Assembly: GCA_021796215.1 (NCBI GenBank) | Contig: JAJYOK010000001.1 | Location: 186,001-250,000 of the forward strand | Source of the DNA: Bacteroidota bacterium | GTDB taxonomy: Bacteria > Bacteroidota > Ignavibacteria > UBA10030 > UBA8401 | Length of the DNA stretch: 64,000 bases | Reading direction: 5' to 3' | Shown here: positions 1 through 64,000 of the stretch, piece after piece | Numbering within the stretch: the first letter of the stretch is position 1 | Layout: every line of letters begins with the position of its first letter | Position numbers and translations under genes: made by a program | The notes under the pieces: generated by a model | Told to the model about the DNA's origin: nothing | Seen by the model: the letters and a program-made list of their open reading frames with translations, nothing else | Databases searched by the model: none

Positions 1-317
1 CATTTACAACGGATCAGTTTAGAGTAACCAGCAGCTATCCTTACAACGGTGCAACGTCGGTATATCGCAATTCCAACATCAGTATCAGTTGTAACGCTCC
101 GTTAGACACGTCAACAATTCGGTCGGCTTTCAGTATCAGCCCAACTGTGGCGGGCACAGTTACTTACTCAGCTTCAAGTCATTATTTCTACTTCTACCCG
201 AGTGTTTCTTATACGGCGAATACGACATACACTTATACCGTTTCAACAGCGCTGAAATCCGCAAGCGGCGGTGCGCTTGCCTCTCCCTTCTCAGCGTCGT
301 TTACTACGGGGCAATAA
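1..317 (+). CDS. C-terminal end of a Big_5 (SbsA-type) Ig-like domain protein, partial
   Basis: The reading frame is open from base 3 to a TAA at 315-317, giving about 104 residues; it is not in the ORF track because its start lies outside the window. The translation has the layout of a bacterial Ig-like Big_5 domain: a proline/glycine turn followed by GATSVYRNSNISISC, then APLDTSTIRSAFSISP, TANTTYTYTVSTAL and a closing FSASFTTGQ. Such domains occur as spacers in secreted and surface proteins. No T9SS sorting domain follows, so the protein either ends here or relies on another export route. The role of the whole protein cannot be judged. Confidence 0.8.
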   Translation, partial: FTTDQFRVTSSYPYNGATSVYRNSNISISCNAPLDTSTIRSAFSISPTVAGTVTYSASSHYFYFYPSVSYTANTTYTYTVSTALKSASGGALASPFSASFTTGQ

Positions 318-640
318 GTGTAAACTTATATTTCTGACGGAAACGTTTACTGAATATTTCTCCTTTCCCCATAACCCCGTCATTTGGCGAAGCTATCCCC
401 TTGGGTTATGTCGGGGTTTATTATAGTATTCCGTTCCGGATTTTAGCCCTGACAAACCCGCATACCGAATTGCAAAAACCACCTATTGAACATTTCTCCC
501 TCCGCCGGTGTTATACTACTGCAACATCAAAATGGTTCTTTAATTTTTTTCTTTGTCATTTTCCCTTTTCCGTTTTTCATATACTTTGTGGTCTTCTGAT
601 CGCCGATATTCAAATTTTTTGAACTGCTGAACAAGTGTAA
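318..640. other. intergenic, no convincing gene
   Basis: The stretch between the Ig-like gene and the twin hairpins holds a 73-aa ORF (401-622) with no signal peptide, no ribosome binding site and no family resemblance; it is treated as chance. No terminator with a T tract was found close to the stop at 317. Confidence 0.5.
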
Positions 641-680
641 CGCGAGATTTCATCTCGCGCAGTCGAATTGGAAATTCGAC
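641..680. repeat. two adjacent perfect hairpins
   Basis: CGCGAGAT-ttc-ATCTCGCG (641-659) is followed directly by GTCGAATT-gga-AATTCGAC (662-680). Both have perfect 8-bp stems and 3-base loops. There is no T tract, so they are not typical intrinsic terminators. They sit 35 bases before the pirin start and could be REP-like DNA or part of its 5' untranslated region. Confidence 0.7.
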
Positions 681-714
681 GTACCAACTAAACACTCTTT
701 TCGAGGAGGAAAAA

Positions 715-1647
715 ATGTCCTTGCGTCCTGTTAAACGCATTATTCAAGCCCAGCCGACAATCGAAGGTGCAGGCGTCCGTTTGCACCGCGCGTTCGGCTT
801 CGGCACCACAAAAGATTTCGATCCCTTTCTCTTGCTCGACGATTTTCGGAACGAAAATCCTGAAGATTATCTTGCCGGATTTCCATGGCACCCACACCGC
901 GGAATTGAAACCATCACCTACGTGCTTGCCGGAGAGGTCGGTCACGGCGATAGTCTTGGCAACAAAGGGAAGTTGGGCGCGGGAGATGTTCAATGGATGA
1001 CGGCAGGAAGCGGCATTCTTCATCAGGAAATGCCGCGCGGCGATGCAAGGGGAAGAATGCACGGATTCCAGCTTTGGGCGAATCTTCCTTCTTCTCTGAA
1101 AATGACAACTCCCCGTTATCAGGATGTTCCGTCACGCGAAATTCCTGAAATCACCGATGACGACGGCACAATTGTCCGCGTTGTCTGCGGTACATTCTGG
1201 GGCAGGAGCGGTCCCGTGGATGGCATCGCCGCCGATCCCCGCTATCTCGATGTTTATGTTCCGCCGGGAAAACGCAAAACACTTCCGGTGGAAACCACGC
1301 GCCACGCCTTCGCTTATGTCTTCGAAGGCTCCGGCACATTCCGCGGTGCGTCTGCGCCGCAGGCTGTGAAGACCGATTATGTCGGCAATGAAAAGATGCT
1401 CTCCACCTCAGAGGTGGAGACCATCTTGAGTCTCGATGAAGCGCGCAACCGCTCGCTTGTGCTTTTCGATTCCGGCGAGGAAGTCACCGTGCAAGCAGGC
1501 AATACGGGCATCCGGTTCCTTCTCGTTTCCGGCCAGCCGCTTCAGGAACCGGTGGCTTGGCAGGGACCAATTGTGATGAATACCGACGAAGAAATTCGTC
1601 AGGCATACAACGAGCTTCACCAGGGGACATTCATCAAGCACGGATAA
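715..1647 (+). CDS. pirin family protein
   Basis: A 310-residue bicupin of the pirin family. The N-terminal cupin carries the family signature: FDPFLLLDDF near residue 40, PWHPHRGIETITYVLAGEVGHGDS with metal-ligand histidines around residues 60-80, and QWMTAGSGILHQE near residue 100. The C-terminal part, LDVYVPPGKRKTLPV onward, is the second cupin. Pirins bind iron(II); some are quercetin dioxygenases or redox-responsive regulators, and the substrate cannot be read from sequence. The start is fixed by a strong ribosome binding site, GAGGAGG, seven bases before the ATG. It appears to be a single-gene unit. Confidence 0.93.
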   Translation: MSLRPVKRIIQAQPTIEGAGVRLHRAFGFGTTKDFDPFLLLDDFRNENPEDYLAGFPWHPHRGIETITYVLAGEVGHGDSLGNKGKLGAGDVQWMTAGSGILHQEMPRGDARGRMHGFQLWANLPSSLKMTTPRYQDVPSREIPEITDDDGTIVRVVCGTFWGRSGPVDGIAADPRYLDVYVPPGKRKTLPVETTRHAFAYVFEGSGTFRGASAPQAVKTDYVGNEKMLSTSEVETILSLDEARNRSLVLFDSGEEVTVQAGNTGIRFLLVSGQPLQEPVAWQGPIVMNTDEEIRQAYNELHQGTFIKHG

Positions 1648-1654
1648 AATTTTC

Positions 1655-1799
1655 GGTAGTGACTCATTTTGGATGCCGCGTTATACGCGGCATGACGTAG
1701 ATAGAAGTACGTCATTCCCGAATGTGAGCACCTATGGCGCCATCATGTAAAGCGGGACTTCTGTCGGGAATCTAATAAAAGCATCTTAGAAGAGTTCAA
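1655..1799. repeat. 145-bp dispersed repeat, copy A
   Basis: This block matches 4069-4213 at the same length with about 10 mismatches by hand count (roughly 93% identity). It contains the inverted pair ATTCCCGA (1714-1721) / TCGGGAAT (1764-1771) and the perfect palindrome ATGGCGCCAT. It starts just after the pirin stop codon. No ORF of note lies inside it, so it looks like a non-coding REP- or MITE-like element. Confidence 0.85.
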
Positions 1800-1828
1800 A
1801 ACGCACCGCTGCCGGGCGTTATATTAGC

Positions 1829-1857
1829 TTGACAATTCCTTTCTCTTTTTGTAGCTT
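1829..1857 (+). promoter_or_regulatory. possible sigma70-type promoter upstream of the GLUG gene
   Basis: TTGACA at 1829-1834 is followed after 17 bases by TAGCTT (4 of 6 consensus positions). It would leave a 5' untranslated region of about 220 bases before 2086. The rest of 1800-2085 holds only a weak ORF (1944-2180) overlapping the real start. Promoter rules in this phylum are not well fixed, so this is tentative. Confidence 0.3.
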
Positions 1858-2085
1858 CTTTGAAATCCAGATACACTTCTTTACATGCCAAAAATACAGT
1901 TAGGTTGTATGAAACCCTTATTGTCTGCATAAGCAGGCAATAGTTGCAGGTTTGTTTGCAGCACTTCGGTCAGATGCGAATCGAAGAATCTGAAAAAGCA
2001 GATTCTTGTACTGAACGAAGCTCAGATGTCTTAACACGATTTTGCAAATTTTATAGGTTGAGTTCAACAATTAAAAGGAGCTCTT

Positions 2086-3777
2086 ATGACAAAAAACGCC
2101 TACAACGTTCTGGTAATCGTTTTGCTTGCTCTGTGCATTGTGACAAATGTGTTTTTGCCCAGAGCACAGGCACAAACTGAGACTGTCCCTACACGGAACG
2201 GAGATACACTTTACATTGCTAATCTTGACAACCTGGCATGGCTTCAGGATGCGAACAATGACACCGCATGGACCGACGCGAACGATTACTTCAAGCAGAC
2301 AGCAAACATAGATGCTTCGACGACATCGAGCTGGAATTCAAACGCTGGCTTTGGTCCCATCGGGACTTCGGAGATTTCTTTCCCTTTCAAAGGAATTTAC
2401 GATGGAGGAGGTTATTCAATATTGAGTCTATATGAAAACAATACAAGTACTTTAGGAGGAATGTTCGGTTACACCGCTTCGGCGACTTTAAAAAATATCG
2501 TGCTTGTTAGTGAAAGTATCACTGCGGATGGAAGCAACGCTTATGTTGGCGGTTTGCTCGCGTTCCCCGATGGCAATGGCGGGACCACCACCATTAATAA
2601 ATGCTCTACTTCCGGAACCATAACATCCAGCAGCGCATCAAACATTGGTGGTCTTGTTGGTATTAGCAGCTCAGGAACGACGATAGAAGACAGTTACAGC
2701 TCCGCAGATGTTATTTGCACCTCGGGTAGCACCCCCATTGGCGGGTTAGTAGGTGACAATAACGGCTTGGTAGAGAACTGCTACACCATAGGAGGCAACG
2801 TCGATGGCGGCAGTAATAATGATGTGGGAGGAGTAGTGGGTAGCAACAACAATGGGACTGTTAGGTACTGCTACAGCGCGAACACCCTCTCGGGCGGGAA
2901 CTCCAATTATACTGGTGGTTTCATCGGCAATAACTATCTCGGCTCTGTCAATAATAATTTCTGGGACACGGATTCTTCAGGATCAATTGGGTTCGGTGCA
3001 GGCTCCTACCCCCAGACTGGTGCGACAGGCGAGACAGCATCAAACATGACAACACAGTCAACATTTACGAACGCTGGGTGGAGCACAGCAACATGGTATA
3101 TGGATGTTGGTACCAACAATGGATATCCCTATCTCTCTTGGCAAAATTCCGGCGGGACACCGTTGCCAATCCAAATGACATCGTTTTCGGCGGTGCTTCT
3201 CAATAGTGACGATGCAGAGTTGAGCTGGTCAACAGCAACCGAAGTGCAGAATGCCGGATGGGAAGTAGAAAGAAAAATAGTAAATGGTTCATGGAAGATG
3301 GAAGGCGGCGCTAACCCTCAATCATCAATCAGCAATCGTCAATGGACAAAGGTCGGTTTTATTTCAGGTGCAGGCGCTAGCAACTCGCCGAAGAACTATT
3401 CCTTCACGGATATGAAGCTTGCTCCCGGACAATATGCCTATCGTCTGAAACAGATCAACAAAGACGGAACGTACAAGTATTCACAGGAAGCGGAAATTGC
3501 AGTTGAGGCGCCGCATGTATTTGCGTTAGAGCAGAATTACCCGAATCCGTTTAATCCCGCAACGAGAATTCAGTATTCAGTAGCCGGCACCCAGAAAGTA
3601 ATGTTGAAAGTGTACGATGTACTCGGAAGAGAAGTAGCAACATTAGTGAATGAACTACAATCTCCCGGAACGTACGAAGTGAATTTTGACGGAAGCAAAT
3701 TAGCAAGCGGCATCTATTACTATCGCCTGCAAAGCGGAAACAATGTCGCAGCGAAAAAAATGTTGATGATTAAATGA
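2086..3777 (+). CDS. T9SS-secreted GLUG-repeat surface protein
   Basis: A 563-residue exported protein. Residues 1-29 form a signal peptide ending ...RAQA. Residues about 120-290 hold GLUG-type beta-helix repeats, seen as repeated GGLVG / GGVVG / GGFIG turns each followed by a Cys-Tyr strand (ENCYTIG, RYCYSA). Around 350-460 is the LPIQMTSFSAVLLNSDDAELSWSTATE segment that often precedes the sorting signal in this group. The last 85 residues are a T9SS type A sorting domain (NYPNPFNPATRIQYS, YDVLGREVATLVNE, SGIYYYRL). GLUG repeats occur in bacterial adhesins and surface proteases; no catalytic motif is visible, so a surface or adhesive role is inferred. A ribosome binding site AAGGAG precedes the ATG. 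Both flanks carry the 145-bp repeat. Confidence 0.88.
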   Translation: MTKNAYNVLVIVLLALCIVTNVFLPRAQAQTETVPTRNGDTLYIANLDNLAWLQDANNDTAWTDANDYFKQTANIDASTTSSWNSNAGFGPIGTSEISFPFKGIYDGGGYSILSLYENNTSTLGGMFGYTASATLKNIVLVSESITADGSNAYVGGLLAFPDGNGGTTTINKCSTSGTITSSSASNIGGLVGISSSGTTIEDSYSSADVICTSGSTPIGGLVGDNNGLVENCYTIGGNVDGGSNNDVGGVVGSNNNGTVRYCYSANTLSGGNSNYTGGFIGNNYLGSVNNNFWDTDSSGSIGFGAGSYPQTGATGETASNMTTQSTFTNAGWSTATWYMDVGTNNGYPYLSWQNSGGTPLPIQMTSFSAVLLNSDDAELSWSTATEVQNAGWEVERKIVNGSWKMEGGANPQSSISNRQWTKVGFISGAGASNSPKNYSFTDMKLAPGQYAYRLKQINKDGTYKYSQEAEIAVEAPHVFALEQNYPNPFNPATRIQYSVAGTQKVMLKVYDVLGREVATLVNELQSPGTYEVNFDGSKLASGIYYYRLQSGNNVAAKKMLMIK

Positions 3778-3857
3778 TAGTGATCAAGTGACCGGAAATG
3801 ATGTTTTTTCGACGTTGAGCGAAAAATAGGTCGCGCACAGGAGTGTGATAAAAGTCT

Positions 3858-3906
3858 CGTCATTTCCACGTACCAAAGGAGCGCCTACGGGAAAGGTGGG
3901 GGAATC
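3858..3906. repeat. possible degenerate fragment of the 145-bp repeat core
   Basis: The order CGTCATT-C, GAGCGCCTA-GG, GGGAATC matches the core of the 145-bp repeat but with internal deletion and substitutions. It lies between the GLUG gene and repeat copy B. This is a by-eye similarity and could be chance. Confidence 0.3.
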
Positions 3907-4068
3907 CGTTTCTTTGCCCTTCTCGCTGGGAGTGTTCTTTGCGCGTAAGTCTGAAATAAAATGCAGTCGTCTGCATAATTTGTTTACGGCCTGAAAAATA
4001 CTACAAGTTCGGTAACAAGTTTCTGCGCAGCATTCTCTGTTGCGCGCTTCACTAATTCCGCCTCTGGC

Positions 4069-4213
4069 GGTAGTAACTCATTGTGGATGCCGCGTTATAC
4101 ACAGCATGAAGTAAATGGAAGTCCGTCATTCCCGAATGTGAGCGCCTATGGCGCCATCATGTAAAGCGGGACTTCTGTCTGGAATCTAATAAAAGCATCT
4201 TAGAAGAGTTCAA
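4069..4213. repeat. 145-bp dispersed repeat, copy B
   Basis: Same orientation and same length as copy A at 1655-1799, with about 10 substitutions and no indels. It keeps GAGCGCCTATGGCGCC and CTAATAAAAGCATCTTAGAAG exactly; in this copy one arm of the ATTCCCGA/TCGGGAAT pair has changed to TCTGGAAT. Together the two copies form direct repeats around the GLUG gene. Confidence 0.85.
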
Positions 4214-4251
4214 TTGGTGAGGAAGAAATCAAACTGTAACATTACCATCCG

Positions 4252-4362
4252 GTAGTGTCTCAGTTTAAAAATATTTCGGGTAGGACAGACATTTTTGCCT
4301 GTCTTTATTTGGCCAGACAAAAAATGTCTGACTTGCCGGTGAATGCCAAAGTGAGATACTAC
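4252..4362. mobile_element. MITE-like element with terminal inverted repeats
   Basis: The ends GTAGTGTCTCA (4252-4262) and TGAGATACTAC (4352-4362) are inverted repeats with one mismatch, extending to about 13 of 15 positions. Inside is a second imperfect inverted repeat made of GACAGACATTTTT and AAAAAATGTCTGAC around a GCCTGTC/GCCAGAC centre. The whole 111 bp could fold on itself. It has no coding capacity, as expected of a non-autonomous miniature transposable element, and lies 18 bases past the 3' end of hsdM. Confidence 0.6.
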
Positions 4363-4380
4363 AATTTAACCCTTAAGGAT

Positions 4381-5991
4381 TTATATGGGCGGCAACCCTA
4401 ATTCTTTAAGAAACTGATTATGCTTATCGGCAGCTTCTTTTGCTTTCTTTTCGATATCTGTGAGCTTTGCGTGTACCTCCATCAGGTCAACTATTTCTTC
4501 TGATGTTGCCGTGCTAACATAACGTGAAATATTCAAATTGAAATCGTTTTTCCCGATCTCATCCATCGTCACCTTGCGGGAATAACGGACTTCTTCTTTT
4601 CGGTGCTGATAGGTTTGCACTATTTTCTCAATGTGTTCCGGCAGCAAACGATTTTGACGTTTCCCTTTTTCAAAATGCTCGCTGGCATTAATAAACAGTA
4701 CGTCATCAAATTTTTTACATTTCTTCAATACCAAAATACATACTGGAATACCGGTGGAGAAAAAAAGGTTAGCCGGTAAGCCAATCACGGTATCAATATT
4801 TCCATCTGTTAAAAGTTTTTTTCGGATTTTCTCCTCTGCGCCTCCTCGAAACAATACGCCATGAGGCAAAATAATCGCCATCGTACCTTCTTTGCCTAGA
4901 AAATGAAACCCGTGCAACAGGAAAGCAAAGTCGGCCGCCGATTTAGGGGCAAGACCATAGCTTTTGAAGCGAAAATCCTTTCCCATTTCTTCACTTGAAT
5001 CCCAGCGATAGCTAAATGGAGGATTGGCGACAACCGCATCGAACTCCATCTTTTTAGCCGGGTTCATTTCGTTTAGTATATCCCAATCGTTTAGCAACGA
5101 ATCGCCATGATGTATTTCAAACTCCGTATCTTTTACGCCGTGCAATAGCATGTTCATGCGGGCAAGGTTGTACGTGGTAATGTTCTTCTCCTGTCCATAT
5201 ATCTTGCCGATACTTCCATCTGCGTCTTTTATTTTCTTACGCACATTCAGCAACAGCGAACCGGAACCGCAGGCATAATCTAATACCTTATTGAGTTTTT
5301 TCTTTTTCCCCAACGCAGGATCCTGACTGTCCAGCGTTACAATTTCGGAAAGGATGGAAGATATCTGCTGCGGCGTATAAAACTCCCCTGCTTTTTTGCC
5401 GGAACCAGCGGCAAATTGACCGATCAGATATTCGTACGCATCGCCTAATGTATCGCTGTCGGCAGAAAATTTGGCAATGCCTTCGGCTATTTTCTGTATG
5501 ATGGTGCAGAGTCGTTTATTCCGGTCGGTATAATTTTTCCCGAGTTTATCCGAATCGAGATTGATCTCAGAAAACAAACCTTGGAAGGTGCTGTCAAAGG
5601 ATTGGTTTTCGATATACTTAAAACCATTTTGAAGTGTATGCAGTAGTTCCCCGTTTTGCATACGTGCCATATCAGCAATATTGCTCCACAAGTGTTGTGG
5701 CTCTATTACATAATGCACTTTCCTACGCATCTGTTTTTCAAACTCACCAACATCTGCTGCATTAGCTTTATACCATAGTGATAACGGTGTACGTTTATCT
5801 TCTTTCGCCAAAGCAGGATAATCTTTACCCAATTCCTTTTTTGCTGCCGCTTCGTAGTTATCAGATAAATAACGGAGAAATAAGAATGACAGCATATAGT
5901 CACGAAAATCGTCTGCATTCATGGCGCCACGCAGATCGTCTGCTATTGCCCAAAGGGTTTTACCGAGTTGTTGTTGTTCTATTGCTGTCAT
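4381..5991 (-). CDS. hsdM: type I restriction-modification methyltransferase subunit HsdM
   Basis: A 536-residue N6-adenine DNA methyltransferase that works in a complex with HsdS. Residues 1-150 are the HsdM N-terminal helical domain (KTLWAIADDLRGAMNADDFRDY is typical). The methylase core follows: the AdoMet-binding motif LDYACGSGSLLLNV near residue 235 and the catalytic NPPF motif in AVVANPPFSYRW near residue 320. GEFYTPQQISSIL just before the core is also diagnostic. The length is normal for the family. It is the last gene of the hsdR-hsdS-ATPase-hsdM unit and starts four bases after the stop of the PrrC-like gene, so translation is probably coupled. Confidence 0.97.
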   Translation of the reverse strand: MTAIEQQQLGKTLWAIADDLRGAMNADDFRDYMLSFLFLRYLSDNYEAAAKKELGKDYPALAKEDKRTPLSLWYKANAADVGEFEKQMRRKVHYVIEPQHLWSNIADMARMQNGELLHTLQNGFKYIENQSFDSTFQGLFSEINLDSDKLGKNYTDRNKRLCTIIQKIAEGIAKFSADSDTLGDAYEYLIGQFAAGSGKKAGEFYTPQQISSILSEIVTLDSQDPALGKKKKLNKVLDYACGSGSLLLNVRKKIKDADGSIGKIYGQEKNITTYNLARMNMLLHGVKDTEFEIHHGDSLLNDWDILNEMNPAKKMEFDAVVANPPFSYRWDSSEEMGKDFRFKSYGLAPKSAADFAFLLHGFHFLGKEGTMAIILPHGVLFRGGAEEKIRKKLLTDGNIDTVIGLPANLFFSTGIPVCILVLKKCKKFDDVLFINASEHFEKGKRQNRLLPEHIEKIVQTYQHRKEEVRYSRKVTMDEIGKNDFNLNISRYVSTATSEEIVDLMEVHAKLTDIEKKAKEAADKHNQFLKELGLPPI

Positions 5992-5995
5992 AATT

Positions 5996-7069
5996 CTAAT
6001 GAAGTATAAATTTGTAAGTGTTTAAGATTTTTTGAAAAATATCTTTGAAAAGAGCTTCTTCTTGTGGTGACATTTCATTAAACTGCAAATGATAAGCATC
6101 CTTATGAGACAAACTATTAATTGTATTTCCTACTTCTTCAACATTTACAATGCCTATTTGTTCTAATGCGTATCCGATACCGCCCTTTCCTAAAAAGGAA
6201 TTAATATTTTCGAGTGTCTGTCTAAGCAAAACAAAATGATAAACATATAATTGGTTTCTAACTGCATCCTCTAAAGTTTGCAATAAATGAAGATGAAATA
6301 AAAAAACATCGTTGTTCGGGTTTTTGAGGGAAAAATCATTGTCGCGATTATTTAAGATAAATAGCTTAGTTATGTTTTTATATCTCCCACTTTTCTCACC
6401 TTTTTTTAATCTATCGGTCAAAATAGAAAACAAGCCGATATGATGAGTTGTAATTATTATACGCTTCTCGGTTTCATAGTTCTCTTCAATGAGGTCGAAA
6501 ATTGTATTGGCAGTTATAAATATATTATGATCATCCAAGCTTGAAACAGGGTCATCAATAAAATAATGAGCATCTTGTTCATCAGCCCAGCCATCTACTT
6601 CAAATAGGGCAAGGAAAAAGCACCAGACAAATATCCTTTCCTCACCCCTTGATATTTTTATTCGCTTTTTCTCCTCACCATTTTCCAGAAAAAATGAAAT
6701 TGATTCTATTCCGTCCTCAGGGTTTTCATATTCCTTAAATTCGAATTTATATTTCGGCTGGTATGGTTGGAGCTTTTCACTTACCCTTTCAGGATCGAGT
6801 ACAATTAAATTATGAAACTGATTCAAACTGCTGCGAATTACATTAAGCCGTAAGTTGGCATTGTCATTCTCTTCATCATTATCCCATTTAAAAAGGTCTT
6901 CACTGTAAGCATTGTAATAAACTCCTGAATGATCACCATTGTTATTTGCCTTTGTAAAATTTTTATATGCCACTGATAGCTGAGTTTTACCAATGGAATT
7001 GAAAGCATAAATAAGTATGATTTTCTCATCATTCTCATTTAATTTTTTAGCGATTTCTTCTAAGGTCAT
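5996..7069 (-). CDS. PrrC/RloC-like ABC ATPase with candidate anticodon-nuclease triad
   Basis: A 357-residue protein embedded in the type I RM operon. Motifs seen: Walker A AFNSIGKT (22-29); an ABC signature-like ISRGEER (139-145); Walker B and D-loop FIDDPVSSLDD (170-180); H-loop TTHH (207-210). The C-terminal domain contains R283-x3-E287 (LRQTLEN) and, 35 residues later, H322 in NSLSHKD. E. coli PrrC, a tRNA anticodon nuclease kept silent by its partner type I enzyme, has the triad Arg320-Glu324-His356 with near-identical spacing and is also about 400 residues long. Size, motif order and location therefore support a PrrC-like guard nuclease; RloC is excluded by the lack of a long coiled coil. 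The gene is visibly AT-richer than its neighbours. It overlaps hsdS by 4 bases and precedes hsdM by 4. Nuclease activity is inferred; the ATPase fold is well supported. Confidence 0.7.
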   Translation of the reverse strand: MTLEEIAKKLNENDEKIILIYAFNSIGKTQLSVAYKNFTKANNNGDHSGVYYNAYSEDLFKWDNDEENDNANLRLNVIRSSLNQFHNLIVLDPERVSEKLQPYQPKYKFEFKEYENPEDGIESISFFLENGEEKKRIKISRGEERIFVWCFFLALFEVDGWADEQDAHYFIDDPVSSLDDHNIFITANTIFDLIEENYETEKRIIITTHHIGLFSILTDRLKKGEKSGRYKNITKLFILNNRDNDFSLKNPNNDVFLFHLHLLQTLEDAVRNQLYVYHFVLLRQTLENINSFLGKGGIGYALEQIGIVNVEEVGNTINSLSHKDAYHLQFNEMSPQEEALFKDIFQKILNTYKFILH

Positions 7070-8256
7070 TTCTGATCCGTAATAATTGGAAACAACTGCT
7101 GCATCAAACCTTTTTTATGGATTTTGAGTACTTCTATTTTTTCTGTTTGTGCTGTAATAAGTGTGTCCAATGAAGAAAGGCACTCTGCAATCCTTTGTTG
7201 CTCCTTTGGGTCTTTAGGTAACAGCATTGGGAAATTCAAAACATCATCATTTCTAAGGTTCGTTTGTTTTACGCCATCATCAAAAGCAAGAAAATATGAA
7301 TTTCTATTCAAGATATAAAACAGCAAAAGACCATTTACATCAAAAGCTGTAATTTTACAAATACGTTGATTAACCGAGAATAAGTTATTAGTATCAACAA
7401 AAAAGCATTTAGCTATTGCTTTGCCATTTGGTACATCACTGAGAACCATCAAAATATCATCTTTCTCAGCCAAGCAAAAAGGTGTATTTGTATATTTTCT
7501 TACTTTACCATCGGATGAGATGAATTTTGAGTTTACAACGATATATTCGCCCTCTTCAACAATATCTTGTTCGTGTGCTTTGCCGTTTTCATAATTTGCT
7601 ACTTCACTTAATATCTTCTCTACCCACTCTTCAGCATCTTTAAACTCTGCAAAACGCAACTTAGGTACAATTTCCCCCTCAACAGGGAATAGCTGTTGCA
7701 TCAATCCTTTTTTATGGGCTTTGAGTGCTTCGAGTTTTTTGTTTTCTGCAGTAATAAAATCATCTAACGAGGAAAGGCAATCGGCAATTTTTTGTTGTTC
7801 TGGTGGTTTTGGTATAGCAGTTAAAGCTTTAGAATAATCTGAATAATAAATATGCGGTATTCCTGAACCCTTAATGTAGCTTGTCAGGTTTATTGTTTGA
7901 AGTAAATAGAACAAAAATTTCAATTCGTATGTTTTAGAATCTTGCGATTTCAAATAAGATAAAGTCCCTAGTATAGAAGACTCCTTTTTGTAAAGAAACA
8001 ATCTCCCAACACCAGAACCATCCTTGATTATTGCTATATAATCCTCGTCTTGTTCAAAGGATTCCGTATAACCTATTAATCCATCTGCACCGTATACGGG
8101 ATAACCATTATCTAATAGTTGCAATTTATTTTGTGCAAGAGACGAACTCTCAGACTTTATTGCAACGCCTAAACTATCAATCCCCCAGTAATCTTTATCT
8201 CGAAACTCGGGAAACCGCAACTTCGGTACTATATTTTTTCCTGTTTCTTTACTCAT
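7066..8256 (-). CDS. hsdS: type I restriction-modification specificity subunit HsdS
   Basis: A 396-residue specificity subunit with the expected two-fold layout. Each half opens with VPKLRF-EF, runs through a target recognition domain, and closes with a conserved helix (EQQKIADCLSSLDDFITAENKKLE near 155 and EQQRIAECLSSLDTLITAQTEKIE near 360) ending HKKGLMQQLFP. The recognition domains, about residues 20-140 and 215-340, are unrelated to each other, so the target should be bipartite. The start overlaps the hsdR stop by 8 bases and the stop overlaps the next gene by 4, indicating one transcript. The long spacer-helix repeats are also similar at DNA level (about 7094-7200 and 7690-7805), which can allow recombination. 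Confidence 0.96.
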   Translation of the reverse strand: MSKETGKNIVPKLRFPEFRDKDYWGIDSLGVAIKSESSSLAQNKLQLLDNGYPVYGADGLIGYTESFEQDEDYIAIIKDGSGVGRLFLYKKESSILGTLSYLKSQDSKTYELKFLFYLLQTINLTSYIKGSGIPHIYYSDYSKALTAIPKPPEQQKIADCLSSLDDFITAENKKLEALKAHKKGLMQQLFPVEGEIVPKLRFAEFKDAEEWVEKILSEVANYENGKAHEQDIVEEGEYIVVNSKFISSDGKVRKYTNTPFCLAEKDDILMVLSDVPNGKAIAKCFFVDTNNLFSVNQRICKITAFDVNGLLLFYILNRNSYFLAFDDGVKQTNLRNDDVLNFPMLLPKDPKEQQRIAECLSSLDTLITAQTEKIEVLKIHKKGLMQQLFPIITDQK

Positions 8257-11224
8257 AAGCTTTCAAACCAGATATTTCACGCCCTTGTGCAAGTTTTTTT
8301 AAGAGCGGAGTGAGGTCTTCCATCAATGCCAGTTCTTTTTTAGTTCGGTCTTTCCAGCCAAGTTGCAGTGGCGCCAGCAAATCGCTCAATCGTTCACCAT
8401 CAAATATCATCCGGCTCGTAATGCCATCGACAAAGCTTTTTAATGCTACCATTGTTAAGCCATGTTTTTGGGCTGTGGCATCCAGTTCTTTTGCAAACTT
8501 TTCTTCTTTAAACGTTTCATAACCTTCCTTTATTTCTTCTTCGGAGAGACCTATACCAATTTTCAAACTATTAATATATGCTATGATATCATCCCGCTCT
8601 TCCATCAGGTTGGCACTGGAGCCAAGCAGGTTAATAAGCTGCTCCTTCGTCATTTTTTGTTTAGCCGGTTTACCTTGTGTGTATTTGGCTATGAGTGCAA
8701 TAATATAGTCGTAATCCACCAGCGAAGAGGCAAACAGTACAAATTCAAAATCTAATTGCTGGATATCGGGGTTTCCAGTATCACCTTCTTTGGCCTGCTT
8801 ATCTTTTAGGCGCTTGGCAGTTTCCAAATAGGCACCTTTAAATGAGCGGAGTTGTTCTTCGGGTAACAGCTTTTCTATCGTATCCTTATTCTCTGTACTT
8901 AAATCGGTGTATTGGTCAAGTTGCGTTTTCAGCCGCTGCACTTCTTTGAACCGCTCGATAAAAACAGCTCGTGAAGCATCTCCTTTCAGGTTGCTAACAT
9001 CTTCAGGTTTACACTCCAGCCCGCTTGACTGCATGAATTTGTCTAAGGCGGTCACTGCTTTTTCGTATTTACCTATTACAATCGGTGCAGGTTCAACTAA
9101 CCATATCTCTTTGGCTTTGTTCGCATTTTCTCCTGAGAATAACGTAATGGCTTCATCAACAAAAGATCGCTGCTGTCGAAAATCCAATATGTTGCCATAC
9201 GGTTTGGTGTCATTAAGAATTCGGTTAGTACGGGAGAATGCTTGTATCAGACCATGATACTTCAAGTTCTTATCGACGTACAGTGTATTGAGATATTTGG
9301 AATCGAAACCCGTGAGCAACATATCTACCACAATTGCCACGTCGATTTTATTTTTATGCGGATAATCTGTATTGCTGTATTTATGATCTTTTATGCGCTG
9401 CTGGACATCCTGATAGTATAGATCAAACTCACCAATAGTATGATTGGTACCATACTGTTCGTTGTAATCGCTGATAATGGTTTTTAATGCGAGTTTTTTT
9501 TCTTCGGGTTTCTCTTCATTATCTTTTTTCTCCTGCAACAAATCTTCCTGTAACTGCTTTACATCTTTGTTGTCTTCGGCAGGAGGAGAAAATACACAGG
9601 CAATATTCAGTGGTGAGAAATTATCATCTTTAGCTTTTCGCTGTAATTGTATTTCTTTAAACAGTTTATAGTATTCAATAGCATCATTAATAGAAGCGGT
9701 TGCCAATAGTGCATTAAAACGGCCGTAATGTGTTGCAGCATCATGCTTTTCCAAGATAGCTTCGACGACAGCCTGTTGTGTAATTGTTTCACCCGCTTTA
9801 GGTTTGTATGATCCTTCACCTTTATAATAATCTACATGGAAGCGCAATACGTTGCGGTCTTCAATGGCATGCGTAATGGTGTAAGCATGCAGTTGTTTTT
9901 GAAAAATATCAATGGTTGTTTTGTACGTCCCCACTGTACCGTCAACTTGCTTATAGCTTGCATTGGTTTCAAATATCGGTGTGCCTGTAAACCCGAAGAA
10001 CTGCGCGTTGGGGAAAAATTCTTTAATGGCTTTATGGTTCTCTCCAAACTGCGAACGGTGGCATTCATCAAAAATAAATACCATCCGTTTTTTGCTGAGG
10101 GGTTTTAATCGCTCCTTGAAGTTTTTTTTAGGGTCGGGGTCGAGCGCCACGCCCAGCTTTTGAATAGTGGTAACGATCACTTTATCAGCATAATCTTCCG
10201 ACAACATACGCCTGACAAGAGTTTCCGTGTTTGTATTTTCTTCAACACAGCCTTCCTGGAATTTATTAAACTCTTCACGGGTCTGCTTGTCGAGATCTTT
10301 GCGGTCCACCACAAACAGACATTTTTCAACATCGGGGTTGTCCTTTAATAATGTCGATGCCTTAAATGATGTAAGGGTTTTACCGCTGCCTGTTGTGTGC
10401 CAGATATACCCATTGCCCCTGTTTTGGTGAATGCAGTCAATAATGGCTTTCACTGCATAAATCTGGTAAGGACGCATTACCATCAGCTTTTGCTCGCTTT
10501 CCACGAGCACCATGTAGCGGCTAATCATTTCTCCCAGCGTACACTTGGCAAGAAACTTTTCTGCGAAGTCATCAATGTGAGTTATCTTTTTATTGTCTTC
10601 ACTTGCCCATTGATAGACGGGTAAAAACTGTTCCTCTGCATTAAAGCTAAAGTGCTGATTACGATTGTTGGCAAAGTAGTACGTATTGGCACGGTTGCTC
10701 ACGATAAAAAACTGAATAAAGCAGAGCAATGAATTGGTATAGCCATTGCCGGGATCATTTTTGTAATCGACAATCTGCTGCATTGCCCTGCGAGGGCTAA
10801 CTTCCAATGTTTTGAGTTCAATTTGTACTACAGGAACGCCGTTAATAAGCAGGATAACATCATAGCGGTGACTACTGTTTTCAGTATTCATCCGCAACTG
10901 GTTTATAACTTCAAAATCGTTTTTACACCAGTCTTTAATATTTACAAGTGTGTATTGTAATGGCGTTCCGTCTTCACGCTGAAAAGTATTTCGTTGGCGT
11001 AATATTTTTGAGGCATTAAATACATCAGGATTAATAATCTCATCGCGCAGGCGGGAAAACTCAGCATCGGTTAGACTAACCCTATTAAGGGTTTCAAATT
11101 TTTTTCGAAAGTTTTCCTCAAGTGATTTACGATCACGAATATCGGACCGATATGTATATTTCAGATCGGTTAGTTTTCCGATGAAGCCATATTCAATTTG
11201 AGGTTCGTTAACCGTTGAAGTCAT
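8249..11224 (-). CDS. hsdR: type I restriction endonuclease subunit HsdR
   Basis: A 991-residue motor and nuclease subunit. An N-terminal PD-(D/E)xK type nuclease is visible as YDVILLINGVPVVQIELK around residues 120-140. The SF2 translocase follows: Walker A HTTGSGKT near 280, the DEAD-box variant DECH in FIFDECHRSQFG near 385, motif III FTGTP near 410, and motif VI region QAFSRTNR near 685. The C-terminal helical part (FVLFASSLVDYDYIIALIAKY, KEQLINLLGSS) is the usual HsdM/S-binding region. The length is normal. It is the first gene of the minus-strand RM operon and no disruption is seen, so the restriction system looks intact. Confidence 0.97.
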   Translation of the reverse strand: MTSTVNEPQIEYGFIGKLTDLKYTYRSDIRDRKSLEENFRKKFETLNRVSLTDAEFSRLRDEIINPDVFNASKILRQRNTFQREDGTPLQYTLVNIKDWCKNDFEVINQLRMNTENSSHRYDVILLINGVPVVQIELKTLEVSPRRAMQQIVDYKNDPGNGYTNSLLCFIQFFIVSNRANTYYFANNRNQHFSFNAEEQFLPVYQWASEDNKKITHIDDFAEKFLAKCTLGEMISRYMVLVESEQKLMVMRPYQIYAVKAIIDCIHQNRGNGYIWHTTGSGKTLTSFKASTLLKDNPDVEKCLFVVDRKDLDKQTREEFNKFQEGCVEENTNTETLVRRMLSEDYADKVIVTTIQKLGVALDPDPKKNFKERLKPLSKKRMVFIFDECHRSQFGENHKAIKEFFPNAQFFGFTGTPIFETNASYKQVDGTVGTYKTTIDIFQKQLHAYTITHAIEDRNVLRFHVDYYKGEGSYKPKAGETITQQAVVEAILEKHDAATHYGRFNALLATASINDAIEYYKLFKEIQLQRKAKDDNFSPLNIACVFSPPAEDNKDVKQLQEDLLQEKKDNEEKPEEKKLALKTIISDYNEQYGTNHTIGEFDLYYQDVQQRIKDHKYSNTDYPHKNKIDVAIVVDMLLTGFDSKYLNTLYVDKNLKYHGLIQAFSRTNRILNDTKPYGNILDFRQQRSFVDEAITLFSGENANKAKEIWLVEPAPIVIGKYEKAVTALDKFMQSSGLECKPEDVSNLKGDASRAVFIERFKEVQRLKTQLDQYTDLSTENKDTIEKLLPEEQLRSFKGAYLETAKRLKDKQAKEGDTGNPDIQQLDFEFVLFASSLVDYDYIIALIAKYTQGKPAKQKMTKEQLINLLGSSANLMEERDDIIAYINSLKIGIGLSEEEIKEGYETFKEEKFAKELDATAQKHGLTMVALKSFVDGITSRMIFDGERLSDLLAPLQLGWKDRTKKELALMEDLTPLLKKLAQGREISGLKAYE

Positions 11225-11645
11225 TTTCGGAATAGAGTTTTTTACGTAATTGTTGAACTTTAGTAACCGTAATTTAGTGAAATTATCGCTAACGTTTGTA
11301 AAACCGCGTTATGTCGTTTTTTTACTCCCGTTTTTGGATGGGATAGATGCTATAACTTGTGGCACCAAAGGCGCCCTGTCGTTTATTTCGTTTTTTAATT
11401 GCTAGCCTTGTTCAAAAGAAGTTTTTAGTTGGCAGGTGCGTCCAATATCCCTTTTTTTCTCTCAATTGTCAAACCGTTGTATTGTTTTCTGTGGATTTGC
11501 CTAACGAAAGGAATAGTTCGGGAAATTGCGGCAAGTGGAAAGTTCAGTTCCACATTAATAAATAAATTTCAGATTATGATGAAAGAGAAAAGTTGAAGCC
11601 AATCTTGCTAATCATTATATTTTTTAGAACAACAATTGGCTTTGC
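11225..11645. other. intergenic between divergent hsdR and TonB receptor genes
   Basis: This 421-base region must hold the promoters for the RM operon (minus) and the receptor gene (plus), but no confident promoter pair was picked out. A GTG-started ORF (11359-11565) lacks any family signature. A short TTG-started stretch (11593-11649) encodes a hydrophobic 18-mer whose stop overlaps the receptor start; its meaning is unclear. Confidence 0.4.
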
Positions 11646-14174
11646 ATGAAATTCATTGTTACAGCACTATTTGTTTTTTTCGGAAGTGAATCCGCCTTTG
11701 CGCAAATTTCCACCGGCACAATACGCGGCACAATTCGGGATATTCGAATTCCTGCTGAAAGCCCCCTTAGGGTAGAAAAAGAACTTCGCATTTTGCTGAC
11801 TGAAACGACAAGCCGCACGCTTATTCAGGAAACTTCTCCCGCGGGCAACGGTTCGTTCGTTTTCCGGAATGTTCCTTTCTCAACGTTCGATATTACTGTG
11901 ATGTTGGATTCCGTTTTGCTTGGGGGCAAGCGTGTCGTTGTCTCTTCACCTGTTCCTCAGGATGTTGTGATTGATTCGCTTCGTGAATATGAGCTTCATG
12001 GAATCGTGATTGAAGGAAATGCGAACGCCAAAACTTCTTCTCATCTTGCCACGCATATGTTATTGACCGCCGCTTCAATTCAAAATCTTGAATCCGACGG
12101 AAATGGAAAAAAAATTGAGCGCATTCTTCTTTCTACGCCCGGCGTTGTGCCGGATGAAGACGGACGAATGCACGTGCGCGGCGAAGATGCGCAGTTGCAG
12201 TACGTAGTTGACGGTATTCCGATCACGGGAAATCTTACCCGCGTTTATTCAAGCCTGTTCAATGCATCGCTCATCAAAGCAATTGATATTCAAACCGGCG
12301 CGCTCAATGCGGAATACGGAGTTGCTGCCGCCGGTGTTCTCGCCGTAACAACGAAATCCGGATTCGACGAACCGCTTTTCGGCAGCGCTTTGCTGACCTA
12401 TGGTTCATTCGGCGCGGTCGAGCGTTCGCTTCAGCTTGGCGGAAATTTGAACGGACACGCCGCGCTCTATCTTGCCGGTTCAAGCAGCGCATCAAATCGT
12501 TATCTCGATCCTGTCTCAGGCTTTTCTCCGATTCACGATCAGGGCGAAGCCAATTCTTTCTTTGGAAAACTGAATTTCCTGGCAAGCGATAAGCTCGATA
12601 TTACAATGCTCGGAAGTTATGACAACACGCGGTACGAAATTCCGAACGGCGTAGTAAAAGTACCGGCGCAGGATCAGGTTCAGAATTTGAAAGATTATCT
12701 GTTCGGCATTCGCGCAACATTGATGTTAAGTTCATCTTCGTTAATGAGCGTTGTCGGATACTCGCGTTATGCGCACAGCCTTGTCACAAGCGGCGGCTTG
12801 AAACAGATTCTCACATCGGATGACGCTCTCAAAGCGGTTCACGAAAACGAAAAATTTTTTATCGGTGCGGATCGAACGAACACAACAAACGGCGCTCAGG
12901 TTGAATATGCGTCGCAGAGCAATTTCTTCTCGCTTCATCATGCAATCAAAATTGGTGTTGACGGCGAAGTCTATCCGCTCAAAGAATTTTTCACATTTGC
13001 AGTGACCAATCCTGCGCTTTCCGATCCGAACGTTTCCGGCGGCGACGTTCGGTATGCGCCGTATGATCTTACGAGAGGCGGCACGCCGTTTCTTGTTGAC
13101 CGAGCGAAAACCGGAACACGCTTTTCCGCTTACGCGCAGGATCAAATTGCCATGAACAAGTGGGTGTTGAACGCCGGATTTCGGTTCGATGAGTTCAATT
13201 TGCTTGAGCGGGAATCCGCGTTTTCGCCGCGCGTGAACATTGCCTATTTGTGGAACGACGATCTTACATTGCGTGCTTCGTATAATAGAATTGTGATGCA
13301 AGCGCCGCTCGAAAATATTCTTGTCTCGAGTTCAGACGAAGCGCGAATGTTGACCGGTGCAGAACAGGGAAATGTTCCGACGAATGTTCGCAGCGAACGT
13401 GAACATGTGTTTGAACTCGGCGGCATGTACAAAGTAAACGACTATCTCGATCTTGATTTGAATGGCTACAGCAAGTTAATCGACAATTTTATTGTCAAAG
13501 TCGAACTTGGAAATTCCGGCATCATTTTTCCTGTCAATTTGAAAAAAGGATTTGTCGGCGGCGGAGAATTGACTGCGCGTTTACACGATTGGAACAATCT
13601 TTCGGGAGAAATGACGGTGACAACGGCAACATCGCTCGGCATCAAGCCTTCTGACGGTTCATCTCCAATTGGCGCGGGACTGATTCTCGGCGAAGAAGGG
13701 CACAATTATTCTCAACCGTTTGGCGGTGAAGATATGTTTCCGACAGAACACAATCAGCTTCTTACTGCCGTGCTTCATTTGTCGTACGAGGTAACGGAGG
13801 AATTTTCTGCAAATCTCGGTGCGCGTTTCGATTCCGGCTTACCGTTCGATCTTGTGGACAGCACGGGAAAAGGACTTGATGAAGCCGCGTCGCGGGCAGA
13901 ATTGAAGCGCCGGGGTTATTCCGACGATGTGATCAATTTGCTTTCGTTGAAGCCCGAATCGCCGGGATCGCCGGATAAATCTGTCGCTCCGCACGCAGTA
14001 TTCGATGTCGGAGTGATGTATCAGTTCTCTGTTTCTTCACTAACATTGCGCTCCTCGGTTTCTATTTTGAATGCGCTCGATACAAAATATCTGTATAAGT
14101 TTGAATCAAGTTTCGGCGGAACACACTTCGGTCTCCCGCGCACAGTAATGTTTACAGTCGAAGCGTTGTACTGA
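11646..14174 (+). CDS. TonB-dependent outer-membrane receptor
   Basis: An 842-residue outer-membrane receptor. Residues 1-19 form a signal peptide ending SAFAQ. Residues 20-120 look like a carboxypeptidase-regulatory-like beta sandwich (TGTIRGTIRD ... NGSFVFRNVPFSTFDITV), common at the N-terminus of Bacteroidota receptors. The plug domain spans about 145-235 (IERILLSTPGVV, MHVRGEDAQLQYVVDGIPITG, IDIQTGALNAEYGVAAAGVLAVTTKSG). The rest is a 22-strand type barrel with alternating hydrophobic strands, ending in VMFTVEALY with a terminal aromatic residue. The substrate is unknown; no SusD partner is next to it, which argues against a glycan-uptake pair. It may share a transcript with 14225, 50 bases downstream. 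Confidence 0.9.
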   Translation: MKFIVTALFVFFGSESAFAQISTGTIRGTIRDIRIPAESPLRVEKELRILLTETTSRTLIQETSPAGNGSFVFRNVPFSTFDITVMLDSVLLGGKRVVVSSPVPQDVVIDSLREYELHGIVIEGNANAKTSSHLATHMLLTAASIQNLESDGNGKKIERILLSTPGVVPDEDGRMHVRGEDAQLQYVVDGIPITGNLTRVYSSLFNASLIKAIDIQTGALNAEYGVAAAGVLAVTTKSGFDEPLFGSALLTYGSFGAVERSLQLGGNLNGHAALYLAGSSSASNRYLDPVSGFSPIHDQGEANSFFGKLNFLASDKLDITMLGSYDNTRYEIPNGVVKVPAQDQVQNLKDYLFGIRATLMLSSSSLMSVVGYSRYAHSLVTSGGLKQILTSDDALKAVHENEKFFIGADRTNTTNGAQVEYASQSNFFSLHHAIKIGVDGEVYPLKEFFTFAVTNPALSDPNVSGGDVRYAPYDLTRGGTPFLVDRAKTGTRFSAYAQDQIAMNKWVLNAGFRFDEFNLLERESAFSPRVNIAYLWNDDLTLRASYNRIVMQAPLENILVSSSDEARMLTGAEQGNVPTNVRSEREHVFELGGMYKVNDYLDLDLNGYSKLIDNFIVKVELGNSGIIFPVNLKKGFVGGGELTARLHDWNNLSGEMTVTTATSLGIKPSDGSSPIGAGLILGEEGHNYSQPFGGEDMFPTEHNQLLTAVLHLSYEVTEEFSANLGARFDSGLPFDLVDSTGKGLDEAASRAELKRRGYSDDVINLLSLKPESPGSPDKSVAPHAVFDVGVMYQFSVSSLTLRSSVSILNALDTKYLYKFESSFGGTHFGLPRTVMFTVEALY

Positions 14175-14224
14175 TCTCTTTTTTCACTTGTATCTTCACA
14201 AATGGTTTTGTAGCTTTTGACACT

Positions 14225-16651
14225 ATGAAGATTAAATCACCTCGCATATTTTTCCCCTTCCGAATTTTTGTTGCCGTGTTGTTGATGTCCGCGGGAGTGT
14301 TTGCACAAATTCAGGACGAACTATCTGCGGTATCCCATCCAATGAATACGCCGTACGGTATTGTATTTACAAATTCGATGGCGAACGCGGTCTATCTTAC
14401 GCACAATGGAATTACGGAAGAATTGTTTTCCGGTCCCGGCTGCGGAATGTATCTGACGCTGTCTTCCGACAAAACGAAGATCGGCTTCAAAAGCATTTCC
14501 GCCGATACACGGCAGGCGCCGGCAGTGTTCGATTTGAATACAAAAGAAACTGCACTGCTTCACGATTATGTGAATCAAGCAGGGCAAGTAAGTTTTTCTG
14601 CGAACAGTGAGATTGCATATTCAATCGGGAATGATGTTATCGTTCAAAATGGAACGACCACACGCCGCATCAATCTCGGTGCTTACTCAAACATTGCTGC
14701 GCTTTCTTCTGATGGAAAATTCATTGCATTCAGCGATGACAAAAACAAAATATTTATTCTCAATGTAAACTCGCAGCAACGGCGGTGCATTACAACTTCA
14801 TCAAAAGGATATTATTTGCCCGTGTGGTCGCCGGCGGCAGACCGGTTATGTTATTCAAGCCTGGATGATTCGTTGTTCGTGTATGATGCGAGTAACGAGC
14901 AGTCGTATTCTCTCGGCGAAGGGAGCGAACCGGCATGGTCGAACGATGGCGAAGCGTTAGTGTTTGTTCGAAAGGAAGTTGAAAAATATACTCTGCTCAA
15001 TTCAGATTTGTACAGCGCTTCATACGATGGGAAAGAAATTATTCGGCTCACCGACACGCCAAACATTTTTGAAACTGAGCCGAGCATTTCAAACCTGCCT
15101 GCCGGACAAACAGGCAGCGAAATTATTTTCCGTTCGTATAACAAGAGCGCAATTTTCAAAGCAACGCTGTCCCGCTCACCAGCAATTCTTCAAAATGTAA
15201 GCACAGTTGCAACGATTGATAATGCAGCGGTTCCGAAGTTGCAGAAAGAATCCTCAAATTCTTCAGTCGAAAAAATTTCAGCGCCAGCAGTCTATTTTGA
15301 AATGCCGTACACAAATCAAGTGTACGACACGCCGGATTGGTACAACGGCAGCGCTGCTTGCGGACCGACTTCTGCTATTATGGTGCTGGCATATTACAAT
15401 TTACTCCCTGCGTGGAATGTGTGGTGTAAGTATTATCCGGCATACGCTCACTGGAGCGCGTACGGCAATTACGTGTGCGAGCAGTATCATTTCCGTCTAG
15501 TTGATTATGTTTATTCGGCAACGGATCCGAATGGAAAATCTTCGTGGGGCGGATATGGATTTATGTGGACCGGAAACTACTCTCCCTATTCACGCATAGT
15601 TCAATATTATACCAATCATGGATTGACAGCGAGCCGTCTGGATGCGCCGTCACTCGACATAGTGATAAGCGAAGTGAGCAATGGACATCCGTACACTTTG
15701 TGCAACGGCTTGACGACGGCGGGTCATATCATCGTCATCAACGGTGTGGACAGCGTACGGGGAACATTGATTGTCAACGATCCGTATGGAAATAAAAATT
15801 CGGGAATTTATCCGAGCAGAAATGGCAAAGGTGTGTCTTACGATTGGCCCGGCTACAACAATGGGCATCAGAATCTCAACACATCGTGGTGGGGCGTAGC
15901 AGTGAGATATTCGCCGCCGTCAGTCTGCGATACAATTGTGGACGATCTTCAATTTGGCAAAGGATTTACTCTTCACAATTCTGCACCGGCTTCAATGTCG
16001 TTGTGGAAGGATAAGAAAGCCGGCTACGAAGGACACATGTGGTGGGTATTTACGCGTCACAGTGACACATGTTATGCGCAATGGCAGCCAACGTTGAAGG
16101 AAGAAGGAATGTATGAAGTCTCAGCGTACATTCCGTACAGCGTTGCCAAAGCCGCCCGATATAAAATTGTAAATGCAAACGATACGGCAACGGTCATTAT
16201 AGATCAAAGTCAGTACGATTCTTCGTGGGTATCACTCGGAACTTTTCCATTCGTAAAAGGAGACAGCGGCTATGTTCAGCTTGGAGACGGAAGTGATTCG
16301 GTCGGACAAGCGATCATTTTCGATGCAATTCGCTGGACGTATCAAACGCCGCTTGCAGTGCAAGGAAATCCTGGTCAACAGATCCCTTTGCATTTTTCGT
16401 TAAGTCAGAATTATCCGAATCCGTTCAATCCGACAACAAAAGTTCAGTATTCAGTAGCCAATAGCGAGAATGTGACACTGAAAGTGTACGATATTCTTGG
16501 GCGCGAAGTAACGACGTTAGTGAACGAACAAAAATCTCCGGGGACATACGAAGTGCAATTTGACGGAAGCAAACTATCGAGCGGAATTTATTTTTATACG
16601 CTTCGCAGCGGGAGCTTTGTGGAGACGAAAAAGCTGACGCTGCTCAAATAA
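14225..16651 (+). CDS. T9SS-secreted C39-like peptidase with TolB-type propeller and golvesin-like domain
   Basis: An 808-residue exported protein. Residues 1-27 are a signal peptide (LLMSAGVFAQ). Residues 40-320 contain TolB/WD-type propeller blades (SSDGKFIAFSDDKNKIF, SPAADRLCYSSLDDSL, NDGEALVFVRKE). Residues 355-560 form a peptidase C39-like domain: the catalytic Cys in SAACGPTSAIMVLAYYN, the His in AGHIIVINGVDS and the third residue in VNDPYGNK. Residues 565-715 resemble the golvesin C-terminal-type beta sandwich (CDTIVDDLQFGKGFT ... DAIRWTYQ). The final 85 residues are a T9SS type A sorting domain (NYPNPFNPTTKVQYS, YDILGREVTTLVNE). It is likely a surface or released cysteine peptidase. 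A palindromic insertion lies in one propeller loop. Confidence 0.85.
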   Translation: MKIKSPRIFFPFRIFVAVLLMSAGVFAQIQDELSAVSHPMNTPYGIVFTNSMANAVYLTHNGITEELFSGPGCGMYLTLSSDKTKIGFKSISADTRQAPAVFDLNTKETALLHDYVNQAGQVSFSANSEIAYSIGNDVIVQNGTTTRRINLGAYSNIAALSSDGKFIAFSDDKNKIFILNVNSQQRRCITTSSKGYYLPVWSPAADRLCYSSLDDSLFVYDASNEQSYSLGEGSEPAWSNDGEALVFVRKEVEKYTLLNSDLYSASYDGKEIIRLTDTPNIFETEPSISNLPAGQTGSEIIFRSYNKSAIFKATLSRSPAILQNVSTVATIDNAAVPKLQKESSNSSVEKISAPAVYFEMPYTNQVYDTPDWYNGSAACGPTSAIMVLAYYNLLPAWNVWCKYYPAYAHWSAYGNYVCEQYHFRLVDYVYSATDPNGKSSWGGYGFMWTGNYSPYSRIVQYYTNHGLTASRLDAPSLDIVISEVSNGHPYTLCNGLTTAGHIIVINGVDSVRGTLIVNDPYGNKNSGIYPSRNGKGVSYDWPGYNNGHQNLNTSWWGVAVRYSPPSVCDTIVDDLQFGKGFTLHNSAPASMSLWKDKKAGYEGHMWWVFTRHSDTCYAQWQPTLKEEGMYEVSAYIPYSVAKAARYKIVNANDTATVIIDQSQYDSSWVSLGTFPFVKGDSGYVQLGDGSDSVGQAIIFDAIRWTYQTPLAVQGNPGQQIPLHFSLSQNYPNPFNPTTKVQYSVANSENVTLKVYDILGREVTTLVNEQKSPGTYEVQFDGSKLSSGIYFYTLRSGSFVETKKLTLLK
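15095..15117. repeat. palindrome inserted in frame inside the propeller region
   Basis: CTGCCTG (15095-15101) and CAGGCAG (15111-15117) form a perfect 7-bp inverted repeat inside the coding sequence. The encoded SISNLPAGQTGSEIIF compares with the ordinary propeller loop SISPDGSEIIF, so the palindrome adds a few residues in a surface loop without breaking the frame. Confidence 0.6.
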
Positions 16652-16702
16652 CGATAACTCCTGTGCTCAATTCTTTGATTTCATAGATAAAGGAGAAAAC
16701 AA

Positions 16703-18184
16703 ATGTCACGATTCAACCGTGTACTATCGGTTATATCCTGTGCGTTTTTATTTTTTGCTGTCCTGCCTTCATGTTATGCACAGATAAAATCTTACGATGC
16801 CGCTCTCCAGTTGGAGAACGCAGGAAAATTCAAAGAAGCAACGACGCTTCTTGAAAATGTTCTTTCTGAAAATTCGAACTCGCTGTCTCAAGACGAAAAA
16901 AACAAAATTCTCTTCCAGATTGAAAGAATGAGACGCATTCGAATTGATTATTCTCTGACAACTGATGACCTGTATGCCCAGCTTGAACGAGGCATTCAAA
17001 ACATTTCAAGAGACGAATTCAATGAATGGCTGAAGGATGGAAAATTCGACGCGAGAACGATTGACGATACGCTGCGATTTGTTAGCCCGAGCAGGAGCAA
17101 TTTATTTTTCCGTTATGCAGATATTGCGGCACGGAGAATTCCGCCGCTTAACCAATATGCCTATCACGAAGCAATATTCAATGATTGCAGCGCGATAAAA
17201 AAAACTTCAGATAGTTTGGGAACACCATATGTCTTGCCGAAAAATTTCAAAATGAAAATGGACGTTACTGCTGATTCCGGCGCTGCAAGCCCCGGCGAAA
17301 TTGTGAAAGCGTGGCTTCCGATTCCGCGAGCGTTCCCGTTTCAAAAAGATTTTCATCTTGTTTCGTCTTCGAGTAACCCGATAAACATTTCTGACGCGGA
17401 TAGTCCGATCCGCTCCATCTTTATGGAGCAGCCGGCAGATTCAAACGGCGGTTCAACGTTTACAATCGAATATTCGTACAGAACTTTCGGCGTCCATTTT
17501 GCTCTTAATGAAAATACAATACAGCCGTACGACAAAAACGACAGCGTCTATAACAAATTCACCAGCGAAGCTCCGAACATTATTTTTACAGACAAAATTA
17601 AGAAATTATCTCAAGAAATTGTCGGCAGCGAGAGCAACCCGCTTTTGAAGGCTAAGAAAATTTATGATTGGATTTCGCAGAACATCAAATATAGTTTTGC
17701 GAGAGAATACTCGACGATCAACAACATCAGCGATTACTGCCTGACGAAGGAATATGGCGACTGCGGGCAAGAGGCGATGTTGTTCATCACGCTTTGCCGG
17801 TACAACGGTATTCCGGCGCGATGGCAGTCAGGTTGGTTTACATTTCCGAATGCAAAAGATATTCATGATTGGACGGAAATTTATCTTCGACCGTACGGAT
17901 GGATTCCGGTTGATCCGTACATGGGAATTGCCGCAACGAGATATATGATGGATTTAACTGAAGAGCAGCGGAAGATAATTCGCGATTTTTATTTCGGCGG
18001 ACTTGATCAGTACCGCATGTCCGCGAACTCCGGCAACAACCAGATTCTCAGTCCGGCGAAAAAATATTTTCGATCAGACAATGTGGATTTTCAACGAGGC
18101 GAGCTTGAGACTAACGAGAATAATATTTATTTCGATAAGTCAGGATACAGCTTCGATATTCAGGAAATCACAATTAACAATTAA
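16703..18184 (+). CDS. exported transglutaminase-like domain protein
   Basis: A 493-residue protein with an N-terminal signal peptide (about 1-27, LPSCYAQ). Residues 28-150 are helical and TPR-like (AALQLENAGKFKEATTLLENVL). The transglutaminase-like core lies around 310-420 and has the full cysteine-protease triad: Cys in EYGDCGQEAMLFITLCR, His in DIHDWTEIYL and Asp in WIPVDPYMG. The family includes peptidases and amide-bond remodelling enzymes; the substrate is unknown. A ribosome binding site, AAGGAG, precedes the ATG. It follows the C39-like peptidase by 51 bases and may be cotranscribed. No sorting domain is present, so it probably stays periplasmic. Confidence 0.85.
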   Translation: MSRFNRVLSVISCAFLFFAVLPSCYAQIKSYDAALQLENAGKFKEATTLLENVLSENSNSLSQDEKNKILFQIERMRRIRIDYSLTTDDLYAQLERGIQNISRDEFNEWLKDGKFDARTIDDTLRFVSPSRSNLFFRYADIAARRIPPLNQYAYHEAIFNDCSAIKKTSDSLGTPYVLPKNFKMKMDVTADSGAASPGEIVKAWLPIPRAFPFQKDFHLVSSSSNPINISDADSPIRSIFMEQPADSNGGSTFTIEYSYRTFGVHFALNENTIQPYDKNDSVYNKFTSEAPNIIFTDKIKKLSQEIVGSESNPLLKAKKIYDWISQNIKYSFAREYSTINNISDYCLTKEYGDCGQEAMLFITLCRYNGIPARWQSGWFTFPNAKDIHDWTEIYLRPYGWIPVDPYMGIAATRYMMDLTEEQRKIIRDFYFGGLDQYRMSANSGNNQILSPAKKYFRSDNVDFQRGELETNENNIYFDKSGYSFDIQEITINN

Positions 18185-18186
18185 CG

Positions 18187-18236
18187 ATTACGAATTAGCC
18201 AGCACCACCAATCATTGTTCATTGATAATTCGTAAT
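18187..18236. terminator. inverted repeat between convergent genes
   Basis: ATTACGAATTA (18187-18197) and TAATTCGTAAT (18226-18236) are perfect 11-bp inverted repeats with a 28-base loop, located between the converging transglutaminase and polyprenyl synthetase genes. Position suggests a shared transcription stop, but the stem is AT-rich and lacks a clear T tract. Confidence 0.35.
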
Positions 18237-18240
18237 TGAT

Positions 18241-19248
18241 TTATTTCTCCCTCTCCATCACGTAATCAACGAACAGCAGGAGCGATTTTTTCGCTTCTGA
18301 TCCCGGAAAAGGACGGAGACATTCGCGTGCCTGTGCGCTGAATTCCTCTGCTTTTTTCACGGCGTATGTAATGCCGCCGTATCGCTCGACGAAGGCGACA
18401 ATTTCCTCGATGTCGTTTGCACGGGTGCCGCCTTTGATTTTTTTCAAAATGCGGCGCGATTCTTTCGCCGGCGCTTTTTGCAATGCATGGATAAGCGGCA
18501 GGGTGATTTTTTTTTCTTTCATGTCGCTTCCCACCGGTTTGCCGATAATGCTTTTGCGGCTCGTGTAGTCGAGCAGATCGTCGCGGATCTGAAATGCCAG
18601 TCCGATATTTTCCCCGAAGTCTTTCATCAACGTGCGCTGTTCAACATTGGTTGTTGCACTTGCGGCACCGATTTCCGTACAGGTAGAAATAAGCGACGCG
18701 GTTTTATCTGAAATGATCTTGAAATATGTTTGCTCATCAATATCCAATTCCCGGCTTTTCTGAATCTGGAGAATTTCTCCTTCGCTCATTCGACGGACGG
18801 CATCCGAGACTGTTTTTAGAAAATAATGGTCCTCGTTCTTCAGCGAAAGCATTAGTCCGGTAGAAAGGAGATAATCTCCCATCAACACAGCGATTTTATT
18901 TTTCCACACGGCGTTGATCGAAGCGAGCCCTCTGCGCGTATCAGCATCGTCAACCACATCATCATGGACAAGAGTTGCGGTATGAAGAATTTCGACAAGC
19001 GTAGCACCACGGTATGTGCTTTCAGAAATTCCCCCGCACGTTTCAGCGCAGAGAAAAACAAGGATCGGGCGTATGCGTTTCCCCTTTTGTTTGACAATGT
19101 ACCGTGCGACGGTATCAACAAGGCGCACGTTCGAGCGCATCGCCTGTTTGAAGTATGCAGAAAATTCCTTCAACTCACTGTTGACAGGAGCCTTGATGGT
19201 ATTGAGGTCAAAGGCTTTTTGGGGATTGATGGCTTCAGTCAGTTTCAT
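18241..19248 (-). CDS. polyprenyl (trans-isoprenyl) diphosphate synthase
   Basis: A 335-residue enzyme that condenses isopentenyl diphosphate with an allylic diphosphate. The first aspartate-rich motif is LVHDDVVDDADTRRG near residue 95 and the second is LAFQIRDDLLDY near 225. KQKGKRIRPILVFL near 55 gives the Arg/Lys diphosphate contacts. The length fits medium- or long-chain synthases of the IspB/HepT type that make the quinone side chain, but chain length cannot be deduced reliably. Its ATG overlaps the tatC stop by 4 bases, so it is the last gene of the minus-strand operon. A menaquinone tail would serve the respiratory chain encoded at 52-64 kb. Confidence 0.93.
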   Translation of the reverse strand: MKLTEAINPQKAFDLNTIKAPVNSELKEFSAYFKQAMRSNVRLVDTVARYIVKQKGKRIRPILVFLCAETCGGISESTYRGATLVEILHTATLVHDDVVDDADTRRGLASINAVWKNKIAVLMGDYLLSTGLMLSLKNEDHYFLKTVSDAVRRMSEGEILQIQKSRELDIDEQTYFKIISDKTASLISTCTEIGAASATTNVEQRTLMKDFGENIGLAFQIRDDLLDYTSRKSIIGKPVGSDMKEKKITLPLIHALQKAPAKESRRILKKIKGGTRANDIEEIVAFVERYGGITYAVKKAEEFSAQARECLRPFPGSEAKKSLLLFVDYVMEREK

Positions 19249-20015
19249 GTCGAAGATCCCGCTGGTGCGTCGGCGCTGCGTTTCTTTTGTGCGTAGGCGG
19301 AAATAAAAATACTGATTTCGTACAAAACCATCATAGGCGCGGCGAGTAGACTTTGCGTAACAATGTCAGGCGTCGGCGTCACGACTGCGGCAATGATCAA
19401 GATAACGACAATAGCATGCCGGCGGTAATGACGCATGAATGCCGGTGTGAGAATGCCAAGCCGCGAAAGGAAATACGCTATCATCGGAAGCTCGAACAAT
19501 ATACCGGCACCAAGGATAAGGCTCAGCATAAAACTGACGTACTTGTCTGCGGCAATATTTAATTCTATATTCTGCGTGCCGAATGTTGCGAAGAACTTGA
19601 GCGCTGTCGGGATCAGCACAAAATATCCGAAAGTGACGCCCGCAAGGAAACAGAAGGACGTATAGAAAACAATCCAGCCGATATTTTTGCGTTCCTTAGG
19701 CAGAAGCCCCGGCGCAACAAATTTCCATACTTGATAAAGAATTGCCGGCATGCTGAGAATGAGTCCTGCAATCAAAATGACTTCCATGTAGAGCAGCACA
19801 ATGCCATACGGCGTAAGCACTTGAAGCTTGAGATGAAGCGCGTGCAGAGGACCCAACAACAAATCCTGCACAAGAAAATCTGAAAAGAAGGCGCACCCGA
19901 TGCCCGCGACAAGCACCGCGATGAGAGCCTTTACAATGCGCCAGCGTAATTCCTCAAGATGATCGAGGAAGGACATCTCCCGGACTTCTGTTTCGCCTGT
20001 AATCTCTTTTGTCAT
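19245..20015 (-). CDS. tatC: Sec-independent protein translocase TatC
   Basis: A 256-residue inner-membrane protein, the receptor that recognises twin-arginine signal peptides. The family hallmark FLDHLEELRWRI is at residues 16-27, followed by six hydrophobic segments; the FxPxxPKER-type loop appears as FVAPGLLPKERKNI near 97-110. The C-terminal AAVVTPTPDIVTQSLLAAPMMVLYE is also typical. The length is normal. No tatA/B gene lies nearby. The ActB protein in this window carries a twin-arginine-like leader and would be a client. It overlaps the downstream synthase gene by 4 bases. Confidence 0.97.
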   Translation of the reverse strand: MTKEITGETEVREMSFLDHLEELRWRIVKALIAVLVAGIGCAFFSDFLVQDLLLGPLHALHLKLQVLTPYGIVLLYMEVILIAGLILSMPAILYQVWKFVAPGLLPKERKNIGWIVFYTSFCFLAGVTFGYFVLIPTALKFFATFGTQNIELNIAADKYVSFMLSLILGAGILFELPMIAYFLSRLGILTPAFMRHYRRHAIVVILIIAAVVTPTPDIVTQSLLAAPMMVLYEISIFISAYAQKKRSADAPAGSST

Positions 20016-20109
20016 GAAAGTTTGAGAGGGATAGTGTTTGATCTTCTTTTTTTGGCAACTGAACGGCAGAGTTAGTTTGTTACATCATTTTTTTTGCGCC
20101 GGAGGCGCA

Positions 20110-21405
20110 TCAACTTCTGGTCGCGTACAAAGGAAATTTCGCACACAACTCTGCAACAGAATCTTTCACCGCTTCGTACGTTGATGTCTTGCCGACATTT
20201 TGAATCACCTGATCAATGAGATCGGCAACAATGTGCATTTCTGTTTCTTTCATTCCGCGCGTTGTAAGTGCCGGTGTGCCGACACGAATACCGCTTGTGA
20301 TGAACGGAGATTTATCGTCGAACGGGACTGCATTTTTGTTCACGGTGATGCCCGCTTGGTCGAGCGCTTCCTGTGCATCCTTACCGGTAACATTTTTGTT
20401 GCGAAGATCAATCAACATCAGATGATTATCCGTTCCGCCGGAGATAATGTTGTAGCCTTTTGAGACCAATCGTGATGCGAGCGCTTGGGCATTCGAAATA
20501 ATTTGTTTCGAGTACACTTTGAATTCCGGTTGCAGAGCTTCCTTGAATGCTACCGCTTTCGCTGCGATAATGTGCATAAGCGGTCCGCCTTGAATGCCGG
20601 GGATGACCATCGAGTCGAGCAATTCCGACATCATTTTTCGTCTGCCGGATTTCGGTGCAACAATGCCGAACGGATTTTCAAAATCCTTGCCCATCAGAAT
20701 TAAACCGCCGCGAGGTCCGCGCAGCGTCTTGTGTGTTGTCGATGTGACGACGTGACAGTAGGGAAGCGGGTCGTTAAGTAATTTCGCAGCGATCAATCCT
20801 GCCGGATGAGCAATGTCGGCGAAGAGAAATGCGCCGGCTTTATCGGCAATCTCACGGAATTTTTTGTAATCAATATTACGGGAATACGCGCTCGCACCGA
20901 CAGTGATAAGTTTCGGTTTTTCTTTCAGCGCTATCGTTTCAACTTCATTGTAATCAATTTGCCCGGTTTCTTTTGAGACGCCGTACGCGGTGAAATGATA
21001 TAATTGTCCGGAAAAGTTTACAGGCGACCCGTGTGTGAGATGTCCGCCGTGCGAGAGATTCATGCCGAGCACTTTATCACCAGGTTTGATGAATGTGAAA
21101 TACACCGCCATGTTCGCCTGCGAGCCTGAATGCGGCTGCACATTGGCGTATTCTGCATTAAACAATTGCTTCACCCGATCGCGCGCGAGGTTTTCGGCGA
21201 CATCCACAAATTCGCATCCGCCGTAATAGCGTTTGCCGGGATATCCTTCGGCATATTTATTTGTCATCACGCTTCCCGCCGCTTCGAGCACGGCGAGGCT
21301 TACAAAATTTTCTGAAGCAATAAGCTCGAGTTTGGAATTTTGCCGCTGCGTTTCGTTATGAATTGCGCCGGCAATGTCGGGGTCAAAAGTTTGAAGTGAA
21401 GTCAT
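20110..21405 (-). CDS. glyA: serine hydroxymethyltransferase
   Basis: A 431-residue PLP enzyme that interconverts serine and glycine with tetrahydrofolate, feeding one-carbon metabolism. Seen motifs: [20 protein letters not shown] near 50-70, [19 protein letters not shown]-like substrate region near 115-130, and the PLP-lysine site [16 protein letters not shown] near 220-235. The length is as expected. It lies in the same direction as rpiB and tatC with about 100-base gaps, so it may have its own promoter. Confidence 0.98.
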
Positions 21406-21512
21406 TGCGAAAATCCATATTTGTATAAAGTGAAAGTAGAAATCAGAGGTCAGAAGTCAGAGCTCGGAAGTCAGATGTTAAATCTCACGTCACGAATCTC
21501 GAACTTCAAAAC

Positions 21513-21950
21513 TCAGCAGGACGTCAGTGAATGAATTTTATTGACGCGCCGCTCGTGACGTCCGCCTTCAAATCCAGTATCGAGAAATGTTGTAATAATT
21601 TTCTGCGCCATTTCCCATTTGAGAAGTCGTTCGCCGAGGCAAAGCACATTCGCGTTGTTATGCCGCCGGGCGAATTCTGTGGCAAGAACGGATTCAACCG
21701 CCGCTGCCCGAACGCCTTTGTGCTTGTTCGCGACAATACTCATGCCGACTCCGGTTCCGCAAATAAAAATGCCCCGGTCGCATTCGCCTTGAGAAATGGA
21801 AACTGCCGCTGCATGTGCGTAGTCCGGATAATCTGAAGCTTCGGTGGACTGTGTCCCGAAATCTTTGAAAGGGATCTTCAAACTTGTCAGAAGTTCCTTC
21901 GCTTTTTCCTTGTAGGCAAAGCCTGCGTGGTCACTCGCTAAAGCAATCAT
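21513..21950 (-). CDS. rpiB: ribose-5-phosphate isomerase B
   Basis: A 145-residue RpiB/LacAB family isomerase that interconverts ribose-5-phosphate and ribulose-5-phosphate in the pentose phosphate pathway. The N-terminal IALASDHAGFAYKE holds the catalytic-region Asp-His; the active-site Cys is in GIFICGTGVGMSIVANK near 65-80, with the following KGVRAA loop. The normal size is about 145-150. Its start is only two bases after the stop of the upstream beta-barrel gene, so it is cotranscribed. The 3' flank (21424-21512) contains short degenerate GTCAGA-type tandem sequence of no clear function. Confidence 0.96.
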   Translation of the reverse strand: MIALASDHAGFAYKEKAKELLTSLKIPFKDFGTQSTEASDYPDYAHAAAVSISQGECDRGIFICGTGVGMSIVANKHKGVRAAAVESVLATEFARRHNNANVLCLGERLLKWEMAQKIITTFLDTGFEGGRHERRVNKIHSLTSC

Positions 21951-21952
21951 GA

Positions 21953-23200
21953 TTATTCTGTCTCCGGAGGAATAAACATCAGCGCGCTTGCACTGAACGA
22001 GACTGTCATACGGATGATATTCTCACGCAACAATCCGTCTGCAGTCGTGCCGCGGATTCCGTATTCAAGCCCAATGTCTAGTTTTGCCGCATAAGAAATA
22101 GGGTAACTCATTCCCACTGTCACAAAGTATTCGTTGATCGCTGTGCCGTTGATCTCAAGCTGCGAAGCATTCATGTATGCACCGACGCGATAGGTAATGT
22201 CATCAAAATACGGCGATGCTGCGTTATGTGTTCGCATGAATTCCGCGCCGACGCCAAGGCGTGTGCTGTTTTTCAACTGAGCCGGGTGTGTTCCGAACTC
22301 GGTGTAATTACTCCAATCGTTGTACTGAACATCGCCGGTAAGAATGATCCGCTCATCGAGCAGATATGCCGCCCCGAAACCAACGCCGAACGGGATTTTT
22401 ATTGTTCCGCTTGCGTTCGCACTTGTATCTTTCTGAGTGATGTAATTTTCCGTTGTCAAATCATCCGCAGTTAATGATCCGCCCGTGAAGAATGTGAAGC
22501 CGAGATTCAAATTCTTCTTTTCTGAAAAACCAAACGCTTTATCAATGCCGGTATAAATTCCGCCGAGTGTAAACGCAAAACCGTCCGCATTGATTGCTCT
22601 GTCCGTTTCTGTCGAGTAATAGGAATTGCTTGTGAATTCGAGAGTGTGTCTGGAGCGCAATGTTCCGAAAATATAATGGGTTGCTGCACCAAGAAAAAGA
22701 TTGTTCACCGGCGAAACGCTGAGACTGAATTGCGCATCGGTCAATCCGCCGCTTCCGTCATATCCTTCCGAATAAGAATAGGAGCCGCTGGTTTTTTGGT
22801 CGACAATGCTGTACGCAATTTTGCTGAACGGCGACAAGCCGATCGAGAATGTGATGTTGCTTGGGTGATATACAGGAAATGCGATGGTAAAATTTTTAAA
22901 ATTTCCCGAACTGAGAAACGTGTTTTGAGTTCCATCGTTCATCGCATATCCGTTATATTGAAAGTCCACTGCCATCCGCGTTCGTCCAATGTGTGCAAGC
23001 GCCGCCGGGTTAAAAAGATTAATATAGCCGTCGGTGACCAGTGCAAGCCCGGTTTCGCCCATTCCTTCGGACCGTGTGCTCATGAATGATGTCGGTTCGC
23101 CGATGCCGTAACGGGAATATGGTGAGCCGCCGGATGCGAAGAGCGGCTGTGCATGGCAAAGTGCAAGAAAAACTGCAAGGGAAAAAATTATTTGTTTCAT
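21953..23200 (-). CDS. outer-membrane beta-barrel protein, FadL/PorV-like
   Basis: A 415-residue protein with a signal peptide (about 1-22, LCHAQPLFA). SPYSRYGIGEP and the following SEGMGETGLALVTDGYINLFNPAALAHIGRTRM resemble the N-terminal hatch region of the FadL/PorV-like barrels widespread in Bacteroidota. The remainder alternates amphipathic strands and turns. The likely role is an outer-membrane channel or a structural barrel; the substrate cannot be deduced. It lies between a lipoprotein gene (8 bases upstream) and rpiB (2 bases downstream) in one transcript. Confidence 0.75.
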   Translation of the reverse strand: MKQIIFSLAVFLALCHAQPLFASGGSPYSRYGIGEPTSFMSTRSEGMGETGLALVTDGYINLFNPAALAHIGRTRMAVDFQYNGYAMNDGTQNTFLSSGNFKNFTIAFPVYHPSNITFSIGLSPFSKIAYSIVDQKTSGSYSYSEGYDGSGGLTDAQFSLSVSPVNNLFLGAATHYIFGTLRSRHTLEFTSNSYYSTETDRAINADGFAFTLGGIYTGIDKAFGFSEKKNLNLGFTFFTGGSLTADDLTTENYITQKDTSANASGTIKIPFGVGFGAAYLLDERIILTGDVQYNDWSNYTEFGTHPAQLKNSTRLGVGAEFMRTHNAASPYFDDITYRVGAYMNASQLEINGTAINEYFVTVGMSYPISYAAKLDIGLEYGIRGTTADGLLRENIIRMTVSFSASALMFIPPETE

Positions 23201-23207
23201 GAGAAAA

Positions 23208-24377
23208 TTATCTTTTAGTGTATGTTACGTGCAGCACCGGGCGTTTTGTTGAATCGGGATCTTGCGAAGAATAAAACACGTACCGGTCAACGCAGCCGTT
23301 TTCGTTTGCTGCTTCAAGCAGAAGTCCGTAATTTGCCTCCGTGCTGGTAACCCACGACTGCACAATTGGCGACAACGGAATTGAGTAGACGGGATTCGAT
23401 GTTTGCGTAGTATCTTTTCGTGTTCCGTAATAGAAGTAAGAACCGTTCACAGTATCAGGATATTGTGCGTTGGAGACGAGGCGCACCAAAACGGAATCCG
23501 GCGTGCTTGTGCCGTGCGAACTCAACGGGTTGAGTGTTAATTCCAAAAATGCATTATTGATAAATGGTTTATTCACGAGTGAGCTGAGATCGAAAGAGAT
23601 TTTACTGCGCCGCCCAACTCCGCCTTGAATGTCGATGAGCGATGGCAAAATTGAAGAAGAATTTTTTGCGAGAAAAGTATCACTGCCATAAGTAAAGGTC
23701 ATGGAATCTTCAACACCGTTTTTCGTGTAACGTACAACCAATTCTGCGCTGGATGTCAATACATTGAAAGAAGGAAATCCCCAAATTCCGGTGTTGGTCG
23801 CACCCGGCTGCGGCATAATTGCGAATCCATAGAACCGCGGTAACGTGGTGTCTGTTGATGCGGTGATCCATTTGCGCACCACATTGGTATCAAGAAGAAC
23901 GACGATGGTGCTTGTATCCGTGATGACCTGATTGATCGTTCCGCACGTTGTTGGGTCGATACTTATGTAATCAGAAGAATCTACAGGAGTGTCTGTCGTC
24001 CATGGCGCGAGAATCTCGTGAACTTCAAATTGTTGTGCAGTGCTGCTCATGTTCCAGAGATAGCCGACGTGTAATTGAAGTTCGCATGTATCGAGCTGCA
24101 CCGTTCCAAGAGTATCGCCGTCACCTTCGTACAATCCTGTGAAGTTCAACAGCGTTTTCGCTTCAACTGAATTTGCAGCGCCGACGAGATTGTAATATCC
24201 TGCGCCGTTTACAATGTTGCTGTGAAAAGTGGAGTCGCTTGTTGCAAAGAATGAAGTATCAGTGACGGCGAACCGTTGATTAAAGAAGTTGTTGCCAACC
24301 GAGCTGACATTTTCACTGCAGCCGATAAGTATTGTCGCACTGAGAAACAAAGAAACGATGAAGGAGAGAATTTTCAT
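23208..24377 (-). CDS. predicted lipoprotein of unknown function
   Basis: A 389-residue lipoprotein. The signal peptide ends in a lipobox, ATILIGCSEN, with the lipidated Cys near residue 20. The mature part consists of two repeated-looking beta modules with LDTCELQLHVGYLW and NAFLELTLNPLSSHG strands (about 120-170 and 270-320), a pattern like the DNRLRE-type beta-sandwich of surface proteins, ending VLHVTYTKR. No catalytic motif is seen. It is 7 bases upstream of the barrel protein gene, so the two may act together at the outer membrane. Confidence 0.7.
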   Translation of the reverse strand: MKILSFIVSLFLSATILIGCSENVSSVGNNFFNQRFAVTDTSFFATSDSTFHSNIVNGAGYYNLVGAANSVEAKTLLNFTGLYEGDGDTLGTVQLDTCELQLHVGYLWNMSSTAQQFEVHEILAPWTTDTPVDSSDYISIDPTTCGTINQVITDTSTIVVLLDTNVVRKWITASTDTTLPRFYGFAIMPQPGATNTGIWGFPSFNVLTSSAELVVRYTKNGVEDSMTFTYGSDTFLAKNSSSILPSLIDIQGGVGRRSKISFDLSSLVNKPFINNAFLELTLNPLSSHGTSTPDSVLVRLVSNAQYPDTVNGSYFYYGTRKDTTQTSNPVYSIPLSPIVQSWVTSTEANYGLLLEAANENGCVDRYVFYSSQDPDSTKRPVLHVTYTKR

Positions 24378-24389
24378 AAGAAGAAAGAA

Positions 24390-24977
24390 TTACGATAATT
24401 GTTCGCGTGATAAAATTGTTTTTTTGACAAACTGCACCGCATCGTACAAATCCACAGCAAAAAAATCCGGTTCACCGAGGCAATCATTTTTTTCACTTGC
24501 GCCGTAGCCAGTGGCCACCATGGCGGTACCTGCCCCGACCGTTTTTCCCATTGTGACATCGCGGCAGCGGTCGCCAATTGTGAACGATTGCCGAAGGTCA
24601 ATGTTGTGTTCGTGTGCTGCTTGAAGGAGCATTCCCGTTTTAGGCTTTCTGCATTCGCATTCAATATTATAGCGCGCATCGTTAGTGCCGGGGAAGTGCG
24701 GGCAATAATAATACGCATCAATATGCGCCTCCGCGCGGCGAAGCCGTAGAGAAAGTTCCTGATGAATTTCAGCCAGCGCTTCTTCAGTAAGAAAACCGCG
24801 CGCAATGCCTGACTGGTTTGTTACAATAAACACTTTTACGCCAAAATTGTTCAACTCACGGATTGCAGTGTCGGAGCGGGGAATGATCTGGAGCTGGTTT
24901 GGTGAAGTGAGAAAATCAACATCTACATTGATTGTTCCATCGCGATCCAAAAACACGGCGATATGTGAGCGCTCCAT
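24390..24977 (-). CDS. gmhB: HAD-IIIA phosphatase, GmhB/HisB-N type
   Basis: A 195-residue HAD-superfamily phosphatase. Motif I is AVFLDRDGTINVD near 8-20, with FIVTNQSGIARG as motif II near 53-64 and GDRCRDVTMGK as motif IV near 138. The zinc-binding CPH ... ECECRKP cluster (about 92-112) marks the GmhB / histidinol-phosphatase branch. The best guess is D-glycero-D-manno-heptose-1,7-bisphosphate 7-phosphatase for LPS core heptose, but a histidinol-phosphatase cannot be excluded because no other heptose or histidine genes are adjacent. It is 6 bases from the glgA stop. Confidence 0.85.
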   Translation of the reverse strand: MERSHIAVFLDRDGTINVDVDFLTSPNQLQIIPRSDTAIRELNNFGVKVFIVTNQSGIARGFLTEEALAEIHQELSLRLRRAEAHIDAYYYCPHFPGTNDARYNIECECRKPKTGMLLQAAHEHNIDLRQSFTIGDRCRDVTMGKTVGAGTAMVATGYGASEKNDCLGEPDFFAVDLYDAVQFVKKTILSREQLS

Positions 24978-24983
24978 CGTTTT

Positions 24984-26462
24984 TTACTTCACCAGAGTTC
25001 GATAGAGTGCAGCATATTTCTTCGCGGATGTTTCCCACGAAAAGTTCTGAGCCATTCCGTTCCGCATGATTTTTTTCCATGCGCTTTGATCTTGGTACAT
25101 TTTCAGTGCGCGATGGATTGTCTTCAACAATTCCTTCGCTTCGTATTTTTTGAATTTGAAGCCTGTTCCGTTTGTGGCGGAATCAACATCAACAATGGTA
25201 TCCTCAAGTCCGCCTGTTGCGCGGACAATTGGTATGGTACCGTATTTTAAACTGTACAATTGATTAAGTCCGCACGGTTCATATTTCGACGGCATGAGAT
25301 ACATATCGCTTCCTGCTTCGATTAAATGTGCGATCTCGTCGCTGTAGCCGAAGTAAACGCCAACCTTTGTCGGATGTTTTTTATGAAGAGATTCAAAAAA
25401 ATCCTGATACTGTTTTTCGCCGGCGCCAAGAAGTACGAATTTTACGTCGGACTTCATCAGGTCTTCGCTGATGCTCTCGATAAGATCGAGGCCTTTTTGG
25501 TCAACGAGGCGGGAGATCATACCAATGACCGGAACACCTTCTTTGAATATAAGATTAAATTTTTTCAGCAGCGCTTTTTTGTTTTCTACTTTACTTTCAA
25601 TCGAGTGGGCATCGTACCTCACCGGAATCAATGTATCGGCTTGCGGATTCCAGATTTCGTAATCAATGCCGTTTACAATGCCGTGCAAATGCGATTTTCG
25701 TTTTTGTATCACTCCTTCAAGCCCACAGCCGTATTCTGCAGATGTGCGGATTTCCTCCGCATATTTTTCGCTTACGGTTGTAATGATATCGGAATAGACA
25801 AGGCCCGCTTTCATAAAGCTCATTTTTTCATAGAACTCGAGCCCTTCTGGCGTGAACACAGATTCCGGCAATCCTGTTTTTTTGAATGACGCTGCGGGGA
25901 AGACGCCTTGATATGCAAGATTATGAATTGTGAAGACTGTTTTCACGTTTTTAAAAAACGGATCGTCGCGGTAGATTGTTTTTATATAGGCGGGAATCAA
26001 TCCGGTTTGCCAGTCATTGCAATGAATCACATCGGGTTTCCAGCCGAGCCGTTTCAGTGTTTCCAGAACGCTGCGGGAAAAGAAAATAAACCGCTCATCG
26101 TTATCGACATAATCTTTCTTCGTCTCCGGACTGGAATAGATGCCGTGGCGGCCGAAAAATTCCTTGTTGGCGATGAAGTAGACCTGAACCTTTGCTTTCG
26201 TATTGGCGATGAACGACGAATTGACATTTGCCACTTTTACATGCTCACCAATCGGCACTTCAATTTCTTTCAGCCGAATAACATCGTGAATTTTGAATTT
26301 GCGTTCGCTGATAGAGCCGTAGCGAGGTGCCGCAATGCGAATTTCATGTCCGAGTTCCCTTAAAGTTTGCGGCAGGGAAGCCGAGACATCGGCGAGCCCG
26401 CCGGTTTTTACAAATGGTTCTACCTCGCTGGTAACAAAGAGCACATTAAGCGGTTTTGACAT
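24984..26462 (-). CDS. glgA: glycogen/starch synthase (ADP- or UDP-glucose)
   Basis: A 492-residue GT5 family glucosyltransferase that extends alpha-1,4-glucan chains. The N-terminal VEPFVKTGGLADVSASLP contains the diagnostic KTGGL nucleotide-sugar site; HCNDWQTGLIPAY near 150 and the C-terminal SKYEPCGLNQLYSLKYGTIPIVRATGGLEDTI near 390 are also characteristic. The length is normal. It is the first gene of the minus-strand run ending in the polyprenyl synthase. Confidence 0.96.
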   Translation of the reverse strand: MSKPLNVLFVTSEVEPFVKTGGLADVSASLPQTLRELGHEIRIAAPRYGSISERKFKIHDVIRLKEIEVPIGEHVKVANVNSSFIANTKAKVQVYFIANKEFFGRHGIYSSPETKKDYVDNDERFIFFSRSVLETLKRLGWKPDVIHCNDWQTGLIPAYIKTIYRDDPFFKNVKTVFTIHNLAYQGVFPAASFKKTGLPESVFTPEGLEFYEKMSFMKAGLVYSDIITTVSEKYAEEIRTSAEYGCGLEGVIQKRKSHLHGIVNGIDYEIWNPQADTLIPVRYDAHSIESKVENKKALLKKFNLIFKEGVPVIGMISRLVDQKGLDLIESISEDLMKSDVKFVLLGAGEKQYQDFFESLHKKHPTKVGVYFGYSDEIAHLIEAGSDMYLMPSKYEPCGLNQLYSLKYGTIPIVRATGGLEDTIVDVDSATNGTGFKFKKYEAKELLKTIHRALKMYQDQSAWKKIMRNGMAQNFSWETSAKKYAALYRTLVK

Positions 26463-26610
26463 AGTGATTAGTGTTGTAAGATGCGACAGTTAATTCAAAC
26501 ATATCAATTTAACAAAAAAACCAGCCATAATCAATGATAATGCTGAATGGAGATTTTCACTGCGAGGGAAAAGACATTCATGTTTTTTCAGAAAATCATG
26601 ACATGCGTTC

Positions 26611-26639
26611 TTGACAATAGTTGCTGTGTTTTCTATATT
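26611..26639 (+). promoter_or_regulatory. sigma70-like promoter ahead of a small RNA or porU leader
   Basis: TTGACA (26611-26616), exactly 17 bases, then TATATT (26634-26639): 6 of 6 and 5 of 6 matches to the classical consensus. Transcription would begin near 26646 and run into the hairpins described below. Confidence 0.5.
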
Positions 26640-26645
26640 GCTTCA

Positions 26646-26729
26646 TCATATAACAGGAGCAACGCGCACAGTTTTTTGTTAAAGGTTATCTTTCTTGTGC
26701 GAAGTTTTGGTACTTCGCGGATTTTTTTT
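26646..26729 (+). ncRNA. candidate small structured RNA or attenuator upstream of porU
   Basis: About 84 bases between the promoter-like pair and an intrinsic terminator. CGCACA (26665-26670) can pair with TGTGCG (26696-26701), enclosing a small AAAG/CTTT helix; GCGAAGT (26699-26705) pairs with ACTTCGC (26712-26718) as the terminator stem. The two long stems share bases 26699-26701, so they compete, which is the layout of an attenuator; alternatively the product is a short free RNA. No known RNA family is recognised. Confidence 0.4.
26699..26729 (+). terminator. intrinsic terminator 120 bases before porU
   Basis: A perfect 7-bp stem GCGAAGT/ACTTCGC with a 6-base loop is followed after GGA by eight T (26722-26729). 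There is no plus-strand gene upstream for at least 8 kb, so it must end a leader or small RNA. Confidence 0.65.
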
Positions 26730-26845
26730 CTGGGAATCAACCTTTAATGTTTATGCGAGTTGCTTTTTTCATGTACCGAACGTTTCAAGGGGTTGAAAGA
26801 AGAGTGTACTCGTTCGGTTATATTTCTTTTCCTTCTTAGACTTCT

Positions 26846-29800
26846 ATGTGCATGTTTCGAGCTTCCGGAAAGGTTGTTCTATTTTTACTTTTTCTCCTTC
26901 TTGTACGACGAGAAACGGCAGTTGCACAATTTAGTCAGAATGCGCCGGACATGCGCGTTCTTGATTCGTCCGAACAGGGAATCACGGTTGAATTCGTCCC
27001 ACATTATCTTCCGCTGAAAAAAGATACTGTAAAGGATAAAGTATACGACGTCGTTCAGTTCGAGCGCGGTTTGCCGTTCGATTATGCATTTGCCGGGAAG
27101 CCCGATGTACGATACCGCTCAGTGCTCATTGGCTTGCCGGGGCGGAATGGCAACCGCATTTCAATTGTCCAATCCGATTTCGAAACGATGACTGGGATTT
27201 CGCTTAAAACGATTCCGTCGTTTCAACGAACAAAGGAAGAACAAAAAAATGATTTAGGTCAAGCGAACAATGGTTCAGAAAATTTTCCGGCGGACATTGT
27301 TTCATTGACGAACGTAGGAATTGTTGATGGAATTTTTGTCGGGACAATCACTCTTTGCCCGTTACAGTACCAGCAAACAGCACATACATTAAAAAAATAT
27401 TCGCGCATCGTTTTTCATGTGGACTATGGAACGCCAGAAGGTGTGCGGTCACATGCCGGTACCGTGGATTGGGAAAAACAAGCGCTTATCAACGGCACCG
27501 TTATGGAAAAGTTGTCGGCAAGCCGGCCGCCTCTTGCAAAAACTGCTCAAGTGAACAGCGTCCTTGCCGCCGGCAAATGGGTGAAATTGGAAATTCAATC
27601 TGACGGAATGTATAAGATAGATGCTTCATACTTGCGCACAATCGGAATGGATGCCGCAGTGGGTGGTCCGTTTTCAAGTGTAAAAGTTTATGGAAATAAC
27701 GGGCGCGTTCTTCCTCCGAACCTGAACGTTTCCCGCCCGGCTGATTTAACGCAATTCCCCGTGCTTGTCGTCGACAACAATAACAACGGAAACTTTGATG
27801 CGGACGATTATATTCTTTTTTATGCGCCGGGAGTGACGGGCTGGAATTATTCGCCTTCGCAAAAAACATACTCGCATTATCTCAACCCGTACACAAATTC
27901 CAATTATTGTTTCATTCAATATCTTCCCGGGGAAACGCAAGCAAAAATACAATCAGTTTCTATCAACGGTTCTGTCGGAGGTGATGTTACAACCACAGTG
28001 GGGAAAGTATTTTTCCATGAAGAAAAAACCAATGTCACCCATTCCGGTTTGGAATGGTACAGCTCGCCGTTTGATGCGCTCGTTGCCACAACTCGCGTGA
28101 TTAGTAACAAGTTGGACGGATACACTACCGGTACGCCGGTAACCTATAAGTACGAACTTCTTTCCCGTGCTGATGTTTCTTCGTCTTTCACTTTAACGGA
28201 ATCGGACAAATTTTTGACAACTGTTCCTATTCCGGCAATGACAAATGATGTGTTGAATGATCCCGCCGCGGTGTATGAATACTCAAAGGCAGGTCAAGTG
28301 ACAACTGTGCCTAACCTTGTTGATCAGCGAAGTAATTTGAAACTGGTCTATCGTGCCGACAGCAAGGCGGCAATCGGATGGATTTATTGGATTGAAATTC
28401 TTTATACACAGCAGCTCGTTCCGGTCAGCGATGAACTGCTTTTTACTTCTCCGGATACAAGCGGCACCGTCGAATATAATCTGTCGGGATTTTCGAGCAG
28501 TAATGTGAGCGTCTTTGATGTGACAAATGTTTTTAATGTCCGATCACTTGCAGTGACGCAAGCACAAGAGGCGGGCCGAATTCTGTTCAAAGATACACTC
28601 TCCTCAGGTTCGATTAAAAAGTATTGGGCAGGAACATCTGCCGCGTATAAGACTCCAGCATCGTTTACCGCAATTCCAAATTCGAACCTGCACGGAATCA
28701 CATCCGGAGCAGATTTTGTCATTATCACTCATCATGATTTTCTTACGCAAGCCCAGCAGTTGCGTGATTACAAACAGAATCTTCCCGGCGGTGACGCCTT
28801 GCGGACGATGGTCGTGGAAGTTGATACTCTTTATAATGAGTTCGGCGACGGCATGCCTGATCCCACGGCAATTCGCGATTTTTTGAAATATGCGACGACA
28901 CAGTGGCAGGTGCCGCCGAAATATGTTTTGTTTTTTGGCGATGCGACGTATGATTACAAAAATATTCTGAGGGAGACAAAAGACTGGGTACCAACGTACG
29001 AGACTTCTACAACGCGCGACCAAATATATACGTATGCTTACGATGATTATTTCTGTTCTCTTGATCCACTGAACAGTACAACAGTTTCTATGGCACACGG
29101 AAGGTTAGCTGTTCGTACTCCGGAAGAGGCGCAATTGGTTGTTGATAAAATTATGCAGTACGAAGCAAAACCCTCACACGGTGCGTGGCAAAATATTATC
29201 ACGATTGTGGCAGACGATGGCTATGTGAACGATGCAAATTATGACGAAACATTCCATACAACCCAAGCAGAGAATCTTGCAACTATCGACACCCCAAAAA
29301 TATTTGATGTGAAAAAAATCTATGAGGTTGATTATCCGACTGTGATCGCTGCTACGGGACATCGCAAGCCTGCGGCGCGGCAGGCAATTCTCGATCAGGT
29401 GAATCGCGGAACGCTTGTGTTGAATTTTACTGGTCACGGTAATCCAACAGTATGGGCGCACGAATCCATTCTTACGCAAAGTGATGTTAACTCACAATTT
29501 TTTAATGCTGACAAACTCACGTTTGTTTGTGCGGCAACATGCGACTGGGGAAGATTTGATGACGGAAATACGCAAAGCTCTGCAGAAGATATTATTACAA
29601 ATCCGAATGGCGGAGCGATTAGTGTGTTCAGTGCAGATCGCGCGGTGTATTCGGGAGACAATGCACTAATCAATTATAAATTTTATGATTATACTTTCCC
29701 CCAAAACCCTTATCAACGAACACTGCGTCTTGGAGATGCGGTGATGCTTGCAAAGAACAATGCGGGCAGTGATCCGGATAACAATCGAAAATATCATTTG

Positions 29801-30904
29801 CTCGGTGATCCGACGCTGCGTCTTGCCGTTCCTCGGCTTGTGATGAGCATTGATTCAATCAACGGTATTCCGCTTTCACAATCGCAGTCGGATACTCTCA
29901 AGGCTTTCGAAAAGGTTACAATAAAAGGAGCCGTACGTGACAATAATGGATCCGTTCAAACGGGCATCAACGGAACAGCATTGGTAACAGTGTTCGATGC
30001 ACAACGTAATCGTCATATTGTTGATTATGGCTTCGCTTATAATTTTGTCCAGGCGGGCGGAATTATTTACAAAGGAGAAGATACGGTAAGGAACGGACAG
30101 CTTTCTGCCACGTTTATAATTCCCAAAGATATTTCCTATGAAAATAAAAGCGGAAAGCTGTCTGTTTATTTTTCGACGCCGACCAGCGATGGGCGTGGTT
30201 ATACAGAAAATGTCGTCATCGGAGGCACAAGCAGCGATACGATCGTAGATACGCAAGGTCCTTCCATTCGAATTTATTTGGATGATAATTCATTTCGCTC
30301 CGGCGATCTTGTCAATGAAAATCCAGTACTGTATGTAGACCTCAGCGACAGCGGCGGTATCAATACTTCTACCAGCGGCATCGGTCACGGTCTCACCGCG
30401 TGGTTGGATGACAGTTCAAAAGGAATTGATCTCAGCGATTACTACACGGGAAAAAAAGACAGTTATCAAGAAGGAACGGTTCAGTATCAATTACCGGGAT
30501 TAGCACCGGGACGTCATACCTTGCAGGTGAAGGCGTGGAATGTGTATAACTATTCATCTTCGGATCATGTGGAATTCACTGTTGCCCCGAGCACAACACT
30601 TTCTTTGCAGAATGTGTACAATATTCCCAATCCGGTTACTGTTGCAAGGACGACGTTCACTTTCCAACAAAATCAACTGACGCCGATTGATGTTCACATT
30701 AAAATTTACACCATTGCCGGACGGCTTGTTCAAACTATTGATCGTTATGCGGTTGCTGACCGCTTTGTTGAAATTCCGTGGGACTGCCGCGACCGCGACG
30801 GCGATTTGCTCGGGAACGGAATTTATCTCTATAAAGTTATGGCAAGTACAATAGACGGAAACATGACGAGTGAAGCTTTGGGGAAGCTGGCAATTGTTCG
30901 GTGA
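26846..30904 (+). CDS. porU: type IX secretion system sortase PorU
   Basis: A 1352-residue gingipain-like (C25) cysteine peptidase that, in the T9SS, removes C-terminal sorting domains at the cell surface and attaches cargo to the membrane. The signal peptide covers about 1-27 (RRETAVAQ). The C25 core lies around 630-1000: FVIITHHDFLTQAQQLRDYKQ, KYVLFFGDATYDYKN, catalytic His864 in NFTGHGNPTVW and catalytic Cys899 in ATCDWGRFDD. A C-terminal FlgD-like module ends the protein (IYTIAGRLVQTI ... GNGIYLYKVMAS). The start could also be the ATG two codons downstream (26852). It precedes porV by about 70 bases, the order known from Bacteroidota. Confidence 0.93.
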   Translation: MCMFRASGKVVLFLLFLLLVRRETAVAQFSQNAPDMRVLDSSEQGITVEFVPHYLPLKKDTVKDKVYDVVQFERGLPFDYAFAGKPDVRYRSVLIGLPGRNGNRISIVQSDFETMTGISLKTIPSFQRTKEEQKNDLGQANNGSENFPADIVSLTNVGIVDGIFVGTITLCPLQYQQTAHTLKKYSRIVFHVDYGTPEGVRSHAGTVDWEKQALINGTVMEKLSASRPPLAKTAQVNSVLAAGKWVKLEIQSDGMYKIDASYLRTIGMDAAVGGPFSSVKVYGNNGRVLPPNLNVSRPADLTQFPVLVVDNNNNGNFDADDYILFYAPGVTGWNYSPSQKTYSHYLNPYTNSNYCFIQYLPGETQAKIQSVSINGSVGGDVTTTVGKVFFHEEKTNVTHSGLEWYSSPFDALVATTRVISNKLDGYTTGTPVTYKYELLSRADVSSSFTLTESDKFLTTVPIPAMTNDVLNDPAAVYEYSKAGQVTTVPNLVDQRSNLKLVYRADSKAAIGWIYWIEILYTQQLVPVSDELLFTSPDTSGTVEYNLSGFSSSNVSVFDVTNVFNVRSLAVTQAQEAGRILFKDTLSSGSIKKYWAGTSAAYKTPASFTAIPNSNLHGITSGADFVIITHHDFLTQAQQLRDYKQNLPGGDALRTMVVEVDTLYNEFGDGMPDPTAIRDFLKYATTQWQVPPKYVLFFGDATYDYKNILRETKDWVPTYETSTTRDQIYTYAYDDYFCSLDPLNSTTVSMAHGRLAVRTPEEAQLVVDKIMQYEAKPSHGAWQNIITIVADDGYVNDANYDETFHTTQAENLATIDTPKIFDVKKIYEVDYPTVIAATGHRKPAARQAILDQVNRGTLVLNFTGHGNPTVWAHESILTQSDVNSQFFNADKLTFVCAATCDWGRFDDGNTQSSAEDIITNPNGGAISVFSADRAVYSGDNALINYKFYDYTFPQNPYQRTLRLGDAVMLAKNNAGSDPDNNRKYHLLGDPTLRLAVPRLVMSIDSINGIPLSQSQSDTLKAFEKVTIKGAVRDNNGSVQTGINGTALVTVFDAQRNRHIVDYGFAYNFVQAGGIIYKGEDTVRNGQLSATFIIPKDISYENKSGKLSVYFSTPTSDGRGYTENVVIGGTSSDTIVDTQGPSIRIYLDDNSFRSGDLVNENPVLYVDLSDSGGINTSTSGIGHGLTAWLDDSSKGIDLSDYYTGKKDSYQEGTVQYQLPGLAPGRHTLQVKAWNVYNYSSSDHVEFTVAPSTTLSLQNVYNIPNPVTVARTTFTFQQNQLTPIDVHIKIYTIAGRLVQTIDRYAVADRFVEIPWDCRDRDGDLLGNGIYLYKVMASTIDGNMTSEALGKLAIVR

Positions 30905-30976
30905 GTAGTGTTGTTATCGTTGACCAAGAAAATTAAAAATGTTACATTATTATAAATCAGCAAAGGAATGATTTGT

Positions 30977-32104
30977 ATGAAGAAGTTTGGAATTTTTCTG
31001 GCAGTACTTTTATTGTGTGCAAGCGGAGAAGAATTGCGTGCGCAGAGTACAATAACAACTGCCGTTCCCTTTCTCCTTATTTCCCCGAATTCCCGCGCCA
31101 GCGGCATGGGAGAAACAGGAACAGGGCTTGCGGATGATGCCGCGGCGATTTACTGGAATCCCGCCGGACTTGCTTTTTTAAAGGGAAGTGAAGTAAGCAT
31201 TTCGCACGCGAACTGGCTGCCACAGTTTCATCTCTCGGATCTTTTTTATGATTATCTGAATTACCGTGAAGATGTTCCGGAATGGGGCGGAAGTATTGCG
31301 GCGAGCGTGACCTATTTGAACTTAGGCGAGTTCATTCAAACGGGCGAAGGAGGGCCGACTGAAATCGGACGGTTCAAAGCTTTCGAATATGCGGCAACAT
31401 TCGGGTATGGAACTGTTGTTGCAGACAATCTTGGATTAGGCATGAATATTCGTTTCATTAACGATCGTTTATCACCGATTGGCACTGCGAATGAAAAAGG
31501 GAACGGTATTGCGTACGATGTGAGCTTCGATTTTGGATTTCTTTATAAACCGAAAACGCTCATTATTCCGTTCACAGATGTCGATCTGGGCAACGAGTTC
31601 AGCGTTGGGATGAATCTATCCAACATGGGACCGAAAGTTACCTATGTAGATGCAGCACAGGCGGATCCGCTGCCGACGAATTTACGGCTCGGTTTCGGTT
31701 TCGTTCCAGTACACGATGAATTCAACAGCCTCAAGTTTGCGCTTGATTTCAGTAAGTTGATGGTGAGCTATTACACGGATGCCCAAGGAGTTACCCACTC
31801 TGATCCCTTTTACAAAGCGATCTTCACTTCGTGGACTGACAGATCGCCGAGCAATGAGTTGCGAACGATTGTTTCCTCAGTCGGCATGGAGTATACATAC
31901 GACTCGCTGATATCATTCCGCACGGGATATTTTTATGAAGATCCGAATTTCGGCGGAAGAAAATTCATGACATTCGGCGCCGGCATCCGGTACGACATTT
32001 ACGGATTTGATTTCAGTTATGTGTACACGGCATCGGATCAGAACAGCCCGCTTTCCGATACACTGCGGTTCACGCTTCTTATTTTATGGGGCGGCGTAAA
32101 TTAA
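30977..32104 (+). CDS. porV: type IX secretion system outer-membrane protein PorV
   Basis: A barrel of about 375 residues of the FadL-like PorV family, which shuttles T9SS cargo from the SprA channel to PorU. The signal peptide ends ELRAQ. The diagnostic segment LISPNSRASGMGETGTGLADDAAAIYWNPAGLAFLKG follows, then TYLNLGEF and paired beta strands to the end (RFTLLILWGGVN). The ORF track starts at 30968, but AAAGGA (30962-30967) abuts that ATG and lies nine bases before the ATG at 30977, so 30977 is chosen. It is downstream of porU in one likely transcript. Confidence 0.9.
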   Translation: MKKFGIFLAVLLLCASGEELRAQSTITTAVPFLLISPNSRASGMGETGTGLADDAAAIYWNPAGLAFLKGSEVSISHANWLPQFHLSDLFYDYLNYREDVPEWGGSIAASVTYLNLGEFIQTGEGGPTEIGRFKAFEYAATFGYGTVVADNLGLGMNIRFINDRLSPIGTANEKGNGIAYDVSFDFGFLYKPKTLIIPFTDVDLGNEFSVGMNLSNMGPKVTYVDAAQADPLPTNLRLGFGFVPVHDEFNSLKFALDFSKLMVSYYTDAQGVTHSDPFYKAIFTSWTDRSPSNELRTIVSSVGMEYTYDSLISFRTGYFYEDPNFGGRKFMTFGAGIRYDIYGFDFSYVYTASDQNSPLSDTLRFTLLILWGGVN

Positions 32105-32146
32105 ATTCGTCATCCATATCCATGATGCGTTTTCGCCCTGATTGAA

Positions 32147-32167
32147 AATCCCTTTGGGATTGTTTTT
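32147..32167 (+). terminator. short intrinsic terminator after porV
   Basis: AATCCC-ttt-GGGATT (32147-32161) is a perfect 6-bp stem followed by GTTTTT. It would separate porUV from the next gene, though the stem is short. Confidence 0.45.
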
Positions 32168-32185
32168 CACTAACCGGATTCTGGT

Positions 32186-35100
32186 ATGACGAAAAAAATT
32201 TCGCTTTCAGCGTCAGCCTCCATTGTGGGCGCTGCGTTATTTATTCTCTTTTCATATTCGTATAGCGGCCAGCATCTGGCTCATCCGGTACGGGCTGAAG
32301 AAAGTTCTTTTTTTTCGGGACATATTCCTGTTTACGAGCACTCATTTCCCGATACGTTAAAAGTGTTAGCGGTGATGGTACAATTCGTGCCGGATTCGAG
32401 CGAGTTAACGTCCGGGAACGGGCAATTTGATCTTTCTACCGCACCGCAGCGTATCCTTGACGCGCCGCCGCGCGATTCTGCTTATTTCGCCGATCATCTC
32501 CTTTTTGCTCAAAACTATTTTCACAAAGCTTCAAACGGTAAACAGAACATTACGGCAACAGTGCTGGGCGGCGTCTTGACTCTTCCTCACCAAATGCGAG
32601 ACTACAGTCCGGAAGATACAACAAATTTGCCGCTCGCCAATCTTGCCGTTGACGCATGGCGCATGGCAGATTCGCTGTACCCTGCATTCCCGTTTCAAAA
32701 TTATGATCTCTTTGTTGTCTTTCATGCCGGTTCAGGAAAAGATGTTGATCTGCGCGGCTCACTCGGTTACGATCCAACGCCGTACGATTTGCCGTCACTC
32801 TATTTTGACCTCAGCGGTTTTCGTCAGGCTCTCGGCTCATCGTTCAGCGGAATTACGCTGCCAAACCATCCGGCATTCACAATCACAAACAGCGCAATTC
32901 TTCCCGAAACGGAAAATCGTCTCATTCCGGGAATCGGCGGCGACGTTCTGCTGCAGTTGAGCATCAATGGGTTGATGGTGGCGAGTATCGGAAGTCATCT
33001 CGGCTTGCCCGATTTATTTGATACGAAAACGGGTGGAACAGCGATCGGCCGTTTCGGTTTGATGGACGGCCAATCCATTTTTAGTTTTTCAGGATTGTTT
33101 CCGCCGGAACCATCAGCATGGGAAAAAATTTATTTAGGATGGACAACACCGATTACTGTGCCGTCAGGGCATTCAACGCTGAGCATTCCTGCGGCCAGTT
33201 TGACAACGGGCGGGAATGATACAATCTATAAAATTCCAATCAGCGCGAAAGAATATTTTCTCGTAGAAAACCGCAATCGCGATGTGAAAAACGACGGGCA
33301 AACATTGACGATCCGCTGGAATGGTGAACAATTTACGAAGCAGTATGCAGAGGATGATCCTGATTTCAATGCGTCAAATGTTGATTCGATTTACGGAACA
33401 GTGGTGAATGTTGACGATTTGGATTGGAGCTTACCCGGCGCTATCGGCTACACCGGCGGAATTTTGATTTGGCACATTGATGAAACCATCATTGACAATA
33501 ATCTCGCGACGAATTCCATCAATGCCGATCCGGAACATCGCGGCGTGTACTTAGAGGAGGCGGACGGCTCGCAGGATATTGGTCAATCGTACGGACTGAT
33601 AGATCCCGGCAGCGGAAGCGAGGACGGTACGCCGCTCGATTTTTGGTACAGCGGAAACGATTCGCCAGTCTATCAAAATGAATTTTCAGAAACTTCTCAC
33701 CCGAATTCGCTCAGCAATTCTTTTGCACATTCGTTCGTTACGCTGAATCATTTCAGCAGTGCCGCGCCGGTGATGACATTTCAAACCCAGCTCGGCACTG
33801 CGGCGGTGTCGCTGGAAAATATCATCAAGCTTGGCAGCATCAAAGGCAATCAACATGATGCGCCGGTGTTTGCCGATGTTGATGCAGACGGTGCAAAGGA
33901 AGTTGTTTACGCGTCGGGCGATTCTATTTTTATTTTGAAGAACGGAGTTGCTTCCTTGGTTTCGCCGTTTGGCGGCACGCTGCAGCCTGCGATTGCAAGC
34001 ATTGCCGATACAAACCGGATCGTTGCAGTGCACGACAGCTCGCTCTATATTTTCCGTTTGAAAGCGGTTGGAAATGCTTTCAATTCCGAGATTATGAGTT
34101 CAGTCAATACGCCAACATTGTTGTCCTCACCGGTATTTTCGAGAAACGTCTCTAACCCGCAGTTGTTTGTCGGTGGAGCGGATGGCTCACTTTTCACTTT
34201 TTCGACTGCTACGCAAACACTTTCTTCATCTCATATTATTTCTTCGCCTGTAGTTGGTGCAGCGCTCTATTCTGATTCTTCGTTGCTTGCTTATACTTCG
34301 GACACAGTTGTTTCGAGCTGGCAAAAAGTGTGGAGTTTCGCAGGAAGAAAAATTCTTGCTGCATCGTTTGGGCAGTTTGATAACAACAGTGTTGCTTCAT
34401 CGTATCTTGTTGTAGTAACAAATGATAATACTGTCACGCTTTGTCCTCCATCAGTTCTTATGCACACCACCCCGACGTCTTTGGAAAATGATTTGCAGTC
34501 ATTTTCGGTCAACGCCAATGTTACCGGCTCGCTTGCACTTGCCGATGTGAATGGCGACGGTCAGCTTGATATTCTTGTTGGTACCGATCAAGGATTGTTT
34601 GCGTTCAATAAGAACGGCGTACAGATCGAGCACTTTCCGTTGAAAACTCTCGACGGCGGTTCAGTGGTCGGTTCGCCGGTGATTGCAAAAACTCCTTCCG
34701 GCTCCGTTGGGATTTTTTTCGGGAGTTCGAATGGACAGGTTTACGGATTTGACAATAATGGAAAATTGCTCGCCGGGTTTCCTATCCAAACGAGCGGTAT
34801 TGTTTCGTCGCTTGCGATGAACGGCAGCGAGCTGGCGGCGGTTTCAACCGATTCATCGTTGTATGTCTGGAATGTGAACGGTGTTTTTGATTCCACAAAA
34901 ATTCTCTGGAACGGATTGTATGCCGATGAATATCATTCCAACGCTGTGCTTCAAACCGGCGCGGTTACATTCAAATCGTCTGAACTTTTGCCGCCGTCGT
35001 TCGCCTACAATTGGCCCAATCCGGTGTACGATAAAACGACGAACATCCGCTATTACCTGAGCAAACCTGCAACAGTTTCGATAAAGATTTTCAATATGGC

Positions 35101-35266
35101 AGGAGAGCTTGTTGATGAATTTTCCGGTCCCGGAATGGCGAACCTCGACAATGAAGTTCAGTGGAATGTTTCGAAAGTACAGAGCGGTGTCTACTTCGCG
35201 CAAATCAAAGCGGTATCCGCCGGCGAAGAAAAAAGTGTGATCATTAAAATTGCCGTGGTGAAATGA
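32186..35266 (+). CDS. M6-metallopeptidase-like T9SS cargo lacking the HExxH zinc site
   Basis: A 1026-residue secreted protein. Hydrophobic residues 11-25 act as signal peptide. Residues 55-480 follow the M6 (immune inhibitor A-like) pattern: LKVLAVMVQF, NYDLFVVFHAG, then SHLGLPDLFDT, FGLMDGQSIF, LGWTTPITV and GGILIWHIDETI. In active members the residues just before GLPD read HExxH; here they are ASIGS (266-270), so both zinc histidines and the glutamate are gone. Residues 560-900 carry FG-GAP/propeller-type repeats (APVFADVDADGAKEVVYASG, ALADVNGDGQLDILVGTD). The last 85 residues are a T9SS sorting domain (NWPNPVYDKTTNIRYYL, SGVYFAQI). It is likely a non-catalytic surface binding protein. 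Confidence 0.8.
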   Translation: MTKKISLSASASIVGAALFILFSYSYSGQHLAHPVRAEESSFFSGHIPVYEHSFPDTLKVLAVMVQFVPDSSELTSGNGQFDLSTAPQRILDAPPRDSAYFADHLLFAQNYFHKASNGKQNITATVLGGVLTLPHQMRDYSPEDTTNLPLANLAVDAWRMADSLYPAFPFQNYDLFVVFHAGSGKDVDLRGSLGYDPTPYDLPSLYFDLSGFRQALGSSFSGITLPNHPAFTITNSAILPETENRLIPGIGGDVLLQLSINGLMVASIGSHLGLPDLFDTKTGGTAIGRFGLMDGQSIFSFSGLFPPEPSAWEKIYLGWTTPITVPSGHSTLSIPAASLTTGGNDTIYKIPISAKEYFLVENRNRDVKNDGQTLTIRWNGEQFTKQYAEDDPDFNASNVDSIYGTVVNVDDLDWSLPGAIGYTGGILIWHIDETIIDNNLATNSINADPEHRGVYLEEADGSQDIGQSYGLIDPGSGSEDGTPLDFWYSGNDSPVYQNEFSETSHPNSLSNSFAHSFVTLNHFSSAAPVMTFQTQLGTAAVSLENIIKLGSIKGNQHDAPVFADVDADGAKEVVYASGDSIFILKNGVASLVSPFGGTLQPAIASIADTNRIVAVHDSSLYIFRLKAVGNAFNSEIMSSVNTPTLLSSPVFSRNVSNPQLFVGGADGSLFTFSTATQTLSSSHIISSPVVGAALYSDSSLLAYTSDTVVSSWQKVWSFAGRKILAASFGQFDNNSVASSYLVVVTNDNTVTLCPPSVLMHTTPTSLENDLQSFSVNANVTGSLALADVNGDGQLDILVGTDQGLFAFNKNGVQIEHFPLKTLDGGSVVGSPVIAKTPSGSVGIFFGSSNGQVYGFDNNGKLLAGFPIQTSGIVSSLAMNGSELAAVSTDSSLYVWNVNGVFDSTKILWNGLYADEYHSNAVLQTGAVTFKSSELLPPSFAYNWPNPVYDKTTNIRYYLSKPATVSIKIFNMAGELVDEFSGPGMANLDNEVQWNVSKVQSGVYFAQIKAVSAGEEKSVIIKIAVVK

Positions 35267-35285
35267 GCCACCTCACAACGAAGAA

Positions 35286-35356
35286 GGATTAATGGATTTT
35301 TGGATAGATGGATTGCTGATTTTCTTTTTTTCATTAATCCGCTAATCCAGCAATCC
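35286..35356. repeat. interleaved inverted repeats between secreted-protein genes
   Basis: GGATTAATG (35286-35294) pairs with CATTAATCC (35332-35340), and GGATTGCTG (35310-35318) with CAGCAATCC (35348-35356). The arms interleave, so both stems together would make a pseudoknot; alternatively this is simple GGATT-type low-complexity DNA. Confidence 0.4.
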
Positions 35357-35366
35357 GAGACTGTTC

Positions 35367-38300
35367 ATGCGAATTACTTTTTTCTACATATTCACTTTTG
35401 TTTTCATAACCGCGTTTTCCGCGCTCGCTCAGGATGGAGATTTCACTCATCCAGAATTGCAGTGGTACACAATTGAAACGCCGCATTTTTATGTGAACTA
35501 TCACAGCGGTGAAGAACGAACCGCAAAGGTGATTGCAAAAGTTGCCGAAGACATTTACGGTCCGGTCACCTCATTGTACCATCATCAGCCGGATCAAAAA
35601 GTGAGCATCGTCGTGAAGGATTACGACGATTATTCGAACGGCGGCGCATATTTCTATGACAACAAAATTGAAATTTGGGCACCGGCGCTTGACTTTGATC
35701 TTCGCGGCACGCACGACTGGCTGCGCAATGTGGTGACGCACGAATTTACTCACATTGTACAGATTCAAACATCCATGAAATTCGGCAGACATGTGCCGGG
35801 AATTTATTTTCAATGGCTTGGTTACGAAGCGGAACGCCGTCAGGATGTTCTCTATGGTTATCCGAATGTGATCGTGTCGTATCCGATTTCCGGTTTTCTT
35901 GTGCCGAGCTGGTTTGCGGAAGGCGTGGCGCAGTACAATCGGCCAGAGCTTGGGTACGATTCGTGGGATTCGCACCGCGACATGATTCTCCGCATGTATG
36001 CGCTCAACAATAATATGCTCACGTGGGATGAGATGAGCGTGTTTGGAAAAACGAGTCTCGGCAATGAGTCATCGTACAACGCCGGTTTTGCACTGGTGAA
36101 ATATATTTCCGAAACGTACGGCGAGGATGCGCTTCGCCGCATTGCAAAAAATCTTTCACGTCTTACTGAAATCAGTATTGGCGACGCTATCGAGCGGGCT
36201 GTAGGGAAGAGCGGCAGGGAGGTGTACAATGAATGGAAAGAACATATTACTGCGGAATATAAACGACGCACTGAACCGATTCTTCAGCATAAAGTTGAAG
36301 GGAATGAAATAGCTTCCGTCGGGTTCGGAAATTTCTATCCGGCATTTTCGCCTGACGGAAAAGAAATTGCTTACACTTCGAACAAAGAAGAAGATTATTT
36401 CGGGCTCTCTTCTATTTATGTGTATGATGTCGTCACGAAAACTGAAAAGGAACTTATTGATAAAGTTCATTCATCGCTGTCGTGGTCGCCGGATGGGAAG
36501 AAAATATATTATTCGAAGATCTCGCGTGATAATCCGTATTGGTCTGGTTACTCGGATGTTTATGTCTGCGACATTGCGACCGGCGAAGAAACACGCCTCA
36601 CGCATGCCGCACGCGCCATCAATCCTTCTGTTTCTCCGGATGGAAAAGAAATTGCTTATGCGACCGAAGCTGATGGCACGATGAATATCTGCGTGGTTGA
36701 TGCTGATGGAAATAACATTCGCCAACTGACACACTTTACTGAAGGGGAGCAAGTCTTCACGCCGAAATGGTCGCCCGACGGCTCGTCCATCGTTTTCGGT
36801 TATGCAACACGCGATGCGCAGGATGTTGCACGCGTTTCTGTTGCTGATGATGCGTTCGAAGATTTAATTCCCGGCGATGACGATTCACGCAATCCTGTCT
36901 ATTCACCCGACGGAAAGAGAATATTTTTTGTTTCTGACCGGACAGGAATTTTCAACGTATATAGTTACGACGTTGCGACGAAGGCGATTCAGCAGATAAC
37001 GAATGTCATTGGCGGCGCGTTTATGCCGACGGTCAATCAGTCAGGCAACATTGCATATGCTTCGTACACTTCCACTGGATTTAAAATCGCCCTTTTAAAG
37101 AATGCAGCGCCGCAGGAATTTGCCGGAAATGAATATCTTCCGCCGAAAAGCCGCCCGCTTGCGTCGTTATCCGACACAGCAGTTGAGAATCAATTTGATT
37201 GGAATAAGCTCCGTGCATTTGACGATACAAAACTGCCTGATGATTCGTCGCGGTCATACCGAAATATTTTCAGCAGTCTTTCAGTCATTCCGCTTATTCG
37301 TGTTGACAATTATAACACGAAGAACAAAGGTTTGGACGATATCAAGCTCGGCGGTTATTTTCTTTCTTCCGACATGCTGGATAAGTACAGCATCTTCGGC
37401 GGTGCGGCAATTAACCGCGAGCTTGAACGCGATATTTTTTTCACGTTTGAATATCGTGACCGGATTTTAGGGTTGTGGAAACTCGGATGGTCGCCGTCAG
37501 TCTCGTTCGAAGTCTATAACATCACGCGAAACAGTACCGGCTCTTTCGATATTTTTACAAATCGTCCGGTGAATATCAACCTTGGCATCACCTACGGCTT
37601 GTTAGAATTCGACCTGCTTTTTAAGCAGCATCTTTTTATGCCTTCGGATTTGCTGACGTACGGAGCGTCGTACAGCCGCTATAGTACAGATGTCAGTTCG
37701 TTTGTCATCCCCGGCGATGCCAATTACCAGCCGATAGATGTTCCGGGCTCGAGCGATTTGTATTTCAAGGGAACAGATCTTTCTCTCCAGTACCAGTTCG
37801 AAGCAATTCATCCGTCGCGTGACGCCGACATTAATCCGGTCGGAATGAAATTTAATTTCCGGTACGATTACGAGTTGAATCGTTTCAACGCAACAGGGGA
37901 ATATGAGGCGAGCGAAAACGGCCTCAATCCAAAGCTTGATCCTTTCGATTTTCACCGTGCAGAACTTCATCTCGATACGCATTTTCAATTGCCCGGATGG
38001 AAACATACGTTGTCGCTTTCGCTGCGCGGAGGAACAATCTTTGGGCCCGAGGTTCCGGACTTTTTCGATTTTTATGCCGGCGGTTTAGCGGGAATGAAAG
38101 GTTATCCGTTCTACGCGATCGGCGGCAATGAAATTGCCACCGCAAATCTGACGTACCGCTTTCCACTGTGGCAAAATATTGATGCGCGATTCCTGCAATT
38201 GTACTTCGATAAATTGTACGCTTCAGTGCACTACGATTTTGGCGATGCGTGGACAGGCAATCCCGCGATTAGGAATTTCAAAAAAGATGCCGGGTTTGAG

Positions 38301-38465
38301 CTGCGGCTTGAATCGTATTCGTTCTATGCATATCCTACAAGAATTTTCTTCAACGGAACATACGGCTTTGATTCGTTCACGTTTGTCAACAGCTATGCGA
38401 ATGCAAGGTACGGCAAGGAGTGGAGGTTTTATTTCGGCGTGCTGTTCGGTTTTGATATTGACTGA
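35367..38465 (+). CDS. zinc peptidase / beta-propeller / outer-membrane barrel fusion
   Basis: A 1032-residue protein with three parts. After a signal peptide (1-22, FSALAQ), residues 30-290 form a gluzincin of the peptidase MA type: TPHFYVNYHSGEE, zinc motif HEFTH (125-129) and the third ligand Glu185 in WFAEGVAQY. Residues 310-570 are TolB-like propeller blades (FSPDGKEIAYTSNKEED, WSPDGKKIYYSK, SVSPDGKEIAYATEADG). Residues 640-1032 read as an outer-membrane barrel with an Omp85/BamA-like end: GGLAGMKGYPFYAIGGNEIATANLTYRFPLW and DKLYASVHYDFGDAW. The zinc ligands are all present, so it should be active. The model is a surface- or periplasm-facing protease tethered to its own barrel. It has no sorting domain, in keeping with being a membrane protein. 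Confidence 0.8.
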   Translation: MRITFFYIFTFVFITAFSALAQDGDFTHPELQWYTIETPHFYVNYHSGEERTAKVIAKVAEDIYGPVTSLYHHQPDQKVSIVVKDYDDYSNGGAYFYDNKIEIWAPALDFDLRGTHDWLRNVVTHEFTHIVQIQTSMKFGRHVPGIYFQWLGYEAERRQDVLYGYPNVIVSYPISGFLVPSWFAEGVAQYNRPELGYDSWDSHRDMILRMYALNNNMLTWDEMSVFGKTSLGNESSYNAGFALVKYISETYGEDALRRIAKNLSRLTEISIGDAIERAVGKSGREVYNEWKEHITAEYKRRTEPILQHKVEGNEIASVGFGNFYPAFSPDGKEIAYTSNKEEDYFGLSSIYVYDVVTKTEKELIDKVHSSLSWSPDGKKIYYSKISRDNPYWSGYSDVYVCDIATGEETRLTHAARAINPSVSPDGKEIAYATEADGTMNICVVDADGNNIRQLTHFTEGEQVFTPKWSPDGSSIVFGYATRDAQDVARVSVADDAFEDLIPGDDDSRNPVYSPDGKRIFFVSDRTGIFNVYSYDVATKAIQQITNVIGGAFMPTVNQSGNIAYASYTSTGFKIALLKNAAPQEFAGNEYLPPKSRPLASLSDTAVENQFDWNKLRAFDDTKLPDDSSRSYRNIFSSLSVIPLIRVDNYNTKNKGLDDIKLGGYFLSSDMLDKYSIFGGAAINRELERDIFFTFEYRDRILGLWKLGWSPSVSFEVYNITRNSTGSFDIFTNRPVNINLGITYGLLEFDLLFKQHLFMPSDLLTYGASYSRYSTDVSSFVIPGDANYQPIDVPGSSDLYFKGTDLSLQYQFEAIHPSRDADINPVGMKFNFRYDYELNRFNATGEYEASENGLNPKLDPFDFHRAELHLDTHFQLPGWKHTLSLSLRGGTIFGPEVPDFFDFYAGGLAGMKGYPFYAIGGNEIATANLTYRFPLWQNIDARFLQLYFDKLYASVHYDFGDAWTGNPAIRNFKKDAGFELRLESYSFYAYPTRIFFNGTYGFDSFTFVNSYANARYGKEWRFYFGVLFGFDID

Positions 38466-38532
38466 AATTGATTTGCCGCAGAGGCGCTGAGGGCACAGAG
38501 AATTTAAGAATGAAGAAGAAAAGGAGACTATT

Positions 38533-39420
38533 ATGAAAACGCTCGGAATTTTTTTATTGTTTCCTGTCGTCGTTTTTGCCGGCGAGCATTCTCTGACCGG
38601 GAATGCGAGAGTAGATCTGCTTTTTGTTTCCGCGCAGCAACTTGATTCTTCGCAAACATCTCAGCCAACGATTCAGGGCGCGAGCGCAGAGATGAAGAAA
38701 CCGCTCTTAGCTGCGGCGATGTCTCTTGTTGTGCCGGGCGGAGGCGAATTTTACTCGGGGAGTTACGTTAAGAGCGCAATTTTTTTCTCCGCTGAAGTTG
38801 CCGCTATTGCAGTTGCACTTACATACAATTCACAAGCGAATTCGAAAACAAACCAGTTTGAAGCGTACGCGAATGCACACTGGAGCGCCGTGCGGTACGC
38901 GAAATGGATTGTGAACCATGGCGTTAACGATTACGGACCGACAAGCCCCGCCCCAACTCCCACAGATTATAATGCCATCGCCAATCATGATTTTTCAACA
39001 ATCAACGCGTGGGAAAGCGGTTCTCATTCCGAAGGATTCACGCATCTGCTTCCTAAGTATGGCGAACAGCAGTATTATGAATTGATCGGAAAATATGACC
39101 AATACAAATTCGGATGGGATACATATCCTCAGGATGCGAATGGCGTTCCGGTATCGGATGGCAACGATTACTATGGCATGGTACCTCAGCAGATGTTGAA
39201 TTACGACGCTGACAGAGGGAAGGCAAATAACTATTATTATATTGCAGGAATCGCAACAGGAGTCGTTGTTGTAAATCATGTGCTGAGTGCGCTTGATGCT
39301 GCGTTATCAGCAGCGTCACATAATAGAACAATTGAAACGCGGGTAGGAATGCGATTACAAAATATTGATGGCAATACAAGTGAGTTGGTGCCTGAATTCC
39401 ATCTGTCACTGAATTTTTAA
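38533..39420 (+). CDS. DUF5683-like exported/membrane protein
   Basis: A 295-residue protein with a signal peptide (1-16, VVVFAG). Residues 55-95, KKPLLAAAMSLVVPGGGEFYSGSYVKSAIFFSAEVAAIAVAL, have the proline-glycine turn and membrane segment typical of DUF5683-type proteins, and a second hydrophobic stretch occurs near 240-265 (YYIAGIATGVVVVNHVLSALDAALSA). It ends in beta strands. Function is unknown. A ribosome binding site AAAGGAG is 8 bases before the ATG. Its position after the T9SS-related genes suggests envelope work, nothing more. The preceding gap contains a GCAGAGGCGCTGAGG-type sequence. Confidence 0.65.
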   Translation: MKTLGIFLLFPVVVFAGEHSLTGNARVDLLFVSAQQLDSSQTSQPTIQGASAEMKKPLLAAAMSLVVPGGGEFYSGSYVKSAIFFSAEVAAIAVALTYNSQANSKTNQFEAYANAHWSAVRYAKWIVNHGVNDYGPTSPAPTPTDYNAIANHDFSTINAWESGSHSEGFTHLLPKYGEQQYYELIGKYDQYKFGWDTYPQDANGVPVSDGNDYYGMVPQQMLNYDADRGKANNYYYIAGIATGVVVVNHVLSALDAALSAASHNRTIETRVGMRLQNIDGNTSELVPEFHLSLNF

Positions 39421-39464
39421 GTAAAGAGATGGGATCCACTTTCAAGGTGAAGCCCATCTTGTTT

Positions 39465-40550
39465 CTATTTCTCCACGCGGATAATATTTACCACGCCGCC
39501 GGCAAAGAAAATAATATTGGCAAGCCACGCAGTGAGCATCGGATTAAGATCTCCGTTATAACCGAACACTTCGCTCATTTTCATAAAAGCAAGATAGACA
39601 AAACAGACTGCAACTGAAATTCCAAATTGCACCGCAAGCCCTCCCCGTCTTTTTCCGTATGAGAATGGAACTCCGAACAACACTACAATAAAGCTTGCAA
39701 AAGGGAAAGAGATCTTGTTGTAGAAGTCCACTGACCACCGCGCAACATCATTGCCGGCGCGCTGCTGGTTGGCAATAAATTGTTTCAGCTCGAAGTAATT
39801 CATCTCGTCCGGTTTGTCCTGCTTCTTCACAATGTCTGTCGGAGCGAAGTGAAGTCCATCGAGCGGCAGCGTTGAAAACGGGTGAAGCGTTTCTTTGTTG
39901 TCCGCAAAAACGCGCTCCACACCATTGACAAGAATCCACGATTTTGTTCCAGTGTCCCATCGGATTTGGCGGGCGTCGTACCTATCAGCGAGGCTGATGA
40001 GATTCGTGTCGCTGAAATCCTGCACGGAAACACGCGTACCCAAATTTGCCCTGCCATCGAAAAAGCTGATATAGACAATACGCTTCGGACCGTCCTGTAA
40101 ATAAATATTCGAGCGAGATGTAATTTCTAAATCCTGCTGCAAGTACACTTGCTCAATCTGGTATTTGTGCTGATTGGCGTACGGCACAACCCATCCGTTG
40201 AAATAGACCGACACAACGCTGATGGTGAATGCGAGAATCAACATCGGTGCCATGTAGCGGTACATGCTCACGCCGCTTGCTTTGATTGCTGTCAGCTCAT
40301 TGTTGTTTGAGAGTCTTCCGGTTGTGAACAGGCTCGAAAGCAAAACACCGACCGGCGTCATCAGCTTAATAATTTCAGGTGTGAATGCGATGTAATATTG
40401 CAGGATGACCATGAAGTCAGCTTTTCGGTCAAGGAAGTCGTCCAGCTTTTCCATCAAATCAATGATGACAAAAATAGCGGTGAAAGCGATCAAACCGAAG
40501 AGCGCTGTAAGCAGGAATTGCTTTGTGACAAGACGGTCAATTATTTTCAT
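39465..40550 (-). CDS. lptG: LptF/LptG-family permease (LptG-like)
   Basis: A 361-residue inner-membrane subunit of the lipopolysaccharide exporter LptB2FG, which pulls LPS from the inner membrane to the LptC-A-D bridge. Typical features: IIDRLVTKQFLLTALFG at the N-terminus, ELTAIKASGVSMYRYMAPML near 80-100 (coupling helix region), a periplasmic beta-jellyroll domain at about 120-260, and three C-terminal membrane helices. It pairs with the permease gene at 41277; a transposase gene has inserted between them. Confidence 0.9.
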   Translation of the reverse strand: MKIIDRLVTKQFLLTALFGLIAFTAIFVIIDLMEKLDDFLDRKADFMVILQYYIAFTPEIIKLMTPVGVLLSSLFTTGRLSNNNELTAIKASGVSMYRYMAPMLILAFTISVVSVYFNGWVVPYANQHKYQIEQVYLQQDLEITSRSNIYLQDGPKRIVYISFFDGRANLGTRVSVQDFSDTNLISLADRYDARQIRWDTGTKSWILVNGVERVFADNKETLHPFSTLPLDGLHFAPTDIVKKQDKPDEMNYFELKQFIANQQRAGNDVARWSVDFYNKISFPFASFIVVLFGVPFSYGKRRGGLAVQFGISVAVCFVYLAFMKMSEVFGYNGDLNPMLTAWLANIIFFAGGVVNIIRVEK

Positions 40551-40645
40551 TGCGTGGAATTGTGATTAAAATGTTCAATTATCAATTTTCTATCTTTTGA
40601 GTTTCTGATAAAGCAGAATTGAAGAACCTTATCTGTTATTCTTTT

Positions 40646-41210
40646 AACCTTAGTAATTGCCACATTTCCTCAACACTCAACCTTATTACCTTATTTCTTT
40701 AGACGCAATGCTTTTTTCGTAAAATTTCATAAACGATTCATATTCCTCCTTAAAGCCTACTTTTCGATGGTGATTCGGCTGGTTAAGGATGTATTTACAA
40801 ACTCTGTCAACATCTGCCTTTGAGACGGAAAAAGCAGCCGCTGAGTCTTGCCATGCAAACCGCCCGGCACAAAGTTTAATTTCGTTGATAAATCGTTCCG
40901 AACTTTCAGCGATAATTGTCGCCAGGTCTTCTTCTGAAATTGCTGGAGAGCGTGATACAAGAAAATGAACATGTTCTGGATTTGCATAGATTGCGTACAT
41001 TTTAGAGTCGTTGTTGTTTACTATCCCGGTAATGTATTTTTCAATTCGTACTCTGTGTTTTTCAAGAATAGCGGGGAAGCGATTCAATGTTATGAAAATA
41101 AAGTGGGTATACAAGTTGTTGTATTTTATTTTCATTTTCATTTGCCTCTTGATTTTGTTCATAAGGTAATAAGGTTGAAAGATTGTTTAGCAGTCTCTGT
41201 TACTAAGGTT
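40646..41210. mobile_element. solo tyrosine-transposase unit with flanking inverted repeats
   Basis: AACCTTAGTAA (40646-40656) and CAACCTTATTACCTTAT (40678-40694) on the left are matched in inverted order by ATAAGGTAATAAGGTTG (41161-41177) and TTACTAAGGTT (41200-41210), all perfect. The inner 17-bp arms overlap both the start and the stop codons of the transposase ORF. This resembles a REP-associated tyrosine transposase (RAYT) flanked by its own repeats. The unit sits between the two LPS permease genes. Confidence 0.75.
40686..41162 (-). CDS. REP-associated / IS200-like tyrosine transposase
   Basis: A 158-residue Y1 HUH transposase. NLYTHFIFITLNRFPAIL opens the domain; the metal-binding HUH motif is HVHFLVS near residue 65; and FAWQDSAAAFSVSKADVDRVCKYILNQPNHHRK contains the catalytic Tyr. 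The HHRKVGFKEEYESFM ending is common in this branch. The enzyme works on single-stranded DNA with a tyrosine-DNA intermediate. The ATG lies in the right-hand inverted repeat; internal starts at Met8 or Met10 are possible. No second ORF (TnpB) is present. It looks intact. Confidence 0.88.
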   Translation of the reverse strand: MNKIKRQMKMKIKYNNLYTHFIFITLNRFPAILEKHRVRIEKYITGIVNNNDSKMYAIYANPEHVHFLVSRSPAISEEDLATIIAESSERFINEIKLCAGRFAWQDSAAAFSVSKADVDRVCKYILNQPNHHRKVGFKEEYESFMKFYEKSIASKEIR

Positions 41211-41276
41211 TTACTCTTTATGTTTGTTGTTATGTCTATATGAAACTAAATTGAAGCGAAGAGCGCAGAGAATTGT

Positions 41277-42686
41277 TTATTGTACATTTTGGCGCTGAGT
41301 AATTTTCCGGCGGGAGAAAAAGCTTTTCAGTCGTTTCCACCAATCGAACTGCATCTCGATATTTCCATGTGCCATACGGATGGTGAGAACAATCCCAAGA
41401 ATGCCGATCACAATGTTTGCAATCCACATTCCTAACCACGGTTGAATAAATTCTCGGTCGGCAAGTTTTTCGCCGCCAATAAGCGATGCCCAGTACATGA
41501 GAAAGAAACCAAGGCTGAGCGAGCCGGCCATACCGAAGCCGCCGCGCCGCGTCATCACACCTAACGGTGCACCGATGAGAACGAAGACAAGGCATGCGAC
41601 GGGAATCGAATATTTTTTGTGAATCTCAACCATGTACTGGCGAATGTTGGTATCTTTGTCACGCAGACTGAAATATTCCATATCGAGCATATTGCGAAAC
41701 ATCATCAGGCGGCTGCCGATGGATGTGTAGAGATTGATCTGGTTCCATGCGGCAATGTCCGGCGATTTCGGCGATACAGAACCGAGAAGAAGCTCATCAG
41801 CTAACTCTTCATTCAAGCGGTGGATGTGCTTTTCGATTTTTGCTTTCTCTGTGCGAAGACTGTCTACGATGTAGCGCATCATGCCGGCGCTCAGTTCGCG
41901 CTGCCCGCGGCTGAACGCATTTTCTGATGAGCGTTCAAAATCGAATCCTTCTGCTTTGGTCACAAGCCTTTGCCGCTGAAATTTGATGATCCGGTACGAT
42001 TGAAAATCTGTTGTGTTCAATTGATGAATTTCTCCGTCGTAGAGATCCATAATCAAATTCCGGTAATCCGGAGAAAAAGAAAGGACGCCGTGCCTCGCTG
42101 AGATCATCACATTTTTATTCGGATCGGTGTCGTCATAGATAATAACACCTTCGAGATTATTCGAGTTGGCAAATGTTTTCCGTACAAGAATACTGTAGCC
42201 GGGCAAATCCTGCGAGAAAAGTCCCGGCACCAAAGTGAATGTTGGTTTTTTCCGGCGGATGTCCATCATTAATGTTTTCAGCCGATGATTTGCTTCTGGG
42301 AGCACCTTGTTATTAAATTCCACCATCGCATATGTGACAACGAGCGCGGCGATAAGTGCCGGCACCATCATTCTGTAAAGGCTGATGCCGCCGGCTTTCA
42401 TAGCGGTAATTTCACTGTTTGAGCTTAACCCGCCGAACGCCATCAGCGTTGCGACGAGCACTGCCATGGGCACTGCAAGGACGACCATCCACGCGAGATT
42501 GAGAATTACCAATTCAATAATGACCGCGCCGCTTAATCCTTTGCCGACGAGCTGGTCCATAAATTTCATAACAAATTGAAGAATGAACAGGAACATTGTA
42601 ACACAGAAAGCCCCAATAAACGGTGCGACATGAGCGCGGAGAATATGCCGGAAAACAATCATGATTGAATATACAAACACAGCCAC
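41277..42686 (-). CDS. lptF: LptF/LptG-family permease (LptF-like)
   Basis: A 469-residue LPS export permease. After the N-terminal helices comes SSNSEITAMKAGGISLYRMMVPAL (about 90-115), the family coupling-helix segment, then NNKVLPEANHRLKTLMMDI, a periplasmic domain with an added helical insert (about 260-350, SLRTEKAKIEKHIHRLNEEL), and VFVLIGAPLGVMTRRGGFGMAGSLSLGF near the C-terminus. The predicted start is GTG with only a weak GGAAAA before it; the ATG eight codons downstream (42662) is an alternative. It is upstream of the transposase and lptG on the same strand. Confidence 0.88.
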   Translation of the reverse strand: MAVFVYSIMIVFRHILRAHVAPFIGAFCVTMFLFILQFVMKFMDQLVGKGLSGAVIIELVILNLAWMVVLAVPMAVLVATLMAFGGLSSNSEITAMKAGGISLYRMMVPALIAALVVTYAMVEFNNKVLPEANHRLKTLMMDIRRKKPTFTLVPGLFSQDLPGYSILVRKTFANSNNLEGVIIYDDTDPNKNVMISARHGVLSFSPDYRNLIMDLYDGEIHQLNTTDFQSYRIIKFQRQRLVTKAEGFDFERSSENAFSRGQRELSAGMMRYIVDSLRTEKAKIEKHIHRLNEELADELLLGSVSPKSPDIAAWNQINLYTSIGSRLMMFRNMLDMEYFSLRDKDTNIRQYMVEIHKKYSIPVACLVFVLIGAPLGVMTRRGGFGMAGSLSLGFFLMYWASLIGGEKLADREFIQPWLGMWIANIVIGILGIVLTIRMAHGNIEMQFDWWKRLKSFFSRRKITQRQNVQ

Positions 42687-42843
42687 TTTTTTCCAACGAA
42701 AGGGTGTTGCAATTCTTTCTTCTTTTTTCTACATTTATGACAACATTTCAAAGCATCCTACGACAATTTGGAGAACAGTCAGCAGATTTGATACGTGCTT
42801 TTCGGTAAGATGAGTGACAGCACATTTTGAAATTACAGTGTGA

Positions 42844-45800
42844 GTGCATTCACAAATTTTCCGCACGTCCCGGCAAGTCGGGATGGTTTTCAACTTAACG
42901 CGGTTGACTGTTTTCTCAATCCTTCTAGTGATATTTCGTATTCCGACATTCTTCCGACAAGATTTTCCTGCTCGATGGAATCATCAGGCAGGCAAGCGCT
43001 TCTTTTTCATCCTCACAATAGCCGGAGTGTGCGTTCTCGGCTTCTCATTTGAGCCGGATGAACCTTCTATGGCTTTCCTGGCGGATGCCTCTGCGTCGGC
43101 TGCTGTAAGTTCATCTCCATTTATCTTCAGCGATGCAGCTTCTGCCGAACAGGATTCGTTCCCGCAAGCCGGAGGACTTTCTCGTCGTGCGCTTGCTCGG
43201 CTCAACGGCGCAGGAGCCGACACAACCACTTTCTTCGGAGTTGATACGGCAGCATTGAGGCGTGCAGCATTGATGCCGCGTGATTCGACTGCGCGGCTTG
43301 CACAATTTTTGTATCATCGGGAAGATTCGCCGGTCGTTTCGCTTTTCCAGCCGCACACGTACTCGCTTTTCCTGAAACCGCCGGCTGTTCTCATGCATAC
43401 TGTGGAATTGGATTCGACAGGCCAGTTCGTCATCATTCGTGAAATGGTGGATGGCAAAGACGTAAAAATTCCGCTGAAAGTTCCGCTCAAAGAATATATT
43501 GAGAAGAGATTATTATTCGAACAGCAGCGATATTTTGCAGATCAGGTTTATAAGTATGAAGGAATAAAGAAGCGCGATGAGTTGGGTGAACTGTTAGGCT
43601 CATTCACCAATATTGATATCCCGATTCCCGCCAATCCGGTTTTCAGCATTTTCGGTCCGCCGCACATTAACCTTCACATTTCCGGTGCGGTTGATATTAC
43701 GGCGGCATTTCGCAACACGGTAACCGACCAATCTACATTGTCGGCGCTCGGCAATTCACGCAATGAGCCGGATTTCAAACAAGATGTGCAGATCAATATC
43801 AATGGTACAATCGGCGACAAGTTGAATATTCTCGCCGACTGGAACACGCAGCGCACGTTTGAGTATGAAAACCAACTGCACATCAAATACACTGGTTACG
43901 AGGATGAAATTGTTCAAAGCGTAGAAGCCGGCAACGTTTCGCTTGCGACCAATTCACAATTCATCTCGCCGAGCGCAGCGCTCTTCGGCATTAAAACGCA
44001 AATGAAATTCGGTCCGTTGACGCTCGTTTCCATCGCGTCGCAAAAGAAGGGGCAAATCAAAGATTTGACGGTTTCCGGTGGAACGACAACTGTGCCGTTC
44101 GAGATTCACGCCTATCAATATTCCCGCGATCATTATTTTCTTGATACGAGCTACATTCCATTATTCGAACAATACTATTCGGATGAGTCTCGTCCAACCG
44201 ATGCAAGCAAGCACATTTCGGATTGTGAAGTCTATGTTACCCACACGAATCTTGATCCTCAGAACTCTATACAAGCAACCGCGTATGCGTACCTTCCGGC
44301 TATTACAGATTCTGCTGCATACAACAAGTTCAAAGACCCAAATTTCCAGACTTCTCAGGAAGCAAGCGACCTGATCAATAATGGAGAACTTGCTGTCGGG
44401 CGCTGGGACAAGCTTGTGCCGGGGCAGGATTATGTTTTGCATGATTATACCGGTTACATTTCGTTGAACCGTTCTGTGCCGGACAATCAAGCCATTGCTG
44501 TAGCGTATCGTACGGACAGCGGACCGAATTCAGTGTACGGTGTGTTGTCAAGCGTGAAAAGTGTTCAGGATTCTATTATTGTGTTAAAGTTAATTCGCCC
44601 GGTCAATCTAATTCCACGATACCAAACCGCGTGGAAACTGATGCTGAAAAATATCTATTCCCTCGGAGGCAGGAATATCAAGCCGGATGGCTTTAAGCTC
44701 GACATTCAATATAAGATTCCGGGTCAAGACCCAATGTCGGAAATTAATGGAAATTATTTTCTGAAGATTTTCGGGTTTGATAATTTCAAATCTGATAATA
44801 CTCCCGGACAGGACAACACATTTGATTATCTTCCCGGTATTACCATTGATGAGACCCGTGGCGAAGTTATTTTTCCTTCGACGGAGCCGTTTAGAAAGAG
44901 TCTGATACAGTTTTTTGGCAGTGATACAGCAACATCTGACAGTTTGATTTATCCGGATGTTTATGACACACTGGCGAGCGCCGCGCAGAACAACACACAG
45001 CGTGATCGTTTTGTTATTACCGGACAAACGACAGCCGGAAGCTCGAATACGTATAATCTTGGTTTCAATATTGTTGAAGGAAGCGTGCAGGTTATTCTCA
45101 ACGGCGAACCGCAGAAATTGAACTCTGATTATACGGTTGATTACATTACCGGTCAGGTGATTATCAAGAATCAAGCGGCGCTGGTGCCCGGTGCGAATTT
45201 ACAAATCAAATATGAGCAGAACGATCTGTTCCAGCTTGCATCGAAAACATTGTTGGGTACACGCGGCGATTTAAATCTTTCCGATAAGACCGGTTTCGGT
45301 TTCACCGTGATGAATCTGAATCAGCAAACGCTCAGCGACAAAGTACGTTTAGGTGAAGAGCCAACCAATAATACCATCTTTGGAATTGACGGTCATACCT
45401 CGCTTGATTTACCGTTCCTTACCAAAGCGCTGGACGCCCTGCCGTTTGTTTCTACAAAAGCACTGTCGAATATCAATCTGCGCAGCGAAGCAGCATATAT
45501 GTCGCCGAATCCTAACACAAAGACGAGCCTTATTGCAAGCGATGGAGGAAAAGGTGTCGCGTACATAGACGATTTTGAAGGAGCAAAACGCACAATTCCG
45601 CTTGGAGACAATTACGGGCAATGGCACGATCTCAGTGTACCGGCTTATATTGATGGAGTGGATCCGATTACGGGCAACCCGATTCCAGACACAACGAAAA
45701 TATTTTCCAAGGCAAAAACGTATTGGTACAACCAGCTGCCATATAGCGGCGTAAGTGTAACCGATATATGGCCGGCGAAACAAGTAACTCAAGACCAGCA

Positions 45801-48800
45801 AAATGTAACGGTGTTGGATGTTCAGTACGATCCCCGTACGCGCGGGGAGTATAATTATTCCATGAATCTGAGCCGAAATTTTGGTTCTAATGCACCTGCT
45901 GATACTGTGAAAAAAAACTGGGGTGGAATGATGAAGCTTGTTTCTTCAGGTGTTGTGAATTTGGTGCAGGAAAATATCGGCTACATCGAATTGTGGGTTC
46001 AGTCGAATCCGGCTGTACTCGATTCAACAAAAAAGGTCTACATTGACCTTGGCGAAATCAGCGAGGATGTGATACCAAATCGCAAACTCGATAATAAAGA
46101 AGCGGGGACTGTTCAGACGGGGCTTGTGACGGCGGAGCGAGACTTAGGCTTGGATGGTGTGTCAGATGCAGATGAACGATCCGTGTATGCGCAATTTGTG
46201 GCTGCGAATCGTGACGCGTTTTCCGATATCGTTAATGATCCGGCAGGCGATGATTTTAGAACCAACACTAGCGAAGACTACCGTTTTGTCAATGGCACCG
46301 AAGGAAACATGAATAGTGAAATTGGCAGATTTCCGGATACGGAAGATTTGAACGGCAACAATTCGCTCGATTTGAACAACAGTTATTTCGAATATGAATT
46401 GAACCTTGACACCACTTCAGCAAATCCGCAGCGCGTCGGCGGCGGAAACAAAAGATGGTACGAGTATCGGATTCCTATTAATGAATTCATTCGCAAAGTT
46501 GGCTCTCCCGATCTTTCCGTCATTGAATTTGTGCGCGTCTGGTTCAAAGGATTTGATCAGCAGGAGTGGCTCCGCATTACGGAATTCAATCTTGTCGGCA
46601 ATCAATGGCAAGTGAATAACAAATCTGCTGCTGATACCACAATGTCAGTTAGTGTCGTCAGCATCGAAGATAATCCGCGAACGTACACCAGCCCGCCTGG
46701 CGTTGGCCGTGCCGTGGACAGAACGCAGACGGCGCAGTCATCGCAAACGATTTATCAAAACGAGCAGTCACTTTCGCTTGTTGTCAATGGACTTCAGGAT
46801 GGCGACAGCCGTCAGGCAATCAAATGGTTTACTTATAAGCCGCTTGACCTTTTCAGCTATCGCGTTCTGAGAATGTTCGTTCACGGTGATGAGGGACCGC
46901 CATATTCACCAAACAAACGTTTCTCAGATGATTCGAATAATCCCGATGCATATCTTTTCATCCGTTTCGGCTCCGATACGTTGAATTATTATGAATATCG
47001 TGAGCCAGTGCTGCCGGGATGGCATCCTGATAATACGATCAACATTCCGTTCACCGACCTCACGGCAATTAAACAAGGGCGTGATTCGACGAATCAAGTT
47101 ATAACTGTTGGAGTGCCAAACGGTCCACCCGGTTCAACGTACAGCGTGCTTGGAAACCCGACCCTGACAAATGTTTCATTTATTTCTGTCGGTATTTATA
47201 ATCCGCCGGGAAAAGGTGTGCAAGCATTAACCGGTGAAGTGTGGATTGATGAATTGCGTCTTGCCGATCCGGACAATACGCCGGGGTGGGCGTACAGCAT
47301 TTCGTCGCAGATTGCATTAGCTGATATCGGCAACCTGTCATTCAATTATCAACAGGTTGATCCGTTTTTCCATCAGCTTGAAAATCAATTTGGAAGCCGC
47401 ATTGACGGCAAAAGCTGGGGAGTGTCAGCGAATTTTTCATTGGAAAAATTTCTTCCATCGTCATGGACAGGAACATCGCTGCCCTTTAGTTACAACCATC
47501 AGGAATCGGTGAGCAAGCCGCGGTATTTACCAAGCTCGGATATTATTGTCACTCAAGCCGCTGATAGACAGCGACAGATTGTAACGCATAAAACAGGATC
47601 AGCCGCCGCCGGGAATGCTGCGGCAAACGATCTTATCCTGCAGTCGCAATCGCTTTCGACTACCAATACGTATGCGCTTCCCACAATTAAGTTCGTGTTT
47701 CCTTCAAACAAGTGGTACATCAGAGATATTTTGAATCAGTTGACCTACGGGTTCAATTACACGATTTCAACAATGCGCAATCCGACAACGGCGTATCAAG
47801 AGTCGTGGTCTTGGGCAGGACGAATGTCGTACGCATACCAAACGAGTCCTAATTTGTATCTTATGCCGTTTTCTCTTTTTGGAAACACAGGTATTATTTC
47901 GGATTTGAAAGACTTTCATCTTTATTACATTCCAATCACAAACATCGGTGCAAATCTTTCTGTTACTCGTTCGCAGACTCATCAGCTTTTGCGTTCACAA
48001 ATTCAGCAAAGCGCCCCGACACGCGGTTTCAGCGCAACCCGTTCAATGAACTTTAACTGGAAGCTGACGGAAAACGGCTATTTGAATCTTTCCGGTGATT
48101 ACTCGGTTGATATTGCCAGCACTCTTGCGCAGCTTGAAACAGACCAGTACAACCGTCAGCGTGCTTTCACCGACATGGTAGGCGACCTGTTTTTGAAGGA
48201 TCAATTCATCAACTTCGGACGCGATTATTCGTACAATCAGAATATTAATGTCAACACACGTCCGCGGTTTCCCGGATTTTTAGGATTGGATAAATATCTA
48301 ACGCTGTCATCACGATATTCCGTTTCGTATCGCTGGTCAAATAATCTTCAACAGGGAGATTTAGGAAAGGGAGCGGGATGGGGAAATAATATTTCGTTCT
48401 CAACGGATTTTAATTTAAAATCATTTGTTGATACGTGGTTCCCGGCTCTTCCTGCGACAACGGAGAATACGTTACCACAGCTCCCTCAACAACAATATCC
48501 GCCGCCTGAAGCGTCGCCGCGCGGCAGGCGTTCTGAAGGAGCGAATCCTGCCCAGCCGCCGCTGCCTGATACTACGCATCGTGCAATATCTGACACAACT
48601 CGGCCCGCTTTGAACGACACAACGAAGCTTGCTCAGCCGTTAGATACTGTTGCTGTGCCGGCTCCGCCGCCGAAGAAAAAAATTTCTCCCAAGGAAGCGT
48701 TGATTCAAATTGCGCGGCTATTTATTAAAACACCGCTTTTGGATTACGATAAAGTGAGTCTGACATTTACTCAGACGAATTCGTCGCAGAATCCCGGCAT

Positions 48801-50028
48801 TCCGGGCCGCCCCGGCTTTGCAAATCTTTTTGGCAGAGTTCCGTTTCTGCAAGCCGCCGATCCTTCATACGGTCCGAGCCGCGCATATCAGCTCGGATTA
48901 GTTACCGATCCAACTTCGAGTATTACGAGTGTTGTGTTCAAAAATTCATTTCCGTTCATTGGCTTCACGGTGGACCATGGTGTTCGTGCAGTGAATGCTA
49001 ATTTTTCAGATGTGTTTAGCCAGAGCAACAAGCTATCTTTTTCAACAAGCCGTCAATTATGGACCGGCGCCCGCGTCGATTTGAAATGGAATCTCGGATG
49101 GGATTATTCCCGCAATAAATCTGTGACGACGGATGCTCATGGCATTCCGATGATCAACAGTGTACAGGCAGGTGGAAGCATTCAACGTTCGTTCTTCACT
49201 GTGCCGCCCGTGTTTATCTTTTCAATTTTCAAAAGCGGCATTACAGAGGTGGCGCAAGAATATGACAACTTGAGAGCGAACACTGCCGATACGAGAACCA
49301 ACGAACAAAAACTCGCCGCTGCTTTTGAAAACGGGTTTGAATCGTTTCCTCTTCTTCGAAAGATTTTTGGAGAATATTTCCCGCGCGTCAATTATACTTT
49401 TCATTGGGACGGTCTGGAACAGCTTTCATTTTTCCAAAAGTGGGCGCAGCGCGTGAGTTTAGATCATGCGTACAACTCAACGTTCACGACATCGTTCAAA
49501 GGAAGTCTTGTTGGTGCAGGACAAACTGTTGAGGCAGAGCGCATCCTTTACGGCTTTGCGCCGTTGATTGGTTTGAATATTACATTCAAAGAAATGTTCA
49601 AGGGAAATATGAGTGCCAATATTCAGTATTCTACCAACTCGACATTCGATCTTACTCCGATTGCACAAAATATTATTCAAGGAAGCACGCGCGAAATTTC
49701 GCTCACCGCAACATATGGACGCACAGGATTTGAAATACCGTTTTTCGGACTTTCGCTGTCGAACGATGTAGATATCAGTTTCACGTATTCGCTTTCACAA
49801 AATTCCCGGAATACTTATTCTGCGCAGGAAGGACTTGGGACAGCAGTGCCGGGCGAAGGTTCCACTCGAACCACTATGGAACCGCGCATCCGCTATGTAC
49901 TCAGCTCGCGCGTGACAGCATCCGTCTACTATCGTTATACAAGCATTGCGCCTGATGCAGGAGGGTCGAGCATTCCCGGCTCTACAAGTAATGAAGGCGG
50001 ATTGAATGTTCACATTTCGATTCAATAG
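42844..50028 (+). CDS. sprA: T9SS outer-membrane translocon protein SprA
   Basis: A 2394-residue giant beta-barrel protein, the T9SS conducting channel, matching the usual 2300-2500 residues. The hydrophobic export signal lies near residues 52-67 (FFFILTIAGVCVLGFSF), unusually far from the start. Conserved stretches include NEPDFKQDVQININGTIGDKLNILADWNTQR near 320, VAYIDDFEGAKRTIPLG near 905, NYSMNLSRNFGS near 1005, VWIDELRLADPDN near 1468 and the C-terminal ATYGRTGFEIPFFGLSLSNDVDISFTYSLSQN. Residues about 1873-1950 form a Pro-rich, DTT-rich linker. The GTG start (42844) lacks a good ribosome site; the ATG at 42883 is an alternative. A palindrome lies at this start region. Confidence 0.94.
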   Translation: MHSQIFRTSRQVGMVFNLTRLTVFSILLVIFRIPTFFRQDFPARWNHQAGKRFFFILTIAGVCVLGFSFEPDEPSMAFLADASASAAVSSSPFIFSDAASAEQDSFPQAGGLSRRALARLNGAGADTTTFFGVDTAALRRAALMPRDSTARLAQFLYHREDSPVVSLFQPHTYSLFLKPPAVLMHTVELDSTGQFVIIREMVDGKDVKIPLKVPLKEYIEKRLLFEQQRYFADQVYKYEGIKKRDELGELLGSFTNIDIPIPANPVFSIFGPPHINLHISGAVDITAAFRNTVTDQSTLSALGNSRNEPDFKQDVQININGTIGDKLNILADWNTQRTFEYENQLHIKYTGYEDEIVQSVEAGNVSLATNSQFISPSAALFGIKTQMKFGPLTLVSIASQKKGQIKDLTVSGGTTTVPFEIHAYQYSRDHYFLDTSYIPLFEQYYSDESRPTDASKHISDCEVYVTHTNLDPQNSIQATAYAYLPAITDSAAYNKFKDPNFQTSQEASDLINNGELAVGRWDKLVPGQDYVLHDYTGYISLNRSVPDNQAIAVAYRTDSGPNSVYGVLSSVKSVQDSIIVLKLIRPVNLIPRYQTAWKLMLKNIYSLGGRNIKPDGFKLDIQYKIPGQDPMSEINGNYFLKIFGFDNFKSDNTPGQDNTFDYLPGITIDETRGEVIFPSTEPFRKSLIQFFGSDTATSDSLIYPDVYDTLASAAQNNTQRDRFVITGQTTAGSSNTYNLGFNIVEGSVQVILNGEPQKLNSDYTVDYITGQVIIKNQAALVPGANLQIKYEQNDLFQLASKTLLGTRGDLNLSDKTGFGFTVMNLNQQTLSDKVRLGEEPTNNTIFGIDGHTSLDLPFLTKALDALPFVSTKALSNINLRSEAAYMSPNPNTKTSLIASDGGKGVAYIDDFEGAKRTIPLGDNYGQWHDLSVPAYIDGVDPITGNPIPDTTKIFSKAKTYWYNQLPYSGVSVTDIWPAKQVTQDQQNVTVLDVQYDPRTRGEYNYSMNLSRNFGSNAPADTVKKNWGGMMKLVSSGVVNLVQENIGYIELWVQSNPAVLDSTKKVYIDLGEISEDVIPNRKLDNKEAGTVQTGLVTAERDLGLDGVSDADERSVYAQFVAANRDAFSDIVNDPAGDDFRTNTSEDYRFVNGTEGNMNSEIGRFPDTEDLNGNNSLDLNNSYFEYELNLDTTSANPQRVGGGNKRWYEYRIPINEFIRKVGSPDLSVIEFVRVWFKGFDQQEWLRITEFNLVGNQWQVNNKSAADTTMSVSVVSIEDNPRTYTSPPGVGRAVDRTQTAQSSQTIYQNEQSLSLVVNGLQDGDSRQAIKWFTYKPLDLFSYRVLRMFVHGDEGPPYSPNKRFSDDSNNPDAYLFIRFGSDTLNYYEYREPVLPGWHPDNTINIPFTDLTAIKQGRDSTNQVITVGVPNGPPGSTYSVLGNPTLTNVSFISVGIYNPPGKGVQALTGEVWIDELRLADPDNTPGWAYSISSQIALADIGNLSFNYQQVDPFFHQLENQFGSRIDGKSWGVSANFSLEKFLPSSWTGTSLPFSYNHQESVSKPRYLPSSDIIVTQAADRQRQIVTHKTGSAAAGNAAANDLILQSQSLSTTNTYALPTIKFVFPSNKWYIRDILNQLTYGFNYTISTMRNPTTAYQESWSWAGRMSYAYQTSPNLYLMPFSLFGNTGIISDLKDFHLYYIPITNIGANLSVTRSQTHQLLRSQIQQSAPTRGFSATRSMNFNWKLTENGYLNLSGDYSVDIASTLAQLETDQYNRQRAFTDMVGDLFLKDQFINFGRDYSYNQNINVNTRPRFPGFLGLDKYLTLSSRYSVSYRWSNNLQQGDLGKGAGWGNNISFSTDFNLKSFVDTWFPALPATTENTLPQLPQQQYPPPEASPRGRRSEGANPAQPPLPDTTHRAISDTTRPALNDTTKLAQPLDTVAVPAPPPKKKISPKEALIQIARLFIKTPLLDYDKVSLTFTQTNSSQNPGIPGRPGFANLFGRVPFLQAADPSYGPSRAYQLGLVTDPTSSITSVVFKNSFPFIGFTVDHGVRAVNANFSDVFSQSNKLSFSTSRQLWTGARVDLKWNLGWDYSRNKSVTTDAHGIPMINSVQAGGSIQRSFFTVPPVFIFSIFKSGITEVAQEYDNLRANTADTRTNEQKLAAAFENGFESFPLLRKIFGEYFPRVNYTFHWDGLEQLSFFQKWAQRVSLDHAYNSTFTTSFKGSLVGAGQTVEAERILYGFAPLIGLNITFKEMFKGNMSANIQYSTNSTFDLTPIAQNIIQGSTREISLTATYGRTGFEIPFFGLSLSNDVDISFTYSLSQNSRNTYSAQEGLGTAVPGEGSTRTTMEPRIRYVLSSRVTASVYYRYTSIAPDAGGSSIPGSTSNEGGLNVHISIQ
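42868..42883. repeat. palindrome at the 5' end of sprA
   Basis: TCCCG-gcaagt-CGGGA is a perfect 5-bp inverted repeat directly before an in-frame ATG (42883). If the GTG at 42844 is used, it is translated as SRQVGM. It resembles short dispersed palindromes found in and between genes in other environmental bacterial genomes. Confidence 0.4.
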
Positions 50029-50124
50029 TGTTGATTGTGTTTCATTCTTGATTTCGGTGATGATTTTTCCTATTTTAATACGCAATATAAGTGAAGTTCT
50101 GAAATATTTTAAAAGGCGGAATCA

Positions 50125-50460
50125 ATGTATACGTTTCTGGTATTGGTAGAAATTATTGTTTGTTTGTTGCTGATGGTCGTTGTGCTGATGCAGAGCAGCA
50201 AAGGCGGCGGGCTTGCAGGAACATTCGGCGGCGGTAATTTTGGAACGGTGTTCGGCGTTCGCCGGACCGCCGATTTTCTTACACGAGCAACAACAATTCT
50301 TGCAACAACATTCATGGTGCTAAGTCTCCTCATCAATATTTTCTTTCTGCCGGGCAAAGGGAAAAGTGCCGGCGAAAGTGTTATCCAAACCGGACAGTCT
50401 TCTGTTCCGCCGGCGCAGATTCCCGCCCAGCAAACACCGGCTCCAACTACGAACAAATAA
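50125..50460 (+). CDS. secG: preprotein translocase subunit SecG
   Basis: A 111-residue SecYEG accessory subunit with two membrane helices (about 2-22 and 50-73). The linking segment LMQSSKGGGLAGTFGGGNFGTVFGVRRTADFLTRAT is the SecG signature. The C-terminal tail is Pro/Ala/Gln-rich and low in complexity (PPAQIPAQQTPAPTT). A ribosome site AAAAGGCGG is upstream of the ATG. It follows sprA by 97 bases and a strong hairpin lies 22 bases past its stop. Confidence 0.95.
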   Translation: MYTFLVLVEIIVCLLLMVVVLMQSSKGGGLAGTFGGGNFGTVFGVRRTADFLTRATTILATTFMVLSLLINIFFLPGKGKSAGESVIQTGQSSVPPAQIPAQQTPAPTTNK

Positions 50461-50482
50461 ATTTTTCCTCACTTGATAACTC

Positions 50483-50516
50483 CGGCTCGTGCATTGATCG
50501 AATGATGCACGAGCCG
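50483..50516 (+). terminator. strong hairpin after secG
   Basis: CGGCTCGTGCAT (50483-50494) and ATGCACGAGCCG (50505-50516) form a perfect 12-bp stem with a 10-base loop. The downstream tract (CTGTTGTTT) is only moderately T-rich, but stem strength and position favour a transcription end. Confidence 0.7.
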
Positions 50517-50692
50517 CTGTTGTTTCCACAGCTTCTTTATTTAAAATATTTTTCGGTTCTGTTTTTTTCGGGAACTTTGGCGAAATGTAATCGGTTGTAT
50601 TTTTTAATTGTTCCTGAAAAAAATTACTGAACCGCACGTGCGAAGCGCGCAATTCACATTTTTCAATTAACTAACGTTTGCGAGGAGGCATT

Positions 50693-51079
50693 ATGGCGAG
50701 GTATGTTTGGAAGATCGTGGTGTTAATGGCAATTGTGATTCCGCTGTCATTGAATGCAGGAACAAAGACGCAGAAGAAGATGGCAGCAAAAGAGACCGCT
50801 GTTACGGGCGAAGTAGTTGATGTTTCTTGTTACCTGCACAGTGGAGCAAAAGGGGAAGATCATGCTGGTTGTGCCGCGGCCTGTGCAAAAGCCGGCGGAG
50901 CGCTTGGTATCTTGACGAAATCCGGAAAACTATACGTATCGATGCTGCCAGATGATCATAAATCTGGGCCAAACGCGTTGTTGATGGATCACATTGCTCA
51001 TACGGTTACAGCAAAAGGTTACATCCGAAACAAGGGCGGAGTCAACGGAATTATGATCACTAGTGTGACGACACAGTAA
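50693..51079 (+). CDS. small exported Cys-containing protein of unknown function
   Basis: 128 residues with a signal peptide (about 1-22, IPLSLNAG). The mature part reads TGEVVDVSCYLHSGAKGEDHAGCAAACAKAGGALGIL, placing Cys-x2-His ... Asp-His-x2-Cys-x3-Cys residues that could bind a metal or form disulfides, then a small beta domain (LYVSMLPDDHK, AHTVTAKGYIRNKGGVNGIMI). No family is named with confidence. The ORF track starts at TTG 50678, but GAGGAGG sits five bases before the ATG at 50693, so that start is chosen. It is probably monocistronic: a strong terminator follows. Confidence 0.75.
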   Translation: MARYVWKIVVLMAIVIPLSLNAGTKTQKKMAAKETAVTGEVVDVSCYLHSGAKGEDHAGCAAACAKAGGALGILTKSGKLYVSMLPDDHKSGPNALLMDHIAHTVTAKGYIRNKGGVNGIMITSVTTQ

Positions 51080-51118
51080 ATGAATGTGGCCAGAGAAAGC
51101 ATATTGTTAGTGCAACGC

Positions 51119-51155
51119 AAGGCGGTGAGGGATATTCTCGCCGCCTTTATTTTTG
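51119..51155 (+). terminator. intrinsic terminator
   Basis: AAGGCGGTGAG (51119-51129) pairs with CTCGCCGCCTT (51137-51147), with one T-G wobble and a 7-base loop, and is followed by TATTTTTG. It ends the transcript of the 128-aa gene. Confidence 0.85.
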
Positions 51156-51185
51156 TACAGTAAACAAGTTCGGAAGGGAAGTGCT

Positions 51186-51907
51186 GTGGCTTCTCGTCGC
51201 GTTGTTTTGAAAAGTAAAAAAACGCTGCACATGAAACGCTGTCGGTTTATTTAGAAAAACCGCAGGATTTTCGTTACAAAGCCGGACAATCTATTGATCT
51301 TACGTTGATAAATCCATCGGAAACAGATGCCGAAGGAAATACGCGTGCATTCACGCTTGCAAGCGCACCGTTTGAAAATGAATTGATGATTACTACTCGT
51401 TTAAGAAATTCTGCGTTCAAGCGTACCTTGCAGTTAATGCCGGTGGGCACGGAGATGAGTATTGACGGTCCCTTCGGAAACATGACGCTCCATTCAGATG
51501 AAAAACGCCCTGCTGTGTTTTTGGCGGGCGGCATCGGTATTACGCCGTTTCGTAGTATCATTCTTCAGGCGGTAGAAGAGAAGAAGCCGCATAGATTATT
51601 TTTGTTCTTTTCAAATCGTACGCCACGTGATGGAGCGTTTTTGGATGAATTGAAAAAGGCAGAAGCCGCTCATACCAATTTTACATTGGTCACAACTATG
51701 ACGGGAAAAGATGTTTCGGACGATGAATGGAACGGCGAAAGAGAACACATCAGCTTCACGATGATACGTAGATATGTCAAAGATCTATCACATGCAGTGT
51801 ACTATTGTGCCGGTCCCGCCGCAATGGTTGCCGCAATGCGAGCTATGCTGAACGAAAGCAGTGTGAATGATGACGACATCCGAAGCGAAGAATTTTCCGG
51901 ATACTGA
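51186..51907 (+). pseudogene. FNR-type (ferredoxin reductase-like) oxidoreductase, frameshifted
   Basis: The ORF track shows 200 residues from a TTG at 51305, but the same frame reads back to 51218 as KNAAHETLSVYLEKPQDFRYKAGQ, the FAD-binding start of an FNR-like enzyme. Its first 11 codons, GTG GCT TCT CGT ... TTG AAA AGT AAA, are in another frame beginning at GTG 51186, which follows GGAAGGGAA. The two frames meet at a run of seven A (51216-51222); one extra A would join them. The rest is intact: RAFTLASAP and GPFGNM (FAD), VFLAGGIGITPFRSII (NAD(P)H site) and VYYCAGPAAMVAAM. It is either a recent frameshift, a slippery site or a sequencing error. Confidence 0.75.
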
Positions 51908-52370
51908 GGGACGATGCTCTGCCAGGACTTGCTGTTGAAAATTTCTTCATTTATTGTTTGTCCAGGAAATTTTTTTTGAAAAAAATCATTTTTGTTCTTG
52001 CGTTTGCAGAAATTTCTTTTTAACATTGATGCGTCATCTGTAACAAAGTTGCAGGTGACAAATCCCGAAGGGTTTCCTTCGGAAGTGGTCTAAAGCTCTC
52101 CAGAGCGAAATTGCCACTGCCAATAAAATCCAAATGTTGTAATGTAGTCGAATAGCTTCTCGGTGTTGTTATATCCTGTGAGTAGAGCAAAAAATATTCA
52201 CAGAACAGCAAGAGCGTTCTCGTAGATCAAAGTTGCATCATTCATTTGTTGTTATGAATGATAGTGACAGAAGTGAACGAGAGCAGTTTCTCAAAGGTCA
52301 GTCTGAGATGATGAACGCGTTTTTCAAAAACAGCCGTCAAGGTTTAGTCGAAAGGAGCAACTCGTAGAAG
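51908..52370. other. intergenic leader region of the respiratory operon
   Basis: A 463-base gap before actA with no credible ORF. It contains the hairpin cluster listed at 52065-52120 and presumably the operon promoter, which could not be picked out. The actA ribosome site is GAAAGGAG about 14 bases before the ATG. Confidence 0.5.
52065..52120 (+). promoter_or_regulatory. cluster of hairpins in the act operon leader
   Basis: CCGAAGG-gttt-CCTTCGG (52065-52082) is a perfect 7-bp hairpin. Just after it, AGTGG and CCACT enclose a second helix, GCTCT-cc-AGAGC. No T tract follows, so these are not terminators; they could be a regulatory leader or a small RNA. The function is unknown. Confidence 0.35.
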
Positions 52371-53027
52371 ATGGCTCAGCTTTTTCACCCGAGATCAACC
52401 GTCATTTCAAAAGCGAGCATCGTCATTGTTATTATTGTCCTTACGTCTGTTATAGTTGCGGCGACAGAGATATATCGCTCCGGTTATACGACAGGACAAA
52501 ATGTTGCACGCGAACAGCCGATTCCTTTCAGCCACAAGCATCATGTGAACGATGAAGGATTAAGCTGCGCTTACTGCCACACATCCGTAGACAAATCCTC
52601 CTTTGCAGGAATTCCCCCGACGTACACCTGCATGACATGCCATTCGCAAATCTGGACAACAAGTCCGATGTTACAGCCTGTGCGCGATAGTTATCAGACA
52701 CAAAAACCGCTGGAATGGATTCGTGTACACGACTTGCCGGACTTTGTTTATTTCAATCACAGTATTCACATCAACAAGGGAATTGGCTGCGAAACATGTC
52801 ACGGCAGAGTTGATCAAATGCCGCTGATGAGACGACAGAACACATTGTTCATGGCATGGTGCATTGATTGTCATCGCGCGCCGGAAAAATATATTCGTCC
52901 GCGCTCTGAAGTTTTTAATATGACATACGAATATCCGAAGAACCAGGAAGCATTCGGGAAAAAATTGGTTAAAGAATATAATGTTCAGGTGAATCGTATT
53001 ACTGATTGTTCTACCTGTCACCGCTAA
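52371..53027 (+). CDS. actA: alternative complex III pentaheme cytochrome ActA
   Basis: A 218-residue membrane-anchored multiheme cytochrome c. One N-terminal membrane helix (about 14-33, SIVIVIIVLTSVIVAA) is followed by five CxxCH haem sites: CAYCH, CMTCH, CETCH, CIDCH and CSTCH, the last at the very C-terminus. FSHKHHVNDEGLSC and FVYFNHSIHINKGIGC supply distal histidine ligands. In alternative complex III, ActA passes electrons from the complex to ActE or directly to the oxidase. It is the first gene of the operon; actB starts 8 bases after its stop. Confidence 0.95.
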   Translation: MAQLFHPRSTVISKASIVIVIIVLTSVIVAATEIYRSGYTTGQNVAREQPIPFSHKHHVNDEGLSCAYCHTSVDKSSFAGIPPTYTCMTCHSQIWTTSPMLQPVRDSYQTQKPLEWIRVHDLPDFVYFNHSIHINKGIGCETCHGRVDQMPLMRRQNTLFMAWCIDCHRAPEKYIRPRSEVFNMTYEYPKNQEAFGKKLVKEYNVQVNRITDCSTCHR

Positions 53028-53035
53028 TTGAAACT

Positions 53036-56020
53036 ATGGCACTTAACGAGAAACTTGATTTAAAAACAATCCGGGAAAAACTTTCCGGGGAAAAAGGCCG
53101 CCAGTATTGGCGAAGCTTGCAGGAAGCTGCTGAGACCGATGAGTTCAAGGAATTTTTACACCGTGAGTTCCCGCGCGAAGCCTCGGTGTGGGGCGAAGGG
53201 TTGGATCGGCGGCGGTTCCTTCAAGTGATGGGAGCTTCATTAGCTCTTGCGGGGTTGAGTGCGTGTGTAAAGCAGCCGGACGAAAAAATTGTTCCGTATG
53301 TGAAACAGCCGGAAATTTTAGTTCCCGGCAAACCGCTCTATTATTCAACAGCGTTTGTAATGAGCGGTTATTCAACAGGAGTTGTTGCGACAAGCAACAT
53401 GGGGAGGCCGACAAAGTTGGAAGGCAATCCATCACATCCCGCAAGTTTGGGCGCAACCGATGCATTCACACAAGCATCACTGCTTACGATGTATGATCCT
53501 GAGCGCTCGAAAGTCGTTCTTCACGACGGAAACTATACAACGTGGGATAAATTCTGGCAAAGCATTCAAACAGATTTGATGGTGCAAAGTTCGTTGAAGG
53601 GAGCCGGGCTTCGCATTCTCACTGAAACGCTCACCTCGCCGACGATCGGAAAACAAATTCAAGACCTTCTGCAGAAGTATCCTGCTGCAAAATGGTATCA
53701 GTATGAATCGGTGAATTACGACGCCGTGAGAGAAGGTTCAAAGCTTGCGTTCGGTGAATATGCTCAGCCGATTTATCATTTTGACAAAGCTGATATTGTG
53801 CTTTCGCTCGATTCTGATTTTTTGACGCAGGGACCCGGTGCTGTGCGGCACGCGCATGATTTTGCCGAGCGCCGCAGAGTTCGTCAAAACAAAACCGACA
53901 TGAATCGGCTTTACTCTATAGAAAGTTCGCCGACGCTTGCCGGTGTAATGGCAGATCATCGTTTGACAACGCGTGCAAATGAAATTGACAACATTGCACT
54001 CACCATTGCTCAACAGCTTGGCGTTTCCGGTGCTGTTCCACTTCGGCAGATTCACGATGCACAACAACAAAAAATGATTTCTGCGATTGTTGCCGATCTC
54101 CAGCAACATCGCGGTGCAGGTGTTGTCGTTGCGGGTCCGCATCATTCAGCGCAACTGCATGCACTTGCTCATGCGATCAATGTTGAACTTGGCAATGTTG
54201 GTACAACCGTCACATTTGCTGAATCGCCTGAAGTTGCGCCGGTGAATCAGCTTGAATCATTAAAGGCGCTCGCACTGGAAATGACGAGCGGCAATGTTGA
54301 TATGCTGCTGATCCTTGGCGGCAATCCGGCATATGATGCGCCGGCAGATTTGAAGTTTGCTGAATTGCTTCCCAAGGTGAAACTGAGCGTTCACATGGGA
54401 ATGTATGAAGATGAAACGTCGGCGTTGTGCAAGTGGCATCTGCCGGAATCTCATTTTCTTGAATCGTGGGGAGATGCGCGCGCATTTGACGGCACCGCTT
54501 CAATTATTCAGCCGCTCATTGCTCCGTTGTATGAAAGCCGTTCGATATGCGAATTCCTTGATCAATTCATCGGCGGTAACGAGAACAAAGGATATGACAT
54601 CGTCAAAAATTTCTGGAAGTCACAAACGAAATCCGGCAATTTTGATATTCTTTGGGAAAAGTCATTGAATGATGGCGTCATTGCAAACACGGCATCGTCG
54701 CCGAAAAATGTAAAGCTTGTTAGTTCAGGGTGGCAAAATACTTCGTCGGGTGTTGCACCGTCCGGAATTGAAATAATTTTCCGTCCTGACCCGACAATGT
54801 GGGATGGACGTTTTGCAAATAACGGTTGGCTGCAAGAACTTGCAAAGCCGCTGACGAAATTAACGTGGGACAATGCTGCCCTTATTGCTCCGTCAACTGC
54901 TCAGAAACTCGGGGTGCAGAACAGCGATGTCGTTGAATTGCATTTTCAGGGACGAATGGTGAAAGCGCCGATCTGGATTCAACCCGGGCATCCGGCTGAA
55001 GCGATCACGCTGACTCTCGGCTACGGCAGAACCATGACCGGAAAAGTCGGAAGCGGTACGGGCAGCAATGCAAATTTGATACGCACTTCGACAGCAATGT
55101 GGCATGCAGAAAATGTAGAGATCCGAAAAACGGGCGAGACGTATCCGCTGTCAGTGACACAAGAACATTTCAGCATGGAGAATCGCAATCTCGTTATTGC
55201 TGGAACGGTCAAAGAATTTGTTGAGAAACCGGATTTCGTTAAAGAATTAGAGGATGCGCCGTCTCCGGAGCAAACGCTCTATCCAATTCATCAGTATGAC
55301 GGCTATGCATGGGGAATGTCGATTGATCTTTCATCGTGCACCGGCTGCAACGCATGTGTCATTGCATGTCAGGCGGAAAACAATATTCCGGTTGTCGGCA
55401 AAGAGCAGGTTGCGTTTTCAAGAGAGATGCAGTGGATACGCATTGACCGGTATTTCAAAGGCGATCTTGATAATCCGGAAGTGTACTTTGAGCCTCTTCC
55501 GTGTATGCATTGCGAGAACGCTCCGTGCGAACTTGTTTGTCCGGTCGGCGCGACGATGCACGATTCCGAAGGATTGAATGTGATGGTGTACAACCGCTGC
55601 ATTGGAACACGATATTGCTCAAACAATTGTCCGTACAAAGTGCGTCGTTTCAATTTTCTGTTGTTCTCGGATGAAACGACGGAGACATACAAGATGATGC
55701 GCAACCCGGACGTGACGGTGCGGGCGCGCGGCGTGATGGAAAAATGCACGTATTGCATTCAAAGAATCAACGAAGCACGCATTACAGCAGAAGAGGAAGA
55801 TCGTCCGATTCGGGATGGAGAAATTGTAACTGCGTGCCAGCAAGCATGTCCTTCGAATGCGATTGTGTTCGGAAATATCAACGACAAGAAAAGCGCGGTG
55901 GCTAAATTAAAAGCTGAACCTCACGATTACAGCCTGCTGGCGGAATTGAATACGAAACCGCGCACGACGTATCTTGCAAAATTGAATAATCCAAATGGCG
56001 CTTTACGCCATGGCGCCTAA
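53036..56020 (+). CDS. actB: alternative complex III iron-sulfur subunit ActB
   Basis: A 994-residue periplasmic subunit fusing a molybdopterin-oxidoreductase-like domain, which in this family carries no molybdenum cofactor, with a ferredoxin-like domain. RRRFLQVMGASLALAGLSAC near 60-80 is a twin-arginine-type segment, although it begins far from the N-terminus. The C-terminal part (about 755-960) has four Cys clusters: CTGCNACVIACQ, CMHCENAPCELVCP, CIGTRYCSNNCP and CTYCIQR ... CQQACP. The ORF track begins at TTG 53006 inside actA; the ATG at 53036 is chosen because it gives the conserved start and follows the actA stop. The last seven codons and stop lie in a repeat-like sequence. Confidence 0.95.
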   Translation: MALNEKLDLKTIREKLSGEKGRQYWRSLQEAAETDEFKEFLHREFPREASVWGEGLDRRRFLQVMGASLALAGLSACVKQPDEKIVPYVKQPEILVPGKPLYYSTAFVMSGYSTGVVATSNMGRPTKLEGNPSHPASLGATDAFTQASLLTMYDPERSKVVLHDGNYTTWDKFWQSIQTDLMVQSSLKGAGLRILTETLTSPTIGKQIQDLLQKYPAAKWYQYESVNYDAVREGSKLAFGEYAQPIYHFDKADIVLSLDSDFLTQGPGAVRHAHDFAERRRVRQNKTDMNRLYSIESSPTLAGVMADHRLTTRANEIDNIALTIAQQLGVSGAVPLRQIHDAQQQKMISAIVADLQQHRGAGVVVAGPHHSAQLHALAHAINVELGNVGTTVTFAESPEVAPVNQLESLKALALEMTSGNVDMLLILGGNPAYDAPADLKFAELLPKVKLSVHMGMYEDETSALCKWHLPESHFLESWGDARAFDGTASIIQPLIAPLYESRSICEFLDQFIGGNENKGYDIVKNFWKSQTKSGNFDILWEKSLNDGVIANTASSPKNVKLVSSGWQNTSSGVAPSGIEIIFRPDPTMWDGRFANNGWLQELAKPLTKLTWDNAALIAPSTAQKLGVQNSDVVELHFQGRMVKAPIWIQPGHPAEAITLTLGYGRTMTGKVGSGTGSNANLIRTSTAMWHAENVEIRKTGETYPLSVTQEHFSMENRNLVIAGTVKEFVEKPDFVKELEDAPSPEQTLYPIHQYDGYAWGMSIDLSSCTGCNACVIACQAENNIPVVGKEQVAFSREMQWIRIDRYFKGDLDNPEVYFEPLPCMHCENAPCELVCPVGATMHDSEGLNVMVYNRCIGTRYCSNNCPYKVRRFNFLLFSDETTETYKMMRNPDVTVRARGVMEKCTYCIQRINEARITAEEEDRPIRDGEIVTACQQACPSNAIVFGNINDKKSAVAKLKAEPHDYSLLAELNTKPRTTYLAKLNNPNGALRHGA

Positions 56021-56036
56021 GGCGCTCATTCGGAAT
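56000..56036. repeat. fragment related to the 145-bp repeat at the actB 3' end
   Basis: GCTTTACGCCATGGCGCCTAAGGCGCTCATTCGGAAT compares with the reverse complement of the repeat core, GCTTTAC..ATGGCGCCATAGG-GCTCACATTCGGGAAT. It covers the last codons and the stop of actB (55998-56020). Confidence 0.5.
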
Positions 56037-56056
56037 TAGCAAGTTAGGAAAAACCT

Positions 56057-57436
56057 TTGGAGACAATAGAACATACCGCCGTCTATGAACAGCCTCAGCC
56101 GCTCATCGCTGAAGGACATGATTATGGCTCGATTACCGACAAGATCAGTTCGGATGTTCTTGAGAAGAAAACGCCGAAGAGCTTATTCATGGCGTTCGCC
56201 GTCACTTTTAGTCTGGTGATGCTGCTCCTGCTTTCCGTTACCTATCTTTTTTTCAAAGGTGTAGGGATTTGGGGAATTCGTATCCCGATCGGTTGGGGGT
56301 TTGCAATTGTCAATTTTGTGTGGTGGATCGGTATTGGTCACGCGGGAACATTGATCTCAGCAATCTTGCTTCTTCTCCATCAGCAGTGGCGTAATTCTAT
56401 TAACCGGTTTGCGGAAGCAATGACACTGTTTGCGGTTGCGTGCGCGGGAATGTTTCCAATACTGCATCTCGGACGTCCGTGGGTTTTTTATTGGATTATT
56501 CCGATGCCGGATACAATGCGGCTTTGGCCAAATTTCCGAAGCCCGCTGGTGTGGGACGTGTTCGCCGTTTCAACGTACGCAACGATTTCACTCATCTTTT
56601 GGTTTGTCGGATTGATTCCCGATTTGGCAACGATGCGCGACCGTGCAAAACAAAAATGGAAAAAAATTGTGTACGGGATGTTGGCGATGGGCTGGAGGAA
56701 TTCTGCAAAACATTGGCATCGGTATGAGACAGCATATTTGCTGCTCGCCGGACTTGCAACACCGCTTGTGGTTTCCGTTCACAGCGTTGTGAGCTTTGAT
56801 TTTGCCGTCGGCATTGTTCCCGGCTGGCACACGACAATTTTTCCGCCGTACTTCGTTGCAGGCGCAATTTATTCCGGTTTTGCTATGGTGCTTTCTCTTG
56901 TCATTCCTGTCCGTAAGCTTTATCATCTCGAAGATTTTGTCACAGCACGTCATCTTGATTACATGGCAAAGGTGATGCTTGCAACCGGATTGATTGTTGC
57001 GTACGGATACGCGATTGAAACTTTTTGCGCGTTCTACAGCGGTAATAGGTTTGAACATGACATGATGATCAACCGCATGTTCGGTCCCTACGGCCCGTTC
57101 TATTGGATGCTCATTTTATTCAACATCGCGCTGCCTCAGTTGTTGTGGCTGAAAAAATTTCGTCAAACGCCGTGGCTGCTTTTTGTAATGTCCATCATTA
57201 TCAATATCGGAATGTGGCTTGAGCGGTTTGTGATTATTGTTTCAAGTCTGGCGCGCGACTTTGTCCCCTCGTCATGGGCAATTTTTGTCCCGACAAAATG
57301 GGATTGGTTCACATACATTGGCACTATCGGTTTTTTCCTGATGGCAATGATTCTCTTTATCCGCATATTGCCGATGATTTCTATTTTTGAATTACGGACA
57401 CTGCTGCCGATGTCCGGTAAATCTAATCACGAGTGA
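56057..57436 (+). CDS. actC: alternative complex III membrane subunit ActC (NrfD-like)
   Basis: A 459-residue NrfD/PsrC-family integral membrane protein with about ten helices. It is the first of the two quinone-binding subunits of alternative complex III. Characteristic segments are IVNFVWWIGIGHAGTLISAILLLL near 90-115, LGRPWVFYWIIPMPDT near 140 and YSGFAMVLSLVIPVRKLYHL near 275. The start is TTG (56057) with AGGA eight bases upstream; no better ATG is found before the conserved region. It overlaps actD by a few bases. Confidence 0.94.
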   Translation: METIEHTAVYEQPQPLIAEGHDYGSITDKISSDVLEKKTPKSLFMAFAVTFSLVMLLLLSVTYLFFKGVGIWGIRIPIGWGFAIVNFVWWIGIGHAGTLISAILLLLHQQWRNSINRFAEAMTLFAVACAGMFPILHLGRPWVFYWIIPMPDTMRLWPNFRSPLVWDVFAVSTYATISLIFWFVGLIPDLATMRDRAKQKWKKIVYGMLAMGWRNSAKHWHRYETAYLLLAGLATPLVVSVHSVVSFDFAVGIVPGWHTTIFPPYFVAGAIYSGFAMVLSLVIPVRKLYHLEDFVTARHLDYMAKVMLATGLIVAYGYAIETFCAFYSGNRFEHDMMINRMFGPYGPFYWMLILFNIALPQLLWLKKFRQTPWLLFVMSIIINIGMWLERFVIIVSSLARDFVPSSWAIFVPTKWDWFTYIGTIGFFLMAMILFIRILPMISIFELRTLLPMSGKSNHE

Positions 57437-57978
57437 TGAGTATGGCGACATCGTTTATTCATGGATTGATGGCAGAATTCAATACGGCCGATGAAGTGTT
57501 GAATGCGGCGCAGAGAGCATCGCAAAACGGCTACACGGAAATGGATGCCTACAGTCCATTTCCGGTAGAAGGCTTGTCGGAAGCTGTCGGATTTCATAAA
57601 ACACGGCTGCCGCTGATCGTATTGATTGCCGGATTGTGCGGCGCCGTCGGCGGATATTTTTTGCAATACTATGCCGCCGTCATCGGATATCCGTTAAACA
57701 TCGGCGGGCGTCCGCTTCACAGTTGGCCATCGTTCATTCCTATTACATTTGAACTGACGGTGTTGTGTGCCGGCGTTACGGCCGCAGTGGCGATGATCAT
57801 TTTGAACGGGCTGCCGATGCCGTATCACCCGGTCTTCAATGTACCGGCATTTGAAAGAGCGACGCGCGACAAATTTTTTCTTTGCATCGAAGCTGCAGAT
57901 CCAAAATTCGATCGAGCGGCGACTGAAAATTTTTTGAAATCATTGCATCCGGTAGAAATTTCTGTTGTTGAGAAGTAA
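57436..57978 (+). CDS. actD: alternative complex III subunit ActD (DUF3341)
   Basis: A 180-residue protein of the DUF3341 family. Residues 6-50 are the soluble GLMAEFNTADEVLNAAQRASQNGYTEMDAYSPFPVEGL region; two membrane helices follow (about 58-80, LPLIVLIAGLCGAVGGYFLQYY, and 100-125). YHPVFNVPAF near 140 is typical. The ORF track uses GTG 57433; the ATG at 57436, in a TGATG overlap with the actC stop, fits translational coupling, and ATG 57442 is also possible. Confidence 0.92.
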   Translation: MSMATSFIHGLMAEFNTADEVLNAAQRASQNGYTEMDAYSPFPVEGLSEAVGFHKTRLPLIVLIAGLCGAVGGYFLQYYAAVIGYPLNIGGRPLHSWPSFIPITFELTVLCAGVTAAVAMIILNGLPMPYHPVFNVPAFERATRDKFFLCIEAADPKFDRAATENFLKSLHPVEISVVEK

Positions 57979-57985
57979 AACGAAA

Positions 57986-58588
57986 ATGATAACCTTGAAA
58001 AAATTGTTCTCACATACCGTTCTCACATTTGCGCTGTCAGCAGCAGCGCTGGGCGTCATAGGGTGCGGCGGTGTGAATTTGGATAATCAGCCGAAATACA
58101 AGCCGCTTGCCGCGAGCCGTTTTTTTGCGAACGGCCAGTCGTCACGCCCGCTGGTTGAAGGAACAGTGCCGCGCGGTTCCTTTACCACCGATTCACTGCT
58201 GATCACGGGAAAAGTAAATGGAAAACTTGCCGACCTGTTTCCGTTTCCCGTTACTGAACAAGTGCTGGAGCGAGGACAGGATCGCTTCAATACATTTTGC
58301 TCCCCATGTCATGGGCGGCTGGCGAATGGTGAAGGAATGGTTGTGCGGCGAGGATTTCCCCAGCCCCCATCTTTTCAAACAGACAGCGTGCGAGCTATGC
58401 CGGCAGGATTTTTCTTCGATGTTATCACCAACGGTTTCGGAAGAATGTACAGCTATGCGCCAAGCGTTCCCGTTCGTGATCGGTGGGCAATTGTTGCGTA
58501 CATCCGTGCACTTCAGCTAAGTGAGAATGTAGCCGTAAAAGATTTACCGGAAGCAGAACAACATCAACTTCTTGGAAAAGCTCAATGA
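57986..58588 (+). CDS. actE: alternative complex III monoheme cytochrome ActE
   Basis: A 200-residue lipoprotein cytochrome c. The signal peptide ends in lipobox LGVIGCGG, so the Cys near residue 27 is lipidated. One haem site CSPCHGRLANGEGMV lies near 100-113, with a later Met in YSYAPSVPVRDRWAIVAYIRALQLS as candidate axial-ligand region. The ORF track start (TTG 57965) lies inside actD; the ATG at 57986, 8 bases after the actD stop, gives a normal signal peptide. Confidence 0.92.
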   Translation: MITLKKLFSHTVLTFALSAAALGVIGCGGVNLDNQPKYKPLAASRFFANGQSSRPLVEGTVPRGSFTTDSLLITGKVNGKLADLFPFPVTEQVLERGQDRFNTFCSPCHGRLANGEGMVVRRGFPQPPSFQTDSVRAMPAGFFFDVITNGFGRMYSYAPSVPVRDRWAIVAYIRALQLSENVAVKDLPEAEQHQLLGKAQ

Positions 58589-59799
58589 ATTATTTTGAAG
58601 GACCGCGCCCGTTTCTTGATCGCATTCAACAGTCCGCACTTGTTGTCGGCGGAATCGGTGCATGCGCGTTAATTGTTGGCGCGATTTTTTCAACACAGCA
58701 ATTTTTCCAATCGTACCTCTTCGCGTACATGTTTGTGTTGAGCTTTTCGGCCGGCTCACTTGGAATCCTTGTCCTTCACCACATGGTTTCGGGCAGGTGG
58801 GGATTTGCCATCCAGCGCTTGATAGAAGCTTCCACGCGAACGATTCCCTTGATGGCGCTGCTCTTTATTCCGATTCTTCTTGGGCTGAAAGATATTTATC
58901 CGTGGATGCATCATGATTCGATGCCGCAAGGTCCGTTGATGGGATTCAAACAAACATATTTAAGCATCCCGTTATTTGTCGGACGCGCAGTTTTCTACTT
59001 TGCTGTTTGGACGCTGATGGCATTTACACTGACACGATGGTCGCGCAAACAAGATCAAAGTTCTGATGTTTTGTTGACACGAAAGCTGCGTTTATTAAGC
59101 GCGCCGGGAATTATTATTTATGTTTTCACGATGACCTTCGCCGGATTTGATTGGGTGATGTCGCTCGAACCTCAGTGGTACTCATCCATCTTCGGCGCGT
59201 TGATTGTTGTCAGTCAGGTGCTTTCGACATTAGCGTTGTGCATTATTGCACTTCGTTTGCTTGCCAGATTCAAACCGTTCTCCGGATTTTTGACTGAGAC
59301 GCATTTTCACCACCTTGGCAATTTACTCCTCACATTTGTTGTGCTATGGGCGTACATGCAGGTGTCTCAGCTTATTATTATTTGGTCGGGAAATTTGCCT
59401 GAGGAAAATCTCTGGTATCTGCATCGCGGAGGAACGTGGAATTATCTTGTCATTCCGTTGGTGATCGGTCATTTCTTTATTCCGTTCTTTCTTCTTTTAT
59501 CCCGCAGAACAAAGAGGGCGATGGCGCGGTTGGCTCTCGTTGCGGTTTTTATTTTAATAATGCGGGCAGCCGATATGTTCTGGCTCATTACGCCGGCATT
59601 TCATCCGGCAGAATTTCATTTGAGCTGGCTCGACATTGCAGCACCTATTTCTCTCGGCGGATTGTGGTTGGCATTGTTTATCTGGCATCTGAAAGCATAT
59701 CCTTTAATTCCGTTACACGATCCGCGCTTCGTTCTGTCCGGCGGAATGGAACAAGCATCTGAACCGGCTTTGCAAACGGGCGGACGCGCAAAAGGTTGA
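58585..59799 (+). CDS. actF: alternative complex III membrane subunit ActF (NrfD-like)
   Basis: A 404-residue integral membrane protein with about ten helices, the second quinone-binding subunit. LGILVLHHMVSGRWGFAIQRLIEASTRTIP near 55-85, FAGFDWVMSLEPQWYSSIFGAL near 190 and LLTFVVLWAYMQVSQLIIIWSGNLPEEN near 250-275 are hallmark segments for ActF. Its ATG overlaps the actE stop (ATGA). Together with ActC it forms the membrane core that oxidises quinol. Confidence 0.94.
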   Translation: MNYFEGPRPFLDRIQQSALVVGGIGACALIVGAIFSTQQFFQSYLFAYMFVLSFSAGSLGILVLHHMVSGRWGFAIQRLIEASTRTIPLMALLFIPILLGLKDIYPWMHHDSMPQGPLMGFKQTYLSIPLFVGRAVFYFAVWTLMAFTLTRWSRKQDQSSDVLLTRKLRLLSAPGIIIYVFTMTFAGFDWVMSLEPQWYSSIFGALIVVSQVLSTLALCIIALRLLARFKPFSGFLTETHFHHLGNLLLTFVVLWAYMQVSQLIIIWSGNLPEENLWYLHRGGTWNYLVIPLVIGHFFIPFFLLLSRRTKRAMARLALVAVFILIMRAADMFWLITPAFHPAEFHLSWLDIAAPISLGGLWLALFIWHLKAYPLIPLHDPRFVLSGGMEQASEPALQTGGRAKG

Positions 59800-59803
59800 A
59801 TGT

Positions 59804-60247
59804 ATGGATCAGCATGAAAAAATTCAGTCAAAGGTTACAAATGGACCGGCTGCTCAAAATTTATCTTCTCCGACGCATGAGCTGCGGGACGCCAATGTCA
59901 AAAACCTGTGGCTGATTGGCGGCGGTTTGTTTGGCGCGGTTTTAATTGTGCTGGCATTGTTGGCCGGGCTGTTTGCATTTTACACGCATCACACAACTGC
60001 ACCGGACACAAAAGCATCCACATTTATTGTGCCGGATAACACCGCTCCGGGTCCGCACATTCAGTCTGATCCGCATGAGGATTTGTTGAAGCTGCGCGCT
60101 TCGGAAGATTCGGTGCTCACCAGCTACGGCTGGGTTGACAAAAATACCGGAGTCGCGCGCGTGCCGATTTCTGTTGCAATGAAGATGATTGTAAAGAAAG
60201 GCCTTCCGGTGAGAAATCAACAGGAAGAGTCAAAGGTGAAAGAATGA
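59804..60247 (+). CDS. single-helix protein between act and cox genes
   Basis: A 147-residue protein with one membrane helix (about 36-59, LWLIGGGLFGAVLIVLALLAGLF) and a periplasmic tail. The tail carries the recurring pattern ASEDSVLTSYGWVDKNTGVARVPISVAMKMIVKKGLPVR (about 101-139), which I associate with small proteins in ACIII-oxidase clusters, although I could not check this. No catalytic motif is present. Its stop overlaps the next gene by 4 bases. A structural or assembly role in the ACIII-caa3 assembly is inferred. Confidence 0.6.
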   Translation: MDQHEKIQSKVTNGPAAQNLSSPTHELRDANVKNLWLIGGGLFGAVLIVLALLAGLFAFYTHHTTAPDTKASTFIVPDNTAPGPHIQSDPHEDLLKLRASEDSVLTSYGWVDKNTGVARVPISVAMKMIVKKGLPVRNQQEESKVKE

Positions 60248-61116
60248 AAGGAATCAATTGTGTCTATAAGGCGGCGCACAGGTCTGTGTCCGCAATTATT
60301 GGTGTTAGTGTTGCGATGCTGTTCATGATGGTCTCTTCACATCCTGCGGAAGCACAGCTGAATTCAACTCAGGTTTTCAATAATGTTAAGTTCGATCAAA
60401 AATTGAATTCACAAGTTCCGCTCGATTTAGCTTTTCGCGATGAAACAGGAAAGCACGTGCAGCTGAAAGATTTTTTCCATGGCAGGCCTGTTGTGTTGTC
60501 GCTCGTCTATTACCAATGTCCGATGCTTTGCACGCAGGTATTGAACGGCATGACGCAATCCTTCAACTCGCTCAAGTTTTCACTCGGAAAGGACTTCGAT
60601 GTCGTTACTGTCAGCATAGATCCGAAGGAAACACCGGATCTTGCGGCGGATAAGAAGAAAGAATATCTGCGCATGTACGGCAATCGCCCCGGCTCCGAAG
60701 AGGGCTGGCATTTTTTGACCGGCGAAAAACCTCAGATTGATTCTCTCGCCGACGCTGTCGGTTTTCGGTATCTGTATGACGCGAAGACCGATATGTTTGC
60801 TCATCCGAGCGGCATCATGGTGCTGACGCCTGAAGGAAAAGTGTCACGATATTTATTTGGCGTCGAGTATTTGCCGAAAGACCTTCAATTCTCACTGATA
60901 GATGCATCGTCACGAAAAATCGGTTCGCCGGTTGATCAGCTATTGCTTTTGTGTTACCATTACGATCCAACGACTGGAAAATACGGAGTGGTGATAGCGA
61001 ATATCTTTCGTGCCGCCGGTGCTGTCACGATTGTCGTGCTCGGCACAGTGCTGCTAATTTTTTTCCGGCAGGAAAAGAAAAAATCTCCGAAACAGGATGC
61101 ACAACAACACACGTGA
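60244..61116 (+). CDS. SCO1/SenC/PrrC-family copper chaperone
   Basis: A 290-residue exported thioredoxin-fold protein that delivers copper to the CuA centre of cytochrome oxidase. It has a signal peptide (to about residue 39, HPAEAQ), the copper-binding CPMLC in YYQCPMLCTQVLNG near 96-100, VVTVSIDPKETPDLA near 122-136, and the later His in DMFAHPSGIMVL. A C-terminal membrane helix (about 255-277) anchors it. Overlaps the preceding gene by 4 bases and precedes coxB by 39 bases. It is not related to the anticodon nuclease PrrC. Confidence 0.92.
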   Translation: MKGINCVYKAAHRSVSAIIGVSVAMLFMMVSSHPAEAQLNSTQVFNNVKFDQKLNSQVPLDLAFRDETGKHVQLKDFFHGRPVVLSLVYYQCPMLCTQVLNGMTQSFNSLKFSLGKDFDVVTVSIDPKETPDLAADKKKEYLRMYGNRPGSEEGWHFLTGEKPQIDSLADAVGFRYLYDAKTDMFAHPSGIMVLTPEGKVSRYLFGVEYLPKDLQFSLIDASSRKIGSPVDQLLLLCYHYDPTTGKYGVVIANIFRAAGAVTIVVLGTVLLIFFRQEKKKSPKQDAQQHT

Positions 61117-61155
61117 TGTATGCTTTTATAAAATATCGAACTGAATTCTCCGACT

Positions 61156-62112
61156 ATGTTTAATATTCCACTTTTTCCGACAGAAGCTTCGACGACCGCC
61201 AGCCGTGTAGACCTGTTGTTCTTCGCGCTGATGGGGATTATTGTGCTGTTTACGACGTTGATTTTTGTCGGCGTGATTTTCTTTTCCATCCGGTACCGGC
61301 GCGGTTCGCGGGCAAGCAGAAAGGGAGCGACATCGGAAAATATGAAGCTCGAGCTTGCATGGACGATCATTCCGCTCTGCATCACGATGGGAATTTTTAT
61401 CTGGGCGTCGAAGTTATATTTCGACATGCATGTGCCTCCGAAAAATGCGATGGACATTTATGTTGTCGGCAAACAGTGGATGTGGTACATTCAGCATCCT
61501 GAAGGAAACCGCGAGATCAATACACTGCATGTGCCTCTTGGCAAACCGGTGCGTTTGATTTTAACATCGCAGGATGTGATTCACGATTTTTTCATTCCGG
61601 CATTTCGCGTGAAGCAGGACGTGATTCCGGGCCGGTATACAACGGAATGGTTTCAGGCAACGAAGCTTGGAGAGTATCATCTCTTCTGTGCGCAGTATTG
61701 CGGAACGGGGCACGCGCAAATGGTCGGTACGGTGATTGTCATGCAGCCGTGGGAATACGAACAGTGGCTTGCAGGAAAATCGAGCGGCGTGACAATGTCA
61801 AGTTCCGGCGAGCAGCTTTTTACACAGTTCGGTTGTGTGACCTGCCATCGCTCGGATAATACGGGACGCGGCCCGACGCTTGTCGGATTGTTCGGAAAGA
61901 AAGTGTTATTGCAGACAGGCCAAACAGTGGTCGCGGATATGGATTACATCCGCGAATCTATTCTCGACCCGAGGGCGAAGGTCGTCGCTACGTATCAGCC
62001 GATTATGCCGACATTCAAATCTCAGATCGATCAAGCGCAGTTAATGCAGTTAATTGAATATGTGAAGTCGCTCGGAGGTTCACAGTCGGCTTCGAAAGGA
62101 AATAAGAAATGA
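61156..62112 (+). CDS. coxB: caa3-type cytochrome c oxidase subunit II with fused cytochrome c
   Basis: A 318-residue subunit. Two N-terminal helices (about 17-40 and 63-84) precede the CuA domain: [30 protein letters not shown] and the CuA ligand set [12 protein letters not shown] (C-x3-C-x3-H-x2-M). The residue between the two Cys that is usually Glu is Gln here. A class I cytochrome c domain is fused at the C-terminus ([16 protein letters not shown], then a Met in [12 protein letters not shown]), which defines the caa3 type. The stop overlaps coxA by 4 bases. Confidence 0.96.
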
Positions 62113-63725
62113 GCACAAGCGGCAGCGAAAATCATACGAATTATTTAAATGATGGGTACGGTGTGAAGTCGTGGCTGCTGACGACAGACCACAAGCGCAT
62201 CGCCATTTTGTACATGATTTCGATAACACTCTTTTTCATGATCGGCGGTTTTTTTGCGCTGGTCATTCGTTTGACGCTTCTTTCTCCCAACGGAACGCTC
62301 GTTTCGGCAGACACGTACAACAAGATGTTTACGATGCACGGCGTCACGATGATTTTCTTTTTCCTCATTCCGTCCATCCCGGCAGTGCTCGGCAATTTCC
62401 TCGTGCCGATGATGATTGGCGCACGCGATCTTGCATTTCCGAAACTGAATTTATTAAGCTGGTACATTTATGTGCTTGGCGGTATCTTTACACTTTCTGC
62501 GATGGTGCTCGGCGGTGTTGATACCGGCTGGACATTCTATACGCCGCTCAGCAGCGGTTATTCGCACACGAATGTTGTTCCGACAGTCATCGGAGTTTTC
62601 ATCGTCGGGTTTTCTTCGATTCTTACCGGATTGAATTTTATTGTCACGATTCATAAGATGCGCGCGCCGGGATTGACGTGGTTCCGGCTGCCGCTTTTCA
62701 TTTGGGCCCACTATGCAACGAGCGTGATTCAGGTTTTGGGAACGCCGGTCATTGCAGTGACGCTTGCGCTTGTCGGATTTGAACGCATTACCGGAGTCGG
62801 AATTTTCGATCCGAATATCGGCGGCGACCCGATTCTGTTTCAGCATTTGTTCTGGTTCTATTCTCATCCCGCCGTGTACATTATGGTTCTTCCTTCGATG
62901 GGTATCGTGAGCGAAGTCGTTACGTGCTTCTCGCAGCGCAAATTGTTCGGTTACCGGCAGATGGCGTTTGCAAGCATGGCAATTGCGGTGTTTGGATTTC
63001 TTGTGTGGGGACATCACATGTTCGTCAGCGGTCAGTCGGTGTATGCCGGGATGGCATTTTCCGCTCTGAGTTTTCTTGTTGCTATTCCATCTGCAGTGAA
63101 AGTATTTAATTGGACGGCGACGTTGTACAAAGGAACTATTCGTTTCAACACACCGATGTTGTACGCGTTCGGTTTCATCGGCTTATTTACTATTGGCGGA
63201 TTGACGGGAATTGTTCTTGCTACTCTTCCGGTGGATGTGCACGTGCACGATACCTATTTTGTTATTGCACATTTCCATTACATTATGGTCGGCGGCGCTG
63301 TGATGGGCTACATGGCGGGGCTGCATTTTTGGTGGCCCAAAATAACGGGGAAGTTATATCCTGAAGGACTGGCAAAATTTTCTGCGTTGACATTATTTGT
63401 TGGATTCAATCTGACATTTTTCCCGCAATTCATTCTCGGCTATTTAGGGATGCCGCGCCGCTATCATATCTATCCGCCGGAATTCCAGGTACTGAATGTT
63501 CTTTCAACGGCAGGCGCGTCAATTCTCGGGCTTGGGTACATTATTCCGTTCTTTTATTTCATGTGGTCTCTGCGAAAAGGAAAAGTCGCCGGCAATAATC
63601 CGTGGAATGCAAAGGGATTGGAATGGCTCACGCCCTCGCCGCCGCCGACATTTAATTTTGACAAGACGCCGGTTGTTACCGAAGAAGCATACGCATATCC
63701 TGAGGAGGACCTTGCCGGTGGATAA
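62109..63725 (+). CDS. coxA: A2-type haem-copper oxidase subunit I
   Basis: A 538-residue catalytic subunit with twelve core helices. Seen ligands: low-spin haem His in [13 protein letters not shown] near 75; CuB His and cross-linked Tyr in [15 protein letters not shown] near 255; the His pair in [10 protein letters not shown] near 302; and haem ligands in [15 protein letters not shown] near 385. The YSHPAV motif in place of GHPEV is the hallmark of the A2 subfamily, in which Tyr-Ser replaces the D-channel Glu. It couples oxygen reduction to proton pumping. Confidence 0.97.
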
Positions 63726-64000
63726 CGAGCAATTAACACACGAGACGCGGTCATTTGTCGCTCATCAATTCGACGATCTCGAGCAGCAGAAGGAAGCCGG
63801 CACGCTCGGCATGTGGGCATTTCTTGCCACGGAAATTCTTTTCTTCGGCGGAATGTTCATGGCGTATTTCGTGTACCGCTTTTCGTATCCTCAGGTGTTT
63901 GCTGCCGCGAGCCAGTATATGGATGTCGCGCTTGGCGGTGTCAATACCGGAGTTCTTCTTGTGAGCAGTTTAACAATGGCACTTGCCGTTCACGCGGCGC
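63718..64000 (+). CDS. coxC: cytochrome c oxidase subunit III, partial
   Basis: The frame opens at GTG 63718, 8 bases inside coxA, with GAGGAGG (63702-63708) nine bases upstream, and runs to the window end (about 94 residues). [28 protein letters not shown] and [25 protein letters not shown] are subunit III signature segments. The 3' end is outside the window. The ORF track only shows a shadow in another frame here. Confidence 0.93.

Follow-up and report, generated by a model that had tools for sequence, protein, structure and literature searches.

Omp85 proteins share two short motifs: the tip of L6 carries (V/I)RG(Y/F), and (F/G)xDxG lies on strand 13 of the barrel (PMC4490367). Ten Omp85 subfamilies have been distinguished, including WD40-Omp85, which carries a TolB-like propeller and which is given no assigned function in the main text of that study (Heinz and Lithgow, 2014; PMC4104836). 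WD40-Omp85 was still among the uncharacterised groups in the 2024 paper on PlpD, the only fusion of an enzyme to an Omp85 barrel that has been studied in cells, in which the enzyme domain stays in the periplasm (PMC11116518).

Here we describe a protein, called P0001 below, that is encoded at 35367..38465 on the + strand of a 64,000-nucleotide stretch of an Ignavibacteria genome (assembly GCA_021796215.1, contig JAJYOK010000001.1; this stretch is called the window). All coordinates below are those of the window and of its + strand unless stated otherwise. P0001 joins in a single chain a zinc protease site, a propeller and an outer-membrane Omp85-type barrel, and its gene stands in an operon of the type IX secretion system (T9SS) beside that of an inactivated M6-like metalloprotease, called M6i. 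A literature search, which reached a minority of the subscription journals, found no paper on P0001, on M6i, on an M6 pseudoprotease in T9SS or on T9SS in Ignavibacteria. The reading that we prefer, with a probability of about one half, is that P0001 is an outer-membrane-anchored, periplasm-facing zinc protease that is paired with M6i as a T9SS-linked accessory. Its domain architecture and the pairing have solid computational support; its catalysis, its side of the membrane, its contact with M6i, its substrate and its mechanism are what we infer.

Domain organization of P0001

The open reading frame of P0001 is translated into 1032 amino acids. Residues 1-22 (35367..35432), ending in SALAQ, are predicted from reading the sequence to be a signal peptide, with no lipobox Cys. 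They are followed by a gluzincin-type peptidase domain at about residues 26-306 (35442..36284), as judged from the Pfam model Peptidase_MA_2 and from the secondary structure of the model, a six-bladed TolB-like propeller at residues 313-577 (36303..37097) and a 16-stranded Omp85-type barrel at residues 639-1027 (37281..38447). An AlphaFold2 model of the full chain, built on a 36-row alignment, has a mean pLDDT of 87.2 and a pTM of 0.85. The orthologues are full-length and form one family, and a survey for the same order of domains, suggested in the preliminary description of this DNA, found it conserved very widely among them.

According to DSSP, the peptidase part of the model (33-306) is mixed alpha/beta. 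The HEFTH motif for zinc binding and catalysis occupies residues 125-129 (35739..35753), and the third zinc ligand is Glu185 (35919..35921) within WFAEGVAQY (WFAEGxAQ). Both had been picked out in the preliminary description, and the gluzincin (clan MA(E)) pattern of HExxH with a downstream Glu recurs in every one of 122 non-identical orthologue sequences, which go down to about 34% identity with the window copy. As H125, E126, H129 and E185 are identical in all 122, the active site argues for retained catalysis, short of proof. Scanned singly, all 36 aligned members match Peptidase_MA_2 at E<=0.1, the best at 1.4e-12; the window copy does so at E=1.3e-6 with 28.8 bits, slightly short of the Pfam cut-off of 32.4. 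When solved structures were searched by sequence with profiles of the peptidase and the barrel, no credible relative was found.

The propeller consists of 24 strands, including a closing strand at 313-316, and six blades can be counted in the DSSP string. It matches PD40 repeats in Pfam (E=6.2e-26) and the TolB model TIGR02800 (E=3.4e-49, under the model's own cut-off), and a Foldseek search with the full-chain model matched TolB at 1.1e-11, so that the TolB-type blades of the preliminary description are borne out in sequence and in fold. The matches of P0001 in a plasmid collection were at the level of the propeller only.

The T9SS locus

Upstream of P0001 lie, in this order, PorU, the T9SS sortase and a C25 peptidase (26846..30904; NF033707, 1.2e-301), PorV, the T9SS outer-membrane shuttle (30968..32104; NF033710, 1e-79, above the cut-off), and M6i, an M6-like pseudoprotease with a T9SS type A sorting tail (32186..35266; NF052323, E=2.9e-261). 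Downstream follows a DUF5683 protein (38533..39420; PF18935, 2.1e-5, slightly short of the cut-off) and, further on, SprA/Sov, the T9SS translocon (42844..50028; TIGR04189, 1105 bits). Between DUF5683 and SprA there are two genes for LptF/LptG-type permeases on the opposite strand, and a Y1 transposase of the IS200/REP type lies between these two (40686-41162, - strand; PF01797, 8.9e-17). The window genome has a very rich repertoire of T9SS cargo and PorV-like proteins, with 107 matches to type A sorting tails and about 20 to the PorV family. P0001 itself is not a T9SS cargo, a possibility ruled out by the absence of a sorting tail: a type A or B C-terminal sorting domain was looked for with Pfam and none was found.

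A linkage to porU and porV had been proposed as worth surveying, and the order PorU-PorV-M6i-P0001 was found in every named locus of the Ignavibacteria type with enough flank. Among such loci, on contigs from one Bacteroidota/Ignavibacteria scan, M6i stands directly upstream of P0001 in 65 of 65, PorV is in place in 59 of 59 and PorU in 54 of 54, and DUF5683 lies downstream in 56 of 64. The median gap between adjacent genes is about 20 bases in most genomes. The same order extends to most of the distant families of the phylum, where an automatic count placed M6i beside P0001 in 11 of 17 loci; this count is low for trivial reasons, namely an over-extended start of M6i in two loci (L045 and L053) and a nearby contig end in another (L046), and the genuine exceptions are L049-L051. 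The place of P0001 in the operon is fixed in at least two-thirds of the families that carry it. LptF/LptG and SprA adjoin the locus only within a part of the order to which the window belongs. Two members of the window's family (G252 and G258), with genomes of 1.7 Mb that are 95-100% complete, keep a full-length P0001, which hints at an important role.

Pairing with the pseudoprotease M6i

The tightest partner of P0001, as judged from gene content and order, is M6i, which the preliminary description did not name. The model that it matches, NF052323, is entitled 'T9SS-dependent M6-like inactivated metalloprotease', and none of the 84 M6i sequences retains the aligned HExxH site, which instead reads.IGSH, ..GSF or similar; one of them has a HExxH by chance at another place. 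In a survey of 248 genomes of the phylum, with P0001 called at E <= 1e-80 and M6i at E <= 1e-20, both proteins were found in an identical set of 95 genomes with no exception, the next best genome for P0001, at 6.8e-41, having a paralogue below the calling threshold. The Fisher P value of 4e-71 for this co-occurrence is overstated because species are not independent data points, and the independent joint losses seen are few, two or three.

Does this pairing then mean more than common descent? P0001 might be a plain housekeeping protease of the envelope, its association with M6i being long co-inheritance in an operon with nothing functional in it, as their close adjacency in most genomes and the inheritance of the gene set largely by whole families would allow. 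Three kinds of genomes speak for a bond that goes beyond shared ancestry. The first are those in which P0001 and M6i are unlinked and both are nevertheless kept, as in families f18 and f33; there are seven such genomes (examples are L049-L051, L142, L143, L145, L146). The second, also seven in number, come from a single family (G061, G081, G108, G119, G171, G203 and G235); they have no PorU and keep PorV, M6i, P0001 and SprA. The third are remnant loci from which both genes are gone together. In G151, PorV and DUF5683 remain and the pair between them is gone; in G227, PorV remains and both the pair and DUF5683 are gone; in G239, PorU-PorV remain and the contig continues with unrelated genes in place of the pair. 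G151 and G227 belong to one genus, so that their loss may be one event, and in G239, where neither P0001 nor M6i was found genome-wide, unassembled copies elsewhere are conceivable. In the face of these genomes co-inheritance alone looks improbable, and the co-occurrence suggests that P0001 and M6i work as one unit.

The PorU-less genomes raise another question: could P0001 remove the T9SS sorting tails instead of PorU? The seven P0001-positive genomes without PorU keep PorV, SprA and sorting tails, and no C25 peptidase was found in them. On the other hand, PorU is also present in 88 of the 95 genomes with P0001, and G151 and G227, which have none of PorU, P0001 and M6i, each keep nine sorting tails besides SprA and PorV. 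A role as an alternative sortase is thus very improbable, and P0001 was rejected as a stand-in for PorU on account of these two genomes, which have sorting tails without either protein. Taken together, the nine genomes of this family (loci such as L056, L138-L141, L163 and L164 belong to them) have SprA, PorV and 7-33 type A tails; neither PorU nor any C25 peptidase was found in them, and their T9SS seems to run without a sortase, on fewer cargo proteins than in PorU-bearing relatives. Conversely, 82 of 170 genomes with PorU lack P0001, so that P0001 is not a core component of T9SS but an accessory at most.

The Omp85-type barrel

An Omp85-like ending of about 390 residues had been assigned to the chain from its letters, with a soluble beta domain as the reading that would speak against it. 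In both AlphaFold2 models, of the full chain and of the barrel only (pLDDT 84, pTM 0.78), this region folds into 16 long strands over 389 residues, and the best 50 Foldseek matches of the barrel-only model are exclusively barrels of the Omp85 superfamily (BamA, TamA and Sam50). The best of them is 8xnb (9.0e-9, TM 0.59/0.67, rmsd 7.5), and the full-chain model matches the BamA barrels 8xnb, 9hiv and 6fsu at 5.9e-8, 7.7e-8 and 9.2e-8, respectively. Since the RMSD values are high, these matches mean the same fold as Omp85 barrels and not close kinship. The number of strands and the fold matches lead us to infer that the barrel would be closed. With a complete-looking zinc site and an Omp85-type barrel in one chain, a membrane-tethered protease, as suggested in the preliminary description, remains the natural reading.

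The barrel of the window copy is detected by none of the Pfam and NCBIfam models, including PF01103 (Omp85), and one of 36 orthologues matches PF01103, at 6.2e-8. A bridge to the superfamily is provided by two divergent paralogues in the same genome, C18 (1074 aa; G000:C18:78571-80289, L038) and C8 (955 aa; G000:C8:75408-76631, L039), which share the domain order of P0001, match Peptidase_MA_2 and PD40, and have an intact HExxH and classical lid-lock motifs. Both are above the cut-off of PF01103 (2.9e-12 and 6.0e-11), and the barrel of P0001 was aligned to theirs by hhalign profile comparison with probabilities of 95 and 93, the motifs being in register. No T9SS genes were seen in the stretches read around the two paralogues; that on C18 adjoins an RNase II/R-like gene.

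In the model, two motifs of P0001 occupy the lid-lock places of Omp85 proteins. The counterpart of (V/I)RG(Y/F) is M-K/R-G/S/A-Y at residues 910-913 (38094..38105); in the window copy it lies within GMKGYPFY, in the loop that joins strands 11 and 12. Among the 122 orthologues, Y913 is present in 121 and a basic residue at position 911 in 117, Gly follows in only 65, and Val never occurs; many of them have K or Q where the lid-lock arginine would stand. The counterpart of (F/G)xDxG is HYDFG at residues 955-959 (38229..38243), with D957 in 105 and G959 in 114 of the 122; strand 13 contains HYDFGDAW in the window copy and F/Y-x-D-x-G in most orthologues. No POTRA domain was matched with Pfam, and the N-terminal part is filled by the peptidase and the propeller in the AlphaFold2 model. 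Subfamilies without POTRA are known, and POTRA is not required for membership of these.

Such a barrel might work mainly as an insertase or translocase for M6i or for T9SS parts in the manner of BamA, TamA and FhaC, with the peptidase trimming the passing client. Before PlpD, every Omp85 protein that had been studied was one that promotes assembly or translocation (PMC11116518), the lid-lock motifs of P0001 are retained, that of L6 in a relaxed form, and P0001 is paired one to one with M6i in a fixed manner, much as in a two-partner system. Nevertheless we regard this role as unlikely: P0001 has no POTRA domain, the T9SS sorting tail of M6i already gives it an exit route, and PlpD shows that an enzyme-bearing Omp85 protein need not be a translocase. 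Moreover, the genome encodes other Omp85 proteins, at least one of which has POTRA-like repeats and the length of BamA; the identification of P0001 with BamA itself was ruled out on the same ground.

A proposed mode of action

Our preferred reading, a periplasm-facing protease paired with M6i, can be outlined as follows. The Omp85-type barrel would anchor P0001 in the outer membrane, and the peptidase and the TolB-like propeller, which precede strand 1 in the chain, would face the periplasm, the propeller probably gating the active site or docking a partner. P0001 and M6i would be two halves of a pair, most likely a T9SS-linked accessory, with M6i as the subunit for substrate recognition or regulation, and the pair would process or quality-control certain proteins of the envelope or the surface.

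On which side of the membrane does the protease reside? Strand 1 of Omp85 barrels starts on the periplasmic side, and the peptidase and the propeller should accordingly be periplasmic unless they are exported. This topology, together with the precedent of PlpD, favours a protease located, in all likelihood, in the periplasm rather than on the cell surface. Alternatively, the barrel could export its own N-terminal domains like an autotransporter, so that the protease acts outside with a surface-anchored M6i. Both partners would then be on one side of the membrane, and the topology first proposed for PlpD was alike (cited in PMC11116518). Yet the enzyme domain of PlpD was found only in the periplasm (PMC11116518), export would mean the passage of about 600 folded residues through a 16-strand barrel, and P0001 has no T9SS tail; surface display is distinctly unlikely.

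An objection to our reading is that, if the protease is periplasmic and M6i is exported by SprA to the surface, M6i could come into contact with the protease only on its way out, or else through the barrel or around it. A bolder version would be an undescribed two-protein unit of outer-membrane proteolysis, in which the dead M6i selects or senses substrates outside, the live gluzincin cuts inside and the barrel couples them. We offer this version as a speculation that is probably not correct in full.

Comparison with known systems

Like WD40-Omp85, P0001 has a TolB-like propeller directly before an Omp85 barrel and no POTRA domain. Compared by description, it differs in its conserved gluzincin domain, as the main text on WD40-Omp85 speaks of the propeller only and leaves a peptidase unmentioned (PMC4104836), and to that description it further adds its position within a T9SS operon and its pairing with a pseudoprotease. 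TolB resembles P0001 in the fold and sequence of its propeller, the score of P0001 being under the TolB equivalog cut-off, whereas TolB is a soluble periplasmic protein with neither peptidase nor barrel. BepA and other M48 metalloproteases of quality control are likewise zinc proteases that work on the periplasmic side of the outer membrane (PMC13067283), although they belong to another peptidase family and have neither a propeller nor a barrel of their own.

An enzyme domain other than POTRA before an Omp85 barrel is also found in the 'Metallo' subfamily, which in contrast to P0001 is described with a PF00149 domain and no propeller. PF00149 is, we take it, the family of calcineurin-like metallophosphoesterases and not of peptidases. 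The subfamily is called a metalloprotease in the main text of Heinz and Lithgow (section 10; PMC4104836), and papers that have since taken over this label may have been misled by it.

The nearest precedent is the patatin-Omp85 protein PlpD (PMC11116518), in which an enzyme is likewise fused to an Omp85 barrel and faces the periplasm. PlpD differs in being a lipase with one POTRA domain and no link to T9SS, where P0001 has a zinc peptidase and a propeller without POTRA. To the WD40-Omp85 group, which has been without an assigned function since 2014, P0001 would bring an intact protease site, a fixed place in a T9SS operon and a partner, and its function becomes accessible to plain gene deletions. 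Should the pair be real, it would be a couple of a live and a dead protease spanning the outer membrane, and P0001 would be a further case, after PlpD, of an Omp85 barrel serving as the anchor of an enzyme.
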